From the IMG/VR virus record IMGVR_UViG_3300042526_000097, positions 1-64,000 of that record: 64,000 nt of DNA, one strand, 5' to 3'. The notes beneath the pieces are model-generated. The model was given only the letters and a program-made list of their open reading frames with translations. It was not told the DNA's origin and did no database searches. The position numbers were made by a program, and so were the translations under genes. The DNA comes from a virus. This document shows positions 1 through 64,000 of the stretch, one piece after another (within the stretch, counting starts at the first letter, position 1; the number at the start of each line of letters is the position of its first letter).

Positions 1-71
1 AGTCAGGACAGGATTTGAACCTATATTCTCCCTCCCTTTAGAGCTGTGTTGCACAATTACACCACCTGACC
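1..71 (-). tRNA. tRNA-like gene, anticodon unresolved, 3' end cut by window edge
   Basis: Read on the minus strand, this folds as a 7-bp acceptor stem (GGTCAGG with CCTGACT, one G-T pair), T at position 8, a 4-bp D stem (GTGT/ACAC), and a perfect T arm (ATAGG-TTCAAAT-CCTGT) with a standard T loop. The anticodon arm is the problem. Only 21 nt lie between the D and T stems, one or two fewer than usual. The best stem is CTCT/GGAG, and no loop has the usual U33. I therefore do not assign an amino acid. It may be a decayed tRNA or an unusual isoacceptor. The discriminator base and any CCA lie left of the window. Confidence 0.6.
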
Positions 72-80
72 TATTATCAT

Positions 81-998
81 CTAATCATTCCATTGAATGT
101 AAATATAGTCATTGTTGTTGTGTTCATCACGGTGAACAGGATAAGAACTTGGATTTTCTTTACAGAATTTTATCACCCACTCAAATGCTGACAAAGACCA
201 TTGTTTGTTAGCAGTAGGTAAGTAAACAAGTATATGATCACCTTCAATCTGTACATTACAACTCCAATAATTAGGATTACCTGCTTTTTCTACAGCTAAT
301 TCAATAGCTGATTTAGTAACAGGAAAGCAATTAGGATGACTTAATTTAATGACGTCTTTCCACGCATCACAAGCTATATTGTGTAGTCTAATAATAGATT
401 CTACTGTTGTAGTGCCATCAACTTTAAAGTTGTCATTAATGAATTCTCTTTGAGATGCTGTAGCTGCTTCATAATACTGATTTAACAGCTCACGTGAGAT
501 TCGAATAGTTTTGGTAGTGTCCATACTTGGAGTTGTCGTTTTTGAGGTTATTGTTTTAAATTCTTCTAATGTAATAGTCCTATACCCTGAGTGGTTGTCT
601 AAGAAGGTTTTTATATCCCCACACCAATAATTGCTGTTATCAGTAGGATGTTCTGACAATAGTGTAAAGCTTACAATAGGTTCAGCAAAGACTGAGTTTG
701 GATTAGTCTTTTTCCACCAAGGTACTAAGATGTCTTCATTTTCTCTTGTTATCTCAATAACCCACTTGTCTGACTGAGACTTCCAAGGGGTATATACTAA
801 GTTCAAGAATGTTTCATAAGAGATGATAGGTCTAACCTGGTAGAATCCTTCATTGTCATTAATCCATGTTTTGTCATTAGTAATAAATCCATTACCTACC
901 CAACCAAAATTTCTCCATTCTAAAAGTTCAAGGGTGTCTGTATCTTTATTTTTACAAGCAACACACCATTGTTTTGGCAATAATTCTTTTTTACTCAT
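81..998 (-). CDS. Hypothetical protein, 305 aa, W/Y-rich phage accessory protein
   Basis: I do not recognise a function. The ATG at 998 (MSKKELLPKQWCV...) is preferred over an upstream GTG at 1043 because it has an A-rich leader (AAAACA) and begins where family-like sequence begins. The protein seems to consist of loosely repeated modules. Each runs from a W-x-V/I strand through a Gly/Asn-rich turn to a 'typical FEEF-like' helix start: roughly residues 8-75 (WCVACKN...), 77-150 (WVIEITRE...) and 220-305 (YWSCNVQ...). Such W/Y-rich small-domain proteins are common in accessory arms of Bacteroidota phages and have no assigned role. It is the last protein gene of the leftward series before the tRNA-like gene. 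Confidence 0.8.
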   Translation of the reverse strand: MSKKELLPKQWCVACKNKDTDTLELLEWRNFGWVGNGFITNDKTWINDNEGFYQVRPIISYETFLNLVYTPWKSQSDKWVIEITRENEDILVPWWKKTNPNSVFAEPIVSFTLLSEHPTDNSNYWCGDIKTFLDNHSGYRTITLEEFKTITSKTTTPSMDTTKTIRISRELLNQYYEAATASQREFINDNFKVDGTTTVESIIRLHNIACDAWKDVIKLSHPNCFPVTKSAIELAVEKAGNPNYWSCNVQIEGDHILVYLPTANKQWSLSAFEWVIKFCKENPSSYPVHRDEHNNNDYIYIQWND

Positions 999-1061
999 TG
1001 TTTTATTATGTTTTAAAAGTTTAAGAAGAGAAGGCAGTTTCACACCACCTTCTCATAATGA

Positions 1062-1277
1062 TTATTTAATTCTACTGTTATGTTCTTCCATATCACACAT
1101 ACGTGCAAAAGGAATCCAAATGTAACACAAAAAAAGTGCATACATCTGACCTCCACTACAAAGAAGTTCTCTGTAGTTTGTGTTGCCTATAAAAGCAACT
1201 ACTCCTGTAAGGATTAAGTAGCTAAGAAAAGCAATTGAAAGATACTCTATAAGGTATCTTGTGTTTGAATACTTCAT
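1062..1277 (-). CDS. Small membrane protein, 71 aa, two predicted TM segments
   Basis: Unrecognised. There are two hydrophobic stretches, about residues 11-31 (IEYLSIAFLSYLILTGVVAFI) in part and 43-57 (QMYALFLCYIWIPFA). They are separated by a short polar loop containing a Cys, and the C-terminus is charged. The start overlaps the stop of the upstream 51-aa gene as ATGA, so the two are probably translationally coupled and may act together in the membrane. A superinfection-exclusion or anti-defence role is possible from position and type alone, but nothing in the sequence proves it. Confidence 0.7.
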   Translation of the reverse strand: MKYSNTRYLIEYLSIAFLSYLILTGVVAFIGNTNYRELLCSGGQMYALFLCYIWIPFARMCDMEEHNSRIK

Positions 1278-1429
1278 ACTTTTTGTTTTAGAAGGTAAAT
1301 AAATAGGGTTATGATTAATAAGGTCAAGAGCTCAAAGGCTAACATAGAGTTTATGTTTGTAGTCAGCATTGAGTACATTAAGCCTGCCATAGACAGGACT
1401 AGTGCAAGGAATAAAAGGTTTTGTTTCAC
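1274..1429 (-). CDS. Very small membrane protein, 51 aa, two predicted TM segments
   Basis: This short reading frame starts at GTG (1429) and ends in TGA, overlapping the ATG of the next gene (ATGA). The translation starts MKQNLLFLALVLSMAGLMYS, followed by a short polar turn (TTNINS), a second hydrophobic helix (about residues 30-46) and a basic tail (LLKQKV). The overlap, the clean two-helix hairpin shape and the absence of stops support a real gene. The GTG start is the weak point, since no ATG gives a similar N-terminus. Function unknown. With the neighbouring 71-aa membrane protein it forms a two-gene membrane pair. Confidence 0.6.
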   Translation of the reverse strand: MKQNLLFLALVLSMAGLMYSMLTTNINSMLAFELLTLLIITLFIYLLKQKV

Positions 1430-1464
1430 GATGGTTTTGTTTTTAATGTGATAAATAGGGTTAA

Positions 1465-1734
1465 TTAGGCTTGCATCTCGTAGAAATTAACATTAGAGAA
1501 GTTCTCAATAAGGTAGGATATAACTCCAATAGGTAAACCACTTGCATAGTTTTTACCATCTGGAGATATAGTACCATGTATGAGTCTGAACTTATCTATT
1601 CTTAAAAAGTACTTCATCTTATCTGATGATTCATAGTAGTATTGGATACTCTCTTCAGGTACTACATCTACTTTTGTGATGTTGATGTTCATTTGATAGG
1701 CACAAGCATTGACAAGTAATTCTTTTGGCGACAT
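1465..1734 (-). CDS. Hypothetical protein, 89 aa
   Basis: Unrecognised soluble small protein beginning MSPKELLVNACAYQMNINIT. It has a mixed alpha/beta look with a Tyr-rich centre (QYYYESSDKMKYFLRIDKF) and a Gly/Pro turn (SPDGKNYASGLPIG). Start choice: ATG at 1734 preceded by an A/T-rich leader. It lies immediately downstream, on the minus strand, of the stem-loop region 1785-2181, so its mRNA leader may be structured. Its own stop is about 35 nt upstream of the 51-aa membrane gene, suggesting one leftward operon. Confidence 0.65.
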   Translation of the reverse strand: MSPKELLVNACAYQMNINITKVDVVPEESIQYYYESSDKMKYFLRIDKFRLIHGTISPDGKNYASGLPIGVISYLIENFSNVNFYEMQA

Positions 1735-1784
1735 AGTTTTGTTTTGAATGTTTTAGAATGATTGTTTAGTTATCCCTCTGCACT

Positions 1785-2181
1785 CAGTTGTAATCACTTT
1801 ATAACAACATCAGGCGGAATACCGCAATCAATGTTGGTCATCAGACTTACACTTTTTGTTACAACTGCTCACCCTTGGGAGCTGATTAACTTTAGTTACA
1901 GGCAATATTACCTTCCCCTACAGAGCACCCACTCTATTGTGAGATTTATCTATAGCTTCGTTTGTTAATCAGGTAGTTTCACATCTTAAATGTACTTGTA
2001 TTTCTACAAAGGGATAATAGTCCTTCAACCATTTAAGATGCTTATGCTACGTGAGTTGTGGTGCATTAATAAAACAAGGATGTAGAGTCCTTGTGTGAGT
2101 CCTTTAAGTTAATAAAGGTTTAGTCGTTTACTTCTAAGAGCCACTGCTTGAGTGTACCTAAGAAGACCAGAGATCCCTGGT
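1785..2181 (-). ncRNA. Candidate structured RNA: chain of six stem-loop domains
   Basis: Perfect inverted repeats follow one another. A 9-bp stem (1785-1793 with 1859-1867) encloses a 6-bp stem (1805-1810 with 1831-1836), which encloses a 4-bp stem (1814-1817 with 1822-1825). Then come 9 bp (1882-1890 with 1964-1972), 11 bp (1982-1992 with 2030-2040), 7 bp with a 7-nt loop (2074-2080 with 2088-2094), 6 bp (2101-2106 with 2113-2118) and 5 bp (2166-2170 with 2177-2181). The strand is inferred from the flanking leftward genes. I do not recognise a known RNA family. It could be an untranslated leader, a noncoding RNA or remains of tRNA-like genes. Confidence 0.35.
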
Positions 2182-2197
2182 TGTCGTATACTGCCAT
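2120..2197 (-). CDS. Possible 25-aa small protein or gene remnant
   Basis: ATG at 2197 opens a frame reading MAVYDNQGSLVFLGTLKQWL and ending LEVND before TAA at 2120. The composition is protein-like (alternating hydrophobic strand, then amphipathic helix). After the stop the same frame continues for 17 more sensible codons (TFINLKDSHKDSTSLFY) to a second stop. This is either a tiny peptide gene or the remnant of a slightly larger gene. It overlaps two of the stem-loops of the structured region, which makes the call uncertain. Confidence 0.25.
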   Translation of the reverse strand: MAVYDNQGSLVFLGTLKQWLLEVND

Positions 2198-2220
2198 GAG
2201 GTTAAAACATTATAGTTTAT

Positions 2221-2460
2221 TAGTTATTTAAGGTTTGTTAAAGTAAGTGGAAGGGAATGATAGGGAGCTTGTAGGTGTATGTAAGGGATAGAATAGGTGG
2301 TTAAATGGTGTTGAAGGTGTAGGAAGTTGGAAGGATTTATAGTTGATTAAGGTGTTGGAAGTAGTCAAGAGGATAGGGATAAAGCAGTATAGAACTATAA
2401 GTCAGAGAGATGAAAGGACAAGAAGAGTTCTAAAAGACTGTTTTGATGGAGGGAAGTTCT
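2221..2460. other. C-depleted (plus strand) polypurine-leaning stretch
   Basis: By direct count this 240-nt stretch holds about 80 G but only 9 C on the plus strand, with one 60-nt line containing no C at all. A leftward transcript through it would be C-rich and almost G-free. That is the composition of Rho utilisation sites, and it would be unstructured. No reading frame explains the skew. It could be a Rho-dependent terminator, a G-rich single-strand segment used in replication, or a protein-binding tract. Confidence 0.4.
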
Positions 2461-2662
2461 AGGGTGTCTCAACCTGACATACAGACTAAAAAGATTGAAG
2501 AGTCTTTTATCTTTTATTGCTCTACAACCTAATGTCTATAGGACTTTCAAGTTGTCAGTAGTCTACAAGTCAGGGAAGGAAATAAAAGAGTTCTTTGTCT
2601 TTTATTATGCCACAAGTAGTCTTGACGTGACGGGAAGAAAAGAAAAGAAAAGCACGTTGGAG

Positions 2663-2780
2663 AACTTGCAGTTAGGAGGAAGCCTTGCACAAACTTGCAG
2701 TTCGGTCACGAAGTGACAAACTCCTGAGACTGTGTAGACGAAGTCGGAACAGTTGAAGGGTATTATGAGACGAAGTCTCA
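2663..2780. repeat. About 30-nt-spaced array: 11-bp direct repeat plus three GAA-triloop hairpins
   Basis: AACTTGCAGTT occurs at 2663-2673 and 2692-2702 (29-nt spacing). It is followed by three hairpins, each with a GAA triloop closed by a C-G pair: GTCAC-GAA-GTGAC (2705-2717); ACTGT/ACAGT closing GAC-GAA-GTC through a 3x3 internal loop (2729-2753); and TGAGAC-GAA-GTCTCA (2766-2780). Loop centres are 30-32 nt apart. C-GAA-G mini-hairpins are known to be exceptionally stable in single-stranded DNA. A fourth hairpin with a TGA loop (AGGTGT/ACACCT) lies at 2861-2875. Candidate promoter array or origin; see findings. Confidence 0.5.
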
Positions 2781-2880
2781 ACCTTTTAGGACAACAAGAG
2801 AAGGAAGCCCATAACAGGCTCCCCTCGTCTCATTGAACTCACACAAAACCTCATACTATCAGGTGTTGAACACCTTAGGT

Positions 2881-3612
2881 TTATGCGTCTGCAAGTGCAG
2901 AAATCTGTGCGTCTGACCAACCTGCTTGAGTCAAGGCCTCAACACTGTAAACTGTACCGTCACTCATCTTCTTCATAGAAGGTGGTGTAGGTCCTGCCAT
3001 TACAGGTTGTGGAACTCCTTGTGGTGCAGGTGCAGAAGGTGCAGAGATAGGTGTTGCAAGTGCAGTTCCAAAACTACGTTCTGTACTCTTAGCAACTTGT
3101 ACATTTGAACTTACTCTGTTCAATGTCCACGCAGATTTAACCTCTCCTGTCTTCGTGTCTGTCCACGTGTCCTTTTTCAACATACCCAATGCCTGTCCAT
3201 AATTCTTCAAGGCATTTAAGTCTGCATTGTCCTCCCAAATAGAGGCACGAACTGTGTACTTGTCTGCAATCTTATAGAATGCATTTCTACAATCCTCTGC
3301 TGTTGCAAATGGTTGAGTCAAGAATGCATTAATTTCAGTTGCGAAGGCATTGAAGTTCACAACAGTTGTAGAGGATACTACATACTTACCCTTTACACCG
3401 TTTGCAGTGTTTGCAGGTAATGCCTGTTGTTCTTTACCCCAAATCAATGAAGCCTCAACAGGTGTTCCCTCTACAGGGTCAATTTCCTTGAACTTCAAAC
3501 GCATAACTGCACTCTTTGCCTGCTCTACTGTCTGTGAAGAACGAAGTGAAGGCTGTTGTGGTGTTGCTGTGGATGCTGTGGGTGTCGGTGTTTGCTCAAT
3601 TAATGTAAGCAT
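2881..3612 (-). CDS. Hypothetical phage protein, 243 aa, Ala/Thr/Pro-rich
   Basis: Function not recognised. An N-terminal low-complexity tail (TPTPTASTATPQQP, residues ~8-21) precedes a folded core of about residues 28-175. The core includes a strand-rich KFKEIDPVEGTPVEASLIWG segment and a YTVRASIWEDNADLNALKNY segment. A Pro/Ala linker (~190-215) leads to a short C-terminal motif (MSDGTVYSVEALTQAGWSDA, then QISALADA) resembling a small helical tail used repeatedly in phage proteins. Base and codon use are richer in C-ending codons than the neighbours, suggesting high expression or separate origin. DNA binding is possible but unsupported. A 6-bp hairpin at 2861-2875 follows the stop and may end or begin transcription. 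Confidence 0.8.
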   Translation of the reverse strand: MLTLIEQTPTPTASTATPQQPSLRSSQTVEQAKSAVMRLKFKEIDPVEGTPVEASLIWGKEQQALPANTANGVKGKYVVSSTTVVNFNAFATEINAFLTQPFATAEDCRNAFYKIADKYTVRASIWEDNADLNALKNYGQALGMLKKDTWTDTKTGEVKSAWTLNRVSSNVQVAKSTERSFGTALATPISAPSAPAPQGVPQPVMAGPTPPSMKKMSDGTVYSVEALTQAGWSDAQISALADA

Positions 3613-3631
3613 ATCTGTGGTGGACTGTTAT

Positions 3632-3657
3632 ACTCCCGTCCGTGGAGTTAAGTTAGT
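3632..3657 (-). promoter_or_regulatory. Repeated leader motif, copy A (upstream of the 243-aa gene)
   Basis: The plus strand reads ACTCC-CGTCCGT-GGAGT followed by TAAGTTAGT. The 5-bp hairpin ends 20 nt from the ATG at 3612. The same pattern (ACTCCnGTCC...GAGTTnAGTTA) recurs at 3889-3912, 17 nt before the next leftward gene. No TAnnTTTG promoter lies near either copy, so the motif may be a phage-specific promoter or a translation/processing signal. Confidence 0.4.
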
Positions 3658-3699
3658 ACTATGGCAAGGAATCGAACCTTGCTAATAACCATTCATAGT
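3658..3699 (-). ncRNA. tRNA-like minihelix: acceptor-type stem plus perfect T arm
   Basis: On the minus strand, ACTATG (3699-3694) pairs with CATAGT (3663-3658). Just inside the 3' strand is a flawless T arm, CAAGG-TTCGATT-CCTTG, with the TTCGATT loop typical of tRNAs. A 12-nt link replaces the D and anticodon arms. No alternative 5' acceptor strand giving a full cloverleaf was found upstream. It could be a tRNA remnant or a functional tRNA mimic marking an RNase P/RNase Z cleavage site between two leftward genes. It begins directly at the stop codon of the 57-aa gene. Confidence 0.4.
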
Positions 3700-3872
3700 T
3701 AAGACATTACAACATACGGTGGTGGTGGTGTAGGTAAGTTAAACACACTTACCAATCCTACTGCAGGATGACAGTATTCGTGCACCAATATGAATCCTTG
3801 TAACAAGAACAAGGTCTTTACTTCAGGGTAAGACAGCCCTCTTCCTAAGCAATAATCTTCTGTAAGTTGCAT
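3699..3872 (-). CDS. Small hypothetical protein, 57 aa
   Basis: The ATG at 3872 is chosen over an upstream GTG (3890), because the GTG lies inside a repeated leader motif. The sequence begins MQLTEDYCLGRGLSYPEVKT. It contains HEYCH, which formally matches a zinc-peptidase HExxH pattern but in far too small a protein. It ends in a proline run (PTPPPPY) encoded by a GGT/GGTG repeat. It is the first leftward gene after the divergent control region, so it may be early-expressed. Function unknown; the frame could also be fortuitous. Confidence 0.45.
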   Translation of the reverse strand: MQLTEDYCLGRGLSYPEVKTLFLLQGFILVHEYCHPAVGLVSVFNLPTPPPPYVVMS

Positions 3873-3888
3873 AGTGTGTGTGTTCAGC

Positions 3889-3912
3889 ACTCCTGTCCAC
3901 GAGTTTAGTTAT
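3889..3912 (-). promoter_or_regulatory. Repeated leader motif, copy B (upstream of the 57-aa gene)
   Basis: The plus strand reads ACTC-CTGTCCAC-GAGT followed by TTAGTTATG. It aligns with the copy at 3632-3657 over the hairpin and the TnAGTTA tail. A 6-bp stem-closed element (GTAGCC 3913-3918 with GGCTAC 3948-3953, enclosing TTCCT/AGGAA at 3924-3939) sits directly upstream, just as the tRNA-like minihelix sits upstream of copy A. The two leaders thus share an architecture: closed stem element, then motif, then start codon. Confidence 0.4.
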
Positions 3913-4180
3913 GTAGCCCTAAATTCCTTTCAACAGGAAACGTGTACGGCTACTTTCCACGCAAGAATTAGTAGGGGGGACTCATCCTAAGGTGGTCTCT
4001 CCTCTTTGACATACACATAGTTTTTTAAAATAAGAAGGTGGGGGGTGTCTTTATAGTTCTAACACCTAGGGGGTACTTTATGACCTTAAGGTACTAGGGG
4101 GCCTATGAATTTAAAAGAATTTTAAAAATTTCTTTACTACTCTCCCAAGGGTTTCAGAGGAATCCTATAGTTGCTTGTTG
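3913..4180. other. Divergent control region with four G-runs
   Basis: This is the gap between the leftward and rightward gene sets. It holds the stem element 3913-3953 and four runs of five or six G on the plus strand (3974-3979, 4040-4045, 4069-4073, 4097-4101). Three of the runs are embedded in a TAGGGGG context. Other features are an 8-bp palindrome CCTTAAGG (4084-4091) and an A/T-rich tract before the rightward promoter. I see no gene. The spacing of the G-runs (24-60 nt) is too wide for an ordinary G-quadruplex. Confidence 0.5.
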
Positions 4181-4209
4181 TTTGGTATGAAAAAAAACCA
4201 TTAACTTTG
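4181..4209 (+). promoter_or_regulatory. Bacteroidota-type promoter of the packaging operon
   Basis: TTTG (4181-4184), 17 nt, then TAACTTTG (4202-4209) fits TTTG/TTG-N17-20-TAnnTTTG. It explains why the gene should start at the ATG at 4245 and not at the GTG at 4209, which lies inside the promoter. Confidence 0.7.
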
Positions 4210-4244
4210 TGGGAGTGATTAACTACTTAAAACAACTATTTAAA

Positions 4245-4697
4245 ATGTCAGAAGATTTAAACCTCCCTGAAGAGATGGAACAACAAGAACCATCTACACC
4301 ACAAGTATCAGACTCTACAACTTCAATGCCTGAAGAGTATACAGTAGATAGTACTGAGACACCTCAGTTTGAAGAGCCTACTACAACTGAAGAACCAATC
4401 AAAGATGGTTGGGCAGTAATGAGAGATTATCTCTCTCAGTCTGAAGAAGTAGAACCTACTATCAAAGCATTAATGGACAAGTATGCTGACTCGCACGCTG
4501 TGAAAGTCTACAAGTCTGAAGATGAGAGTGAGTGGGAACTATTCCTAGTACACCGGTCTTCATTACCTACACACCAAACATGCAAGACACTTAGAGATAT
4601 TATCTCAAGTGGAGTTGAAGGACCTAACAAGTACGGAATGCACACGTGGATTCATGGTACTAAGGAAGAAGTCCTTGAGGCATGTACAACACTATAG
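4245..4697 (+). CDS. Acidic hypothetical protein, 150 aa, head of the packaging operon
   Basis: Function not recognised. Residues ~1-55 are very acidic and low in complexity (Glu/Pro/Thr/Ser, beginning MSEDLNLPEEMEQQEPSTPQ). Residues ~58-150 form a compact alpha/beta domain (DGWAVMRDYLSQSEEVEPTI; ...HAVKVYKSEDESEWELFLVH...). The start at 4245 has an A-rich Bacteroidota-style leader (TTTAAA) and lies 35 nt from the -7 element. It ends one base before the IHF-like gene. An acidic tail plus small domain next to IHF and the terminase would suit a DNA-mimic or packaging-accessory role, which is only inference. Confidence 0.75.
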   Translation: MSEDLNLPEEMEQQEPSTPQVSDSTTSMPEEYTVDSTETPQFEEPTTTEEPIKDGWAVMRDYLSQSEEVEPTIKALMDKYADSHAVKVYKSEDESEWELFLVHRSSLPTHQTCKTLRDIISSGVEGPNKYGMHTWIHGTKEEVLEACTTL

Positions 4698-4698
4698 T

Positions 4699-4929
4699 AT
4701 GCTTGAAAAAAAGACTTGTAACCTTAAGTTATACAAAGAGACATCTCTCAGAACAGGGATACCTCCTCACCAAGTAGAAGAATTCTTTAGAGTTGTATGC
4801 AACTACACTGAAGAGGTTATATCAAGAGGAGGGTATGAAACTGTTATGTGGCCTAACTTTGGAAAGTTTAAAGTAAAACCTAAACAAGTACAATACCTAG
4901 CCAATAAGGATGTCATACAAAAGATATGA
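4699..4929 (+). CDS. IHF/HU-family DNA-bending protein, 76 aa
   Basis: HU/IHF proteins dimerise, bind the minor groove and bend DNA. The N-terminal helices (MLEKKTCNLKLYKETSLRTG, then a 'PPHQVEEFFRVVCNYTEEVI' helix) and the beta segment GGYETVMWPNFGKFKVKPK match the family. The WPNFGKF hairpin corresponds to the conserved PGFGxF-type turn before the DNA-binding arm. At 76 aa it is slightly shorter than bacterial HU (about 90), with an abbreviated C-terminus. crAss-like phages commonly carry IHF-like genes near the terminase, where they may help packaging or transcription. The ATG at 4699 is chosen over an in-frame upstream ATG that overlaps the preceding gene. It overlaps the next gene as ATGA. 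Confidence 0.85.
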   Translation: MLEKKTCNLKLYKETSLRTGIPPHQVEEFFRVVCNYTEEVISRGGYETVMWPNFGKFKVKPKQVQYLANKDVIQKI

Positions 4930-5594
4930 AACTATTCGAAGTAAATGAATTTGGGGAAGCCGTGGTTAACAAACCGTGGCTTTCTCTTATACCAGAGTTC
5001 CAGAACTTATTCAGACTAGCAGGTGGTAAAGTCTCTTATGAAAGATCAGATGGTAAGAAGTATATAGCTTACATCTACTTTATGTTAGACTTCTCTTCAC
5101 CGCTAAGGGAATGGGAGGAAGAAAAAAGAAGGTCTGAGGCTCTTAGATATACCGGCCTTACTGAAGCAGACCTTAAACAACCTAAAGTAAAAGCTGCAAT
5201 AGATTACTATGAGATGTTACAGACTTCTATCTGTAGAGCATTAAGGTCTTACAAGGCTGCACAGAAAGGACTTGATAAGATGGATGAGTACTTTGAACAT
5301 ATAGACTTTACCCAAGTAGATAAGCAAGGTAAACTCCTATACACTCCTAACCAATACATTGATAACATAGCCAAGACTAATAAGGCTTATGATGAACTAG
5401 AGAAACTAGCCAAGAGAGTCGATACTGAACTTACTCAATCTAGTGGTATCAGAGGTACTGCAGAATTAGGAGAAAGAGAGTTAAGACGTTCAAGAGGTAT
5501 AGCTGATGAAGGGGAAGAGTCTTGGAATGAAAAGACAGAACAAGCAGATAGCCCAATGAACTTTGTAGATCTAGGAGATATACTTAACAAATAA
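4926..5594 (+). CDS. Conserved phage protein, 222 aa, possible small terminase subunit
   Basis: No diagnostic motif is seen. The protein is mainly helical and highly charged, with a long central coiled-coil-like region (~60-170: REWEEEKRRSEALRYTGLTE ... YDELEKLAKRVDTELTQ) and an acidic Ser/Glu C-terminus. It sits directly before TerL, four bases from the TerL start. That is the usual place of a small terminase subunit, whose job is to recognise phage DNA and feed it to TerL. The assignment rests on position and helical character only; a packaging-accessory protein is the alternative. It is translationally coupled to the IHF gene by ATGA. Confidence 0.7.
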   Translation: MKLFEVNEFGEAVVNKPWLSLIPEFQNLFRLAGGKVSYERSDGKKYIAYIYFMLDFSSPLREWEEEKRRSEALRYTGLTEADLKQPKVKAAIDYYEMLQTSICRALRSYKAAQKGLDKMDEYFEHIDFTQVDKQGKLLYTPNQYIDNIAKTNKAYDELEKLAKRVDTELTQSSGIRGTAELGERELRRSRGIADEGEESWNEKTEQADSPMNFVDLGDILNK

Positions 5595-5598
5595 ACTG

Positions 5599-7680
5599 AT
5601 GTGGCATAATCTAGTAAATACTGAATACTTCAAGGAGGCAGCTAATGGCTTTAAGAAAAATGGAGGCAAGTACACTCTAGCCCCTAGAGGTTCTAAGGAC
5701 TACTTTGACTTTTGGCAGATGCATGAAGATAGATGTAAGAAAGGCTACAAGGTAGGTGGTACTTGGATTACAGGTAGACACTACTTCCATCTTAACTTCC
5801 AACCTATGTGGAAGACAGATGATGCTGTAGCATTAAGAGCATTTGAAGAAGCTAGAGATAAAGGTGGTAGGATATCTAAAAGAACTGCTGATAAGATATT
5901 AGACTTTCCAAGATTCCACGAGATGCAATATGAATGGTGGAGATTTAAACACATAGCTTGGAATGGTGGAACATTTATGGGAATAGACTCACCAGGGGGT
6001 AAGCACATGTGTTGTGCCAAGACTCGTGGAGCAGGATTCTCTTACATGGAAGCTGCTGATGGTGTGTACAACTACAACTTCATTCCCGGTTCTAAGTCAT
6101 ACTATTTTGCATCCACAGAACAATACCTAACAGTAGATGGTATTTTAGTTAAAGTACAAGAGGGACTAGATTGGATTAACAACCATTGTCCTTATTGGAA
6201 ACAGAACAGACAGAAGAAGAATACAATGATGCATCAGAAAGCATCTTACTTAGATCAGTATGGAGAAGAGCAGGGTTCTATGGCTGAGATTATGGGAGTC
6301 ATTGTAGACAACGCTAATAAGACTAGGGGTAAGAGGGGAAAGAAAGCAGTCTTTGAGGAAGCAGGTTCTTTTAAGAATCTTAAAGCTGCCTTAGAAATCA
6401 ACATGGGTTCTATGAGAGATGGTGACTTCTATGTAGGTCAGATATCAGTCTTTGGAACAGGTGGGGAAGAGGGCCCTTCAATTGAGGGACTTGAAGATGT
6501 CTTTATGAATCCTCATCAGTGGGACATGCTATCCTTTCCTAACATCTGGGAAGCTGGAGCAGACTCTGAGACAGGATACTTTGTTCCTTCCTTTAGGGCC
6601 AACTTTGTGTATACTGATAAAGATGGAAACACAGACATAGAGAAGTCACTACTATCTGATAATGAAGAGAGAGTTAAGAAGTCCAAGTCTAGAGATCCTA
6701 AAGATATTGATAGAAGAAAGGCTGAGTACCCACAAAGACCTTCTGAACTATTCCAACGATTACAACTCAATGACTTTAATGTCCACGAGATAGACCAACA
6801 GATTAAGAGGATTGAATCATCTACTACTATACAAGCCCTACTACGTCATGGTAACCTAGTATCTTCAGAATCTGATACAGCTTTAAATGGTGTAGAGTTT
6901 TTACCTGACAGCAAGGCTAAGCCTATAAACCAATACCCACATAAGAGAGGGGACGACCTTACAGGTTGTGTGACTATATGTGAAAGACCTTACAAGGACC
7001 AGAACGGTAAAGTACCATCAGGTATGTACAAGTTAGTCTTTGACTCCTTCTACAAAGATGATGCTGATGACCTTACTTCTTTATTTGACATTAGAGTCTT
7101 TAAACTAGACAACCCACACGATAGTTCCTACACAGGATTACCAATAGCTTGGTATACAGGTAGACCTAAACTAGCTAGGTGCCACGAGATACTATTCAAC
7201 CTATGTATGTACTATAATGCTACTGCTCAAGGGGAGATATCAGGTGGAGGACAATCAGTCTTAGACTATGCTAAGCAAAAGAGACTATTACATTGGTTAG
7301 ACTTTGAACCTGAGATGTTACACAACAAGGAGATAGCTTCAAAACAAAAGAACAGGTCTTACCTTATGAACATGACTACTGATAGAAAGAAGATGGGTAT
7401 GACTTATATGGCTGAGTGGCACATGGAGATTAGGGGAGTAAGAGCAGACCACACGCCTATCTACAATGTCCATCAGATATATGATGTAGGTCTACTAAGA
7501 GAAATGAGAAGAGGTGGTATACAGAACTCTGATAGAATGTCTTCTACACTTATAGCTATGTTTATGATTAAAGAGAATGTAGCTTATAGAGTAAAAACAG
7601 CACAAACAAAAAGTGACTTTTACTCAAGAACTTTGTTTACAGGAACATCCATTGCAGAAGACAATACATCTCTCTATTAA
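5599..7680 (+). CDS. terL: Terminase large subunit (TerL), packaging ATPase/nuclease
   Basis: TerL cuts concatemeric DNA and pumps it through the portal using ATP. An N-terminal ATPase carries an atypical Walker A (AKTRGAGFSYM, K141-T142-R143-G144-A145-G146) typical of crAss-like terminases. The Walker B is GKKAVFEEAG, with catalytic-type E253/E254. The C-terminal half has RNase H-like nuclease features: an acidic strand (MYKLVFDSFYKDDADDLTSL, ~residues 476-495) and a downstream QGEISGGGQSVLDYAK segment. At 693 aa the length is normal for the group. The start ATG follows the previous stop by four bases. A host-type promoter lies just after the stop, so portal expression can be independent. 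Confidence 0.95.
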   Translation: MWHNLVNTEYFKEAANGFKKNGGKYTLAPRGSKDYFDFWQMHEDRCKKGYKVGGTWITGRHYFHLNFQPMWKTDDAVALRAFEEARDKGGRISKRTADKILDFPRFHEMQYEWWRFKHIAWNGGTFMGIDSPGGKHMCCAKTRGAGFSYMEAADGVYNYNFIPGSKSYYFASTEQYLTVDGILVKVQEGLDWINNHCPYWKQNRQKKNTMMHQKASYLDQYGEEQGSMAEIMGVIVDNANKTRGKRGKKAVFEEAGSFKNLKAALEINMGSMRDGDFYVGQISVFGTGGEEGPSIEGLEDVFMNPHQWDMLSFPNIWEAGADSETGYFVPSFRANFVYTDKDGNTDIEKSLLSDNEERVKKSKSRDPKDIDRRKAEYPQRPSELFQRLQLNDFNVHEIDQQIKRIESSTTIQALLRHGNLVSSESDTALNGVEFLPDSKAKPINQYPHKRGDDLTGCVTICERPYKDQNGKVPSGMYKLVFDSFYKDDADDLTSLFDIRVFKLDNPHDSSYTGLPIAWYTGRPKLARCHEILFNLCMYYNATAQGEISGGGQSVLDYAKQKRLLHWLDFEPEMLHNKEIASKQKNRSYLMNMTTDRKKMGMTYMAEWHMEIRGVRADHTPIYNVHQIYDVGLLREMRRGGIQNSDRMSSTLIAMFMIKENVAYRVKTAQTKSDFYSRTLFTGTSIAEDNTSLY

Positions 7681-7688
7681 AAGTTTTG

Positions 7689-7696
7689 TATCTTTG
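7689..7696 (+). promoter_or_regulatory. TATCTTTG -7 element before the portal gene
   Basis: TATCTTTG followed by TA, 16 nt before the portal ATG at 7713, in the 32-nt gap after TerL. No TTG/TTTG is present at the expected upstream distance, so this promoter may be weak or need an activator. Confidence 0.5.
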
Positions 7697-7712
7697 TAAA
7701 AAATAGTGTATC

Positions 7713-10112
7713 ATGGGTGAGATAACCAGTTCTGGCAAACCAATGCAAACCCTTTTATGGGCTGATAAAATCAAAGACAACGGTAAGTGGTTTGAGAATT
7801 GCTGCAACTACTATGTAGGTGTAAGTAGATTCTACGGCCGTACAAGGAGTAATGATGCTAGAGACCTTAAAGTCTTGTATGATGTATACAATGCAAAGTT
7901 CCCTACTGATTGGTTTCTACAACATACAGATCCACTATCAGCTAAAGACCCTAAGCACAAACAGTTCCCGGCTAAGATAAGACCTGTTTGTATCCTTAGA
8001 ACCAACTTGGATCTTCTAATGGCTGAATACCCTAGGAGACCATTTATCTACCAAGTCAACAACATATCAGATGATGGGTACTCTAGATACCAAGAAGAGT
8101 TAAAGTCTCAGGTAACATCTAACATCACAGAGCACTTTAGGAACATGCTGATGAAACAGATGATGCAAGAAGGTTTACTTACTGAAGATGGACAACCTGC
8201 ATCAGAAGAAGCAGTTCAACAAGTTCAAGATAGACTAGACTCTCTAGAGATACCTGATGGTATTAAGAGTAAGTTCTCATCATCATACAAAGATGCAGTA
8301 GCTATCAAGGGACAAAGATGGTTAACTAGAATCATAGCAGAATCCTACCTACGTCAGAAGTTAAACAAGTGTTTTAAACATTGGGTAATAGTAGGGGAGA
8401 CTTACTCTTTTAAAACTATAGAGAACAATCAGTTTGTCTACAGAGCTATATCTCCATTGATGATTGACTATGATAAATCTCCTGAAGAGGACTTCATAGA
8501 AGATGGTGAGTGGGTAGTGTTTGAAGACTTTGTAACAGTCTCAGATGCAGTAGATAGATACTACACTGAACTAGTAGAAGATAACATTAAGAAGATGGAG
8601 CAGACTACCATCTATAACTCCCCTACACACCTCTATGACCATTTATCATCTACCCTTGAAACATCAAGAGGTAATAAGGTAAGAATACTACACACAGTTT
8701 GGAAGGGTAAGAAAAAATGGGGTATGCTGACTAGAATGAACCCTGAGACTCAAGAGGTAGAGACAATAGAAGTAGATGAGGACTACCCAGTAGATACAAC
8801 AACTGAATCAGTAGAATGGCACTGGGCTAATGAGATATATGAATGTACTAAGTTGTCTCACGACATCTACCTTAGGAAAAGAGCATTCCCTTTTCAACGT
8901 AACTCAATGTCTAACTTCTCTAAGACTAAACTACCTTACAATGGTAGGAAGTTCTCAGACACTCACTCACAGAATGTTTCTGTAATGGAGATTGGCCTTC
9001 CTCTTCAAATCATGTACATCATTATTACCTATACCCTTGAACGTACTATAGCAAGAAGTAAAGGTAAGATAGTACTATTAGATCAGAATGTAATACCAAG
9101 AGAAGAAGGATGGGATGAAGAGAAGTTCTTCTACTATGCAGAAGCTATGGGTTATGGTCTTATCAATAGAAACCAAGTAGGTGTAGATAAAGGATACAAT
9201 CAATACCAGGTTTTAGATATGAGTCTGTATGACTCTATTAAACAGCTGATAGATTTACAGATGCACTTTAAGTCTGAGTGGGATGACCTTATAGGAATCA
9301 ACAGACAACGTAAGGGACAAACCTATGCATCAGACTTAGTGGGAGTTAATGAAAGAGCTACCTTCCAATCTACAGTTATTACTGATATGATATTTAACCT
9401 ATTCGAAGAGTGGGTAGAAAGAGAACTACAGGGTATATTAGACTTGACTAAGTTCTTAGCTATAGATGGTGTCTACAAGGTATGGAATAGCACTGACCTT
9501 AATACTGAAATCCTAGAGATTGAACCTACTGAGTATTGCTCTGCAGACCTAGGTATTATGGTACAATCTTCTGCTGAAGCTATGGCTATTAAGAACAAGC
9601 TAGAAGGCAGTGTACAAGCAATGCTTCAAAACAATGTAAAACCTTCTACTATCTTACACATACTCAAGTCACAGAACATAGCTGACCTAGAGTCCAAGTT
9701 AAATCATATTGAAGAGATACAAGCTAAGGCAGAACAGCAATCAGCTCAATCTCAACAAGAAGCCGAAGCTGCTGCTGATGAACGTAAGAAACAGTTTATG
9801 GAATACCAAGAGTTGCTGAAGAGAGGTTCAATGCAAGAAGAGTATGATAGAAAAGAAGATATAGAGAATATTAGAGGAACTTTCAGTACTTTTACATTCC
9901 AAAACGGAGATGCAAACAATAATGGAATTCCTGATGCCACAGAAGTTGCTAAGCTTACTCTAGAAAGAGAGAAGTTTATGGCAACCCTACAAGGCCAAAG
10001 GGAAGCTAGAGTACATGATGCAAGAGAAAAAGAAAAGGACAGAGCACTTAAAGGTCAAGAGATTGCCTCTAAGGAAAAGATTGCAAAATCTAAACCTGCC
10101 CCAAAGAAGTAA
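7713..10112 (+). CDS. Portal protein, 799 aa
   Basis: The portal forms the dodecameric ring at the capsid vertex through which DNA enters and leaves. Evidence is position (directly after TerL, before scaffold and capsid), size, and a crAss-type portal N-terminus (an aromatic segment WFENCCNYYVGVSRFYGRTR at ~30-49 and RTNLDLLMAEYPRRPFIYQV at ~92-111). The middle is a large alpha/beta domain. Residues from ~655 onward are a long Gln/Glu/Lys-rich coiled coil (EEIQAKAEQQSAQSQQEAEA...), matching the helical barrel seen in podoviral portals. A basic KPAPKK tail ends the protein. It is co-transcribed with the scaffold gene, 15 nt downstream. Confidence 0.88.
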   Translation: MGEITSSGKPMQTLLWADKIKDNGKWFENCCNYYVGVSRFYGRTRSNDARDLKVLYDVYNAKFPTDWFLQHTDPLSAKDPKHKQFPAKIRPVCILRTNLDLLMAEYPRRPFIYQVNNISDDGYSRYQEELKSQVTSNITEHFRNMLMKQMMQEGLLTEDGQPASEEAVQQVQDRLDSLEIPDGIKSKFSSSYKDAVAIKGQRWLTRIIAESYLRQKLNKCFKHWVIVGETYSFKTIENNQFVYRAISPLMIDYDKSPEEDFIEDGEWVVFEDFVTVSDAVDRYYTELVEDNIKKMEQTTIYNSPTHLYDHLSSTLETSRGNKVRILHTVWKGKKKWGMLTRMNPETQEVETIEVDEDYPVDTTTESVEWHWANEIYECTKLSHDIYLRKRAFPFQRNSMSNFSKTKLPYNGRKFSDTHSQNVSVMEIGLPLQIMYIIITYTLERTIARSKGKIVLLDQNVIPREEGWDEEKFFYYAEAMGYGLINRNQVGVDKGYNQYQVLDMSLYDSIKQLIDLQMHFKSEWDDLIGINRQRKGQTYASDLVGVNERATFQSTVITDMIFNLFEEWVERELQGILDLTKFLAIDGVYKVWNSTDLNTEILEIEPTEYCSADLGIMVQSSAEAMAIKNKLEGSVQAMLQNNVKPSTILHILKSQNIADLESKLNHIEEIQAKAEQQSAQSQQEAEAAADERKKQFMEYQELLKRGSMQEEYDRKEDIENIRGTFSTFTFQNGDANNNGIPDATEVAKLTLEREKFMATLQGQREARVHDAREKEKDRALKGQEIASKEKIAKSKPAPKK

Positions 10113-10127
10113 ACTTAAACTAGAAAT

Positions 10128-11237
10128 ATGAAGTTCGTAAAACTTTACAGAGAACCCGGCAGTCCAAGTTCCGGGGGAGGTGAACCATTACCTCCAAGCT
10201 TGGCAGACATAGACAACAATGCAGAACCTGTTAAGGTAGACCCACCTACAAACCTTGCAAACCTTACACAAGACCCACCACCTGAACCTGTAGAAGGATT
10301 AGATGCTGATGGTAATCTATTGGAAGGTTATGAAGAGTTAGAAGATGGTACAATCCAAAAGGCTGCAACAGATCCTGCTGAACCTGTAGACCCTGATGAA
10401 CCTATAGATTCTACAGAGTTTTGGACTAACGTAGACAACTTAACAGGTAAGCCTGTAGAGGTTGAATATGGAGATGTAGATCCCTTATCCCCTGAAGGTG
10501 TAGCTATGAGAGAATCAGTAGTAAGGGATTCTGCAGTTAAGGAATTTGATGAGTACATCAAAGGCCAATACCCTAGAGCTTACTCATACTTCTTACACGT
10601 GCAAGGAGGCGGTTCTGATGAAGAGTTCTTTACTGAACCTTCTCAAGGATTAGTAGACAGAGATACCTTTGAGTCAGACCCTGACATCCAAGCTAATTGG
10701 ATACTCAATGACTTCTATCGTAAAGGTATACCTGAAGAGGTTGCACAAGCTACCATAGACAACTACATAAAGAACAATCAACTAAGAGAACGTGCCCTTA
10801 AGGTTTACAATGAGCAAGAGACTTTTGACAAACAAAGACTAGCTCAGATGGAAGAACAGGACCGTGTAACTAGAGAGTCTTTCCAAAGTAATGTAAACAA
10901 CCTTTCAAGTGTACTTGATAAGACTATCAAGAATGATATGAAGGTAGTAGTACCTGAATCTAAGCAAGCAGACTTCAAGAAGTTTGTAATGGATAAGGTA
11001 CAACATGATGGACAGAAGTTCTTCTTTGTACAAGAAGTAGGTAGTGATGTGAATACAGCAATGGATGCATTGTACCTACAATATGTAAAAGGAGACCTAA
11101 ACTCTATCATAGAGAAAAGAGCACAGTCAAAAGCCGTACAGAGATTAGGACAACGTATCAAGTCTGATAGAAGTAAAAGTTCTGGGTCAGGAGATGACAG
11201 AAGTTCAAAAGGTTATGTAACTTTGGGTGAAATTTAA
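10128..11237 (+). CDS. Probable capsid scaffolding protein, 369 aa
   Basis: It sits between portal and major capsid protein, the normal place for a scaffold that guides procapsid assembly and is later removed. Residues ~12-130 are acidic, Pro/Glu/Asp-rich and probably disordered. The middle (~135-230) is helical. Residues ~230-345 form coiled coils ending in a basic, Ser-rich tail (RIKSDRSKSSGSGDDRSSKG). A basic C-terminal tail that contacts the capsid protein is a common scaffold property. No protease motif is visible. The start ATG follows the portal stop by 15 nt, and the MCP starts 22 nt after its stop. Confidence 0.7.
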   Translation: MKFVKLYREPGSPSSGGGEPLPPSLADIDNNAEPVKVDPPTNLANLTQDPPPEPVEGLDADGNLLEGYEELEDGTIQKAATDPAEPVDPDEPIDSTEFWTNVDNLTGKPVEVEYGDVDPLSPEGVAMRESVVRDSAVKEFDEYIKGQYPRAYSYFLHVQGGGSDEEFFTEPSQGLVDRDTFESDPDIQANWILNDFYRKGIPEEVAQATIDNYIKNNQLRERALKVYNEQETFDKQRLAQMEEQDRVTRESFQSNVNNLSSVLDKTIKNDMKVVVPESKQADFKKFVMDKVQHDGQKFFFVQEVGSDVNTAMDALYLQYVKGDLNSIIEKRAQSKAVQRLGQRIKSDRSKSSGSGDDRSSKGYVTLGEI

Positions 11238-11259
11238 TTATTAACAAAAAAACTATAAA

Positions 11260-12774
11260 ATGGCAAATCAAGTTTATCCTGCGTATAAATACCAGGTACA
11301 AGAACAAATCTTCGATGCAAAGTCGATGCTAGATGAGACCAACTTTTATCATCAACGTCAGGGGGCTCCCTCTATTTTGACTGCTAAGTTGACCTACATC
11401 TTAGGTGATTACAACAAAGCTTTTCCTCTGTCTGGTATGACAGTAGGTGGAGTAGGGTACGGTGCTAACAACACTACTAAAGAGATTGATGACGTGCAGT
11501 TCACTTATCCAGTTATGGGTCGTGATGACAAGGCTTGTCCTATCTTAACTACTAACGGTGGTACAACACTAGGTATTGGTAACCAACCTTTCTACCTGAC
11601 GTTTGCAGACAACTGGATCAAACGATTCTACATCATTCAATCTCAAGGTGGAGCTCAGGCTTATGTACTTGAAGATGCTGAACCACAACCAACAGGTGGA
11701 TTCCGTTACAAAGTTGTATTGGATCCTGCTGGTCCTTCTGACTACCTTGCTGCTTCTGAAGCTACTGCAGGTTGTAACTGGGTTCCTTTACATACAGCTG
11801 TAGCAGAATCTGAGTCTCGTACTACAGAAACTGGTATGGTTATGCCGGGCTTGTTCAAGAACCAAATGGGTTTCATGAGAACAGGTATGAGTTGGGCAGG
11901 TAATGCTGCTAACAAAGTAATGAAGATTGACATTACTAACCAAGACGGAAAGACTACAAATGTTTGGATGGACTGGTTTATGTGGCAGTTTGAAAAGCGT
12001 TGGTTGTCTGACTGTGAGCACTACTACTGGTACTCTCGTTACAACCGTCTAGCTGATGGTACTATCCCATTGAAAGATATGTTGACAGGTAAAGTTATCC
12101 CACGTGGTTCAGGTGTTCTTGAGCAAATTGGTAACAAGTCTACTTACTCTAAAATGACCTACAACACACTTGCTAACAAAGTGGGTGATGCTTTATTTGG
12201 TCAGACAGATTCAGGTAGTATGTCTATCACTTTGATGACAGGTACAGGTGGATACCGTGAGTTTGACCGTGCAATGAAAGATGCAGGTGCTCAAATCCTT
12301 GGACCATTAGGTGCTGGTGATATTGCATCTCGCTTCGTAACAGGTACAGGTCGTAACCTTGCTTTAGGTGGCTTCTTTGATACCTTCTACCATATTGATG
12401 GATACACTATCAAAGTGAAGAAGAACCCAATCTTTGACGTAGGCCGTGTAGCTATTGCTTCACCTAAGCATCCTGAGACTGGTCTTCCTTTGGAGTCTTA
12501 TCGTATGGTATTCTTGGATGATTCTGACATTGATGGTCAGCCTAACATTATGCACGTTGCACAGAAAGGACGTTCTTTCATTGACGGTGTAATCCCAGGT
12601 CTTACTCCAATGCCTAAGTCTTTGCAAATCCTATCTGGTAACTCAGGTATGCAAGCTTCGAAACTCTTAGCAACTGATCAAGATAAATCAGCATACACTC
12701 GTATGAAGTCTGCTGGTATCCAGATCTTACGTGCTAATCGTTGCTTCGACCTACAATGTGTTGCTGGACTTTAA
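11260..12774 (+). CDS. Major capsid protein (HK97 fold, crAss-like family), 504 aa
   Basis: This is the main shell protein. Recognised from the crAss-like MCP N-terminus (MANQVYPAYKYQVQEQIFDA, then LDETNFYHQRQGAPSI), the order portal-scaffold-MCP, and the ~500-aa length of this group. Conserved-looking internal segments include KRWLSDCEHYYWYSRYNR (~residues 245-262) and GSGVLEQIGNKSTYS. Codon use differs from the neighbours (more CGT, GGT and C-ending codons), as expected for the most highly translated gene. A G/C-rich hairpin terminator follows immediately at 12782-12809, allowing separate control of its dose. Confidence 0.93.
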   Translation: MANQVYPAYKYQVQEQIFDAKSMLDETNFYHQRQGAPSILTAKLTYILGDYNKAFPLSGMTVGGVGYGANNTTKEIDDVQFTYPVMGRDDKACPILTTNGGTTLGIGNQPFYLTFADNWIKRFYIIQSQGGAQAYVLEDAEPQPTGGFRYKVVLDPAGPSDYLAASEATAGCNWVPLHTAVAESESRTTETGMVMPGLFKNQMGFMRTGMSWAGNAANKVMKIDITNQDGKTTNVWMDWFMWQFEKRWLSDCEHYYWYSRYNRLADGTIPLKDMLTGKVIPRGSGVLEQIGNKSTYSKMTYNTLANKVGDALFGQTDSGSMSITLMTGTGGYREFDRAMKDAGAQILGPLGAGDIASRFVTGTGRNLALGGFFDTFYHIDGYTIKVKKNPIFDVGRVAIASPKHPETGLPLESYRMVFLDDSDIDGQPNIMHVAQKGRSFIDGVIPGLTPMPKSLQILSGNSGMQASKLLATDQDKSAYTRMKSAGIQILRANRCFDLQCVAGL

Positions 12775-12781
12775 TCATAAA

Positions 12782-12809
12782 GGAGGGGCCTAAAAACCCC
12801 TCCACTTTT
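12782..12809 (+). terminator. Intrinsic terminator after the major capsid gene
   Basis: GGAGGGG (12782-12788), an 8-nt loop and CCCCTCC (12797-12803) form a 7-bp perfect G/C stem, followed by ACTTTTA. The short T tract suggests partial termination with some read-through to the next gene. Confidence 0.7.
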
Positions 12810-12832
12810 AAAAACTCTAAATAATAATAAAC

Positions 12833-13456
12833 ATGAAAAAGATTCTTTTAGTCTTAGCCCTGACTTTAACGGGCTTCTTATCACAAGCTCAAGTAACAGT
12901 ATCATCAGGTGCACACCCTAACTGGAATCTTGACACAGCATACGCAACTGGGGCTGCTTCACAAACAGGTAGTTGGTTTGGAAAAACTATTAGTGTGCCT
13001 ACTAATTTCATTTTAAATATTGATGTTAAGATTGTAACAGACAGTACATGCGTAGCTTCAGGAGGATTGACTACAGGTACTAAAGTAATGATCTATGGTT
13101 CTATGGACAATGTATATTGGACAAAAGTAGGAAGTGCATCAAATTATAATCCTCCTATAAGTTGGTCAGTGTCACCACTAACTTCTTTTGATGTTGCTAC
13201 ATACCCTAATAATACTTATACGGCTTATGGAAGTTCAACCTCATTTGATATAGCAGCTTTAACGGCAGATGCTGCAGCCTTACCTACGGCTGTACCCCTA
13301 ATTGCTGGTGTTCATTCTGGTTATTTTATACATGCTACTATTAAACAGCCTGAGTTTTCCTACTACAAAGTAGTAGTACTTTTTGCAACTAATACTACTA
13401 CCGGTACTCATAGGGCAAAAGCTGCAGCTCGTTACTACTTACGTAAACCTTACTAG
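12833..13456 (+). CDS. Virion-associated protein with a signal peptide, 207 aa (possible head fibre/decoration)
   Basis: The N-terminus MKKILLVLALTLTGFLSQAQ is a classical Sec signal peptide (basic start, hydrophobic core, small residues before AQ-V), with predicted cleavage around residue 20. The rest is Ser/Thr/Gly-rich and beta-stranded (VTVSSGAHPNWNLD...; GTKVMIYGSMDNVYWTKVGS). It resembles trimeric or jelly-roll virion proteins and has no catalytic motif. Other crAss-like phages encode head-fibre or auxiliary capsid proteins next to the MCP. Carrying a secretion signal inside the capsid operon is odd, because such proteins would leave the cytoplasm. It could instead be a host-envelope or secreted protein. 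It is bounded by terminators on both sides. Confidence 0.75.
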   Translation: MKKILLVLALTLTGFLSQAQVTVSSGAHPNWNLDTAYATGAASQTGSWFGKTISVPTNFILNIDVKIVTDSTCVASGGLTTGTKVMIYGSMDNVYWTKVGSASNYNPPISWSVSPLTSFDVATYPNNTYTAYGSSTSFDIAALTADAAALPTAVPLIAGVHSGYFIHATIKQPEFSYYKVVVLFATNTTTGTHRAKAAARYYLRKPY

Positions 13457-13477
13457 TTCTTACTTACTTTATAAAGA

Positions 13478-13506
13478 AAGCTCTGAAATACTTCAGGGCT
13501 TTTTTG
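13478..13506 (+). terminator. Strong intrinsic terminator
   Basis: AAGCTCTGAA (13478-13487), loop ATAC, TTCAGGGCTT (13492-13501) gives a 10-bp stem with one G-T pair and a run of six T. The T tract is followed by the TTG of the next promoter, so terminator and promoter are fused. Confidence 0.9.
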
Positions 13507-13533
13507 TTTGTAAGATAAAGTACCATATCTTTG
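13504..13533 (+). promoter_or_regulatory. Bacteroidota-type promoter
   Basis: TTG (13504-13506), 19 nt, TATCTTTG (13526-13533), followed by TA. Start codon at 13553. A full consensus match directly downstream of a terminator. Confidence 0.8.
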
Positions 13534-13552
13534 TAGCAGAAAACAGTATCTA

Positions 13553-14437
13553 ATGAAAAGCAAAACTTTAAACTCAAGAAAGATAACCATCTACCGTTCC
13601 GGTTCTTTCCTCTCTGTAGCACAGGGAAAAGATGTACAAGACTTCTTCTCTTCCTCTAAGAGGTCTATAGGCTCATACTTTGAATCTGGAGCTTCCAGAC
13701 GTATAGGTACTGGATTAAGCTTTGATGAAGAGGCTCTATTACTGCCACACATCTTAGATGTACCTGCAGAGCATACAGAGTTTAGAAAGAAGTTAAATGA
13801 GTTCTATCAAGACATGGACACCTCAGTGCCTTATGATACTGGTAGAATCTTAGAGATTGGATTAGACCACTCTAATACTGATAATGTATCTAAAGGTAAT
13901 ATGCCTCTAGACATCATGGACTACTTACGTTACAGGCATGCAATCAAACATCCACAGGTAGCCTTGAGTAAAGATACTGCAGATGGCAATACCTTAAAAG
14001 AGTTCTACATCTTTGACAAGTTTGAAGTATCTAAGAAGTCTTCTAAGCAATTGGAAGTTAAAGATGCTGCATTAGCTATTTACCAAGAAATCAAATCTGA
14101 TGATACTAAGGTTAGAATGGCTCTAGTGTTGTTAGGTATAAACCCTGATAGATTAGAATCTGGAGACCACATAGAGACACTACGTGGAGCTGCAGAGAAA
14201 GATCCTAAGAAGTTCTTAGAAGTCATGGGAGACAAGGAGTTTGAAATCAACTTCTGGATTCAGTCCATGGTAAACTACAAGATTGTAAAAGTCTTTGGTA
14301 AGAAGTACTTCGATGCTGAGACTGACAAGCTTATAGGTAATGACCTAGAAGAGACTATCTACTTCTTTAAGGATGATGTTAACTCTGACCTAATAGGTAC
14401 AATGAAAGCAAGACTACAAGACAAGCAGTTGTCATAA
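13553..14437 (+). CDS. Conserved phage protein, 294 aa, unknown function
   Basis: No known domain is recognised. The sequence is soluble, charged and mixed alpha/beta. The N-terminus (SRKITIYRSGSFLSVAQGKD) is strand-like, the middle has LEIGLDHSNTDNVSKGNMPL, and the C-terminal half is helical (FEINFWIQSMVNYKIVKVFG). It sits downstream of the capsid genes under its own promoter, so it is probably a structural, maturation or internal head protein. No nuclease, protease or transferase motif is visible. Confidence 0.75.
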   Translation: MKSKTLNSRKITIYRSGSFLSVAQGKDVQDFFSSSKRSIGSYFESGASRRIGTGLSFDEEALLLPHILDVPAEHTEFRKKLNEFYQDMDTSVPYDTGRILEIGLDHSNTDNVSKGNMPLDIMDYLRYRHAIKHPQVALSKDTADGNTLKEFYIFDKFEVSKKSSKQLEVKDAALAIYQEIKSDDTKVRMALVLLGINPDRLESGDHIETLRGAAEKDPKKFLEVMGDKEFEINFWIQSMVNYKIVKVFGKKYFDAETDKLIGNDLEETIYFFKDDVNSDLIGTMKARLQDKQLS

Positions 14438-14457
14438 TCTTATAGTTACTTAAGTAT

Positions 14458-14511
14458 ATAAACCGTATAGTAAGGATATGCCAAAAGCTGTCTTTAAACT
14501 ATACGGTTTAT
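14458..14511. promoter_or_regulatory. 14-bp perfect inverted repeat overlapping a promoter: candidate operator
   Basis: ATAAACCGTATAGT (14458-14471) and ACTATACGGTTTAT (14498-14511) are perfect inverted copies separated by 26 nt. The right arm contains the first bases of the TATCTTTG element (14509-14516). It has too little G/C and no T run, so it is unlike a normal terminator. It would suit a repressor or activator dimer, or an RNA hairpin. Confidence 0.55.
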
Positions 14512-14516
14512 CTTTG
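14509..14516 (+). promoter_or_regulatory. TATCTTTG promoter element, predicted leaderless mRNA
   Basis: TATCTTTG ends only four bases before the ATG at 14521. With the usual distance from -7 element to start site, transcription would begin at or next to the start codon. No clear TTG lies 17-20 nt upstream. Confidence 0.6.
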
Positions 14517-14520
14517 TTGC

Positions 14521-15498
14521 ATGTCTAAAGTAAACATTGCACGAGAGTATCGTGACAAACATGGCATGGAGATGCCAACAACCAAGCTTGCTCGTATCAT
14601 GTACAATGAGAACAAGCTAATGTTTAAAGACGTTGAAGCTGCAAGAAGTTGTCTTCGAGATATTGAAGGAAAGAATCGTTCAAATGTCAAAGTGACTCAC
14701 AAAGTAGAGCATCCTAGACCAATGAACCCTTACAATCTACCTCCTTCAGAAGAAACAGACTACACTCCTTACAAGATATCAGGAGTTAAAAACCTAGGAG
14801 TTATCTGTGACTTGCATGCTCCATACCACTCAGTAGAAGCTACCTCTATTGCTATCAAGTATCTTAAAGATCAGAAGATAGATGGACTACTACTTAATGG
14901 GGATGCTATAGACTGTCACAAGTTAAGTAACTACGTAAGAGACCCTAAGAAAAGAGACTTCAAGTATGAACTAGATGTCTTTAAGAGTATCTTTGAAATA
15001 CTACAAAAGCAGTTAAAGTGTCCTATATTCTACAAGTTAGGAAACCATGAGGAGAGATATGAAAACTTCTTGTACACTAAGGCTAGTGAACTTGTAGGTG
15101 TAGAAGAGTTTGAATTCTGTAACATCCTTAAAGCTAGGGCAAGAGGTATAGAAATCATAAGTGACAAGAAGATTATACAAGCTAACAACTTGAACATAGT
15201 ACATGGCCATGAGTTCAGAGGAGGGATATCTGCTCCTGTAAACATTGCTAGAGGTCTGTACACTAAAGCTAAAGTCTGTGCCCTACAAGGACATAACCAT
15301 CAAACATCAGAACATACTGAACCTGACATGCTAGGCAATGTAACTACTACTTGGTCTGTAGGTTGCTTATCAGAACTTCATCCAGCTTACATGCCTATCA
15401 ACAAGTGGAACTGGGGAGTAGCTAGTGTTGAGTTAGATACCAATAAGAAAGACTTTATAGTACACAATAAAAGAATCTCTAAAGGTAGAATATTGTGA
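14521..15498 (+). CDS. Calcineurin-like metallophosphoesterase, 325 aa
   Basis: Such enzymes hydrolyse phosphomonoesters or phosphodiesters with two metal ions. The five motifs are in order: D-x-H (CDLHAPYH, ~residue 97), G-D (LLNGDAIDCH), G-N-H-E (KLGNHEER), VHGHEF and G-H-N-H (LQGHNHQ). An N-terminal segment of ~75 residues (MSKVNIAREYRDKHGMEMPT...) looks like a helix-turn-helix-type DNA-binding extension. The substrate is unknown; nucleic-acid or nucleotide-signal phosphoesters are plausible. It is placed inside the structural cluster, has its own promoter and inverted repeat, and overlaps the acetyltransferase gene by GTGA. This suggests a two-gene enzymatic cassette. Confidence 0.88.
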   Translation: MSKVNIAREYRDKHGMEMPTTKLARIMYNENKLMFKDVEAARSCLRDIEGKNRSNVKVTHKVEHPRPMNPYNLPPSEETDYTPYKISGVKNLGVICDLHAPYHSVEATSIAIKYLKDQKIDGLLLNGDAIDCHKLSNYVRDPKKRDFKYELDVFKSIFEILQKQLKCPIFYKLGNHEERYENFLYTKASELVGVEEFEFCNILKARARGIEIISDKKIIQANNLNIVHGHEFRGGISAPVNIARGLYTKAKVCALQGHNHQTSEHTEPDMLGNVTTTWSVGCLSELHPAYMPINKWNWGVASVELDTNKKDFIVHNKRISKGRIL

Positions 15499-15908
15499 TA
15501 CTTAAAAAAGCCACTCCTGCAGATGTTAAGGAACTTAAAGTTCTTGATGACTACTGCTTCCCCGGTTGTGGAAATGAGTTTAAATCTAAAAGAATTTGGT
15601 GGCTTATAAGGGATAACAATTATATAGTTGCTTATTGTGGTGCTATCTTTACTGATAATATCTGCATCTTTAACAGAGCCTGGGTACATAATAACTATAG
15701 GGGTAGAGGCATACAAAAGAAGATGATAGCTGCAAGACTAAAAGAGGCTAGGTCACAGGGTTGCTACAAGGCAATAACATACACTCTACCATCTAATCTA
15801 CATTCTGCAAACAACCTTATGGATAAAGGATTTAGACTATACTACCCACAATACTGCTGGGTTGGATCAGAACAGTTGTACTTCTTTAAAGATTTGTTAC
15901 CTTTGTAA
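15495..15908 (+). CDS. GNAT-family N-acetyltransferase, 137 aa
   Basis: It transfers an acetyl group from acetyl-CoA to an amine. The acetyl-CoA loop VHNNYRGRGIQKKMI (motif A, R/Q-x-x-G-x-G/A type: YRGRGI) lies at ~residues 64-78. It is preceded by the beta strands IVAYCGAIF...CIFNRAWV and followed by the NLHSANNLMDKGFRLYY motif B region, the usual GNAT ending. The GTG start overlaps the phosphoesterase stop, so translation is coupled. The target could be a host protein or RNA polymerase; nothing fixes it. The last codons overlap the next promoter. Confidence 0.85.
   Translation: MILKKATPADVKELKVLDDYCFPGCGNEFKSKRIWWLIRDNNYIVAYCGAIFTDNICIFNRAWVHNNYRGRGIQKKMIAARLKEARSQGCYKAITYTLPSNLHSANNLMDKGFRLYYPQYCWVGSEQLYFFKDLLPL
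15876..15905 (+). promoter_or_regulatory. Bacteroidota-type promoter inside the end of the acetyltransferase gene
   Basis: TTG (15876-15878), 19 nt, TACCTTTG (15898-15905), followed by TA. Start codon at 15920. Confidence 0.75.
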
Positions 15909-15919
15909 AAATATCAGAC

Positions 15920-17002
15920 ATGACAGTTAGAGAAATGCATATAGAGATTAATCAGTCTCTCCAAAAGGTAGCTGCTAACCTTACAAGAAAGTACTTATCT
16001 CCTGAGATAGACTGGGTACTTAATAAGATACAGAATAGATTCATACAAGAGTCTTTACGTCCTGTATCATTGAATGACCCTGCACTAGCAAAGTATAGGT
16101 TTGCAGATCAAATTAGAACAGATGCCTTAAAGAATCTTACTGTTACAGGTAGAACAATAGATGCATGGGAACTGCCTAGTTCTCAAGAAAGAGTAGCTTG
16201 TTTCTTACCTCCAGACTATATGTTCCTAATGTCAGATGTGAGTAACATGTATAACCTCTGTGGAGCTCTACAAGTAACTACACCTTTAACAAAGAGCTTT
16301 ACTACTTTAGAGTTGTCTCAAAGCTCTGCCGGTTCTGGGCCCTATTATGTAACTGGCAACTCTATAACTATAGGTACTACTACTACTATTAACATACCTG
16401 CAGGTTTACCTACATTTAATACATACACAGGGTATAACAAGAAAGAAGATGTTGTCTTTCTTAAAGACTTTATCATCTACAAGTTTAGAGAGTTAGGTAT
16501 TGATGTGTATTGGGAAAGATATGGTAATTTCTATAGACCTAACAAGTTCATAATCCCTAACAGTGTAAGCACTACTTTAGTGTGGGATAGTATAGCCGTA
16601 ACTAGCTCTGCTGTTGAAACTTTCAACATAAACTCTCTCACATTACCAACAGGAGTTCCTGCTGTAACTTACACTACAGATAACAGACTTACAAGCAACT
16701 ATGACATCTCTAGTATATATACACCATACTATGGTCCAAGTATAAAGAGCCCTGTATCTGAGTTGAGTGACCACATATTATATGTCTACCATGATAATAA
16801 CACTATAGTAAATAGTGTCAACATTTCTTATATTAGAAAACCTAAACCTATCTCTTTATCTTTGGGTCTGGATTGTGAAATATCAAGTGCTTTTCACCAA
16901 ACAATATGTGATCTTTCTGTAGAATACATAAAAGGTCAACAAGAAGATGGTACAGGAGTCGAGATAAAGAAACAAGACAATAACACAAGAGTAATTATAT
17001 AA
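15920..17002 (+). CDS. Probable connector/tail ring protein, 360 aa
   Basis: No enzyme motif. The N-terminal ~100 residues are helical (MTVREMHIEINQSLQKVAAN...; SPEIDWVLNKIQNRFIQESL). The middle is beta-rich and Thr/Ser-rich. The C-terminus is helical again, after a conserved-looking YIRKPKPISLSLGLDCEISS and HQTICDLSVEYIKGQQED. crAss-like phages assemble short tails from stacked ring proteins encoded between capsid and fibre genes, and this gene has the right place and architecture. The family identity is from memory of general features, not a database match. Confidence 0.7.
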   Translation: MTVREMHIEINQSLQKVAANLTRKYLSPEIDWVLNKIQNRFIQESLRPVSLNDPALAKYRFADQIRTDALKNLTVTGRTIDAWELPSSQERVACFLPPDYMFLMSDVSNMYNLCGALQVTTPLTKSFTTLELSQSSAGSGPYYVTGNSITIGTTTTINIPAGLPTFNTYTGYNKKEDVVFLKDFIIYKFRELGIDVYWERYGNFYRPNKFIIPNSVSTTLVWDSIAVTSSAVETFNINSLTLPTGVPAVTYTTDNRLTSNYDISSIYTPYYGPSIKSPVSELSDHILYVYHDNNTIVNSVNISYIRKPKPISLSLGLDCEISSAFHQTICDLSVEYIKGQQEDGTGVEIKKQDNNTRVII

Positions 17003-17021
17003 CAACTAAAAAACAAACATC

Positions 17022-18083
17022 ATGTTAAAAAACAGATTTTTCAAATCCACCCAAGGTGTACCTTACGAACTTGCAGTTTGTACTGTTCCACCTACATCTA
17101 CTGGTAATGAAACAACTACTTTTACAAGTATCATTGCTGGAGCCTCTACAGGTAACTTTTTTCTTTTACGTCAAAACCCTACTTCAGGAGTAGTAACTAT
17201 TGCTAGAAATGATGCAACTGGTGCAGCCGTTTTCCGTACAGGAGCTTACAAAAGCTGGCCTCACCAATTAGCTTGGTGTGTAGATGGTGCTACTGACAAG
17301 TTCTATTTGACTTCTCAGTTTGTTCCTGAAAGATGTGACCCTATTGAAGAGTACACAGCAGCACCTGCAGTAGCTCAAAAAAGTACTATGACTTCTAGTG
17401 TTATCCCTGTAGGAGTTAACCAAGAGTTGTTCTTTAAACTTGTAGAAACTACACCTGGTAATATTCCATTACCTTCTTGGGAGTATACAGTGTTAATGAA
17501 TACAACAGTTAATGAAGCAGCTGCTTGGACATATATTACTACACAAATCAACAAAGCTTCTGATGGTGAGTGGTTTGCAGCTGTAGCAGGTTCTAATGGT
17601 ATTACTATTACAGGTTCTACTGCTACAAGCCCTAATCAAGTAGGACGTACTTTTAAGTTGGTAGCTACATTGTCACCTACTAAATCTGACCCTATAGATT
17701 ATGGTGTTACATTCACTACTAACTACACTACAAGCCCTAACGTAGCAGCTTCTTTAGGAGTAGGTACAGTAGCAATGGCAGAAGACATGTTCACTGAAGC
17801 TTTGGTTCGTCAAGGTATTGGACACTTCTATACTCAAAGTGGTACTACTGCTGCTGAGTTTGGTGTGCCAGGTTCTTTAGCTAGTATTGTTGGATCAATA
17901 ACAGGAGACGGATCAGGAGGTATTTATAACATTTATAAAATATCTGGGTATAAATCTGAAACTTCTAAAACTCCAATGGGGGTATTAAGTAACAAGTTTT
18001 ACATCTTTATCTTAGTAGATGCTGATTCTACTGATGTAACAAACTTCAAAAAACAATTTGGGGGTACTTCTTACAACCTTTAA
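17022..18083 (+). CDS. Probable abundant structural protein, 353 aa (tail tube-, ring- or capsid-auxiliary-like)
   Basis: Beta-rich, Thr/Ser/Gly-rich, no catalytic motif. It contains NTTVNEAAAWTYITTQINKA and GITITGSTATSPNQVGRTFK around residues 165-215, a pattern seen in tube/sheath-like virion proteins (strand, helix with AAAW, strand). A strong terminator follows and the gene is A-rich around its start, both compatible with a high-copy virion component. Candidates are an auxiliary capsid protein or a tail barrel component; I cannot choose between them. Confidence 0.7.
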   Translation: MLKNRFFKSTQGVPYELAVCTVPPTSTGNETTTFTSIIAGASTGNFFLLRQNPTSGVVTIARNDATGAAVFRTGAYKSWPHQLAWCVDGATDKFYLTSQFVPERCDPIEEYTAAPAVAQKSTMTSSVIPVGVNQELFFKLVETTPGNIPLPSWEYTVLMNTTVNEAAAWTYITTQINKASDGEWFAAVAGSNGITITGSTATSPNQVGRTFKLVATLSPTKSDPIDYGVTFTTNYTTSPNVAASLGVGTVAMAEDMFTEALVRQGIGHFYTQSGTTAAEFGVPGSLASIVGSITGDGSGGIYNIYKISGYKSETSKTPMGVLSNKFYIFILVDADSTDVTNFKKQFGGTSYNL

Positions 18084-18109
18084 TGTTTAGTCTCTTTAAA
18101 AGACAATAA

Positions 18110-18145
18110 CAGTAGCCCCGGTCAAAAGCTGGGGCTATTGTTTTT
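18110..18145 (+). terminator. Strong intrinsic terminator
   Basis: CAGTAGCCCC (18110-18119), 11-nt loop, GGGGCTATTG (18131-18140), then TTTTT. A 10-bp stem with one G-T pair. The TTG at the base of the 3' arm is also the -33 box of the next promoter. Confidence 0.9.
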
Positions 18146-18166
18146 CTAAACTTTTTCTTACCTTTG
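18138..18166 (+). promoter_or_regulatory. Bacteroidota-type promoter, predicted leaderless mRNA
   Basis: TTG (18138-18140), 18 nt, TACCTTTG (18159-18166). The ATG is at 18171, four bases later, where transcription should begin. The -33 box lies in the terminator stem. Confidence 0.8.
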
Positions 18167-18170
18167 CATT

Positions 18171-18824
18171 ATGACTCCCAATGAAATAACAACAGTACTA
18201 GCATCAGGTATGAATAAGACCTTTGATGTTCCATTCAGAACAATGCTGATGGAAAGAGTAGACATGTGGAGAGCAAGACACATAAAGAGCAGTCTTGATA
18301 AAACTCCTGCAGATAGAAAGTTCTTTAAGAGTACTATCTTTCTAAGTACTACTCAAACTCTTGAAGTCCCTTGTGCCCTACCAGTAACAGTTTGTGATGT
18401 ATGGGTAACAGGAAAGATACCACAACCTCTTAGAGCTAATTCAATGCTGTTTGATTATGTGGGAGCAGTAAATGGAATGAATCCTTTCTTAGAGTCTCAC
18501 CCTGGAACAGTGCAATACAAGAACAGTGGGAAGTACTCTAAAAATGTAGTACCATTTATCTATACCAATGAGAAGTTGTATATCTACAAGAAAGTCCCTA
18601 TGATTAGAGTAGACTTTATAGCTTCTACACCAACAGACCTACAAAACTACCAATGTGTTTCAGATGTAAATAAAGTCTGTAACTTCTGGGACACTGAGTA
18701 TCCTTGCACTCCAGAGATACTTCAATTGATATTCCAATCTATTAGAGAAGTAGATTTTAGACAAGACCCTACATTACTTGAACAATCAATACCTGTTAAC
18801 CCTGTAAATGACTTAAGCAACTAA
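18171..18824 (+). CDS. Probable connector/tail ring protein, 217 aa
   Basis: No enzyme motif. The N-terminus is helical with a basic amphipathic stretch (FRTMLMERVDMWRARHIKSS, ~23-42). Strands follow (FKSTIFLSTTQTLEVPCALP) and a C-terminal helical EILQLIFQSIREVDFRQDPT segment. It shows the alternation expected of head-to-tail adaptor or ring proteins and is the first of a tightly overlapping trio. It overlaps the next gene by one base (TAATG). Confidence 0.65.
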   Translation: MTPNEITTVLASGMNKTFDVPFRTMLMERVDMWRARHIKSSLDKTPADRKFFKSTIFLSTTQTLEVPCALPVTVCDVWVTGKIPQPLRANSMLFDYVGAVNGMNPFLESHPGTVQYKNSGKYSKNVVPFIYTNEKLYIYKKVPMIRVDFIASTPTDLQNYQCVSDVNKVCNFWDTEYPCTPEILQLIFQSIREVDFRQDPTLLEQSIPVNPVNDLSN

Positions 18825-19435
18825 TGAGAAAAGGCTCAGGTACATATCATACAAGAGATATATGGGAGTGGTATTCTTATAAACTTCTAGCAGCTAACCC
18901 TGAGTGGTGTGGTGTAAACAAGGATAAGATTATTAACTACTATATCTATGCAAAGTATGTAGATGAGAAAGGTAAAAGAAAGGTAGATGAGATACTATCT
19001 TACAAGGTCTTTATGGATACCATGAAGGTCTTCTTTGATTTGGCCAAAGACTCAGTTGTGTATGATGGAGGAGCTCTTAAGTTGCTAGGACGTTTAGGCA
19101 GTATAGCTGCTAGAAGAGTAGAAAGAGACCATTCCAAGAAGGTCATTAACTATGAAAGAACTAAGCAACAACCTAAGGTATGGAATGAAGAGAAGCAAAA
19201 AGAAGTACCCTCTAAGATTATCTACTTTACAACTGATGATTGGTGCAGGATAGGATGGCATAAAATAAGAAGGTGGGTACATAACCTTAATGTGTATGAG
19301 TTTAGACCTGCCAAAGATTTGAGGTCAGGTAAAGGGTTTGACCAGATTATGGTTAGGGCCCTTACAGAGACTCCTTCTATAAAGTACAAGTATGAATACT
19401 ACCCACTTAAAAAACGTAAAAAGACAACTACATGA
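18824..19435 (+). CDS. Conserved structural-cluster protein, 203 aa, basic C-terminus
   Basis: Unrecognised. It is Trp/Tyr-rich at the N-terminus (HTRDIWEWYSYKLLAANPEW) and basic throughout, ending KKRKKTTT. The middle carries GGALKLLGRLGSIAARRVER. It is coupled to both neighbours (TAATG and ATGA overlaps), so it very likely acts in the same neck/tail assembly, as an adaptor or assembly chaperone. A basic tail could contact DNA in the neck. No catalytic motif. Confidence 0.65.
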   Translation: MRKGSGTYHTRDIWEWYSYKLLAANPEWCGVNKDKIINYYIYAKYVDEKGKRKVDEILSYKVFMDTMKVFFDLAKDSVVYDGGALKLLGRLGSIAARRVERDHSKKVINYERTKQQPKVWNEEKQKEVPSKIIYFTTDDWCRIGWHKIRRWVHNLNVYEFRPAKDLRSGKGFDQIMVRALTETPSIKYKYEYYPLKKRKKTTT

Positions 19436-20253
19436 ATTTCAGATCCACAACCATAGATGATGTAATTAGTCGTATCATACGTAACACTAGACTACAGGAC
19501 TCTTCCTACATACAAGATATGATGGAATGGATACCTGAGGCTATGGGACAGATGAAGACTAAGAACCCTTTAAGTTATAGCTATGCTGACATAGACATAA
19601 CCTTTCATAAAGGGAAGATGCCTTGTGGACTTATATACATACTTGCAGTAGAGTACCAAGGTAGAAGACTACCGTACTCTAGTACAGCTAAAAACTATTT
19701 AACAGGTCATGCAATTAATGACAAGAATCTGGAAGGGGATTCTAGTACTACTAACCTGTTTACCTCTGTAATCCAGACCAACCCCAACGATACATATTTT
19801 GATCAAAACAACATCATGTGGTCGTCCACATTTACACCCATGAACAACCCAGAGGTTGTTATGAAATGTGATAGACACCCATCCCACTGGTATGCTACGG
19901 AAATGGACTGGATTACAACATCTGTGATTGATGGTACTTTTAGATTGCACTACTATTCTCAACCTACTGATGAGAATGGTATGCCTTTAATACCAGACAA
20001 TGAAAACTACAAAGAAGCTATTTACTGTTATGTAAGAGCTAAAATGATAGGAGCAGGTTATAATGACCTAGCCTATAAGGAGACTGACTTAATGCAACGA
20101 TTCGAAACCTATGCAAGAAGAGCTATCAATGAGATTACTTACCCTACTCCTGACCAAAAAGAACAACAGTTTAAAACCCAAGTCAGACTAATTCCACCGG
20201 CCAACTACTATGAAAATTTCTTCAGAGTAGATGAACATGAAAAACCTTACTAG
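19432..20253 (+). CDS. Probable connector/tail ring protein, 273 aa
   Basis: The N-terminal helices (VISRIIRNTRLQDSSYIQDM; EWIPEAMGQMKTKNPLSYSY) precede a beta core. A C-terminal helical segment (YKEAIYCYVRAKMIGAGYND; LMQRFETYARRAINEITYPT) follows, an arrangement typical of phage head-tail adaptor proteins. The position before the tail fibre agrees. It overlaps the previous gene by ATGA. Its end overlaps the longest reading of the tail fibre by 23 nt, but an ATG just after the stop (20255) would remove the overlap. Confidence 0.68.
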   Translation: MNFRSTTIDDVISRIIRNTRLQDSSYIQDMMEWIPEAMGQMKTKNPLSYSYADIDITFHKGKMPCGLIYILAVEYQGRRLPYSSTAKNYLTGHAINDKNLEGDSSTTNLFTSVIQTNPNDTYFDQNNIMWSSTFTPMNNPEVVMKCDRHPSHWYATEMDWITTSVIDGTFRLHYYSQPTDENGMPLIPDNENYKEAIYCYVRAKMIGAGYNDLAYKETDLMQRFETYARRAINEITYPTPDQKEQQFKTQVRLIPPANYYENFFRVDEHEKPY

Positions 20254-23200
20254 TATGTATAGAGTTTACAGATATACCAAATACCCACAATACTGGCCAT
20301 CAGAAGCAACAGTCTATGTTGACTCTGCACCTGGTACTGTAGAAGAGTATGTAACAGATACTAATGGTACTCCTACCCTAGTGGGTAACTATATTGGAAC
20401 TGTAACCTATTCAACCCTTGCTAGTTTCCCAACTGTAGGAAGGACAAATAGACTCTACATAGATGGCTCTACTAATCTACTCTACAGATGGACTGGAAGT
20501 GCTTATGTATCTGTAGGAGGAACCCCTACTATACCAACTTTAAATCAAGTACTTACTTCAGGTAATTCATCTATTTTAGATGCTAATGTTGGAACTGTAG
20601 GAGTATGGGATAGTGTAGGAGGATATTATGTTCTTATAAGAAGGTACAATGGAGGTATGGAATTTAAAAGTCCTTTAGGAACTTTTTTTACAAGTAGTTT
20701 TAGTGAAATGTCTTTTGGAGACCCCTCTGCTATACTTAGTAATCTTAGTTTAACTGCTCCAAGAACTTATTCTTTTCCTGATGCATCTGGAACTGTTGCA
20801 CTAACTTCAGACATTACTATTACAGGAGTAACTGCATCTGCTCCTCTAGATTCTTCAGGAGGATCTACTCCTAACATAACTACCAAGATGCTTACTAATA
20901 AGCTAATAGGTAGAGGATCGGCAGGAACAGGTGTAATGGAAGAGATAACATTAGGAACAGGACTGTCTTTAACAGGAACTACATTAAATGCAACATCTAG
21001 TAGTGGAGGAATACCTCATGCTACTGCATCAGGGACAGATACTTATACCTCAACAATTGCAGGGGTTACAGCTTATACAGATGGAAATGCTTACCTAATA
21101 CAGTTTACTAACGGCAACACTACAACTTCTACTTTAAACATAAACTCACTAGGAGCTAAAACACTGTATAGAAATAATGATGGTGTTTTAATAGGTGGGG
21201 ATATAACAGCTAATGGGGAAATGTTATGTGTCTATGATTCTACACTACCAGGAACAGGAGGATTTAGACTTATAGGAACTTCTTCTAATGCTTTATTTTC
21301 TTATGTAACCAATGCTGATTCTGTTGCAATAACAAGAGGTATGCCTGTTTACGCATTTAGTGGTACAGGCGATAGAATGACTGTTAAAAGAGCATACAAT
21401 ACAACTGATGCTACATCTGCTCAGACTGTAGGGCTGGTGTTTTCTACATCTATTGCAGCCAATCAAAAAGGACTTATAATGATGCAGGGGTTGCTAGATG
21501 GTTTAAGTATTCTCCCAACATCTACTTTTTCTGATGGAGATCCTATCTACCTTGGAGCAACTGCTGGTACTATAACAAAGGTAAAACCTTATGCTCCAAA
21601 TCACCTTGTATATTTAGGAGTAGTTACAACAGCAAGTCCTGGTGCAGCAGGTAGAATGTATGTAAGAATTCAAAATGGGTATGAGTTAGATGAACTACAT
21701 AATGTACAAGCTCAAACTCCTACTGTTAATGATATTTTATACTACTTTGGTGGTAGTCCAGGACAATGGAAGGCAGCATCAATAGCTACAATATTAGGAT
21801 ACGCTCCTATACAACTATCTTCTCTAAGTGGAACAACTCCAGTAAGTTACAATAGTACAACAGGAGCAATCTCTATGGTTGCTGCTAGTGCTTCCAATGA
21901 TGGGTACTTAAAGTCTACAGACTGGACTACGTTTAACGGAAAGCAAAATGCTTTAAGTGGAACTGGGTTTGTTAAGATATCAGGAACTGCAATAAGTTAT
22001 GATAGCTCAACTTATTTAACAACCATATCAGGTATTACAGCAGGAGGTGAATTAAGTGGAACTTATGCAAATCCATCTTTAGTAAATTCAGCAGTAATAG
22101 GCAAAGTTTTAACTGGTGTTAATATAACAGGCGGAACGGTAGTTGCTACGGATTCAATATTAACTGCTTTTGGTAAAGTACAAAACCAAATCAATGGCTT
22201 AATAGGTGGATCAATTTATAAAGGAACTTGGAATGCTAGTACTAATACTCCTACTTTAACAAGTAGTGTTGGAACTTCAGGATATTATTATATTGTAAAT
22301 GTTGCAGGTTCTACTAACTTAAATGGAATTACTGATTGGAACATTGGAGATTGGGCAATATTTAATGGTGGTGTATGGCAAAAAGTAGACAATACTGATG
22401 CAGTAGTTTCTGTAAATGGTCTTACAGGTGCTGTAAGTTTAACAACTTCAAACATTACTGAAGGTACTAATTTATATTTTACTAATGTTAGAACAATAGC
22501 TTCTACTTTAACAGGTTATACAAGTGGTGCAGGAACAATAAGTGCAACTGATACTATTTTAAGTGCAATACAAAAACTTAACGGAAATATAGGAGCATTA
22601 ACAACAGGTGTTTCTAGTGTATTTGGAAGGACTGGTGCAGTAGTTTCAGTTAGCGGAGATTATACAACTTCACAAGTAACAGAAGTTACTAACTTATATT
22701 ACACAGATGCAAGAGCAAGAGCTGCATTAAGTTTTGGAGCAGGAAGCGGTGCGTATAATTCTGCAACAGGACTTATTACTATACCAACTAACAACAATCA
22801 AATTACTAATGGTTCTAACTTTATTACTTTAGCTTCTTTAAGTGGAAGCACAGGAATTAGTTATAGCAACACAACAGGTGTTATAAGTTCTACCATTACT
22901 CAATATACGGATGCTTTAGCAAGATTAGCTTTATCATTCGTAGCAGGTAGTGGTGCTTATAACTCAACAACAGGGGTTATAACAATCCCTACAAATAACA
23001 ATCAAATCACTAATGGTGCAGGATATACAACTAATGTAGGAACAGTTACAAGTGTTACGGGTACAGCACCAGTAAGTGTTGCTACGGGTACTAGTACACC
23101 TGTTATTAGCCTAGCTTCAGGTTATGGAGATACTCAGAATCCTTATGCCTCAAAGACTGCCAATTATATTCTTGCAGCCCCCAGTGGAACGGCAGGTGTC

Positions 23201-25327
23201 CCTACATTCAGAGCTATGGTAGCAACTGATGTCCCTACTTTGAATCAAAGTACTACAGGCAATGCTGCAACAGTTACAACTAATGCTAATCTTACAGGTC
23301 CTGTTACAAGTACAGGCAATGCAACAGCTATAGCTAATGGAGCTATTACTAATGCAATGCTAGCTAATGCAGCTGTGGGAAATCTATCAGGCACTAATTC
23401 AGGTGATAATGCTGTAAATAGTTTATACTCAGGATTAGTTAGTAATGCAACTCATACAGGAGATGCAACTGGGGCAACAGCTTTAACAGTTGTTGGATTA
23501 AGAGGTGTTACATTGCCAACTTTAGGGCCATTAGCAGGTTTGTTAAAATATACAGGAACAGGGACTAATACTTGGGTATTTGATACTTCAACTTATTTAA
23601 CAACAATAGCTGGAATTACTGCTGGGGGAGATTTAACTGGTACTTATGCAAGTCCAACAATAGCAACTGGGGCAGTAAGTTTAGCTAAAATGGCTGATCT
23701 TGCAGCTCACACTATTATTGGGAATGATACAGGTACATCAGCAACCCCTGTAGCTTTAAATGGAGCTCACGTAACTGCAATGCTTGATGAGTTTAATGGC
23801 ACAACAAAAGGACTTGTACCTGTTCCATCTGGACCAGCTACTAATGTATTTTTAGCTGCTGATGGTACTTGGCAAAAAATTGCAACATCAGCAATTGCAG
23901 ACCAATCAGGAAAAACATTACTTGCAAATACAACAGGATCTGCAGGAGCAGTAAGTGCTGTTGCAATATCTTCAATAACTACAGAATTAACAGCTGTTGT
24001 AGGAGATAGTGGAAGTGGTGGTACAAAAGGATTAGTACCAGCCCCAGCATCAGGAGATGCATCTGCTGGAAAATTTTTAAAAGCAGATGGATTATGGGCA
24101 GTACCAACTACTACAATAGGTACAAATGTAGTTACTAATAGTATGTTAGCTCAAGTTGCAACAGCTATTTTTAAAGGTAGGACTACAGCTGGAACTGGTA
24201 ATGTTGAAGACTTAACAGTTACACAAGCCACTGCAATGCTTAATACTTTTACATCATCATTAAAAGGTCTTGCACCTGCCTCTAGTGGTGGCACTACAAA
24301 TTTTCTTAGAGCAGATGGTACATGGGCAGCACCAGCAGGTGGAGGAGGTAGTGGAACGGTTACTTCGGTTGGTGCATTGACATTAGGAACTACGGGAACT
24401 GATTTATCAAGTACAGTCGCTAACCAAACAACAACTCCTGTAATAACATTAAATGTACCAACAGCAAGTGCTACTAATCGGGGTGCTTTATCAAGTACTG
24501 ATTGGACTACGTTTAACAACAAACAAGCAGCCTTAGTTAGTGCAACAAACATTAAAACAATCAACGGAACTTCAATTCTTGGGAGTGGTGATTTGGTAGT
24601 GAGTGGAGGTGGCAGTAGCGGACCAGGACTTGCAAAGGTATATTTATTTAATGATTTTATAAATAATAATGGAAGTGTTGCTTCTGACACTGGAATAAAT
24701 GTTGCATCAAATGCTGCTTCTTATTTGACAAATGCATTTGATATACCAAATAAAACAAATCAACAAGGGGTAATACAATTTCAAACACTTCAAGCAACTA
24801 GTGCTATTCATCATTATGGAGGTCAAAGTGGTACTGTTTGGCCTATTTCTTTTGGAGCAGGAGCTTGGAGTTATGAAACTTCAATAAACATAGGTAATTT
24901 AAGCATCGCAACTTCTAGATATAGAATGGTTTTTGGCTTTGGTTCTACAACACTATCTTTTCTTGGTGAGTCTGCTGGAGTATTTTTCACGTATGATGAA
25001 GGTGCTACAATGAACGGAACGGCAGCAAGTCTAAATTGGCAGTGTGTAACAAGTAATTCTAGTGTAAGGACAGTAACTACAACAGCAATACCTGTAACTA
25101 TAACATCTTGGATAAAATTAAGAATTGAAATAAACGCAGCAGCCACTTCAGCAGCTTTTTTTATAAACGGAACTTTAGTAGCCACTCACACCACGAACAT
25201 ACCTGGTCCTACTGTCAATCCTGGAATGTTTCAAAAAACAGGTATTCAAAAAATTAATAATACTTTAGCTGCTTACTTTTTTATTGACTATATTTTATAC
25301 GAATGCCCCTTAACAACTTCACGATAA
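20231..25327 (+). CDS. Long tail fibre, 1,698 aa, modular with C-terminal lectin-like domain
   Basis: Host-recognition fibre. The N-terminal ~60 residues (MYRVYRYTKYPQYWPSEATV) are the probable virion-attachment part. A very long Ser/Thr/Gly-rich shaft contains fibre repeats of the type VNGLTGAVSLTTSNITEGTN-LYFTN, an internal duplication (SGAYNSATGLITIPTNNNQI and SGAYNSTTGVITIPTNNNQI, nt ~22,740-22,815 and ~22,945-23,015), and paired ITAGGELSGTYANPS / ITAGGDLTGTYASPT modules. The last ~230 residues are beta-rich with an AAFFINGTLVATHTTNIPG strand pair, like concanavalin-A-type carbohydrate-binding folds. The start could be 20231 or, without overlap, 20255. No intramolecular chaperone motif seen. 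Confidence 0.88.
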   Translation: MNMKNLTSMYRVYRYTKYPQYWPSEATVYVDSAPGTVEEYVTDTNGTPTLVGNYIGTVTYSTLASFPTVGRTNRLYIDGSTNLLYRWTGSAYVSVGGTPTIPTLNQVLTSGNSSILDANVGTVGVWDSVGGYYVLIRRYNGGMEFKSPLGTFFTSSFSEMSFGDPSAILSNLSLTAPRTYSFPDASGTVALTSDITITGVTASAPLDSSGGSTPNITTKMLTNKLIGRGSAGTGVMEEITLGTGLSLTGTTLNATSSSGGIPHATASGTDTYTSTIAGVTAYTDGNAYLIQFTNGNTTTSTLNINSLGAKTLYRNNDGVLIGGDITANGEMLCVYDSTLPGTGGFRLIGTSSNALFSYVTNADSVAITRGMPVYAFSGTGDRMTVKRAYNTTDATSAQTVGLVFSTSIAANQKGLIMMQGLLDGLSILPTSTFSDGDPIYLGATAGTITKVKPYAPNHLVYLGVVTTASPGAAGRMYVRIQNGYELDELHNVQAQTPTVNDILYYFGGSPGQWKAASIATILGYAPIQLSSLSGTTPVSYNSTTGAISMVAASASNDGYLKSTDWTTFNGKQNALSGTGFVKISGTAISYDSSTYLTTISGITAGGELSGTYANPSLVNSAVIGKVLTGVNITGGTVVATDSILTAFGKVQNQINGLIGGSIYKGTWNASTNTPTLTSSVGTSGYYYIVNVAGSTNLNGITDWNIGDWAIFNGGVWQKVDNTDAVVSVNGLTGAVSLTTSNITEGTNLYFTNVRTIASTLTGYTSGAGTISATDTILSAIQKLNGNIGALTTGVSSVFGRTGAVVSVSGDYTTSQVTEVTNLYYTDARARAALSFGAGSGAYNSATGLITIPTNNNQITNGSNFITLASLSGSTGISYSNTTGVISSTITQYTDALARLALSFVAGSGAYNSTTGVITIPTNNNQITNGAGYTTNVGTVTSVTGTAPVSVATGTSTPVISLASGYGDTQNPYASKTANYILAAPSGTAGVPTFRAMVATDVPTLNQSTTGNAATVTTNANLTGPVTSTGNATAIANGAITNAMLANAAVGNLSGTNSGDNAVNSLYSGLVSNATHTGDATGATALTVVGLRGVTLPTLGPLAGLLKYTGTGTNTWVFDTSTYLTTIAGITAGGDLTGTYASPTIATGAVSLAKMADLAAHTIIGNDTGTSATPVALNGAHVTAMLDEFNGTTKGLVPVPSGPATNVFLAADGTWQKIATSAIADQSGKTLLANTTGSAGAVSAVAISSITTELTAVVGDSGSGGTKGLVPAPASGDASAGKFLKADGLWAVPTTTIGTNVVTNSMLAQVATAIFKGRTTAGTGNVEDLTVTQATAMLNTFTSSLKGLAPASSGGTTNFLRADGTWAAPAGGGGSGTVTSVGALTLGTTGTDLSSTVANQTTTPVITLNVPTASATNRGALSSTDWTTFNNKQAALVSATNIKTINGTSILGSGDLVVSGGGSSGPGLAKVYLFNDFINNNGSVASDTGINVASNAASYLTNAFDIPNKTNQQGVIQFQTLQATSAIHHYGGQSGTVWPISFGAGAWSYETSINIGNLSIATSRYRMVFGFGSTTLSFLGESAGVFFTYDEGATMNGTAASLNWQCVTSNSSVRTVTTTAIPVTITSWIKLRIEINAAATSAAFFINGTLVATHTTNIPGPTVNPGMFQKTGIQKINNTLAAYFFIDYILYECPLTTSR

Positions 25328-25536
25328 TGAGAACAAAATACAGAATGATTACCGAGAATGGTTACATAGAAACACTTGATGAGCAAGAAGCCATTGAGTA
25401 TGGTAACTACATTGAAATAACAGAAGAAATTCCCAAAGAAGTACAACTACCGACACAAGAAGAAATAATTGCTCGAAAAGAAGAACAACTTCTTGAAATG
25501 TTTGAGGAATTGCAACGACTAAAAGGTAACAACTAA
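25327..25536 (+). CDS. Small tail-fibre-associated protein, 69 aa
   Basis: The ATG overlaps the fibre stop (TAATG), so it is coupled to the fibre. A short N-terminal strand domain (MRTKYRMITENGYIETLDEQ) is followed by a Glu/Gln-rich linker and a C-terminal coiled coil (EEQLLEMFEELQRLK). Small acidic coiled-coil proteins after fibre genes often act as fibre assembly chaperones or as last fibre segments. That role is inferred from context. Confidence 0.7.
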   Translation: MRTKYRMITENGYIETLDEQEAIEYGNYIEITEEIPKEVQLPTQEEIIARKEEQLLEMFEELQRLKGNN

Positions 25537-25625
25537 CAGTGATTAATAACATATACATAAAAGTTGGCACAGACATAGGAGTATCAGGGTTTTAGATTAT
25601 TCAGTTTATAAATTCAAATATTTAG

Positions 25626-25633
25626 TATCTTTG
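25626..25633 (+). promoter_or_regulatory. TATCTTTG promoter element, near-leaderless
   Basis: TATCTTTG followed by TA, five bases before the ATG at 25639. The expected upstream region has TTTA, not TTG. It lies in the 102-nt gap after the fibre companion gene. Confidence 0.6.
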
Positions 25634-25638
25634 TAGCC

Positions 25639-28600
25639 ATGAAACCCATCAAAGGATTATCACAGGATACTAGACCAGAAAGTCAACCAGAAGGAACTTA
25701 TCCTTTTGGTAAGAATGGCTTACAGTTTGATCTAGAGGGTTCTGTGACAAATGAGCCTGGCTTTAAGCAACTGACAAAGAACATAGTTCCTGCAGGTTAT
25801 ACTATCAATGGTATACTAGAAACTGATACTACAAAGGTCTTGGTCTTCTTTACAAATGACATAAACTCAGGGTTAAAACTCTATGACCTAGCAAGTAATA
25901 CAGTAAGTTTCTCTGTAATTGATACTGCTTTAACCTACAAACTTGGATTCAAAACTGAGAACTATATTACAGGTCAAGTACAAAGAAACAACCTAGGAGA
26001 ACTTGTATGTGCTTTTACTGACAAGGTTACATTCCCTAAGTTCATAAATCTTGATAAGCCTCAAATAGATGAACTCAGATCTTGGAACTTATTTCCTGAA
26101 TGTATATTTCCTACCATTACAAAGTCTATTGAAAGTGGAGGGTACTTGAGTGTAGGCTCATACTTCTTTGCTGTTAGATATTCAAGGTTAGATGGAACTG
26201 TAACAGGCTTCTCTGAAGTTTCAAGTGGTATAGCTATACTATCTGATATAAATGAGACGTTTGCTGATAAGGCAATACAGTTACTAATTACCAATGCTGA
26301 CACTACTTATGACTTTGTAGAAGTTGCAGTAATAAGTAAAATAAGTGGAATAGTAAAAGCTTCACTACTGAACAAGACTCCAATAGTTTCAGGTATTAGT
26401 AGAACTACCTTTACCGGTAATGAAGTTATTACAACTATATCAGTTGAGGAAGTATTAATCAACTCTGTCTTCTACAACAAGGTAGGTACAATAGGTCAAT
26501 TGAATGATGCTCTGTATATTGGCAAGTTAGAGAGAAGTGATGAGATTCTAGACATGCAACCTTATGCTAACCTAGTACAGTTGCTTTGGACTTCAGAACT
26601 TATTGATGTTGAAAACTGTCCTGAAGAACACAAAACAGGTCAGAAGAAAGGGTTCATGCATGGGGAGACTTATGCCTTTTACATTAGATACAAAATGTCT
26701 AATGGTAATATGACAATAGCTTATCATATTCCTGGGATAGAAGCAGATGCTACTGCTTTAGGAATTAGCTCTGTAGCTACTGCAGGAGGTTTAGGAAACA
26801 CCCCATTGTTTAAAGCTCAAGACTACATAAATACCTTTTCAAGTGTTACCCTTGAAGGCTTTACAGGTCCTTATTATAATGATACAGAAGTATACCCAAT
26901 TACTGATGACTTTAATTCTATAGCATTTGGAGGGTATGACCTTAGAGGTGAAAGAGTAAGACACCACAAGATGCCATCATTAAGATGGTGTCAGGAAGAA
27001 CTCTACTCTACACAGACTGATTATGGTTGTAAGAAGTTAGACATCTTAGGCATTAAGGCTATCAATGTAATTGTACCTACTAAGTACACTAATAAGATTA
27101 TAGGGTATGAGATTCTTTATGCTAAAAGGAATCTACAGAACATGACTATCTATGGTCAAGGATTAGCTATCTATGGGGCTACTTACTTAGATCCTTGGAG
27201 TCCTCAGTTATCAACTCTTACAGATGCCAAAGTTTACAGCAATGGAAACAACTGGGCCATAGCAGGCTATGCACCTAATCAAAGTTTTTTAAGGTTTCAT
27301 TCTTTTGATATCTTGTTTAATAAGCCTAAGATAGCCCCTTCTTTTATAGCAGCTCAGTACAAGTTAACAACAAAGCATGTTGTTGAAAGATCTAGTTATT
27401 CCTACATAACAGGTACTTCAATGGGAGTTACTGGTACAGGGTTTACTGTTACTTCATTAGATAGTATTGCTAGTGCTACAGTATCTACTGTGTCTGCTTT
27501 TAATATAAATGCTTTAAAAGACCCTAAGTATTTACTCAATGATACTAATGCTGTTACTAATAATGCTAACACTCCTTTTGGTACCTACCTATCATACTTT
27601 AATGGGTACTTAGAAACTGCTTATTCAGCCCAGTTATTGGGCCCACCATTGCCAATGTCTACTTATCCTGTATTAGACGATCAGGGAGGTTGGCCAACTT
27701 CTCCCACAAGTGTAGAAAATTACCTTACTAATTTGTGTGACACTAAGATAAACATATATGAAGCTTTCTATACTCAAGAGTTAGTATCTGCAGGAGATGT
27801 TAAAGCTCTCACAGATTCTAGTTCTTTTTGGGGAGGTGACATATTCTTATCTCAATACACTTTTCATACCTATGGACTATTAGACTATTACTGGGGGGTA
27901 CAAACTCGAAATGGTGTAGACTTTCCATTAGATAGAAGAGGCCATAGGGTAATTAATAGGTTTATATGTGAAACTGTAGCTAACCTTTATACTAGATATG
28001 AAATACCAGGTAACAACTACTCTTGGTGGTATCCTAAGAGACCACTAGGATCCGATCAAACTTTGTACCTACTAGATTACAATGGACATATAGACCCTAA
28101 TCAATTTGGATTTACTAAAGGTGCAGAAGCTATCAATGACTTTGCAGCTGATGAGATATTCAATCCTTACCAAGAATACATAAACAAGTTTCCATACCGT
28201 ATACATAGAGGAGGTAAGTTGTCTAGACAGACTACTAGATCTTGGAGAACCTTCCTAGCTTTAGACTACTATGAAATCCAAAAGAACATGGGATACATTG
28301 AGCATCTAGAAGGTATGGATGATAGAATGCTTGTACACATGACTAACTCTTTATTTGTTAGTCAAGACAAGGGTAAGTTAGAAGCTGGTATGTTGTCAAT
28401 TACTTTAGGAGCTGGAGACATTTTCCAGTTTGAACCACAAGAGGCTCAATCTTCTAAGTTAGGTTATGGGGGTACTCAACACAACCTAGCCTGTATAAGA
28501 ACTCCAATAGGGTATGTGTTTGCAGACTCTAAACAAGGGGAACTATATTTATACAAGTCTAAAGAGCTAAGTCTGTTAAACACAGGTATGCATAGGTTCT

Positions 28601-29793
28601 TAAGAGACTACTTAAAGATATTTGGAAAGAACCCTTTCACAGGTAATGGTATTACTCTAGGATGGGATCAGAGGTATAAACGTATACTAGCTACAGTAAA
28701 GAACATCAGACCAGCAGATGGAACTAATGTAGTAATCATAAATAGTCCTGCAGACATTCTAGAAGTAGTAGGTATAGTAGGTCCTCCAAACTACCCTGAC
28801 TGTCTTATAACTACTAATGGTATTGTTAAGATAGGAGATGTCATATTCTACCAAGGAAAGTATATGACTTACTTAGGCCAAAGTTCTAATACAGCTTATA
28901 GCTGTCCTGCAGATCCTTGTGATTGTATTGACCCTTATAACTTAAAGGTAGTCTTAATGAATGACCAAGTTTCCTCTCACGTTACATGGGGAGGAGTAGG
29001 AACATTCTCTTGGAATCTATATGAAGTAGGTACTCTTACTAATACCCTAGTACAGTCAGGAACAGCTACAGGATACTTTGTTGACTTTACTGCCTTATTA
29101 CCTGACACTGCTTATAAGTTTGAAATCTGGTCAGAGTGTGGACCTGAGTGTGTAAGTGGAATTAGATCTATTCAATGGTCTACTTCTCATGTAGTTAATT
29201 TACCTAGAAGCTATTGTTTATGGTATGCTGTGAACCCTGGGTTGTCTGACATCACAGTAACCTTAATGGACCAGTTATCAAACCCTACAATAGCTACATC
29301 TAACATACCTGTAACTATTTACAAAGTAGGTAGCACTGGAACTCTAATCGGTACTCTCACAGGTACAATTACAACTGGTAACTACTCAGTCAACATCTCA
29401 GTTGTATTAGGAACAGGAGAGTACTTAGCTGCAGGAACTGGTTATGCAGGGACTATCACAGACCCTTCTTATTGTGGGTTTGCTGTCTATGTTGTACCAG
29501 AACCTAAAGTATCTTACAAGTTCCACTTGTCAAGCAACTTGAATCGATACCCAGGATGGTCAGACACAGGGAATGTAGAGGTACTATCAAATGGTGTGAC
29601 ATACACAGGCTCTTTCAATTTAAACTCTATATCTAGTACATTTACTGCAGTTGTAAACTTGCCGGCACCTTCAGGTCCTGTAGTAGTAAGTATAGACCAT
29701 AACTTAATGGTAGGACCTACTAGTGTGGTTGAATCAGGAACAGGCTCTATAACACTTAACTCTAACAACTATATATCTTTAACTTACTCATAA
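25639..29793 (+). CDS. Tail stabilisation (muzzle-type) protein, 1,384 aa, with Ig/FN3-like C-terminal modules
   Basis: The N-terminal MKPIKGLSQDTRPESQPEGT-YPFGKNG motif and the following blade-like repeats match the crAss-like 'stabilisation' proteins, which form the tail tip. Residues ~1-1100 form the propeller/muzzle core, rich in Tyr and Asp. After SCPADPCDCIDPYNLKVVLM (~1091-1110) comes a fibronectin-III-like domain (VTWGGVGTFSWNLYEV ... ALLPDTAYKFEIWSECGPEC). Two further beta-sandwich modules (~1195-1290 and ~1295-1384) follow. A Cys-rich CPADPCDC hinge separates core and modules. The FN3-type tail probably decorates the tail tip or binds surface glycans. The stop overlaps the next ATG. 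Confidence 0.85.
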   Translation: MKPIKGLSQDTRPESQPEGTYPFGKNGLQFDLEGSVTNEPGFKQLTKNIVPAGYTINGILETDTTKVLVFFTNDINSGLKLYDLASNTVSFSVIDTALTYKLGFKTENYITGQVQRNNLGELVCAFTDKVTFPKFINLDKPQIDELRSWNLFPECIFPTITKSIESGGYLSVGSYFFAVRYSRLDGTVTGFSEVSSGIAILSDINETFADKAIQLLITNADTTYDFVEVAVISKISGIVKASLLNKTPIVSGISRTTFTGNEVITTISVEEVLINSVFYNKVGTIGQLNDALYIGKLERSDEILDMQPYANLVQLLWTSELIDVENCPEEHKTGQKKGFMHGETYAFYIRYKMSNGNMTIAYHIPGIEADATALGISSVATAGGLGNTPLFKAQDYINTFSSVTLEGFTGPYYNDTEVYPITDDFNSIAFGGYDLRGERVRHHKMPSLRWCQEELYSTQTDYGCKKLDILGIKAINVIVPTKYTNKIIGYEILYAKRNLQNMTIYGQGLAIYGATYLDPWSPQLSTLTDAKVYSNGNNWAIAGYAPNQSFLRFHSFDILFNKPKIAPSFIAAQYKLTTKHVVERSSYSYITGTSMGVTGTGFTVTSLDSIASATVSTVSAFNINALKDPKYLLNDTNAVTNNANTPFGTYLSYFNGYLETAYSAQLLGPPLPMSTYPVLDDQGGWPTSPTSVENYLTNLCDTKINIYEAFYTQELVSAGDVKALTDSSSFWGGDIFLSQYTFHTYGLLDYYWGVQTRNGVDFPLDRRGHRVINRFICETVANLYTRYEIPGNNYSWWYPKRPLGSDQTLYLLDYNGHIDPNQFGFTKGAEAINDFAADEIFNPYQEYINKFPYRIHRGGKLSRQTTRSWRTFLALDYYEIQKNMGYIEHLEGMDDRMLVHMTNSLFVSQDKGKLEAGMLSITLGAGDIFQFEPQEAQSSKLGYGGTQHNLACIRTPIGYVFADSKQGELYLYKSKELSLLNTGMHRFLRDYLKIFGKNPFTGNGITLGWDQRYKRILATVKNIRPADGTNVVIINSPADILEVVGIVGPPNYPDCLITTNGIVKIGDVIFYQGKYMTYLGQSSNTAYSCPADPCDCIDPYNLKVVLMNDQVSSHVTWGGVGTFSWNLYEVGTLTNTLVQSGTATGYFVDFTALLPDTAYKFEIWSECGPECVSGIRSIQWSTSHVVNLPRSYCLWYAVNPGLSDITVTLMDQLSNPTIATSNIPVTIYKVGSTGTLIGTLTGTITTGNYSVNISVVLGTGEYLAAGTGYAGTITDPSYCGFAVYVVPEPKVSYKFHLSSNLNRYPGWSDTGNVEVLSNGVTYTGSFNLNSISSTFTAVVNLPAPSGPVVVSIDHNLMVGPTSVVESGTGSITLNSNNYISLTYS

Positions 29794-30590
29794 TGGCACA
29801 AGGATGTAATCAAACTACTGCAGTCAACTTTGACCCAAACGCAACGTCTTGGGACCATTCTTGTGTCTACTTGATGAAGCTATCTTTCCCTAATAGCAAT
29901 TCTCAAACTGAATACTGTCTAGCCTTTGAAGACTTGGACTTAGAGGATTCTGTAGATAAGTCATTTACTATGTCTTACTCTGTCAAGGACGGTGCATGGG
30001 TATTCTTCCATGATTACATCCCTGACTTCTATTTCCATACCAGAGAAGCCTTGTTTACTTTAAAGGACAATGCCCTGTATAAAACTAATGCAGGTCCAGT
30101 AGGTCAGTACTTTAATGAAACCCCTAACTCTTTTTTTATAGACGTAGTGTTCAAAGCTGAAGGAGAACTTTTATTGGAAACAGTAAACTGGATCTCATCT
30201 GTACTGGAAGATAGTTCCGATGCCAGTACTGTTGGTAGTGAGTGGAATACACTTACTCACATCTCAATCTGGAACTCTCAGCAACACTCAGGTAGACTAG
30301 CTTTAAAAGACATCTTTGCAGACTTACAATACCAAACCTCTAGAAACACTAATGGCCAATGGAGTTTTAATGACTTTAGGAATATAGTCACTACCAGAGG
30401 AACAACCTTTATACAAGACCTATTCCATAACTATGCTCTCAATCCTGGAACGACTAGTACCAAAGATTGGTATGATGCTGAATTGTTACAGGACAAGTAC
30501 TTTGTAGTAAGGTTTGAGTTTGACAATACGTTGCAGAAACAACTGATATTACATGAAACAGCTGTACAAGCTATAAAAGCTAAAAGATAA
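29793..30590 (+). CDS. Conserved structural-cluster protein, 265 aa
   Basis: Unrecognised, but of a kind found after the stabilisation protein in crAss-like phages. It starts with a Cys-containing segment (MAQGCNQTTAVNFDPNATSW-DHSC) that looks like the short calcium-type DPNAT loop found in surface proteins. The middle (YSVKDGAWVFFHDYIPDFYF) is aromatic and strand-rich, and the C-terminus is alpha/beta. It is coupled on both sides (TAATG overlaps), so it probably belongs to the tail tip or bridges it to the ejected proteins. Confidence 0.7.
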   Translation: MAQGCNQTTAVNFDPNATSWDHSCVYLMKLSFPNSNSQTEYCLAFEDLDLEDSVDKSFTMSYSVKDGAWVFFHDYIPDFYFHTREALFTLKDNALYKTNAGPVGQYFNETPNSFFIDVVFKAEGELLLETVNWISSVLEDSSDASTVGSEWNTLTHISIWNSQQHSGRLALKDIFADLQYQTSRNTNGQWSFNDFRNIVTTRGTTFIQDLFHNYALNPGTTSTKDWYDAELLQDKYFVVRFEFDNTLQKQLILHETAVQAIKAKR

Positions 30591-33115
30591 TGAGAAAGAA
30601 ACAAAATGGTGGCCCTATGCTGTTTGTTAAAAATGGAGGTAATCTTTCTGCCCCGTCTGATAGACCGGGTGGTCCATTGATTTCTTACTATGCCAAGAAA
30701 GGTGGGAAGATTCCACAAGCTAATTTTACTAACTACTCTGGAACTCAAATGTATGGGACAGGAGGAAACTTTGACTATAACTTACCAAGTATGAAATACT
30801 CACAAACACCTAGTGGACAGGCCTACAAGAATGGAGGTACTATACACATCAACCCTGCTAACAAGGGAAAGTTTAATGCTACTAAAGCTAGAACAGGAAA
30901 GTCTACTGAGGAGCTTACTCACAGTTCTAATCCTGTGACTAAAAAGAGAGCTGTCTTTGCACAGAATGCTGCTAAGTGGAAACATGAAAATGGAGGACCA
31001 CTATTAGTAGGTAATCAACATGTAGCAATGGGTGGGACCCTTAGGATGTATGACCAAGGAGGTGCACTTAATGTTGCCTATGGTAATGGAGGAATGATTA
31101 AACGTGCAGATGGTTCTTATTCCCAAAGAGGTTTATGGGATAACATCAGAGCTAATGCTGGGTCAGGTAAAGAACCTACAAAAGAGATGCTACAACAAGA
31201 ACGTAAGATTACTTCTAAGTATAAAAATGGAGGTATGATAAATCCTTATGCTATGAACATAGTAGGTAAAGGACTTAAGAAGTATTTACTTGGTGGGCCT
31301 GCTGATGAAACTGATGGAGTTATTTCAGGTAATCAAACTCCATTCTCTTTATGGTCTAGAAACCAAAACATGCCTGCACAGACCCAACAAGAGGGTGTCT
31401 TTAACACGGCTAGCAACCAACAAAGAAAAAACTTTGTAACTCCTGAATTTGCACCAGGTACAGAAGGTAAAGGCATGTCAATTCCAGAAACTCCAGAACC
31501 ACAAGATACGTTTAAAAATGAAAAACAAGCAGCTGCTCTGTACAGTGGGTCTATTCAAGCAGGTTCATCTTTTATAGGTAACTTTGCTGAGACAAACAGA
31601 CGTAAGTCAGAAGGGGCTCATGATACCGGTTTTGGGTCTGACGTAAAAGGAGCTGCTAAAGGTATGGGTACAGGAGCATCTATAGGTTCTACCTTTGGTC
31701 CTATTGGTACTTTTGCTGGAGCAGTTGTAGGAGGAGTAGCTGGGTACTTTAGTGGTAAAGCTGAGGGCAAGGTTAAGAAGAGAGCTTACGATGCATGGCA
31801 AGCTGACTACATGAAAGCAGAACAAAGTCGTATAGATTCCAATTCATCTAGATACCAAGATTTCCAATCTACTGGTAGTGGGTATTATGCTAAAGGAGGT
31901 AAGATGTATAGAGCAGGAGGCCAACTTCCTACTAAGTATGTAACTGACCCTAATGATAAAAGACTTAGAAACTATCAGGATAGTCTTAAACTTTACAATT
32001 CTTATGAAGATCTTAAGAAAAAACTAATAGACTCCAAGTATCAAAACCTCGGGACTGCAGGTTCTTTCGGAAAATTAACTGACAAAGAAGTTATTGAAGA
32101 GGCAACCAGAGACAAGTCAGATGACTCTATTCTAACCGATTATTTTGGAAAGTTTGTAGATAAAAGACCTTATATAAAAGCTAGTAAAGAAGGCTCTTTG
32201 TACAAAACTTTAGACTTCTACCCAGGTAAAATTAATGAAGAGTTAGGGTACCAATATTTTAGTACTACTATAAAGCCTAAGTCTGAGGAAGAGTGGCGTA
32301 GACATCGTATCCACGGGGATTCAAGGCTAGTTAAAAACTACTCTAACGTGAACCCTATACAACCCGTAGAACTATCTATGAAAGCTTCTCCAAGTAATCC
32401 TCCTTCAAAAGTAGTTCCTGGTTATAAGAGAATGATAAGTAGATTGCCTGATCCAAAGAAAACTTCTCCAAGTATGCAATCTTTGCATCCTCAACAGATG
32501 CAATCCTCTCCTGTTTCTATGCAAGGTCAACCTATGCAAATACAACCCATGACCTTACCTCAACAAAAAGGTAGACCAGTATATGGTCCAGGTAGTACTA
32601 TCATAGGGTATAACGGAGAAGATGGTAAAATGAGAAAAGCATACCAGTACACAGGTGCACCTAATAACGAACTCAACTTACAAGATAAGGCTTTACTTGA
32701 AGATAAAGACAAGTGGCAACAGTATTTGTCAAGTAAAGATAGTGGGTACAAGTTTGCAACAGGAGGTTCTATGGCTTCTAACTACATGGCCAATCAAAAG
32801 GCAGTAGGGGGAAATTTAGTTCCATTGTCTTCAGATGCTGTAGAAGTTAAAGGACCATCACATGCTAACGGTGGTGTTAAACTCCCTGAGATGGAAGCAG
32901 AAGTAGAAGGTAAAGAAGTAATCAAAGATGACTATGTGTTCTCAGAACAACTAGGATTTGCTAAAGAGGCCAAGAAATTGGCTAAAGCTAAAGGGCGTAT
33001 AGAAGAGAAACCTTCTACACCTGAACGTATAAACTCTTTAAAATTACTTGAAAGTAAAGAAAATCAACTTAAATTAGCACAAGAATTCATCCGTAAACAA
33101 AACAACTTACAATAA
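30590..33115 (+). CDS. Probable ejected virion protein, 841 aa, NGG repeats and glycine zipper
   Basis: The protein is studded with short N-G-G / G-G-x motifs (KNGG, MGG, YAKKGGK, GNGG; more than fifteen). It carries the segment GTIHINPANKGKFNATKART-GKSTEELTHSSNPVTKKRA (~residues 85-125), a small module shared by many virion proteins of Bacteroidota phages. Residues ~354-390 (GASIGSTFGPIGTFAGAVVG...) are a glycine zipper able to insert in membranes, followed by a basic helix. The C-terminus has SHANGGVKLPEMEAEVEGKE and a VFSEQLGFAKEA helix. Best reading: an internal protein injected with the DNA that helps form a channel across the envelope. No lytic motif seen. Confidence 0.7.
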   Translation: MRKKQNGGPMLFVKNGGNLSAPSDRPGGPLISYYAKKGGKIPQANFTNYSGTQMYGTGGNFDYNLPSMKYSQTPSGQAYKNGGTIHINPANKGKFNATKARTGKSTEELTHSSNPVTKKRAVFAQNAAKWKHENGGPLLVGNQHVAMGGTLRMYDQGGALNVAYGNGGMIKRADGSYSQRGLWDNIRANAGSGKEPTKEMLQQERKITSKYKNGGMINPYAMNIVGKGLKKYLLGGPADETDGVISGNQTPFSLWSRNQNMPAQTQQEGVFNTASNQQRKNFVTPEFAPGTEGKGMSIPETPEPQDTFKNEKQAAALYSGSIQAGSSFIGNFAETNRRKSEGAHDTGFGSDVKGAAKGMGTGASIGSTFGPIGTFAGAVVGGVAGYFSGKAEGKVKKRAYDAWQADYMKAEQSRIDSNSSRYQDFQSTGSGYYAKGGKMYRAGGQLPTKYVTDPNDKRLRNYQDSLKLYNSYEDLKKKLIDSKYQNLGTAGSFGKLTDKEVIEEATRDKSDDSILTDYFGKFVDKRPYIKASKEGSLYKTLDFYPGKINEELGYQYFSTTIKPKSEEEWRRHRIHGDSRLVKNYSNVNPIQPVELSMKASPSNPPSKVVPGYKRMISRLPDPKKTSPSMQSLHPQQMQSSPVSMQGQPMQIQPMTLPQQKGRPVYGPGSTIIGYNGEDGKMRKAYQYTGAPNNELNLQDKALLEDKDKWQQYLSSKDSGYKFATGGSMASNYMANQKAVGGNLVPLSSDAVEVKGPSHANGGVKLPEMEAEVEGKEVIKDDYVFSEQLGFAKEAKKLAKAKGRIEEKPSTPERINSLKLLESKENQLKLAQEFIRKQNNLQ

Positions 33116-33116
33116 C

Positions 33117-34385
33117 ATGGGAAAGTGGAAAGATTACTTCCAATCAGTGGAAGATGCAACAGGTAAAAAATTCAATCATGGGGACGGTGCCTTTGGTTCT
33201 TTTGGTTATAGAAAAACAGGGCATCTTAGAACTGTTTATGACAACTCCCCAGAGTTAAAAAGTAAATACAAATCTTATGATGACTTGTGGAATGTTATAA
33301 AATCAGGAGACTATAATAAACCTGAAGTACAAAGTATTGATGATACTTATGAAAAATGGTTACAAACAAAATCAAATGGAGATTTAATTAAAGCTGCAAA
33401 GTTTAACTTAAGTGATGCTAAGGTACCTGCAAACAATGACATATATGCCAAAAGAGTTGCTAAAGCTGCAAAGCTTGACACACAACCAGCAGCAATTATA
33501 ACAGGAGAAAAAGTTAACACATCACCAGGTTCTACTGTAACCTTTAATCCTACTTCAAATAACTCTAAGGTTGAAGGGCTAAGTCAAATGGCAAACCAAG
33601 GAGTTATACCTGAAAGAACTGTTATAGAACCTATGCAAAGACTAGGCACTACACCTTTAGTAGAGAAAAAAGAAACACCTCAAACACCTGAAGTTGTTCC
33701 AGTAGTAAGTAAAGTAAAAGCCCCACCTGAGAAACCTAGTAACCTTAAAAAGATATCTGAGCTTGCTATGAACACAGCTCCTTACTTATCTAACCTTTAC
33801 AGTGCTACAATAAAACCACCTGCTACTCCTTCTCCAATACTTAATGCCCCTACATCTTTACAAAGAGTAAGTATGGATGTAGATAGAACTCAGTTAGAAA
33901 GTGACTATAGAGATGCTTTAAGGACTAGCGACTTAGCAGATGTCTCTACATCTGTAAGAGCTAAGTTAGCTGCTAAGGCTCAGAAGTTTAATCAAATGTC
34001 TAAGATTAATGAGACTGAAAGAAATGCTAACTTAAACATCTCTAACAAAGAAAGAGAGATTAACACAGGTATAGACATGGCTAACCGTCAAGCCTTATAC
34101 AATAAACAGTTACAAGATGTTGAAAGAGAGAATGCTATGATAGCACAGAGGACTGCTAACGTAGCTAACTTCTCTGACAAGATAATTGCTCAACAAGCTA
34201 GAAAAGATCTGCAAGACTTGGAAGTAAAAAAGACTGAGATACTGGCTAACTCAGATACCTTTGGAAATCTTAAAACTTACCTAGAGAGTATGGGTGGAGA
34301 AAAGAAGACTATGGCTATGGGAGGAAAACTCTATACAGCTGGTAGATTTATGAAGACACTTAAACCGATTAAAACAATCAAATAA
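33117..34385 (+). CDS. Probable ejected virion protein, 422 aa
   Basis: An N-terminal ~100-residue globular domain (MGKWKDYFQSVEDATGKKFN-HGDGAFGSFGYRKTGHLRTV) is not recognised. It has some resemblance to peptidoglycan-hydrolase or LysM-adjacent regions but lacks visible catalytic residues. Residues ~115-235 are Pro/Thr-rich and unstructured. Residues ~255-380 are a coiled coil (ERNANLNISNKEREINTGID...). The C-terminus has GGKLYTAGRFMKTLKPIKTI, repeating the GGK motif of the upstream gene. Same operon; stop and start two bases apart. Confidence 0.65.
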   Translation: MGKWKDYFQSVEDATGKKFNHGDGAFGSFGYRKTGHLRTVYDNSPELKSKYKSYDDLWNVIKSGDYNKPEVQSIDDTYEKWLQTKSNGDLIKAAKFNLSDAKVPANNDIYAKRVAKAAKLDTQPAAIITGEKVNTSPGSTVTFNPTSNNSKVEGLSQMANQGVIPERTVIEPMQRLGTTPLVEKKETPQTPEVVPVVSKVKAPPEKPSNLKKISELAMNTAPYLSNLYSATIKPPATPSPILNAPTSLQRVSMDVDRTQLESDYRDALRTSDLADVSTSVRAKLAAKAQKFNQMSKINETERNANLNISNKEREINTGIDMANRQALYNKQLQDVERENAMIAQRTANVANFSDKIIAQQARKDLQDLEVKKTEILANSDTFGNLKTYLESMGGEKKTMAMGGKLYTAGRFMKTLKPIKTIK

Positions 34386-34387
34386 CT

Positions 34388-36544
34388 ATGGGACTGTACG
34401 ACAACTATAAAGTAAACCTATCTAATACTGTTAGACCTTTTGCAGGGTCTGTAGTCCCTGAGCTAAGAGAGATGAAGAAAGACATGGACACTGCTTCCTA
34501 TAAAACTCTTGACCTCAACATGTCCACTCAAGATTTATTAGCTACTACTCCAACATTAGATATAGATAAGGATGCTTACAATCAAGTAAGTTCAGAAGCT
34601 TTAGGAAAGATTGATGCAATATCTCAAAGTGGGGAACTAGCTAGATCTTTACCTGATGCTCTTGCTGTAGCACATCAAACTGCAAGAAAATTAAACTCAC
34701 TTGCAAAACGTCAAAAGGAGATGGAAGATTATGAATCAAAGTTAACTACTATGACTCCAGATGTACGAGAGTATCTAGTAGCTGAAACTAAAAGACAAAA
34801 TGGACCTGCTCAGTTTGATAGTAGAACACAAAGAGCTAACCCGATAGTTCCTGTTATGCCGGCCAAACAGATTAAAGATGATGAGATGGTTCGTCAAGCT
34901 GTAATTTCAATAGTAAGATCTAAAGCGTGGTCAGTAACTGATAGTGATATGAATAGTATAACTCAAGACAAAGCAACAGGCAAATATACTGTAAAGACTA
35001 GTAATGGAATACAAGAGATATCTGCTAAGGACTTAATAGAAACAGTTGATAAGGCCTTAGTAAATAGTAAAGAGTGGCAAGCTTCTTTAGAGCAGGATGC
35101 CAAAGCAGAGTCTTATGGAGTTCATAAGAACCTATCAGAAGAACAAGCAAAGCAAGAGATTGACAACCCAACTTTAGGGTATGCCAAACGTGCTCAAGAT
35201 ATATTTTTAAAAGGCGGTGTTACAGCTAAGCAGGCTTTAGAAATAGCTGGTTCAGAAAAGATTAAGATGGACAAGATAACTAATCTTAAGACTTATGCAT
35301 CTGGGGCAGCTTCAAGAGAAGTTAGTGAAAGTAAAATGACTGGTACTATAGAGAAAGATGGTACTAGTGCTGCAGCAGCAAAGAGTAAAGAAACTTCTTA
35401 TCTTGTAGGACTTAATTTAGGTATAACAGCAGCTAGTACAACTGCCCAAAAAACTAGTGCGGAAATTAGTAAAACTGCAAATCAATATCAGGCAGATATA
35501 GATAATACAAATAATGAACTTGCTGTAGCTATAAAGAATTCTAAGCTACCTGGAAATGTTGGTATAGATGCACAAGCTGAAGTTGAAACTTTAAATAGAA
35601 AATTAAACGACTTAGCAGCTAGCAAAGCAATAGCAGAATCTGCTAATGCTGTTATACTAGATCAAGAAGCTAGAAGACTTAAAGGTAAATCTTGGGATGA
35701 ACTTAATACTGCTAATATGAATACAGCTTTAAAGAACATAAGTAGAGTAATAGGAAACCCTGAAGAGGCTAAGAAATTGACAACTGCTTTAATGAATGGG
35801 CAAGCAATACGTAGTGAACTAGATCCAAAGAGACCGTTTGCAGGAACTACCTTGACAGTAGGTAACAAAAAATACGATGTTGAAACTACAACAAAAATAG
35901 ATAAGGCTTTTAGAGCTGTTAGTAGTGATATATCAGATGTTTTAGATGCAGCAAGTAATAAAAAAGCAGCTCCTGATAATTCTAATACTATGTCTGTTCC
36001 AATTATAGGTACTATTAAAACTGCAATAGAAACTCAACTTCCTAATCTAACTTTATATGATGCTAGTAATATTAACAATGTGACTAAAGACAACTTAAAC
36101 ATAGATTGGAGTACAGCTCGGGTTACAAATTACATACCTAAACTAAAAAGAATACAAATTGTAACAGATAAAAAAGTGTTTTTAGCTGATGTAAGTAATA
36201 TGTCACAGCTTAGAGATCAAATAGCAGATGACATGCTTTCTACTTCAAGCCCTCAAGTAAGACAAGTTGGTTTAAACCTAAAACTTAATAATACTGAAGC
36301 TTATGAAAAGGCATTTAAAGTAGGTAGTACAGTTATATACAAACACCCTGCTACAGGAGATGACCTTCTAATTAGTGGCAATAATTATGGTATAAAAAGA
36401 ACAGCTAATAATACCTATGTATTTGTAAATCAAAAAACTGGTAAACCTGAAAAGATTATATATAGCAAGGCTAGTGAACCTAAGATGAACTTTCAATTTG
36501 CTGAGATTGAGAACATGCTCAATAACATGATACCAAAAAACTAA
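34388..36544 (+). CDS. Probable ejected virion protein, 718 aa, mostly coiled coil
   Basis: Predominantly helical and charged (LARSLPDALAVAHQTARKLN-SLAKRQKEMEDYES; later ASKAIAESANAVILDQEARR). The C-terminal ~170 residues are a more globular alpha/beta region (YIPKLKRIQIVTDKKVFLAD...). No catalytic motif. It lies between other candidate ejection proteins in an uninterrupted operon. Codon and base composition shift toward A/T in the second half. Confidence 0.65.
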   Translation: MGLYDNYKVNLSNTVRPFAGSVVPELREMKKDMDTASYKTLDLNMSTQDLLATTPTLDIDKDAYNQVSSEALGKIDAISQSGELARSLPDALAVAHQTARKLNSLAKRQKEMEDYESKLTTMTPDVREYLVAETKRQNGPAQFDSRTQRANPIVPVMPAKQIKDDEMVRQAVISIVRSKAWSVTDSDMNSITQDKATGKYTVKTSNGIQEISAKDLIETVDKALVNSKEWQASLEQDAKAESYGVHKNLSEEQAKQEIDNPTLGYAKRAQDIFLKGGVTAKQALEIAGSEKIKMDKITNLKTYASGAASREVSESKMTGTIEKDGTSAAAAKSKETSYLVGLNLGITAASTTAQKTSAEISKTANQYQADIDNTNNELAVAIKNSKLPGNVGIDAQAEVETLNRKLNDLAASKAIAESANAVILDQEARRLKGKSWDELNTANMNTALKNISRVIGNPEEAKKLTTALMNGQAIRSELDPKRPFAGTTLTVGNKKYDVETTTKIDKAFRAVSSDISDVLDAASNKKAAPDNSNTMSVPIIGTIKTAIETQLPNLTLYDASNINNVTKDNLNIDWSTARVTNYIPKLKRIQIVTDKKVFLADVSNMSQLRDQIADDMLSTSSPQVRQVGLNLKLNNTEAYEKAFKVGSTVIYKHPATGDDLLISGNNYGIKRTANNTYVFVNQKTGKPEKIIYSKASEPKMNFQFAEIENMLNNMIPKN

Positions 36545-36554
36545 CTTGTAACTA

Positions 36555-39500
36555 ATGGCACTAGACCCTACAGACTTATATGATGAAAACTTAGGAGCTG
36601 GAGATAATCCAGATCCTAATACTGCACCCCCACCGCCTAGTAAAAAGGGGTCTATAGATTTTAGTGATATCTATGCTCCAGCAGCTCCTTATCAAGGGGG
36701 AGATATATCTCAAAGACAAGCTGTTGACTATACAGGTTATTTACCTTATGGTCTAATGGAAGCTGAAGGTAGAAACCCTGAGTTAGAAAGAGGTGAGGCT
36801 CAACCTATGTATGAGAAGTTTGGTAATGCGGCTATGCAGACTGCTGTTAAGTTTGGTACTCAGTTAGTTGATATGGCCGGTGGACTTACTTCTTTAGCTA
36901 CTCAGTGGGGAGACAATAGGGACTATCAGAATGGTTTTACTAAAGCAGCTGATGAGACTAATGCTTGGTTAGAAAAGAACTTTCCATTATATAGAAGTAC
37001 TGAAGGTACATTTGGTTTAACAGATGCTTCTTGGTGGTTATCCAATACTGCAGGACTAGCAGCTTCTGTAGGGGGTTTTGCAATAGGTGGTATGGGTATA
37101 ACAAGTCTATTTGGAGCTATAGGTAAGTCGGTAGGATTAAGTGCCAGATTAGCTAGTGGATTAGTACAAGCAGGTGCAGACTTAGGTACTGCCTCTAAGA
37201 TAGTTGGTACCGGAGCAGAAGTCCTAACAGCTGGGACATTAGCCTATGCTGAAGGAGCTATGTCTGGTAGAGTAGTATACAATCAAGTCTACAATGCAAG
37301 GATAGCAGCAGGGGATAGTGAAGAAACTGCTAAGCACATGGCTGCACAATCAGCTGCTACTACAGTTCAATTAAATACTATAGTCAATACAGGTATGAAC
37401 ATGATTGGTGGTATGGGTATGTTCTTTAACCATGAGAAGGATGCTGTTTATAGAGTAGGTAGAAATGTACTTAAAGCAACTGAAGGTCAAACAGAGAAAG
37501 AGGCTGTTGAGGCTATAGGTAAGATGAAAGCAAGTGACTTTGCTACAGAACTAGGAACTAACATGACTCCTACAGGAAGAGTTGAGCACATACTCAAACA
37601 TACCCGTGAAGCAGTTGCAGAAGGTGTAGAAGAGATGACCAATCAATTCGCTGAACAAGTAGGTACTGAAGAGGGTAAGAAAGGAAAGACTCATGGATTC
37701 CTAGAACAACTTAGCCAACTAGACAACTACTTTAAGTATACAATGAATGAAGAAGGGGCACTTAACTTTGTAATGGGAGCTCTAGCCGGTCCTATACAGA
37801 ATGCAGTTGCTTCTCACATACCAATGCACAGAGTAGAGACTGGTAGTTATAGAACTGATCCAGTTACAAAAGAGTTAGTTGACAAAGATGGTAAGCCTGT
37901 ACAGAATGCAAAAGATGCAGCTAAGGAATACTATGAGAATGGTAAAAGACTAACCTCTGCTAAGAGGAATAGAATAATAACTGAACAAGACTTTGAAGGT
38001 GTTAAGAATAGAATAGTAGAAGATCTTAAATACATTGGAGATCAGAAGGAACAACTGGCAGAAGCTACCAAGAATGGAGACATTAAAAAAGCAGATGAGA
38101 TACGTGGTAACATCTTCAGTCTTATGAATCGTAATGCTGTACAGAATGGTATGTCTGCAAACTTAAAAGAATCCTATAGGTCCATAGCTGCCTTAGACAA
38201 TACCAAGACTGATACACAAGAACTAACTGAAAAGTTAGAAGATGCTGCTAAGTCTAGAGAAGAAGTAAAAGCTCAAGGGGGTGATACTACTGAGTTAGAT
38301 GCTGAGATAACTCAACTACAAGATGCTGTAAATAAATCCAAGAATCAAACATCGGCAATGATGTTAGGGTTTGCAGGTAAAGTTGGTGATATGTCTTATA
38401 AAGATAAGGCTGAAAAAGCAATGAAAGACCTGGACAACCTACAGTCTCTTTATGATAAGACTTTTGCCAAGTTTGGTATGGACAAGGACCATGGTAACTC
38501 TGAAGAGAAACATGTGGCAGACTTTATCTATCAGCTAGCTGCTGACAAGTATTTAACTCAATCAGCATTAGAAGATGCTAGAGCAGAACTAGGTAAAGAA
38601 GACAAAGACTCTGAACCTAGTATAGATATAAATCTAATGCTAGACTCTTATGCTGCGGCACATAAAGCATTAAGAGACAGAGCTCGTATACTTAGAAATG
38701 CACCACAAAGAGTTATTAATTATAATAAAATAATTGAGGAGTTAAACAGATTGTCTAATGAACCTCCTAGCTTAGCTAGAGATATGAGGTATGAAGAAAT
38801 CCTAAATCAGTTTGGGGTCACTATGACTATGGAAGGTGAGTCAGGAGAAACTGCAGGAGAAAGACTCAAAAGTTCATTAGAAAAAATGGGGAATAAGTTA
38901 GAAACTACTATTCAGTCCGCCTTACAACAAAACCTAGATGACCCTGAATTCCAAGAGTGGAAAAAGTCTCATCCTAATGACACATTAGAAGACTATATTA
39001 AGCATGTGAATAAAAACATGACTGACTCTATTTATCAACAACAATTAACTGATACCGTTGGAGAGTTAGAAGATAAGATAGGGGCCCTAGACGAAGTCTA
39101 TACTAATACTACTTCTCCTAAAGGTCTAGAGAAGTTAATGAGAAACTCTGCTAACTTCTATAAAGAACTGAGTAAGAAGTATGAGACTTTACAAAAAGCT
39201 TCTCAAACTAAAAGAAGAGAAGCATTAGTCAATGAGTCTGAGAAACAAGCCTACAATAGAAAGGTACGTAAAAGACTTAGAGACATGTACATGAAGAAGA
39301 TAGATGCATTAAAAGTAAGTGTAACTAGTCTTAATGCTGAACTGCAAAGATTGGCCCAAGAATTAATAGACAATCCTGAGAAAGCAATCTACATTGTAGA
39401 CAATATTCAAATCTTAAGGGACAAGATAAACTTAATGACTCAGGACATTACTAACTATACTGAGTATATTAATAGTCTACAAGATTCACTAGTTGCACCT

Positions 39501-42464
39501 GCCCCTCCTTCACAGGCTACATCAACAAATCAAGCTCCAGGACCTGGGGCACCCCCACCACCTAACACAACTCCACCACCACCAGGTCAAGCACCTCCCC
39601 CTCCTGCTGATGGATCTACCACACCGCCTCCTTCTAATCCACCTCCTCCATCTAATCCTGTAGCTGATGCTGCTACTGCATGGCAAGAGACTTATGCTAG
39701 GATTGTAACCCCTGATATAGAAGCTGAAGTAAGTAGAATTCTAGGAGATGCAAAGGCTAACGGCTCTTATAGCTTAGGGGCTTTTATACCTACTGGACTA
39801 TCACAAGAAGAGAGCTCTCAGTTAATGCTTGCTTTTAAGAACTTTCAAGAAGCTATGGGTGTAGTTATGCAAGAGGTAGCTAGTACAGTAGGACAGGCTC
39901 AAGCTGCAATGGCAGTTACACCTGACCAAGATACTACTATAGACCCACTCTTTGCAAACTTACAAGAGAACTACTTAGAGCCTAACATGGAGAAAACTGT
40001 CTTACCTGATCCACAGAATAAACAAGGTGGAGTAAGAGGTAAGAAGCAAACATCTCCTCATGACTCAGGGGCTAGTAAGAGTACATTATACTTTAGACAA
40101 ACAGATGCTAGTGGAAAGATAACAGCTGTAAGCACAGACCAATGGTCCAATGGAGATAGTAGAGTAGTAAGACATGATCAGCTAACTCCAGGAACTGAAG
40201 TCACAGTAGCTATTGATACTGCATACAATGGTACTAGAAAGAACTACAATCAAACAGCTACAGCTAATCCTAAGGCCCCTGGAGAAATACCATTAAGGTT
40301 TGAAGATTTCCTAGATGATGCTACTGGTAAGTTAAAAACTGATAGAGAGAGTATAGAGAATGTCCCTATAAGCCTTACTCCTAAAGGCAGTACTACTCCT
40401 GCTCAATGGCTTCATGCAGTTCCTTGGGTAGAAGAGAAAGACCCTAAAGGTACAGGGGAAGATAGGTTCTTTAATGTGGCATCACCTGATCCAAGCATTC
40501 CAGTACAGTCTATAGTTGATGAAGAATCAAGAGCTTTATTCGAACTAAGAAGAGCTATAGTTGAGGCATACAATAGAGGAGTAACTGAATTGACTACTAC
40601 AGTATCTGATAAAGGTCCTGGCAGTTTTGTACTTACAAAGAATGATATACTAGCCTCTAACCTTAAAGAGACTAACATGCAAGGGGGAAAGACTAAAACT
40701 ACAGTAGTCCCACTATCTCTTGTAAAAGAAGGTAACTTAACAGGTATAGATGGTAGACCTGAGATAACTAGTAAGGTAACAGGACTAGAATCTTTTATGG
40801 ATAACAGGCTAGTAGCCTTAGTACGTATGGCTAATGGTTCAAGGGTCCCAGTACCTTTGGCCGGTAAGAAGTTAGCAGATACAGACAGAGTAGCTTGGCA
40901 GACCTTTAATAGAGTTACTCAACTGTTTCTAAACTCTTCTAAACCTACAGAACAGAATACAGAAGAGATCCAAGAACTTAAAGCTCGTACAGGCTTTGAT
41001 GTATCTACAAGAGATGGATATAGAAACTTCATACTACAATACTTTACTTACTTCAATAACCCGGGGTCTACTGCAACAGGAGCTAGATTCATATTTGAAA
41101 ATGATGTCCTCAAGGTATCATTAAGAACTACTGAGGGTAGTGTGGAAGAGTATCTAATCAATACAGATGAAGATGGAGAGTTGACTACAGATGCTACTAA
41201 AGGGTTGACAAGATTGTTTGCCAACCGTTATAGGAATGTACAGTACACTAATTCCAAGACAGGAATGAAAGGACTTAATAGTGAAGAGAAGTTTGTAGAA
41301 CCTATCTACTACCCTGGTCCAGATGGAGAGATGAGTTGGAGCTACAGAACCTATGACTTAGGATACAATGAGTTCATATCTACTTATGCCACTACCAATA
41401 TACAACCTATAAACATGTCTGATGGAGGAGTAACCTATACAGATGAGAACGGTGTAGAGCAGCAAGGATTATTCTATGGGTCTAACCCAGTAATCAAGTA
41501 TGACTTCAAAAAGATACTAGAGTCTACTAAGATACCTAACCCGGATACAACCCTAGCAGTTGATGTGGTTGCCTCAGATGCTACAATCACTACTGCACAA
41601 CAAGCAGCTATGAATTCCTTGTCTAGTATCCTTGAAGAGAATCTACCTGAAGAAATAAGACCAGGTGTAACAGAGGTGTTTGAGTCTAATCCTGAACTAG
41701 CTTCTATTGGTACACAAGAAGAGTATTCTCAGTATCTTAATACTATATTTCCTGATAGTAAAGTAAAGGATATTGTTTACAGAGGTGAAAACGAGAAACA
41801 ATATAAAGGAGAAAAAGAGTACCATTATTCTCCAATAAAAGATGCAACTATTGGATATGGGAATAGTCATGCTGCATTGCTCAATACTATTAACCCTTTT
41901 GAAGCAAAAATTCAAAGAGATACTCAAAATAAAATACCTAATGAATTTGATTCAGTATTAAATTATAATCCTAAAACTATTGATTTATCAATGGTTAAAA
42001 TGTCAGATAGATTTGATTTCTTTGAAAAAAAGTACCCTAGAAAAGAAGAAGAAACTGATAGAGAGTATAATAATAGAAGAAGAGCATTTGCTGTAAATGG
42101 GGTATTTAATGAAGAATACCTTAAAGGAAATGAACATGGTATAGTTCATTCAACTATAGGGAATGTTTTACCAGAAATTAAAGTATCTAAACCAGAACAA
42201 ATACACATATTAGGAAGTAAACAAGATATAGAAGGATTTAAAGAGTTTGTGAGTAAAGGACAACCTGTGGCAAAAACAGTCAGCAATTCTGTAGGTACTC
42301 AGTCCAAAGCAGCTGAAAGTTTGGACAGTCTGCAGAACTTACTTAACTTTACACCACAATCCGAAAGGAATGGGAAGACTGCTCAGGAGGTTCTGGACTA
42401 CCTTAAGGTTGCTCAGATATCACATTTACCTGAAGGGTACAACCCATTCAAGCGGTGTAGCTAA
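36555..42464 (+). CDS. Giant virion protein, 1,969 aa, membrane segment and C-terminal ADP-ribosyltransferase-like module
   Basis: Order of parts: acidic, Pro-rich N-terminus; residues ~155-300 with long Gly/Ala-rich hydrophobic helices (LSNTAGLAASVGGFAIGGMG...) able to enter membranes; ~370-980 mainly coiled coil; a Pro-rich linker (~985-1040, PPPPNTTPPPPGQAPPPP); a large alpha/beta region to ~1700; and a C-terminal module (~1735-1915) with DIVYRGENEKQYKGEKEYHY, a later NPFEAKIQ strand and PEQIHILGSKQDIEGFKEFV. The last is a module found at ends of Bacteroidota phage giant proteins that I associate with an ADP-ribosyltransferase-like fold (the YRG being the R-S-E-type Arg strand). It ends YNPFKRCS. 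Probably injected into the host. The module identity is tentative. Confidence 0.75.
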   Translation: MALDPTDLYDENLGAGDNPDPNTAPPPPSKKGSIDFSDIYAPAAPYQGGDISQRQAVDYTGYLPYGLMEAEGRNPELERGEAQPMYEKFGNAAMQTAVKFGTQLVDMAGGLTSLATQWGDNRDYQNGFTKAADETNAWLEKNFPLYRSTEGTFGLTDASWWLSNTAGLAASVGGFAIGGMGITSLFGAIGKSVGLSARLASGLVQAGADLGTASKIVGTGAEVLTAGTLAYAEGAMSGRVVYNQVYNARIAAGDSEETAKHMAAQSAATTVQLNTIVNTGMNMIGGMGMFFNHEKDAVYRVGRNVLKATEGQTEKEAVEAIGKMKASDFATELGTNMTPTGRVEHILKHTREAVAEGVEEMTNQFAEQVGTEEGKKGKTHGFLEQLSQLDNYFKYTMNEEGALNFVMGALAGPIQNAVASHIPMHRVETGSYRTDPVTKELVDKDGKPVQNAKDAAKEYYENGKRLTSAKRNRIITEQDFEGVKNRIVEDLKYIGDQKEQLAEATKNGDIKKADEIRGNIFSLMNRNAVQNGMSANLKESYRSIAALDNTKTDTQELTEKLEDAAKSREEVKAQGGDTTELDAEITQLQDAVNKSKNQTSAMMLGFAGKVGDMSYKDKAEKAMKDLDNLQSLYDKTFAKFGMDKDHGNSEEKHVADFIYQLAADKYLTQSALEDARAELGKEDKDSEPSIDINLMLDSYAAAHKALRDRARILRNAPQRVINYNKIIEELNRLSNEPPSLARDMRYEEILNQFGVTMTMEGESGETAGERLKSSLEKMGNKLETTIQSALQQNLDDPEFQEWKKSHPNDTLEDYIKHVNKNMTDSIYQQQLTDTVGELEDKIGALDEVYTNTTSPKGLEKLMRNSANFYKELSKKYETLQKASQTKRREALVNESEKQAYNRKVRKRLRDMYMKKIDALKVSVTSLNAELQRLAQELIDNPEKAIYIVDNIQILRDKINLMTQDITNYTEYINSLQDSLVAPAPPSQATSTNQAPGPGAPPPPNTTPPPPGQAPPPPADGSTTPPPSNPPPPSNPVADAATAWQETYARIVTPDIEAEVSRILGDAKANGSYSLGAFIPTGLSQEESSQLMLAFKNFQEAMGVVMQEVASTVGQAQAAMAVTPDQDTTIDPLFANLQENYLEPNMEKTVLPDPQNKQGGVRGKKQTSPHDSGASKSTLYFRQTDASGKITAVSTDQWSNGDSRVVRHDQLTPGTEVTVAIDTAYNGTRKNYNQTATANPKAPGEIPLRFEDFLDDATGKLKTDRESIENVPISLTPKGSTTPAQWLHAVPWVEEKDPKGTGEDRFFNVASPDPSIPVQSIVDEESRALFELRRAIVEAYNRGVTELTTTVSDKGPGSFVLTKNDILASNLKETNMQGGKTKTTVVPLSLVKEGNLTGIDGRPEITSKVTGLESFMDNRLVALVRMANGSRVPVPLAGKKLADTDRVAWQTFNRVTQLFLNSSKPTEQNTEEIQELKARTGFDVSTRDGYRNFILQYFTYFNNPGSTATGARFIFENDVLKVSLRTTEGSVEEYLINTDEDGELTTDATKGLTRLFANRYRNVQYTNSKTGMKGLNSEEKFVEPIYYPGPDGEMSWSYRTYDLGYNEFISTYATTNIQPINMSDGGVTYTDENGVEQQGLFYGSNPVIKYDFKKILESTKIPNPDTTLAVDVVASDATITTAQQAAMNSLSSILEENLPEEIRPGVTEVFESNPELASIGTQEEYSQYLNTIFPDSKVKDIVYRGENEKQYKGEKEYHYSPIKDATIGYGNSHAALLNTINPFEAKIQRDTQNKIPNEFDSVLNYNPKTIDLSMVKMSDRFDFFEKKYPRKEEETDREYNNRRRAFAVNGVFNEEYLKGNEHGIVHSTIGNVLPEIKVSKPEQIHILGSKQDIEGFKEFVSKGQPVAKTVSNSVGTQSKAAESLDSLQNLLNFTPQSERNGKTAQEVLDYLKVAQISHLPEGYNPFKRCS

Positions 42465-42466
42465 CT

Positions 42467-45400
42467 ATGAGTTGTTATACTTCCCCTATTACTGGCCAAC
42501 CTTCTGTGTTGGCTCAGTTGCTTGACACTAACTACGGTCCAATGAAAAGAGACCGTATTATGTCTTACATATACTCTGACCAGTTCCTTAAAGAACATGG
42601 AGACTTCAGAAGTCCTATTACCAAGATACCATTAGACAGTATAGGGAAAGAGCCTAGCTTTGAGTGGGTACAGTCTTTGATAATAAACAAGCAAGACAGA
42701 ACTACAGGTCTAAATGAATTAAGTCAAAACCTTTTGGGCTTTCTAGATAAGTTAAATGTATCTACAGAGTTTAGAAGTGAATTACAAAGTGTCTCTGGAT
42801 ATAATGCTGCTTCATTAACAGACTTACTGTACAAAACTGTACTAGTAAGAAATGATTATAAGAACCCAGGTTTAGTTAAAGAAACAGCTTATGTAGCCTA
42901 TTCTTTTTTAGGTAAGAAGAACAAGATTAGAACTGATCTTATTAACAGTATTGAAAACTTTAAAAACTATCCAGAGCTATACCAAAAATATAAAGCAGCT
43001 AATGGCAGGTTATCAGACTATAAAATAAAAGAACTTATTGTAATTGACTACTTAGCTGATGCAATACAAAATGATTTTAAACATCCTAAGGACAGTTACA
43101 TAAATAGAGAAGCTGAGTACTGGCAGTTAAAGTCTGATTCTAAAATAGGTAGAGCTTTAGAGATATTACTTATAAAGTTTAAAAACTTCATTACAAACTT
43201 ATTCAATGTAAAGTTATCTGAACAAGAGTTAGATGCCCTAGTATCAGACTTAGCCCATGACATACTTACTAAAAACTTTCGAAAGTTTGGTAGTGAGTTA
43301 TCAGCAAAAGACCAGTTAACTAACTATGAAGACACAGTAGCAAAAGACCCAGTTGCAGGTAATATTATAGATAAGTTTACTGATAAATTAAAACTAGTAC
43401 TTACTGGGAGTTTATCGGCCAGATCACAAGGAACTTTCTACAGAAGCACAGAAGAAAACTTACATGACCTAGATTTTACGTACCAAGGAGGTAATGACCC
43501 TCAAGTATCTAAGTTCATACTAGATGTATACAGGAAATCTTCCTTAATGCCTTATGCAGATCGGCCTGCTTTCTTAAAGAAAAAGAGTACAGAACTTTTA
43601 AAAAGATTTCAAAACCACCCAGTTCTTTTAGGCATTAAACAAGAATTCCCAGATTTTAAGATAGAGAATGCCTTTATGAATAAGTCTGATAGGTTTACTA
43701 TTTCAGGTAGCATTGGAGAGCATGTTATAGATTTATTCTTTACACTTGATACTGATGTAGATTCTCATACACCTATGTTTCAAGACTGGGAAGCTACCTT
43801 TATTCAAAAGATAATAATGGGTAGACGTAAAGACATTAAAGACTTTGCCAACTTTATACCTTTCTTTACAACTCAAGGAAAAATAGCTCAAACAAAAGGA
43901 TTTAGACACTTTACATTTAAACCTATACTTAATAACCTAGAAGAATTAAGTCCTGAGATAGAAGAACAACTGCCTAGTGCAGAAGTTACCTTTGAGATGT
44001 TGAACCCTCAACAAAAACAGGCTTATAACAACACTATTAACTTCTTAAGCTCTCCTGAACAGTTACGTACTTTGTCAGGGTATGCAGGTACTGGTAAAAC
44101 AACTCTTACTAAATTCATTGTAGCAGATTTAAAAAGAAAAGGCATAAACTTTAAACTAGCTTCACCTACTCATAGGGCTAAAGAAGTATTACAGTCAAGT
44201 ACAAATGAACCTGCTATGACTGTAGCAAAGTTACTAGGATTAGGACCTGCTACAGAATTAGAAGACTTTAACTTGGTAGATAAGATATTTCAACCTGCTA
44301 GACCTGATGCAATGCCTTCAGGTGGTATAGTTATTATTGATGAAGCAAGTATGATCAATGATGACCTATTTGACTATCTTACTTCTTTAGCTGCTAGAAA
44401 GGGTTCTAAGATATTATTCATAGGAGATGATGCCCAGTTAAAGCCGGTTAAACAGAGAACTATATCTAAAGTATTTTCAGTTGAAGGCCAAGATAAGTTA
44501 ACTGAAGTGATGAGAACATCTAATGGTAATCCCATGCCTTCTGTAGTTCTTCAACCTATTAGAGATAATCAGAATTCTACTAGGGATATGTTTCCTCACA
44601 CTACAATGTTAAGTCCTTTTGGTGAGGGTATTGAATTTACAAAAGATGTTGATAGCTTTTTAGAAAAGTTAAGTGTTAGTGTAAAGGAAATGGTAAATTC
44701 GGGTAACCTTATGGCAGTTAGAGCTGCAGCCTATACCAATAAAGAAGTGGCTAACCTTAATAGCTACATCAGAGCAAAGATGTTTGGATTTGGTGCACCC
44801 AAGTTTGTAGAAGGTGAACTGATGATGATGTATGAGAATAGATTTTTTAGTGGGGGAGATTGGGTATTACCTAATGGGATGGACTTACTAGTTAGTAAAG
44901 TTAGCAGAATAGAAAATAAAAAGATTAAAAACCCTATTACTAATGAGTATATTATTCTATCTGGTTTTGAGTTAGATCTTCAAGGTGCTAAAGAAAAAGA
45001 GTTTAGAGAAACTGTATTTGTACCAGACACTGTACCAAAAGAGTATTTAATTGCTTTAAATGAACTTAAAGATAGAGCTATAAAAGCTTACAGTGCTGCA
45101 GATCGAGCAGCAGCTTGGAAGGATTTCTTTTCATTTGATGAGAAAGTATTTAGTATAAACCCATACTACTTGTATAATGATAACGTACTAGCCTCTCCTG
45201 ATGATTTTATTAATTTACTTAGACAAAACAACCCATCTCTAAGTTCTAAAGAAATTGAAAAGATATTAAATCAACATAAGTTCAAAGACAGAACTTTTAA
45301 CTATGGCTATGCTTTTACTATCCATAAAAGTCAGGGAGGTACTTATGATGAAGTGTTTGTAAATGAAGATGACGTAGATATTGCTAGTTCTTTTACTAAC

Positions 45401-48400
45401 CCTGACTGGCAGATGATTAACAGTCTTAAGTATGTAGGATTCTCTAGGTCATCTAAAAAGACTACAGTACTTTCTAAAAAAACTGATAACACTAATGCTG
45501 TTATACCAGAGACAATCTATGAAAAGCCTACTGCTCCCCCTCCACCACCTCCACCTCCTTTAAGTAATCTTACTGAAGATGAAATAGAACAACAATACCA
45601 AGAACTAGAAGATGAGTTAGACTTAAGTGACTACCCTCTAGTATCTTACCTTAAAGAAGATTATGAGGATGACAGTGTATCTCTTTTAGAAAATACTAAA
45701 TATTGGATCTCAGAACTTGAAAAGTTTAATAGTTTAAAATCACAAATTACTGAAGCTTTACAAGCAGGAGACAACGAGACAGCTCTTAATCTTAAGAAGT
45801 CTTTAGATAGTCTTACTAATACTGGTGAGTTTAACTATATAACTAGTTGGTATGAGCCTGACAGGGAACAGTTTAGAAAGAGTTCTGACTACATACAAGA
45901 AAAAGTAGATGTAGTTAAGGGTGACTTGGAATACCTTAAAGAAAGGTTAGAAGATGAAAGACAAAACTTAGTAAACTCTTTAACTGCTAGACAAACTGAT
46001 ACTGAACTTGGAGTCTATGAAGAGTTTGGAACATACTACAAGTTCAACACATCTCCTAGTGGTGTTATAACAGGAGAGTACAAACAGGGTAAAGATGGGG
46101 AGTGGAAACCTTTAAACAATAAGACTGCCCAAGACAAGCATGAAAGATTTGTAAGTCCTCCTCAAGCTCCTGTTCAACTTCAGCAACAGACTCTACCACC
46201 ACCACCCCCACCTCCTTCAGTTCAAACAACAGAACAAATATATTCTCAATTAGGAGATAAAACAAAATCTAAAGAAGCTCCAAATGTAATTCTTCCTGAA
46301 GATTTAGGTTTAAAATTTGATGGGTCACATAAATCTAACATGTGGACTGTACTTTCTCCAAACTTTAAAAAACAATACCCAAATGGAGTAATTGCATATA
46401 GAGGAAAAGTAGACAGTTCAGCAATTGGTAATCCTTTTTCTGTAACAAATAGAGGAGAAGATACTGTAAAACAATTTATAGAGTGGATTATAACAGGTAA
46501 CAATTTTGGAGTTGAAACCATACTAATGGGAGGTAAAAATTACAAGTTATCTGACCTTAGAAATGAGTACATTAATATAATTAAAAAAGCTAAAGGAGAA
46601 AAAATATTATATTATAAAGAGTTGGGGAGACCTTCTCATGCTACAGCTTTAGATTACTTAATTAACAGGTATAATTGGAATCAACCAACTGCTCAACAAA
46701 CTTCCCTACCTCCAGTTTCTTCTACACCTGCTATTGCAAATAAAGCTACTACTCAACCATCTACTAGTGTTGAAGTAATTCCTCTAAATGAATCACAAAG
46801 ATTTACTAGAGAATCAGCTGACACAGATAGCGAGTATATGTATTTATTTACAGATAATGCTGGTAGAACATCAGGCTCAGGAGTTATTGACCCTAACGGT
46901 TGGTATGCTAAAAAATATGGTGCAGATAAAAAATATGCAAGTAAAACACAAGCTGTAGCAAGAGGTCTTAATAATGTTTATCCTATTACTACAATGGTAG
47001 ATGATAAAAGAACTCAATGGACAGATGCTCAATTTGATACCTATAAAAAAATCATTGATGATGAGATAGCAACTATTAAAGAAGCATCTAAAAATTATAA
47101 AGGAATTAAGTTTGGTGCAGAAATGCCTTTTGGTAAAGGTGCAATTTCTAATATGAAAGATAGTGCTCCTAAAATATGGAATTATCTTAATACAAAACTT
47201 GCTGAAATAGGTATTGATAATACAGGAGATATGCCTATACCTACTCAACAATCTGCTAATCCTACTCAGCCTTCTGGTAACACAGCTAGTCCTGTAACTA
47301 TAGAGCCTTTAATCTTACCAGACAGTTTAACTGTAACTAAAAGATCAGAAGTAACCCAGGCTAATATAGACTCTATGAAGTCTACATTAAAGTTAGCCTT
47401 TGTAATGAAGGCTGCAGAGAATCCTACTCAACAGTTTAAAGTTCCTTGGCAGAACCCTTCTGCTAATAAGACTGTAGACAACTATGGATTCAATCAGTCA
47501 GACTATGCAAGGATAATGGATGAGATTCGTATGGAGATGGGGGATAGATTTCCTAGTAACCTTATATTCTTTCCTGCCTTTGAGTTTGCTATGAATAATA
47601 ACCCTGAGAGGTTAATGAAAGTCTATGCAGATAGGATAAAAGAATTTACAGCAGGTAGGTCAGCTCTACGTCTCAATGACTTAGAGATGGCTAAGATGAC
47701 TTCTAAGATGGAGATATCTATAACTACACCTGATGGTACTGTTGTAGATTACTTTACAAAGAGGCATGGCAGTGGAGCTCAAGAGGCTGTAGGTTCTCTA
47801 ATGCTTACTGCATTTCTAGACTTATACAATAAAGCCAATGGAAGAGTATCAGCTCCTCACTTAATTGGTCAAATACTATTAATGGCTAAAGGCCACTCTA
47901 ATATTGCAGGGCCTAACCAATCTGTGTGGACAGATATTGTCTCAAGCTTTACATTCAAAGGAGATGATCCTAAGTTGGGTTTACTTGACTTACTCTTTGA
48001 GAACCTAGCTCATCTAGGATACCGTATAGACTACAACAGCAAAGTAGCCTTAAAGGACTACTTCTCTGAGAAAAAGAATGACCCGGGCTTTATGCAATCA
48101 AACTTTGATAAGACTCTTAACTTAGAAGACAGTAAAGACTGGGAAAGAGATTACAATGACTATCTAGAAGATACCATAGACCTTATTGAGGTGGATGATA
48201 TGAAAGCTAAGACCTTAAGAGATTGGCAGGATAGTGCATTTGAAAGAAGTAGTAAAGACCAAGCAACTGCTAGGCTTAAACTATTTGTAGCTAATCAGAA
48301 GTTGATGGAAAGCTTTAGTGTTGGTGCAGTTAAATATGACCCTACTGATACTACTGCCATAGACTTGACAGATTCTATTAAGACTGTAGATACTATGACT

Positions 48401-51400
48401 CTAGCACAGGCTAGACAGATCAATGGTAAAAAAGTAATGCATAAGCAGTTCAGCCCTGAATACCTTGAGAAGACTATACTTGCCAAGTTTCCAAGAATAC
48501 CACAGAAGGGTCTCTTTGGATTCCCTAGCATTGTTCCGTTTGATACCTTGTATGAGAATACACAAGGAGTACTGTCTTCAATTCCAGGACTAGAATCAAA
48601 CATCAGTAAAGCAGTAGAACTACTAAGAGCTGAAGAAGATCCTAACCTTACAGAACTAGCAGACAGATTAGAGAAGGCTGATGGAAGAACTCAAAGAGAA
48701 TTCATTAAGGTAATGAACATGCAGTACAATGAGTTCTATGTAGTCAATATCAATAGAAGAACTAATAACGGTAACAACTACTCAGAGTCTAGAGTCTTTG
48801 GAGCACAAAGATATTCCCAAGACCAGATGATTGTAGAGAGATGGAAACAGTCTCAAGTCTTAGCTCCTATCATTAAGATAAGACCTAACGGTGAAAGAGT
48901 AATAGATGTAGACAGAGCTAGAGTGCATGCAGAAGTTATAAAGATCCTAAGTAAGTTAGATAGAGTAGATGAACTTACTGATGAGAATGTAATACCTTAT
49001 GCTATGATGTTAGCTCAAGAGGTAAACAAGTCCCCAGAACTTCAACAGTTCTTTGAAGGTATCAATTTAGTAGAGTTAGTAAATGAAGAGAGGGTACGTA
49101 CTAGATTACCTAAAGAAGCACAAAGGCTACAACAGAAATCTCTTATAGCAAAGATGTTTGCTGAGCATGGTATAGACCTAAACAGTAAAGTGCTAGATGA
49201 CTTAGCAGCCTACTACTATAAAGATGGTAGAAGAATGGATGCAGTCTCTAATAGTCTTAAGAATACTAAGATGAGATCTTCTTGGATAGGACAGTTCTCT
49301 GAAACAGAAAGTACTGGTAAACCAAATGGTATCTTCTCTGCTTTCTTCTATGCAGCTGCAGGGATGTCTAACAGTAATGACATTGACTCTGAAGTAACAG
49401 AAGACCTTGAAAATTCAGTAATACAAAACAATCCACTCTATACTGAATCTACTACCACTAAGATCCTTGCCAAGTTTGCACGTAAGCATGTAGACAAGTT
49501 GTTCAATGCAGTTCATACAAACTTAGAGGGTAAACAGATATGGGATTACTCCCTACCTACTTCTTTGAGTAGAGCAGTACTGGACCTAACTACTAATCAT
49601 AACAACTACACTGAGAAGTTAAAAGCAAGTGTATGGGGTAATAATCACTACTTAAAGGAGTCAAGACTATCTAACTTAAAGCTAGGATACTTTGAAGGTC
49701 TTAAGGTTGATAACTCTCAGACTGGTACTATACGTCAAAGAATGTCTGATAGACAACAGCTATTGTCCTCTATTCTTCTCTACCAAAACCAGGGTAGAGA
49801 CAGTGCCTTTATGGTATCACTTACCCATTCAGATAAAACAACTACACCTGTATTCTCTGGTATACCTAAAGTAAATGTAGTCTCTGATGAAGGTGGTATA
49901 TCAAAAGATGTTATAGAAGCTTTCTATACAATCTTTGAAGGAGAGTGGCAACGTATACTTCAAGTACAGAAGTTAAAGAAAGATCAAGGTACTACAGGTT
50001 CAAAGTCTATGGATACTAGTGGTCAACACTTCTTGTTACTTCCTAGTTTAAACTTTGAGAGTTTATCTGATGCTGAGAAGTTAGTTCTATTTGATGAAGA
50101 TGGAAATGTAAAAAGCTTTTTAGATGAAGCAGGAGTTGAGTTCATAAAGAGTAAGATAGGAAATTACTTGAATGTAATCTTTGATGATGCTAAAGCATAC
50201 TGGGAATCCAATGGAATTACTAATGAACTCTTAGACAGTACTTATCTAACTAAGGCTTATAAAACCTTACAAGGTACTGCAGCCCAAAAAGCTGAGATGG
50301 CATTAGATACTGCAATAGCTGATTATGTTTTCAACTCTACACTTTGGAACATGTCTTCAGCTATAATGTTGATGGGTGATCCAGCCAATGCTGCTTGGAA
50401 AGGTAATGTTGAAAAGACTATGGCTGAGTACACTAAACGTCTTGCTAAGGATATTGCACCTAGACAGCAGTTAATGTTTGAAAGACAAAGCTACTCTCAA
50501 TTGACTGTAGCTGATGTGGAGATGAAGTATGAGTATGCAACTAAGTTTGGTAGTAATGTACAGAAGTCAGTAGCTACAGATGCCCAAGAGTTAACAACTG
50601 TAAGAGAGCACTTAGATGTGATGAGAGCAGCTGGTAAGGTATCAGATGATATGTACAAGACTCTTATAGCTAAGGTTAACAAGTTTGATACTAAAGAAGA
50701 AGAAGACTTTACACCTGAAGAGTTGACAGCAATGTTAGAAGATGGTAGTGGTCCTATGCAACCTAACAAACCAATATATGCTGGAGTAAGGTTTAAGAAT
50801 GGACTAGTGCTCTATGACTATATTAAAAGTTCATCTGTACCTTTATTTCCTCAATTCACTAAGAACTCTGAGCTAGATAAGGTAAGGTTACTTATGGAAG
50901 GTAAAGTACCAGGGTTAGACAGGTTTAGTAGATTAGTATTTGAATCAGGTAGTAAAAATGGTAACTCTAATGACCCTTTAAAACTCTTCAGTGCTGATGG
51001 ATCTTTCTTAGAACCTACTCCTGAAAAGCTTATGTCTAATACCCGTATGCTTGATAGAGCTAACTTTGGTATACAACAAGAGGTTCCATTTGATATGAAC
51101 AAGGATGAGGTCAATGTAATTACTCAGATGGATAAACTTATTGTAGAGGGCATCTTAGGTATGGGTAACTTTACAATTGGTAATCAACTTGGGGTGTCAG
51201 GTTCACAGGTAAGAGCTATGAAGGAAGATACTCGTATCAAAGCTGCTAGAATTAAACTTAAAAAACTCTATGAGAAGTTAGGTGTAGCTGACAACACTAA
51301 GACTATCCCTGCTAGCAAAGTAATCAAGATGCTTATAGAGGCTGCAAGAGAGAGTGAGTTCTCTCCTAATGACATAGCCTTACTTGAGGATACTTTAAAG

Positions 51401-54400
51401 ATTACTAATGATGACAATGCTGTAGAAGTATCAACCTACCCACTATTCTTTCACTCAGCTGTAGAAAGGTTTGAGAAGTTAATACTAGCTAAGGTCAAGT
51501 CTATCACAGAGTTTAAGATGCCTGGTAAGTCTTATGTACAGGTATCTAGTATAGGATTAATACGTCAAGACAACCTATCTGATAAAGCTAGATTAGGTGT
51601 TATAACTGTAGGTGACTTTGACATGAGTAAACCTTTACGTCACATGCAGATTGATGAGACTACGGGAGAAGTAATCCCTGCACAAGTTATCATGCCATTC
51701 AACTTTATGATTGATGGCAAGAAAGCAGACATAAGAGATTACATAGTAGATGGTAAAATAGACTTAGATAGAATACCTAGAGAGTTACTACAGTTAGTAG
51801 GGGCCCGTATTCCAAACCAAGGTCACAACTCTATGATGGCTATAGAGATAGTAGGGTTTACACCAGACTGGATGGGGGATGCAATAATTGTACCTTCAGC
51901 TATTACAGGACAGATGGGGTCTGACTTTGACGTGGATAAGTTATTTACTTACCAAAGACCTTACATGCACAACAGTGCTACAGGTAAGTTTGAAACATAC
52001 CAAGAGACTGGTACTAACATAGGCTCTTCTCCAGAAGAGTTTGACGAGTTAGAGAACTTAGCCAATAAGAGAATGGAAGCCTTAGGATACAAGAAGAATG
52101 ATGATGGTAGTTTCCCTAGAAGAGAAGTACGTAGAACTGTAGAGACTATAGCTAAAGAAAGGTATGGTGATGAAGTACCTACACACCCTATAGAAAGAGG
52201 AGAAAAAACCTTAGAGGAATTACAACAAGACTATTTCAATATACACTGGGGAGTTCTTACACATCCTGAGATGTACACTAAGGTTATGAAAGCTTTAGAT
52301 AAAGGAGATTTAGGATTTGATAAAGGAGCAGCTAACAACTTGTTTGAACGTAAGTCAGAAGGACCTAATATGTTTTTCTCACCTATATCTCAATTGAAAA
52401 CTTTTCAATCAGGTAAGGATGCAAAGGACCTTGTAGGTATGACATCATTGTCTTCTACTTTTGATTCTAATCTACAGAATAGAAGCTTAAGACTAGGTAC
52501 TTATGTAAAAGATACTAAGTCAGGTGAAGTTTCTGAAGTAGAAGATTCAGTCTTATTAGATGGTATTGATCTTACTACAATCTCAGGTGAGGCATTGTCT
52601 CAAGGGTATGAATCTAAGTTCAACCCTGATGGTACTCCAGACTTTAGTACTTGGTATTCTAAACATGATAATATTACCATAGACCAGTCAGGTGCAGTAG
52701 ATAATGCCAAAGATAGAAGGTTAGATAACCTCAACATTACTATGGCTACTTACCCAGCTTTTGATGCTATGAATAAACTTCATGGTGAAACCAAAGATGG
52801 TAATAGATCTGTAAGTAAGTTGTTCCAATGTGCCCTTTCCAACCAAGATATACTAGTAGAGTATACTAGAGAGTACAGAAAAGGTAATGATAGTCTAAGT
52901 GAAGAAGAGGAATACAGTGTAGACTTAAGAAGTACTATAGTTAAGTCTTTAAAAGAAAAGTATAAGAAGCTTTATAAAGAATTAACAGGAAAAGATGCTA
53001 CTTGGGATGATACAAATGCAGTTAACCTAGACATGAAAACTCTAACAAAAGCATTTAAAGAATCTCAAAAAGGTGAGGCACTTAGTCCTGAGTACTACTT
53101 AACACAGCTTAAAGTTTTAAGTACTTTTGATTATCTATCTTCTATAGGAGAAAGACTTAGAGAGTTACAGAAGACTCTTAACCAAGATACCAATGGTGCC
53201 GGTCCTAACCTACTTTATGTTTTACAACAACTAGATAACTTTGACAACTTATACAAACAGAACTCTACTAAACTGTTTTTAAATGAAGACAGTCTTATAA
53301 GTGGACAGATGAAAGAGTTGTTTGATATGACTGTCCCTGTAGCTAAGGACCTTTTAAGTTCTGTCTTTCCTGTAGAAGCTATTAAAAATGTAGTAGGTAC
53401 AGTAGCATCTTACCAAGGTAAATCAATGAGTCAGTTATCTTTAAAGACTCAGAAAGATATAGTAAGACAGATGAGATCTTTCACTGTTTCAAGTTCTCCA
53501 GCTCTTGCTGTAGACACTACAACAGAAAGGGCTAGACTCTTGTACGGTACGGATACAGTAGACTCTTTAGCTAAACGTGTTGAGAGAGCTAAGATGCTTA
53601 ATCCTGATAACACTTTCCTCAAAAGATTAGACACTAAGATAAACACTGTAGGTAGAGGCCCTGACTTTGTTTCTACTATAATACAACGTAGCGGTAGAAT
53701 GACTGACAATGCAGTTATACAAGACTTTGCAAGATTGTTACAATCAAATGACCAGTTCTTAAGAGAGCTAGGAGAAGACTTAGTAAACTATGCTTTAACA
53801 CTTACACCTCAAGCTAGTTCTACTTCTATTGTAAGTAAGATACCTGCAGGGGTAATACTTGGTACAGACATAGCATCTCAGTTACGTTTTGAGGACACTG
53901 TACTTAAAGCTATGGGTAACATGCCTAAAGGATACATTGACCAATTACATCAACACAGTCCTTCTCTAGCTACCAAAGTAAGTAAGAAGATTATAAAGAA
54001 AGGTCTTTCTCAGTATGAGGTAGATGGTAGAGAATATCCTGAGGTACTAGCCTTACAAGTTAAACACTTAACAGCAATAGAGAAGATTCAACTTAGAACC
54101 TTTAAGCCTACTCCTATTGAAGAGAAGTTTGCACCATACTTAAGGTTCTATAGTAAAGAAGAAGGTAAAACTATACTTTATAAACTAGTGTCAGAAGGAA
54201 ACTTCTTAACCTACCAACGTATAGATACCTTAGGTAAGAAAGGGGTAGTAGAATACAACTCAAGTGTTCAAGGGCCAGTACGTTCTTTGTTCCCAGAAAA
54301 TAGAGCAGCCTTTGACTATAAGTCAGAAGAGGTATTAAGGTCTCTAGAAGTTGCTACTGAAGATTTGATTAACAAGACTAGTGATCCAAACAATGCTTAC

Positions 54401-57400
54401 AGTAGATGGGGTATTACAGATGGAGGACAGGATGTTCTTACTAGAGGACTAGAGCAACTATCAGCTGATAGCAGTGTACCTACTTACTTAAGAACTTTAT
54501 CACAAGCCTTAGCAGAAACAGCTGAGAGAACTTCAGACTTAGAAGCTAGAATGTCAATGGACTACGCACTGAACCCTTTGACAGTTAAAACTACTACAAG
54601 TGGGGGTAGAGGCAGTTATAATGCTGGAAGTAATACTCTATCTTTACGTTTAAATGCTGATGTAAAGAAATCTGCAGTAGTCCTACTACATGAGACTCTA
54701 CATCAGAGATCTAGTGCACTGCTTCATGCATTAGGTTGGGTATCTAGAGAAAGGTTGAAGATACAGAATAGTGGTATGTCTGAAGAGACATTTGAAAAAC
54801 TGTGGCAAGAGTATCAGACTAAGTCGTTAGAGTTTGCTAAAAAGAACCCTGAGGTTTATGAGAAAGTAAAGGAGTTAGACAGATTACGTTTACAAGCATT
54901 TGAACAGTTAAAGGCTCAGCTAATATCTCAAGGTATTGACATGGATGCTAAGATGCAGGACATCTTTAGAGACAAAATAGATGGTAGTAAGGAAGACAAG
55001 TTACTCTACAGTCTATCTAGTATGTCTGAGTTCATAGCTCATAACCTTACTGACTCAGACATGATGGAGTTTCTCAACACTGTAGAGTCTACAACTGAAA
55101 GTTCTTTTATTGACAGGTTAATAGACAGCTTCCTTAACTTCTTCTCAGAGATGATTAATGCTCTAGGAATAAACTACAATGATAAGAGTATACTAAAAGA
55201 ATGTCTAGCACTGACTTATGACATCACCGGCTTGAATAATACAGAAAGACTACAAGGTATAAATGAAAACTTTGCACCTCAATCAGTCTTTGCAGACACT
55301 GAGTCAATGGCCAATCATCTACAGAATACTATAGAAAATGTATACAATCAGAATGTAGTTAGAACAGATAATCATCTAGGACATCTGTTGAACATAGAAG
55401 AGAAGTTACCTAGCACTCCATTTACAGGAGGAACTGAATTCTTTAATGAGACTATTAATAAACTCTCAAGACAACTCCAACAGTTAGACAATACTATGGC
55501 ACGTCCAGTAGTAACTGATGAAGACCGTAAGCGTAGAAACCAGGCTTTGTTAATATACAATGAAGCTAAAGAGGACTATGATAAACTGTCTACTTCTAAG
55601 GATGAGATGCAGATGATGGATACTGCTACAAGACAACTAGAGTGGGTTAAATCTGTAGTATCTAAACCTTCTATTCACTTACAAGAAGTTACAATAGCTT
55701 GGTCTATACTAGATACTTGGGGTAGTATGTCTGATATCTACACTACTAACTATATACCAGGTGATGTAGTTAAAGAGACTCTACAGAATGTAGAAGGTCT
55801 TGCTACTATACTCTCTAAGCAAATGCTTAAGCAAAGTATGTTCAGTGTAATTACAGCAGGAGAAAGACAAACAAATATTAAGTTAACTCCTGAAGACTTA
55901 GGTCTTAACTTAAAAGAGTTAGGGTGGCTAGAGAAAGAGGTTATAGCTTTAGAAAGAGATATGAACAAGGCTAGTCAGATGTTGACTACGTTTGCTCAGT
56001 ATCAAGTACAGAATGCCCAATCACAGTTTAGGGATTTAACTAATACACTTAAAGAGTTTAAGAAACTAGTTGATCCATCTGACTATAGTAAGTTCATACA
56101 AGAGAATGAAGAAGGAAGTGTCTTTGGTCTTGTACAAGAGTTACATCCTAACTGGTTTAAGAAGACAGCTGGTGCCAGGTATCAACTTAAGAGTTGGTTA
56201 GAGGGTATGTTTGGATTAGACATGAAAGATCCTCTTCAAAGAGCTAGAAGATTAGATGGTGCAAAGGCAGCATACAATGCTTTCTGGAAAGACATGTTAG
56301 CAACTGGGGAAGTAGTAAGAATAGATAAACTACTAGACCTTGCAACAGGAGACCTTAGAACAGATCCTGAAGCTTTAGCAGAGATAGCTAGACTTAAAGC
56401 TGCTTCTAGAGAGAATCTAGTAGATGATATCATAGCTAAGTCTCAAGCAGACTATAAGAAGTACCTAGGTCTTAAGGCAGCAAAGGAAGAAGAGATTGAT
56501 AACAGTGAAAAGACAGCTGACTTTAACCTTACGCCTGCTGAAGAGATAGCCTATATGGCAATGTCCCCTGCAGACCAACTGACCTTTAAGCTTAGTACTA
56601 TCTTAAGACTTACTGTAGCTATGAAGGAACAAAAGAAAAGAGAGTGGGAATACTTTAACTCTCCTGTCAACTTCCTTAATACTATGCCTCAAGCAAGTGT
56701 ATCTATTGATGAGAATCTCTACTTACAAAATGGTAGATTCAAACCTTGGTTTGTACCTAAGAACATACCTGAGAACTTTGATAAGAAGTATGACATCATC
56801 AACAATAATGCTAACCTTAAGAAAGGGTATGACATACTCAAAAACTTATCAGAACAGTTTAGGTCTTATTTACCACCTACAATAGCAGAGAACTTACATG
56901 AGAACTTCTTACCTATTATCAGTCCTGAGATGATGGCAGAAGCTAGTGGGACACTAAGCAGACTTAAACAAACAGGTGTAGGTAGATCAATGCTTAACTC
57001 TATTTCAAGCTCTAGGACAGAGACTATGAAAAGAGATGAGGGTGGTATTCCTATCTCTTATGTTAGTGAGGCCCCAAGAGTTATAGATTCAAGAGGTAAA
57101 AGAACTAAGAAGATAGACATGTCTAAAGTAAGTACTGACTTACCTAGAATGTTTGAGATGTTTGGTGAGATGGCTATACATTACAATGCTATGTACCCGG
57201 TTGGGGAGATCATGGATGTAGCTAAGAGGTTAGTTATGGAAGAGAACAAGAACCGTGCAGCTAGAGGAGATAAAGGCCTTCCTAATCTAGTTAACTTAAT
57301 GAAGTTCTATCAAGATGCTGTAGTCTATAGAAAGTCTAAGCAACTAGAGGGTGTAGATACTACTCCTGTATATAGCCTTAACCCTATGAAGCACTATGCT

Positions 57401-58930
57401 AGAAAAGCAGAGATGGCTGGTCTAGTAACTGAGTTAGGTAAAGTGAATGAAGAGATAATCCTTAAACGTGTAGATGCAGACTCAGATCCTAACAACCCTT
57501 TATTTCAAAGAAGGAAGGAACTAGAGGAACGTATCAAGCTTATACAAGGAGAAGCTAGGTATGTTACAGCCTCTAAAGTGGGTGATACTATGATTAACTT
57601 CCAACAGTTAAAGAGTATGTCATACAACCCATTCTCAGCAGTATCTAACCTTACCTTTGGGTATGTTGCTACATACATACATGCAAGGGGATTCAGAGCT
57701 GATAAGGATGGCTTCACTACTGGGGACTATACAAGACAGCAATTGCAACAGGCTTACAATATGATGAAAGGTAACATAGCCAACTCATGGTTAAAGGCCT
57801 TTGGGTATTCTCACTCTGACCTATCTAGAAAGATATCAGCACTCATCACAAGAGCTAATGCTATTGAGGCCTTAATAGATACTAGGTTTGGTGGTTCTAA
57901 TCTTACAGAAAATGCTAGCAATTTAAAGAAGTTCTTAGATCCTACAGCTGCTCAGAAGTCTGGTGACTGGTTAACTAAAGGAGCAGTCATTGTAGCTCGA
58001 GCCCTTAATACACCTGTACAAGTTACAGTTAATGGAGAAGTTAAAACTATCAATTTGTTTGAAGCTTTGAATATAGAAGGAGAATGGGATGCAGACAAGT
58101 ATGGTGAGAACAAAGAGTGGAGTTCTAAGAATCCTTCAGAGCAAGTAGGTTGGAATAAGTATCTCTTTAGAACTAGAAAGGTGATGTTATTAATATTTGG
58201 TAACCAAGATAAGAACATACCTCTAAGTGCTAGAAGTTCTATATGGGGTAGGTTGCTTGGACAGTTCAGGTTATCTTGGATTCCAGAAGGTATCAAGACT
58301 AGATGGGGAGCTAACCAAGGGTATGATGAAATACTAGAAAGAGAGTTAGAGGGTAGATACAGAACTATGCTACGTATGCCTGGCTTTGGTTTACCTTTAA
58401 TACTCAAGCAGATGGCTAGTGTAGTTACAGGTCAAGATGCCTTTGAAGGAACTAAAGTTACTTACACTGAGGGTGGTATAGAAAAGACTAGAGATATCAA
58501 AGACTTTGAAAAGGAGAACATGAGAAGGAATATGGCTGGTATGGCCTACACTGCTCTGTTTGCTTCAATGTACTATCTACTCAAGGCTGCAATACCTGAT
58601 GAAGAAGAACTTAGAAAGTTAAGAAGACAAGGTAAGAACCCTGCTACATCCTCTAGGATAGCTGCTAACATTGCCTATAGAAGCTTTCAGGATCTTATAC
58701 TGTATGCAAGTCCTGATATGTTTGAACAGATTACAGGTAATGTAGTTCCTGCATGGTCAGTAGTTTCAGACTTTAAGAAGGCTCTTGCTGCTTGGCATAG
58801 AATAGCTTTTGATGACAAGTATGAATGGGAAGACTTACTTCTTAAACAGACTAAAGCATTTCCATTTACTAACCTGGCTAACAAGTGGGAATTCTACTCT
58901 TCACATGATATAAGTGCTGCAGTAAGATAA
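42467..58930 (+). CDS. 5,487-aa giant virion polyprotein: NTase-like, SF1B helicase, RNA polymerase core, zincin motif
   Basis: One uninterrupted frame. Domains in order: nucleotidyltransferase-like (TGSLSAR at 313-319, LHDLDF with D334/D336); complete Dda/RecD-like helicase (GYAGTGKTT 538-546, IIDEASM with D625, FIGDDAQLKPV, FTIHKSQGGTYDEV, KYVGFSRS near 985); Pro runs near 1023 and 1243 framing linkers; a DUF4326-like module (IAYRGKVDSSAIGNPF to YYKELGRPSHATALDYL, ~1305-1405); a module starting YLFTDNAGRTSGSG (~1457-1590); an RNA polymerase beta-prime-like core (ARIPNQGHN, R3114, then GSDFDVDK with D3153/D3155/D3157); a zincin motif HETLH (H4075-H4079); and a C-terminal hydrophobic helix near 5355. 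Probably packaged and injected for early transcription. It may be cleaved into parts by its own or another protease. Confidence 0.85.
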   Translation: MSCYTSPITGQPSVLAQLLDTNYGPMKRDRIMSYIYSDQFLKEHGDFRSPITKIPLDSIGKEPSFEWVQSLIINKQDRTTGLNELSQNLLGFLDKLNVSTEFRSELQSVSGYNAASLTDLLYKTVLVRNDYKNPGLVKETAYVAYSFLGKKNKIRTDLINSIENFKNYPELYQKYKAANGRLSDYKIKELIVIDYLADAIQNDFKHPKDSYINREAEYWQLKSDSKIGRALEILLIKFKNFITNLFNVKLSEQELDALVSDLAHDILTKNFRKFGSELSAKDQLTNYEDTVAKDPVAGNIIDKFTDKLKLVLTGSLSARSQGTFYRSTEENLHDLDFTYQGGNDPQVSKFILDVYRKSSLMPYADRPAFLKKKSTELLKRFQNHPVLLGIKQEFPDFKIENAFMNKSDRFTISGSIGEHVIDLFFTLDTDVDSHTPMFQDWEATFIQKIIMGRRKDIKDFANFIPFFTTQGKIAQTKGFRHFTFKPILNNLEELSPEIEEQLPSAEVTFEMLNPQQKQAYNNTINFLSSPEQLRTLSGYAGTGKTTLTKFIVADLKRKGINFKLASPTHRAKEVLQSSTNEPAMTVAKLLGLGPATELEDFNLVDKIFQPARPDAMPSGGIVIIDEASMINDDLFDYLTSLAARKGSKILFIGDDAQLKPVKQRTISKVFSVEGQDKLTEVMRTSNGNPMPSVVLQPIRDNQNSTRDMFPHTTMLSPFGEGIEFTKDVDSFLEKLSVSVKEMVNSGNLMAVRAAAYTNKEVANLNSYIRAKMFGFGAPKFVEGELMMMYENRFFSGGDWVLPNGMDLLVSKVSRIENKKIKNPITNEYIILSGFELDLQGAKEKEFRETVFVPDTVPKEYLIALNELKDRAIKAYSAADRAAAWKDFFSFDEKVFSINPYYLYNDNVLASPDDFINLLRQNNPSLSSKEIEKILNQHKFKDRTFNYGYAFTIHKSQGGTYDEVFVNEDDVDIASSFTNPDWQMINSLKYVGFSRSSKKTTVLSKKTDNTNAVIPETIYEKPTAPPPPPPPPLSNLTEDEIEQQYQELEDELDLSDYPLVSYLKEDYEDDSVSLLENTKYWISELEKFNSLKSQITEALQAGDNETALNLKKSLDSLTNTGEFNYITSWYEPDREQFRKSSDYIQEKVDVVKGDLEYLKERLEDERQNLVNSLTARQTDTELGVYEEFGTYYKFNTSPSGVITGEYKQGKDGEWKPLNNKTAQDKHERFVSPPQAPVQLQQQTLPPPPPPPSVQTTEQIYSQLGDKTKSKEAPNVILPEDLGLKFDGSHKSNMWTVLSPNFKKQYPNGVIAYRGKVDSSAIGNPFSVTNRGEDTVKQFIEWIITGNNFGVETILMGGKNYKLSDLRNEYINIIKKAKGEKILYYKELGRPSHATALDYLINRYNWNQPTAQQTSLPPVSSTPAIANKATTQPSTSVEVIPLNESQRFTRESADTDSEYMYLFTDNAGRTSGSGVIDPNGWYAKKYGADKKYASKTQAVARGLNNVYPITTMVDDKRTQWTDAQFDTYKKIIDDEIATIKEASKNYKGIKFGAEMPFGKGAISNMKDSAPKIWNYLNTKLAEIGIDNTGDMPIPTQQSANPTQPSGNTASPVTIEPLILPDSLTVTKRSEVTQANIDSMKSTLKLAFVMKAAENPTQQFKVPWQNPSANKTVDNYGFNQSDYARIMDEIRMEMGDRFPSNLIFFPAFEFAMNNNPERLMKVYADRIKEFTAGRSALRLNDLEMAKMTSKMEISITTPDGTVVDYFTKRHGSGAQEAVGSLMLTAFLDLYNKANGRVSAPHLIGQILLMAKGHSNIAGPNQSVWTDIVSSFTFKGDDPKLGLLDLLFENLAHLGYRIDYNSKVALKDYFSEKKNDPGFMQSNFDKTLNLEDSKDWERDYNDYLEDTIDLIEVDDMKAKTLRDWQDSAFERSSKDQATARLKLFVANQKLMESFSVGAVKYDPTDTTAIDLTDSIKTVDTMTLAQARQINGKKVMHKQFSPEYLEKTILAKFPRIPQKGLFGFPSIVPFDTLYENTQGVLSSIPGLESNISKAVELLRAEEDPNLTELADRLEKADGRTQREFIKVMNMQYNEFYVVNINRRTNNGNNYSESRVFGAQRYSQDQMIVERWKQSQVLAPIIKIRPNGERVIDVDRARVHAEVIKILSKLDRVDELTDENVIPYAMMLAQEVNKSPELQQFFEGINLVELVNEERVRTRLPKEAQRLQQKSLIAKMFAEHGIDLNSKVLDDLAAYYYKDGRRMDAVSNSLKNTKMRSSWIGQFSETESTGKPNGIFSAFFYAAAGMSNSNDIDSEVTEDLENSVIQNNPLYTESTTTKILAKFARKHVDKLFNAVHTNLEGKQIWDYSLPTSLSRAVLDLTTNHNNYTEKLKASVWGNNHYLKESRLSNLKLGYFEGLKVDNSQTGTIRQRMSDRQQLLSSILLYQNQGRDSAFMVSLTHSDKTTTPVFSGIPKVNVVSDEGGISKDVIEAFYTIFEGEWQRILQVQKLKKDQGTTGSKSMDTSGQHFLLLPSLNFESLSDAEKLVLFDEDGNVKSFLDEAGVEFIKSKIGNYLNVIFDDAKAYWESNGITNELLDSTYLTKAYKTLQGTAAQKAEMALDTAIADYVFNSTLWNMSSAIMLMGDPANAAWKGNVEKTMAEYTKRLAKDIAPRQQLMFERQSYSQLTVADVEMKYEYATKFGSNVQKSVATDAQELTTVREHLDVMRAAGKVSDDMYKTLIAKVNKFDTKEEEDFTPEELTAMLEDGSGPMQPNKPIYAGVRFKNGLVLYDYIKSSSVPLFPQFTKNSELDKVRLLMEGKVPGLDRFSRLVFESGSKNGNSNDPLKLFSADGSFLEPTPEKLMSNTRMLDRANFGIQQEVPFDMNKDEVNVITQMDKLIVEGILGMGNFTIGNQLGVSGSQVRAMKEDTRIKAARIKLKKLYEKLGVADNTKTIPASKVIKMLIEAARESEFSPNDIALLEDTLKITNDDNAVEVSTYPLFFHSAVERFEKLILAKVKSITEFKMPGKSYVQVSSIGLIRQDNLSDKARLGVITVGDFDMSKPLRHMQIDETTGEVIPAQVIMPFNFMIDGKKADIRDYIVDGKIDLDRIPRELLQLVGARIPNQGHNSMMAIEIVGFTPDWMGDAIIVPSAITGQMGSDFDVDKLFTYQRPYMHNSATGKFETYQETGTNIGSSPEEFDELENLANKRMEALGYKKNDDGSFPRREVRRTVETIAKERYGDEVPTHPIERGEKTLEELQQDYFNIHWGVLTHPEMYTKVMKALDKGDLGFDKGAANNLFERKSEGPNMFFSPISQLKTFQSGKDAKDLVGMTSLSSTFDSNLQNRSLRLGTYVKDTKSGEVSEVEDSVLLDGIDLTTISGEALSQGYESKFNPDGTPDFSTWYSKHDNITIDQSGAVDNAKDRRLDNLNITMATYPAFDAMNKLHGETKDGNRSVSKLFQCALSNQDILVEYTREYRKGNDSLSEEEEYSVDLRSTIVKSLKEKYKKLYKELTGKDATWDDTNAVNLDMKTLTKAFKESQKGEALSPEYYLTQLKVLSTFDYLSSIGERLRELQKTLNQDTNGAGPNLLYVLQQLDNFDNLYKQNSTKLFLNEDSLISGQMKELFDMTVPVAKDLLSSVFPVEAIKNVVGTVASYQGKSMSQLSLKTQKDIVRQMRSFTVSSSPALAVDTTTERARLLYGTDTVDSLAKRVERAKMLNPDNTFLKRLDTKINTVGRGPDFVSTIIQRSGRMTDNAVIQDFARLLQSNDQFLRELGEDLVNYALTLTPQASSTSIVSKIPAGVILGTDIASQLRFEDTVLKAMGNMPKGYIDQLHQHSPSLATKVSKKIIKKGLSQYEVDGREYPEVLALQVKHLTAIEKIQLRTFKPTPIEEKFAPYLRFYSKEEGKTILYKLVSEGNFLTYQRIDTLGKKGVVEYNSSVQGPVRSLFPENRAAFDYKSEEVLRSLEVATEDLINKTSDPNNAYSRWGITDGGQDVLTRGLEQLSADSSVPTYLRTLSQALAETAERTSDLEARMSMDYALNPLTVKTTTSGGRGSYNAGSNTLSLRLNADVKKSAVVLLHETLHQRSSALLHALGWVSRERLKIQNSGMSEETFEKLWQEYQTKSLEFAKKNPEVYEKVKELDRLRLQAFEQLKAQLISQGIDMDAKMQDIFRDKIDGSKEDKLLYSLSSMSEFIAHNLTDSDMMEFLNTVESTTESSFIDRLIDSFLNFFSEMINALGINYNDKSILKECLALTYDITGLNNTERLQGINENFAPQSVFADTESMANHLQNTIENVYNQNVVRTDNHLGHLLNIEEKLPSTPFTGGTEFFNETINKLSRQLQQLDNTMARPVVTDEDRKRRNQALLIYNEAKEDYDKLSTSKDEMQMMDTATRQLEWVKSVVSKPSIHLQEVTIAWSILDTWGSMSDIYTTNYIPGDVVKETLQNVEGLATILSKQMLKQSMFSVITAGERQTNIKLTPEDLGLNLKELGWLEKEVIALERDMNKASQMLTTFAQYQVQNAQSQFRDLTNTLKEFKKLVDPSDYSKFIQENEEGSVFGLVQELHPNWFKKTAGARYQLKSWLEGMFGLDMKDPLQRARRLDGAKAAYNAFWKDMLATGEVVRIDKLLDLATGDLRTDPEALAEIARLKAASRENLVDDIIAKSQADYKKYLGLKAAKEEEIDNSEKTADFNLTPAEEIAYMAMSPADQLTFKLSTILRLTVAMKEQKKREWEYFNSPVNFLNTMPQASVSIDENLYLQNGRFKPWFVPKNIPENFDKKYDIINNNANLKKGYDILKNLSEQFRSYLPPTIAENLHENFLPIISPEMMAEASGTLSRLKQTGVGRSMLNSISSSRTETMKRDEGGIPISYVSEAPRVIDSRGKRTKKIDMSKVSTDLPRMFEMFGEMAIHYNAMYPVGEIMDVAKRLVMEENKNRAARGDKGLPNLVNLMKFYQDAVVYRKSKQLEGVDTTPVYSLNPMKHYARKAEMAGLVTELGKVNEEIILKRVDADSDPNNPLFQRRKELEERIKLIQGEARYVTASKVGDTMINFQQLKSMSYNPFSAVSNLTFGYVATYIHARGFRADKDGFTTGDYTRQQLQQAYNMMKGNIANSWLKAFGYSHSDLSRKISALITRANAIEALIDTRFGGSNLTENASNLKKFLDPTAAQKSGDWLTKGAVIVARALNTPVQVTVNGEVKTINLFEALNIEGEWDADKYGENKEWSSKNPSEQVGWNKYLFRTRKVMLLIFGNQDKNIPLSARSSIWGRLLGQFRLSWIPEGIKTRWGANQGYDEILERELEGRYRTMLRMPGFGLPLILKQMASVVTGQDAFEGTKVTYTEGGIEKTRDIKDFEKENMRRNMAGMAYTALFASMYYLLKAAIPDEEELRKLRRQGKNPATSSRIAANIAYRSFQDLILYASPDMFEQITGNVVPAWSVVSDFKKALAAWHRIAFDDKYEWEDLLLKQTKAFPFTNLANKWEFYSSHDISAAVR

Positions 58931-58940
58931 CACTATAGTA

Positions 58941-58973
58941 AAAGCTGGTACTACAATTGAGAGTACCAGTTTT
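58941..58973 (+). terminator. Intrinsic terminator after the giant gene
   Basis: AAAGCTGGTACT (58941-58952), loop of 9 nt, AGTACCAGTTTT (58962-58973): an 8-bp perfect core extended by one G-T and A-T pairs into the T run. The loop holds the TTG of the next promoter. Confidence 0.75.
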
Positions 58974-58985
58974 ATACTATCTTTG
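58957..58985 (+). promoter_or_regulatory. Bacteroidota-type promoter nested in the terminator
   Basis: TTG (58957-58959, in the terminator loop), 18 nt, TATCTTTG (58978-58985), followed by TA. ATG at 58993, seven bases later. It fixes the start of the following gene and rules out an upstream GTG at 58957. Confidence 0.8.
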
Positions 58986-58992
58986 TACCACT

Positions 58993-59787
58993 ATGTTTAC
59001 ACCTAAGATCAGCATATCAGTCCCTAATACTTCTACTTCTGTAACTATTACAGACATTACAGGCACATACCCTACTGACAGCACCGGGTATGGACAGGGG
59101 TCTGGTTCCCCCGCTAGTAATGCTGTTTGGAATAAGTTAGTCTATGCTCTGTTCCTTGGAGATTCTCCTACCAAACTTAACTTTTTACCTTACACTACTA
59201 ATATAGATGTATCTGCTTCTTTAGTAGGTGACTTTAAAGATGGTATTTGGTTATTCACTCAATACTTTTGTGAAGAAGTTGAAAACTTAACCTATACACT
59301 TAACACTGCTAAAACTGTAATGACTAAGGGAGATGGTGATGTGTGGGATAGTTCTTCTACAGGTAGTATCTTCTCAGGAGTTTATGGTCTTATCTACAAT
59401 GGGTCTTCAACAGAACCTAGTGTCATAGATAATATAAGTGTAATCAACTCATTGACTAATCCTTCTATTACACTATCTTCTGCACTTACAGGAGCTTCTG
59501 CTAACTCTAATGTATGGAGAGTATATAGAGTACAGAAGTATGTACTGATAATGAATGAGGCAGAATCTAAGTTGATAGCAGATATTGGAGATATGTCCTT
59601 GAATGCTCTACACTGTGGAGTTGGATGTGATGCTGAGAAAGCTTCTAAGTTGTGGAATAGAATGTTATTAAAATACAGTGCTCAGATAAACATGTCTTGT
59701 GGTAACTACATTAAGGCACATAATGCTGCTGTACTTTTTGCTCAAACTTGTAGTGACCCTAACCCTAACTGTACATCCTGTGAGTAA
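58993..59787 (+). CDS. Structural/tail-associated protein, 264 aa, Cys-rich C-terminus
   Basis: Start MFTPKISISVPNTSTSVTIT, chosen because the promoter lies immediately upstream. Beta-rich Ser/Thr N-terminal half; C-terminal half helical with NEAESKLIADIGDMSLNALH-CGVGCDAEKASKLWNRM and an end DPNPNCTSCE. The paired cysteines (CGVGC and CTSC) could bind metal or form disulfides. Function unknown; placed before two further Cys-containing proteins and a fibre, so likely part of a surface appendage. Confidence 0.7.
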   Translation: MFTPKISISVPNTSTSVTITDITGTYPTDSTGYGQGSGSPASNAVWNKLVYALFLGDSPTKLNFLPYTTNIDVSASLVGDFKDGIWLFTQYFCEEVENLTYTLNTAKTVMTKGDGDVWDSSSTGSIFSGVYGLIYNGSSTEPSVIDNISVINSLTNPSITLSSALTGASANSNVWRVYRVQKYVLIMNEAESKLIADIGDMSLNALHCGVGCDAEKASKLWNRMLLKYSAQINMSCGNYIKAHNAAVLFAQTCSDPNPNCTSCE

Positions 59788-60094
59788 CTTATACAAAATA
59801 TCAGATTTTACAGGCTTTATCACTAATGAGGAGGTCTGTAAAGCTTTATCAGGAGCAGAAGCTAAGATGGCTGATGCAGCTTTAAACATGGGATACAATG
59901 AGTTGTATCAGTTGGCACACAACAAGTGCAGTCCTAGTGACAAGAAAGCTGTGTACTGCTTATTCTTATACATCTATGCTTTAAGTTCTTTCCCTACTAA
60001 TGGGGAGTCTGAATATACCTTTTTGACTGAAGACCAACTATCAGGTCTATTAATTAATGTAGAACAAATATCTAAATCCTGCTGCTGTGAGTAA
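59780..60094 (+). CDS. Small protein of the late cluster, 104 aa, Cys-rich end
   Basis: The GTG at 59780 overlaps the previous stop (TAA 59785-59787) by 8 nt in the sequence TGTGAGTAACT. Upstream in-frame starts are rejected because they would lie deep inside the previous gene. Sequence MSNLYKISDFTGFITNEEVC ... ends QISKSCCCE. Helical, soluble. Probably works with the preceding protein and the following fibre, for example as adaptor or chaperone. Unrecognised family. Confidence 0.65.
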   Translation: MSNLYKISDFTGFITNEEVCKALSGAEAKMADAALNMGYNELYQLAHNKCSPSDKKAVYCLFLYIYALSSFPTNGESEYTFLTEDQLSGLLINVEQISKSCCCE

Positions 60095-61424
60095 CTGTAC
60101 AACTTGTGGAGGTTTCCTCCGAGACCCATTTGATTTATCTACTACTACCTCTAGTGGTTGTCAGTGCAATACTGGAGGATTAGTAACAGAAAGCTCAGCT
60201 TTACCTACAGATACTTGCTGTGTTAGCTCTGTAAATGGACAAGTAGGTGTGGTTACTTTGACTACAGCTAATGTAACTGCAGCTACAGGTTATAGTTATT
60301 ACAATGATACTTTAGTTGCAGCTTTTATAGATGCTACTACTCCAATAGTTTTTAATACAAGTACAGGAACTATTTCTCATGCTAACAGTGGTGCAACTGC
60401 TGGAACGTATGGTGGAAGTACTACTTACCCTGTCATTACAGTTAATGCTACAGGACATGTTACATCAGTTTCAAATCAATCTTTTTCAGCAGTAAGTATA
60501 GGTGCAGACCTAACTGCTATAGAAGCTTTAACAGGTACAGGGTATCTGATTAGAATAGGTCCAGACACTTGGGCTTTAAGATCTATTTCAGGGGCATCAG
60601 GCCGTGTTGTATTTACATACCCGGATGGAGTAACAGGTTCTACTGTAATAGATTTAGCTGCTAGTGGAGTAGTTGCAGGTACTTATGGCAGTTCTATTTC
60701 ATACCCTGTAATTAGTGTAGATACTTATGGTAGAGTTATTACTGCTTCAAGCTTAGTAATACCAACACCTACTCTTCCCGCACACACTCATACCCTAGGT
60801 GAATTATCTAATGTTAATGATGCAGTAGATACTACGGCAGCTGTTAATGATGTTTTATATTGGACAGGTACTCAATGGTCTTACAAGAGTATTGCTGCAG
60901 GTACAGTACTGTATGATAGTGTTACAATAACTCCTAATGGTTCTTGGACAGTATGTACAGGAGATGGAGATGTTGATACTAGTTTAATGGACCAACCTAT
61001 TAACCTTGTTAGGAAATTAGATGACCCTAAATTTGACAATGTAACTTACATTCATTATGCAGTTTATATTACAAAAGCTTCTTTTGCTGCACTTGCCACA
61101 TTAACCACTGTAGGAACTAGAAAATATTCAAATGATTTAGCTATAGGGACATTGCCTGTAAACTATAGACCTATTCATACAGTAAGTTTTCCTGGTACAG
61201 CAGTACTTTGGGGAGCTTCTTATTGGAGTACTGGTCATACTACACAGTTTGCGAATACGCAAGTTTTAGATAGCATCTCTATTGTTATTAAACCTAATGG
61301 AACAATATCAATGAATTTAGCTTATGCAGATGCAACAGTTTTATGGGCCACATTAGCAAGTGTTGATTATTTAATAGTACCTGTAAGTTGTTCATTCCCT
61401 TCTAAAAAGTTTGTAACATCATAA
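60087..61424 (+). CDS. Second tail fibre / receptor-binding protein, 445 aa
   Basis: The GTG start overlaps the previous stop through the same TGTGAGTAACT junction. The N-terminus is Cys-rich (MSNCTTCGGFLRDP; GCQCNTGG). Next comes a fibre repeat (SSVNGQVGVVTLTTANVTAA), then phage fibre modules of the G-TYG-PV-VD-YGRV type (GTYGGSTTYPVITVNATGHV; GTYGSSISYPVISVDTYGRV), then an HTHTLGEL segment. The C-terminal ~180-residue domain is beta-rich and probably the receptor-binding head. It shares modules with the 1,698-aa fibre, including VNDVLYWTGTQWSYKSIA against VNDILYYFGGSPGQWKAASI. Confidence 0.82.
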   Translation: MSNCTTCGGFLRDPFDLSTTTSSGCQCNTGGLVTESSALPTDTCCVSSVNGQVGVVTLTTANVTAATGYSYYNDTLVAAFIDATTPIVFNTSTGTISHANSGATAGTYGGSTTYPVITVNATGHVTSVSNQSFSAVSIGADLTAIEALTGTGYLIRIGPDTWALRSISGASGRVVFTYPDGVTGSTVIDLAASGVVAGTYGSSISYPVISVDTYGRVITASSLVIPTPTLPAHTHTLGELSNVNDAVDTTAAVNDVLYWTGTQWSYKSIAAGTVLYDSVTITPNGSWTVCTGDGDVDTSLMDQPINLVRKLDDPKFDNVTYIHYAVYITKASFAALATLTTVGTRKYSNDLAIGTLPVNYRPIHTVSFPGTAVLWGASYWSTGHTTQFANTQVLDSISIVIKPNGTISMNLAYADATVLWATLASVDYLIVPVSCSFPSKKFVTS

Positions 61425-61425
61425 T

Positions 61426-61707
61426 ATGAGTTCATTAAGAAACATAGCAGAAGGATGGTATAACTTCATAAATGCAACATCTTATACAAAAAGATTAATG
61501 CAGTCTCGTCTAGAGATCTGTGACACCTGCCCTAGCAAGGAGCAGTTAAGTAGTATTGGAGAAAAGATAGTTACAACTATTAATAAGGAAGGTAACCTTT
61601 TCAAATGTAAAGAATGTGGTTGTCCATTGGCAGCAAAGACAGCTAACTTCAAAGAAAAATGCCCATTAGGTAAATGGGATATATCAGGAACCGAATCATA
61701 CTACTAA
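61426..61707 (+). CDS. Zinc-ribbon protein, 93 aa
   Basis: The ATG lies one base after the fibre stop. The N-terminal half is helical (SLRNIAEGWYNFINATSYTK). It has paired cysteines CDTCP at ~32-35 and a ribbon FKCKECGCPLAAKT ... KCPLGKW (C-x2-C ... C) at ~59-81, consistent with a structural zinc site. Small proteins of this kind are often found beside lysis genes of Bacteroidota phages. The role is unknown; regulation of late events or protein-protein contact is possible. Confidence 0.75.
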   Translation: MSSLRNIAEGWYNFINATSYTKRLMQSRLEICDTCPSKEQLSSIGEKIVTTINKEGNLFKCKECGCPLAAKTANFKEKCPLGKWDISGTESYY

Positions 61708-61708
61708 C

Positions 61709-62209
61709 ATGAACACACTATCAATCTTCAAATACCCACTTCTACTTGTAACAGGAACATCCTTTGCAACATCTTTTGCCTGGTTATCAGTCAAGTATCT
61801 ACCCTCTTTGATGATATTCTTTTGGCTAGTCCTAGCTGTACTAGGAGACCTATTGACAGGACTTCTTAAAGCATGGGCCAAAGGTCAGGTCACAAGTTCA
61901 ACCGGCCTTAGAAGAACTGCTACTAAGATAGGTTCATACTGTGGAGCTATTATAGTAGTCATTATACTGATCAACATGCTAGGTATAGTTGACACTACCA
62001 ACAGTTATAATCTTAAGATTTTAATAGATGGCCTTATAGGTTTTATGGTATTCATTGAACTTTATTCTATTTGTGAAAATATATCAGAAGCATATCCAAA
62101 TAGTCCCTTAACTTTGTGGTTGATAGAACCTATAATGTTAAAACTAAAAGGTAAATTTTTTAAACCTCCAACACCCCTAGATGATGCAACTACTCCGTCA
62201 AAGCTTTAA
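61709..62209 (+). CDS. Holin (phage_holin_4 type), 166 aa
   Basis: Holins oligomerise in the inner membrane and set the time of lysis. Hydrophobic segments lie at ~8-28, ~32-52, ~75-97 and ~105-125. Between the second and third is the family signature LGDLLTGLLKAWAKGQVTSS-TGLRRTATKIGSY (D-L-T-G ... K-G-x-x-x-S), diagnostic for this holin family. The C-terminal ~35 residues are polar (KPPTPLDDATTPSKL). It directly precedes the spanin candidate and the lysozyme. Confidence 0.85.
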   Translation: MNTLSIFKYPLLLVTGTSFATSFAWLSVKYLPSLMIFFWLVLAVLGDLLTGLLKAWAKGQVTSSTGLRRTATKIGSYCGAIIVVIILINMLGIVDTTNSYNLKILIDGLIGFMVFIELYSICENISEAYPNSPLTLWLIEPIMLKLKGKFFKPPTPLDDATTPSKL

Positions 62210-62714
62210 TGTCTTTACTTTCTTTGTGATATTGTCATTGGCAGTATCCTCTTGCTACTCTTCTAAAGAGAAAGTACAAAAACTATTTGATAAATACCCT
62301 GTACAAACTGAGAGTGAGTGTGTATCTAGATACCCAGTCAATACTGAGTCATCTATAATACATGAGTTCATTCCAGGAGACACTGTCTACATTCCTAGTA
62401 ATGTCATAGACTGTGATTCAGTCATTAAGTCTACTAAGGGTATTACAGATACAGTTTACTTAAAGAAGTTAGTGCATGTCCCATGTCCTCCTTCAAGAAT
62501 TGTACATGATACTATGCATATCTCTGAGAAGAGTGTAGTAGAAGATACTAGGAAGATTGACCTACTCAAAGGACAGATTTCTACATACCAAACAAAGGTA
62601 GATGAAATGTCAAAGAAGTTAGACAAAGTCAAAGCTACTAGAAATAAATTTATAGGAGGCTTTCTAGCCTTAGGTATTGGCCTTCTCATTTTAATTTACA
62701 TAAGATTCAACTAG
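62181..62714 (+). CDS. Candidate unimolecular spanin, 177 aa
   Basis: Spanins join inner and outer membranes to finish lysis of Gram-negative hosts; the single-chain type has an N-terminal lipid anchor and a C-terminal TM helix. Here residues ~9-25 form a signal with lipobox (VILSLAVSSC, Cys25). A periplasmic segment of ~125 residues with a coiled coil (LLKGQISTYQTKVDEMSKKL) follows, and residues ~156-176 (FIGGFLALGIGLLILIYIRF) span the membrane. All required parts are present in order. It overlaps the holin by 29 nt. An inner-membrane lipoprotein of other function is the alternative. Confidence 0.75.
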   Translation: MMQLLRQSFNVFTFFVILSLAVSSCYSSKEKVQKLFDKYPVQTESECVSRYPVNTESSIIHEFIPGDTVYIPSNVIDCDSVIKSTKGITDTVYLKKLVHVPCPPSRIVHDTMHISEKSVVEDTRKIDLLKGQISTYQTKVDEMSKKLDKVKATRNKFIGGFLALGIGLLILIYIRFN

Positions 62715-62720
62715 CATTCC

Positions 62721-63260
62721 GTGATATATAGGTACAACAAGGCAACCTTAGACCTTATAAAAAGTTTCGAAAGTTTACATGATGGTGACCTTAAGACTAT
62801 TGGTCTACAACCTAAGATGGATCCAATAGGTATATGGACTGAAGGTTACGGCCGGGCTATGATAGACCCAAGGACCAAAGGACATCTTAGAGGTGTAAGT
62901 AATAAAGACTTAGCCTACAAGTTAGCTAGTATCAAGACAGAAGAAGAGGCAATTAAAGCACTGAATGATGACCTAACTAGACTAGCTTATAAACCAATAC
63001 TAGTTATACTAGATGGAGATAGATGGGTAAGTCTGACAGACAATCAACAAGGGGCCCTTTCTTCTTTTGTATACAATTGTGGAGTAGGTAGACCTCAATA
63101 CAAGATCTTCAATAACATAATAAAGTGGTTGGAAAAAGAGATGAGTAATGAAGCATTAGCTTCTTACTGGAACAGCTCTGTAGTTAAAGCTAATGGTAAA
63201 GAGTTAGCAGGTTTAGTACGTAGAAGAAGAGCAGAGTCTAACCTCTTCTTTCAAGCCTAA
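62721..63260 (+). CDS. Endolysin: GH24 lysozyme (muramidase), 179 aa
   Basis: It cleaves the MurNAc-GlcNAc bond of peptidoglycan. The N-terminus (ATLDLIKSFESLHDGDLKTI, with candidate catalytic Glu17) is followed by DPIGIWTEGYGRAMI (the D...T-x-GYG motif of T4-type lysozymes). The family core ALNDDL...LTDNQQGALSSFVYNCGVG and the ending LAGLVRRRRAESNLFF (the GL-x-RR-x-E helix) are both clear. GTG start, six bases after the spanin stop. No signal peptide, so it needs the holin. Normal length for the family. Confidence 0.93.
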   Translation: MIYRYNKATLDLIKSFESLHDGDLKTIGLQPKMDPIGIWTEGYGRAMIDPRTKGHLRGVSNKDLAYKLASIKTEEEAIKALNDDLTRLAYKPILVILDGDRWVSLTDNQQGALSSFVYNCGVGRPQYKIFNNIIKWLEKEMSNEALASYWNSSVVKANGKELAGLVRRRRAESNLFFQA

Positions 63261-63274
63261 AGGTGATAGAAAAA

Positions 63275-63303
63275 AAACCCCATAGCCAAAGGCTACAGGG
63301 TTT
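63275..63303. terminator. Bidirectional intrinsic terminator
   Basis: AAACCC-CA-TAGCC, loop AAA, GGCTA-CA-GGGTTT: two stem blocks with a small internal loop, A run on the left, T run on the right. It serves both the lysis genes (rightward) and the converging 185-aa gene, whose stop codon (63293-63295) lies in the hairpin. Confidence 0.85.
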
Positions 63304-63850
63304 CTGTGTAATCAACTTGTTTCTTAAAGAACATATAGTCTTCGGGAGCTTCTAACAGTTCAGTTGTTGGATCAGTGTCAAGAATAGAAAGTTCTCCTTC
63401 ATTATAAAGGTGTCTTTTCCACTCTTCAATTAGAACAGGACTTCTAGATAAGGCAATTAAACGAAAGTCACTAAACTGTAACCCATTTCGTTCTTCTTGA
63501 TACTCTAGTCCAGAATTAAGTCGTATGAAGTGCTTTGCACTATCAGACATTAAACTGTACTTTCCGTCCATAAAGTGCCTTACATCTTCTACCCATAAAT
63601 CTGGAAAGTAGAATTCTAGATACTCTTCTTTGTCAGTAGTCATAACTAGTACACTCCCTTGTCTTACACCCTCAGGAACATACTTGGCATTATAAACTCT
63701 AACATAAATTGACTCACCATCCTCTGACAAGAAACTGTTTATGAAGTTACTCTCCCCAAAGCTGTGCTCTGAGAGTCCTAGCAATGGTAGTAGAAAATAA
63801 GTACAGAGATTTACTTCTGTCATTGCTTTTATCATCTTTTGTAATTCCAT
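63293..63850 (-). CDS. Hypothetical phage protein, 185 aa
   Basis: Unrecognised. ATG at 63850 (MELQKMIKAMTEVNLCTYFL) is set by a full promoter just upstream; an in-frame start 57 nt earlier lies inside that promoter and overlaps the neighbouring gene's stop. The sequence is alpha/beta and acidic (ESIYVRVYNAKYVPEGVRQG; YLEFYFPDLWVEDVRHFMDG), with no catalytic motif. As the only gene between this promoter and the shared terminator, it is a single-gene unit, so its timing may differ from the lysis genes. Confidence 0.75.
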   Translation of the reverse strand: MELQKMIKAMTEVNLCTYFLLPLLGLSEHSFGESNFINSFLSEDGESIYVRVYNAKYVPEGVRQGSVLVMTTDKEEYLEFYFPDLWVEDVRHFMDGKYSLMSDSAKHFIRLNSGLEYQEERNGLQFSDFRLIALSRSPVLIEEWKRHLYNEGELSILDTDPTTELLEAPEDYMFFKKQVDYTETL

Positions 63851-63867
63851 AATTGTCTTATTTAGGA

Positions 63868-63896
63868 CAAAGGTACTACAGTTCTGGAAGGTCCAA
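63868..63896 (-). promoter_or_regulatory. Bacteroidota-type promoter, leftward
   Basis: On the minus strand: TTG (63896-63894), 18 nt, TACCTTTG (63875-63868), 17 nt before the ATG at 63850. A full consensus match. Confidence 0.8.
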
Positions 63897-64000
63897 GTCA
63901 ATATCAACCACCTCTATAGGTACAAAACCTGATAGCAGATTAGGATCCCATTGAGGGTGATTAGGGTTTAACAGTGTTACAGTCTGTGATGTTTCTTCAA
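63876..64000 (-). CDS. C-terminal end of a leftward gene, cut by the window edge
   Basis: An open frame from the right edge to TAG at 63876-63878 encodes 41 visible residues, including TSQTVTLLNPNHPQWDPNLL and ending DIDLDLPEL. Acidic end, no motif. Codon use matches the phage. It overlaps the promoter of the 185-aa gene. Confidence 0.55.
   Translation of the reverse strand, partial: EETSQTVTLLNPNHPQWDPNLLSGFVPIEVVDIDLDLPEL

What the first reader, a model, noticed from the sequence alone, without database searches (positions are those of the whole stretch)
42467..58930. A 5,487-aa protein joining nucleotidyltransferase, helicase, RNA polymerase and peptidase parts
A single 16.5-kb frame holds a GS...DLD nucleotidyltransferase-like motif, all main motifs of an SF1B helicase, two small accessory modules, the RNA polymerase RxP...DFDxD core and an HExxH zincin motif. 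crAss-like phages are known to carry very large RNA-polymerase-bearing virion proteins. What stands out is a complete helicase and a nucleotidyltransferase-like domain N-terminal to the polymerase in one chain. It suggests an injected machine that unwinds, modifies and transcribes, perhaps cut into parts by the internal peptidase.
Basis: partly seen in the sequence, partly recalled or inferred. Interest (0 to 1): 0.85.

Follow-up and report, generated by a model that had tools for sequence, protein, structure and literature searches.

The report
Phage-injected RNA polymerase with swappable cargo slot
A crAss-like phage encodes one 5,487-residue protein, probably packed in its particle and injected into the host, whose RNA-polymerase core is shared with known relatives but whose front end holds an exchangeable set of enzymes, here a nucleotidyltransferase and a helicase that its closest relatives lack at that place.

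Summary
Window 42467-58930 is one open frame of 5,487 aa with a nucleotidyltransferase (NTase), a complete Dda-type SF1 helicase, a small unassigned domain, DUF7831, the crAss-type RNA polymerase (hits 6VR4, E 2e-35), an HExxH zincin domain and a helical C-terminus.

Relatives show how it is built. A ~57-aa head, the polymerase, zincin and C-terminus form one conserved chain in six related contigs. The stretch between head and polymerase (aa ~58-1590) is a variable slot: about 40 aa in L025, other domains in the rest (DUF7831, NADAR, zincin), NTase plus helicase only here. The cassette has lower GC than head and core.

Helicase-polymerase fusion is not new: cr118_1, cr50_1 and 12 of 56 contig clusters carry a helicase, always C-terminal to the polymerase. 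The window's helicase is sister to one of those (L081), although the two polymerases belong to different clades: the module appears to have moved and changed ends.

The NTase belongs to a family absent from Pfam and PHROGs, found in seven more phage contigs (five with a crAss polymerase).

Best reading: an injected virion RNA polymerase of polyvalent-protein type with an exchangeable effector slot. Virion packaging, enzyme activities and proteolytic cutting are inferred.

The parts
42467..58930 (+). whole 5,487-aa protein
   Evidence: collinear single frames in L012 (4,713 aa) and L013 (5,053 aa)
42467..42637 (+). conserved head, aa 1-57 (MSCYTSPITGQPSVLAQLLD...HGDF)
   Evidence: 35-59% identity in L012, L013, L024, L025, L026, L027; GC 0.40
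42638..47236 (+). variable N-terminal cassette slot, aa 58-1590
   Evidence: not shared with relatives except DUF7831 in L026; other or almost no content there; GC 0.32-0.36 and codon usage of aa 58-1005 outside the range of core windows
42638..43966 (+). NTase module: helical part plus Pol-beta-type NTase core (aa 58-500; GS 314, HDLD 333, third D 422)
   Evidence: 7 homologous phage contigs, 28-51% identity; AF2 and Foldseek point to NTases weakly
43967..45481 (+). SF1B Dda-type helicase, aa 501-1005
   Evidence: tree
46337..46756 (+). unassigned ~140-aa domain, aa 1291-1430
   Evidence: no Pfam match; also beside DUF7831 in L041, C-terminal to the polymerase
46757..47236 (+). DUF7831 domain, aa 1431-1590
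   Evidence: Pfam PF25176 E 3.6e-8; also L026, cr130_1 gp79, L041
47237..54466 (+). RNA polymerase region, aa 1591-4000
   Evidence: phi14:2 gp66, E 1e-25 over aa 2524-3602; 6VR4 E 2e-35
51923..51937 (+). DFDVD catalytic motif, aa 3153-3157
   Evidence: aligned with DFDID 1361-1365 of phi14:2 gp66
54467..55186 (+). zincin-like metallopeptidase domain, aa 4001-4240, HETLH at 4075 (54689-54703)
   Evidence: HExxH in L012, L013, L024, L025, L026, L027; downstream Glu 4188 invariant in three; Pfam DUF6782 only below cut-off
55187..58927 (+). gp65-like helical C-terminal region, aa 4241-5487
   Evidence: homologous to a separate downstream gene in other lineages; ends ...SAAVR in window and L013...SSAVR in L012
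36555..42464 (+). upstream 1,969-aa gene, gp47-like; C-terminal part (aa ~1700-1900) is another mobile module
   Evidence: matches the N-terminal part of polymerase giants in other lineages, and crAss001 gp47 weakly; aa 1701-1743 are 84% identical to L012 giant aa 416-458

Best explanation
This is the virion RNA polymerase protein of a divergent crAss-like phage. In this lineage the phi14:2 gp66-type polymerase and the gp65-type partner are joined in one chain with a zincin near their junction, and the chain starts with a short conserved head. Between head and polymerase is a variable slot in which unrelated enzyme modules are gained, lost and exchanged among phages; here it holds an NTase module, a Dda-type helicase, a small unassigned domain and DUF7831. 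Most likely the protein is packed in the capsid and ejected with, or ahead of, the DNA. The polymerase then transcribes early genes, while the cassette enzymes ride along and act in the first minutes of infection: the helicase clearing or opening the incoming DNA, the NTase modifying a host or phage nucleic acid or small molecule. Shown here: architecture, homology, slot variability, compositional difference, module movement. Inferred: packaging, ejection, activity and the job of each cassette enzyme.
For: Polymerase homology to the solved phi14:2 RNAP; the phi14:2 gp65-gp67 homologs are annotated from MS/MS proteomics, and crAss001 gp47, gp49 and gp50 were found in virions (PMC10172136). Slot: head and core shared, middle not, in six relatives. 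Cassette GC 0.32-0.36 (GC3 0.11-0.26) against head 0.40 and core 0.36-0.38; codon distance of aa 58-1005 0.238 against at most 0.194 for core windows. Module movement: helicase sister to L081's (100/99), while the polymerases lie in separate supported clades (99/95 and 97/93); an ART-like module at 84% identity in different genes of the window phage and L012; the NTase module at the start of gp49/gp65-like genes and inside an RNAP chain in other phages. The clade relatives with a helicase hit have only free-standing ones (471-522 aa frames); the window genome has a free-standing one plus this one.
Against: No virion proteomics exists for this phage. No second assembly carries exactly this cassette, so a local chimera is not formally excluded. 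The helicase motifs are intact but a function in cis with the polymerase is unproven; most polymerase giants lack a fused helicase (44 of 56 clusters).
Confidence: 0.75

Rival explanations
1. Integrated machine: the fused helicase works in cis with the polymerase, opening double-stranded or protein-covered phage DNA for early transcription, and the NTase processes or tags the transcripts.
For: Helicases are fused to crAss polymerase chains in several lineages, with at least two label changes forced by supported branches; Dda-type helicases act on DNA in T4 (established knowledge).
Against: The cassette is absent from the closest relatives; the helicase can be at either end of the polymerase; most related giants lack it.
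Confidence: 0.2
2. Counter-defence cargo: the cassette enzymes protect the incoming genome or disarm host immunity, and the polymerase is only the carrier.
For: Other occupants of the same slot include NADAR (L013, E 5e-15), whose family reverses guanine ADP-ribosylation (PMC11543638, PMC11125620 abstracts); polyvalent proteins are proposed to counter defence (PMC5512222).
Against: Helicase and NTase have no direct link to a defence system here; PADLOC was not searched.
Confidence: 0.35
3. The frame is an assembly or annotation fusion of separate genes.
For: No independent assembly holds the identical cassette; GC shifts at the head/cassette border.
Against: Collinear single frames in independent contigs from head to last residue; the NTase also starts just behind the head of cargo genes in other phages; 16.5 kb without a stop.
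Confidence: 0.04

Closest known systems
Virion RNA polymerase of Cellulophaga phage phi14:2 (gp66, PDB 6VR4) and crAss001 gp50
   Same: polymerase region and DFDxD active site, position after the structural genes, neighbouring gp65/gp67-like and gp49/gp47-like parts
   Different: gp66 is 2,180 aa with the gp65-like partner as a separate gene and no helicase hit; here polymerase and partner are one chain with a large N-terminal cassette
cr118_1 gp14 and cr50_1 gp59 (Suoliviridae; annotated exonuclease V / DNA helicase)
   Same: giant polymerase chain (4,946 and 4,774 aa) with a fused Dda-type helicase
   Different: helicase at the C-terminal end, no NTase hit, following ~1,400-1,700-aa gene separate instead of fused
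Polyvalent proteins (Iyer et al. 2017), including N4-type virion RNA polymerase proteins
   Same: very large multidomain virion-region protein mixing nucleic-acid enzymes, effector domains and a zincin
   Different: polymerase is the crAss two-barrel type, not N4-like; N-terminal NTase-helicase slot between a conserved head and the polymerase
P23-45 gp96, tail tape measure fused to a virion RNA polymerase (5,002 aa)
   Same: giant virion protein carrying a polymerase
   Different: fused to a tape measure protein, unrelated architecture (PMC10770324)

Membership tests
crAss-type virion RNA polymerase | two-barrel polymerase homologous to phi14:2 gp66 with DxDxD motif | tested here: met
   6VR4 E 2e-35; DFDVD aligned with DFDID
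crAss-type virion RNA polymerase | present in the virion and transcribes early genes | not testable with these tools
   known for phi14:2 and crAss001 homologs only
Crassvirales | crAss-type TerL, portal, major capsid protein and transcription block | tested here: met
   TerL 31-32% identity to crAss phages in the top hits, 138 records covering at least 80%; portal and capsid PHROGs E 2e-88 and 2e-69
Dda-type SF1B helicase | all helicase motifs and family profile | tested here: met
   PHROG Dda-like helicase E 5e-74, motifs intact
Pol-beta-type nucleotidyltransferase superfamily | GS...DxD...D catalytic pattern | tested here: met
   invariant in 9 aligned copies
Pol-beta-type nucleotidyltransferase superfamily | significant profile or fold match to a known member | tested here: inconclusive
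   no Pfam, PHROG or PDB sequence match; Foldseek top hits mostly NTases (ANT(2'')-Ia, CCA-adding, TUTases) but best E 0.04
Zincin metallopeptidase | HExxH plus downstream Glu, conserved | tested here: met
   Pfam match only below cut-off, so fold and activity are not shown
Polyvalent proteins | several unrelated effector domains in one chain, encoded next to virion genes | tested here: met
Polyvalent proteins | transferred into the host | not testable with these tools
   inferred from homologs

The most novel reading that the evidence does not exclude
crAss virion polymerase proteins carry exchange slots that phages load with injected enzymes, and the NTase module is a previously undescribed family of phage-injected nucleotidyltransferase effectors, preferentially sited behind the conserved head of these proteins.
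Probability: 0.45. Interest if true: 0.7.

Novelty: new variant of a known kind. Interest (0 to 1): 0.58.

Why it matters
crAss-like phages dominate the human gut virome and depend on injected giant proteins. Showing that the polymerase chain has a defined site where enzymes are swapped, with near-empty and filled versions and a helicase that moved from one end to the other between lineages, turns a loose idea of multidomain proteins into a testable system: the slot can be emptied or exchanged and the effect on early infection measured. It also yields an NTase family of unknown function that was in neither Pfam nor PHROGs.

Tried and rejected
BLAST of aa 1-500 against deposited phages and IMG/VR found nothing; a degenerate DNA pattern for QGTx8LHDLDF then found seven true homologs. 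The first NTase model, from a single sequence, was poor and its fold search meaningless; the nine-sequence model was better. A search of bacterial genomes with the polymerase profile found no relative. I first took the 470-nt gap splitting the polymerase in some contigs for an intron; Rfam found none and the gap is an open ferritin-like gene. I provisionally called the aa 1291-1430 domain DUF4326-like, but Pfam does not support it. The helical part before the NTase looks like a degenerate zincin by eye; not demonstrated. Fusion by misassembly was judged unlikely because of the collinear relatives.

Full report
What is there. The frame 42467-58930 (+) is real and unbroken. The window lies in an 89,418-base IMG/VR virus record. 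Terminase (31-32% identity to crAss phages in the top hits), portal and capsid profiles identify a divergent crAss-like phage. In the protein, Pfam and PHROGs find a Dda-type helicase (aa ~501-1005), DUF7831 and a virion-protein profile over the polymerase. The polymerase matches phi14:2 gp66 over aa 2524-3602, and the family profile hits its solved structure 6VR4 at 2e-35. The catalytic DFDVD aligns with DFDID of gp66.

How it is built. Two IMG/VR contigs, L012 and L013, encode single frames of 4,713 and 5,053 aa that match the window protein over the head (aa 1 to ~47-130) and from aa ~1593 to the last residue, and not between. A polymerase profile brought in 72 contigs. The combination head + polymerase + zincin + gp65-like tail in one chain is confined to the window's clade: L012, L013, L024/L027, L025, L026 (L051 belongs by its polymerase but is cut). 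The space between head and polymerase is about 40 aa in L025, about 240 in L024, DUF7831 only in L026, an HExxH domain plus other modules in L012, an HExxH domain, NADAR and more in L013, and about 1,530 aa in the window. Head GC is 0.40 and core 0.36-0.38, but the cassette is 0.32-0.36, and the codon usage of aa 58-1005 lies outside the range of core windows of equal length. This is a site of module exchange.

Gene borders differ among lineages. In other crAss-like contigs the gp47-like part is the N-terminus of the polymerase giant and the gp65-like part is a separate downstream gene; in the window clade the gp47-like part is its own gene (36555-42464) and the gp65-like part is fused behind the polymerase.

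Helicase. A helicase fused to a crAss polymerase chain is not new: cr118_1 gp14 (aa 4439-4898 of 4,946) and cr50_1 gp59 (4249-4705 of 4,774) have one, and so do 12 of 56 dereplicated contig clusters, every time C-terminal to the polymerase. Only the window has it N-terminal. The window helicase is sister to the C-terminal one of L081 (47-49% identity, support 100/99) and not to the free-standing helicase of its own genome, which groups with the free-standing ones of L012 and L013. In the polymerase tree the window is sister to L012 in a clade of seven (99/95), while L081 lies in another supported clade (97/93). The two trees disagree, so the helicase moved between lineages, or both took it from a common source, with a change of end. 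Relatives with a helicase hit carry only free-standing copies.

NTase. Protein searches failed, but a DNA pattern for its core motif found seven more viral contigs, all homologous (28-47% identity for the core, up to 51% over aa 57-499). G-S, H-D-L-D, the third Asp and the GRxKD motif are invariant. No Pfam or PHROG family covers it. An AF2 model with nine sequences has a fairly confident core (pLDDT mostly ~77-94), and most top Foldseek hits are nucleotidyltransferases (ANT(2'')-Ia prob 0.90, CCA-adding 0.77, TUTases), but none is significant: fold class likely, function open. Five of these seven phages also carry a crAss polymerase (the sixth hit there is L081, a helicase contig). In G005 and G006 the module is at or near the start of the gp49/gp65-like gene, twice in tandem in G006; in G007 it lies inside an RNAP chain between two polymerase segments.

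Mechanism. crAss001 virions contain gp45-gp47, gp49 and gp50, thought to be ejected partly unfolded before the DNA (PMC10172136); phi14:2 gp65-gp67 are annotated from MS/MS proteomics, and the polymerase transcribes early genes (PMC7886860, PMC10136315). By homology the window protein should be cargo too. Polyvalent proteins are the matching concept: injected multidomain chains with zincins and early-acting enzymes (PMC5512222). I therefore read the cassette as injected enzymes riding on the polymerase. Whether the helicase serves the polymerase in cis or protects the DNA is undecided. Peptidase cutting is possible but untested.

Novelty. Giant multidomain crAss transcription proteins are known (PMC7886860; polymerase genes up to ~6,000 aa, PMC10136315). 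New here, as far as the searched papers and collections show, are the defined slot with near-empty and filled states, the N-terminal NTase-helicase cassette, the tree evidence for module movement, and the NTase family. Figure 3 of PMC7886860 shows domains that I could not see, so partial overlap is possible.

Noticed in passing
L049, L050, L053, L068-L071, L075, L077, L081, L089 (e.g. L049:3113-16697): The crAss-type polymerase is split into two genes upstream of the DFDxD barrel (near window aa ~2943), recalling the bacterial beta/beta' split, with a ~158-aa ferritin-like gene (Pfam Ferritin E 3e-12, tested in L049) in between; the second half starts with M-(A/S)-C or similar.
   Followed up: partly
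starts of gp65/gp49-like and polymerase genes in many loci: These proteins tend to start M-x(1-4)-C (MSCY, MACK, MKCPN, MAKKC...): 42 of 73 in a loosely defined group against 4 of 33 gp47-like starts; 27 of 79 other long ORFs also had it, so the grouping is rough. Possible packaging or processing signal.
   Followed up: partly
window 41655-42251 and L012 giant aa 416-555: An ART-like module at the end of the upstream gp47-like gene is 84% identical over 43 aa to one in the N-terminal slot of the L012 giant, while the giants' cores are 46-49% identical.
   Followed up: partly
L127:3551-12661 (-): NTase, zincin and a gp47-like piece lie between two polymerase segments of a 3,037-aa RNAP chain (gap at crAss001 gp50 aa ~1158-1202).
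   Followed up: partly
L115 (3,096-aa frame): Two tandem diverged copies of the NTase module in one gp49-like protein.
   Followed up: no
L064 and L065: Near-identical polymerases; in L065 the helicase is in the same 5,398-aa frame, in L064 it is in a separate frame: recent split or sequencing frameshift.
   Followed up: no
cr130_1 gp79 (NC_055901.1): 5,801-aa polymerase giant with 74 in-frame stops under table 11 (recoded stop codon likely) and DUF7831 at its C-terminus.
   Followed up: no
window 20231-25327: 1,698-aa gene with only a weak peptidase-family match (E 2e-5) over ~40 residues; rest unassigned.
   Followed up: no
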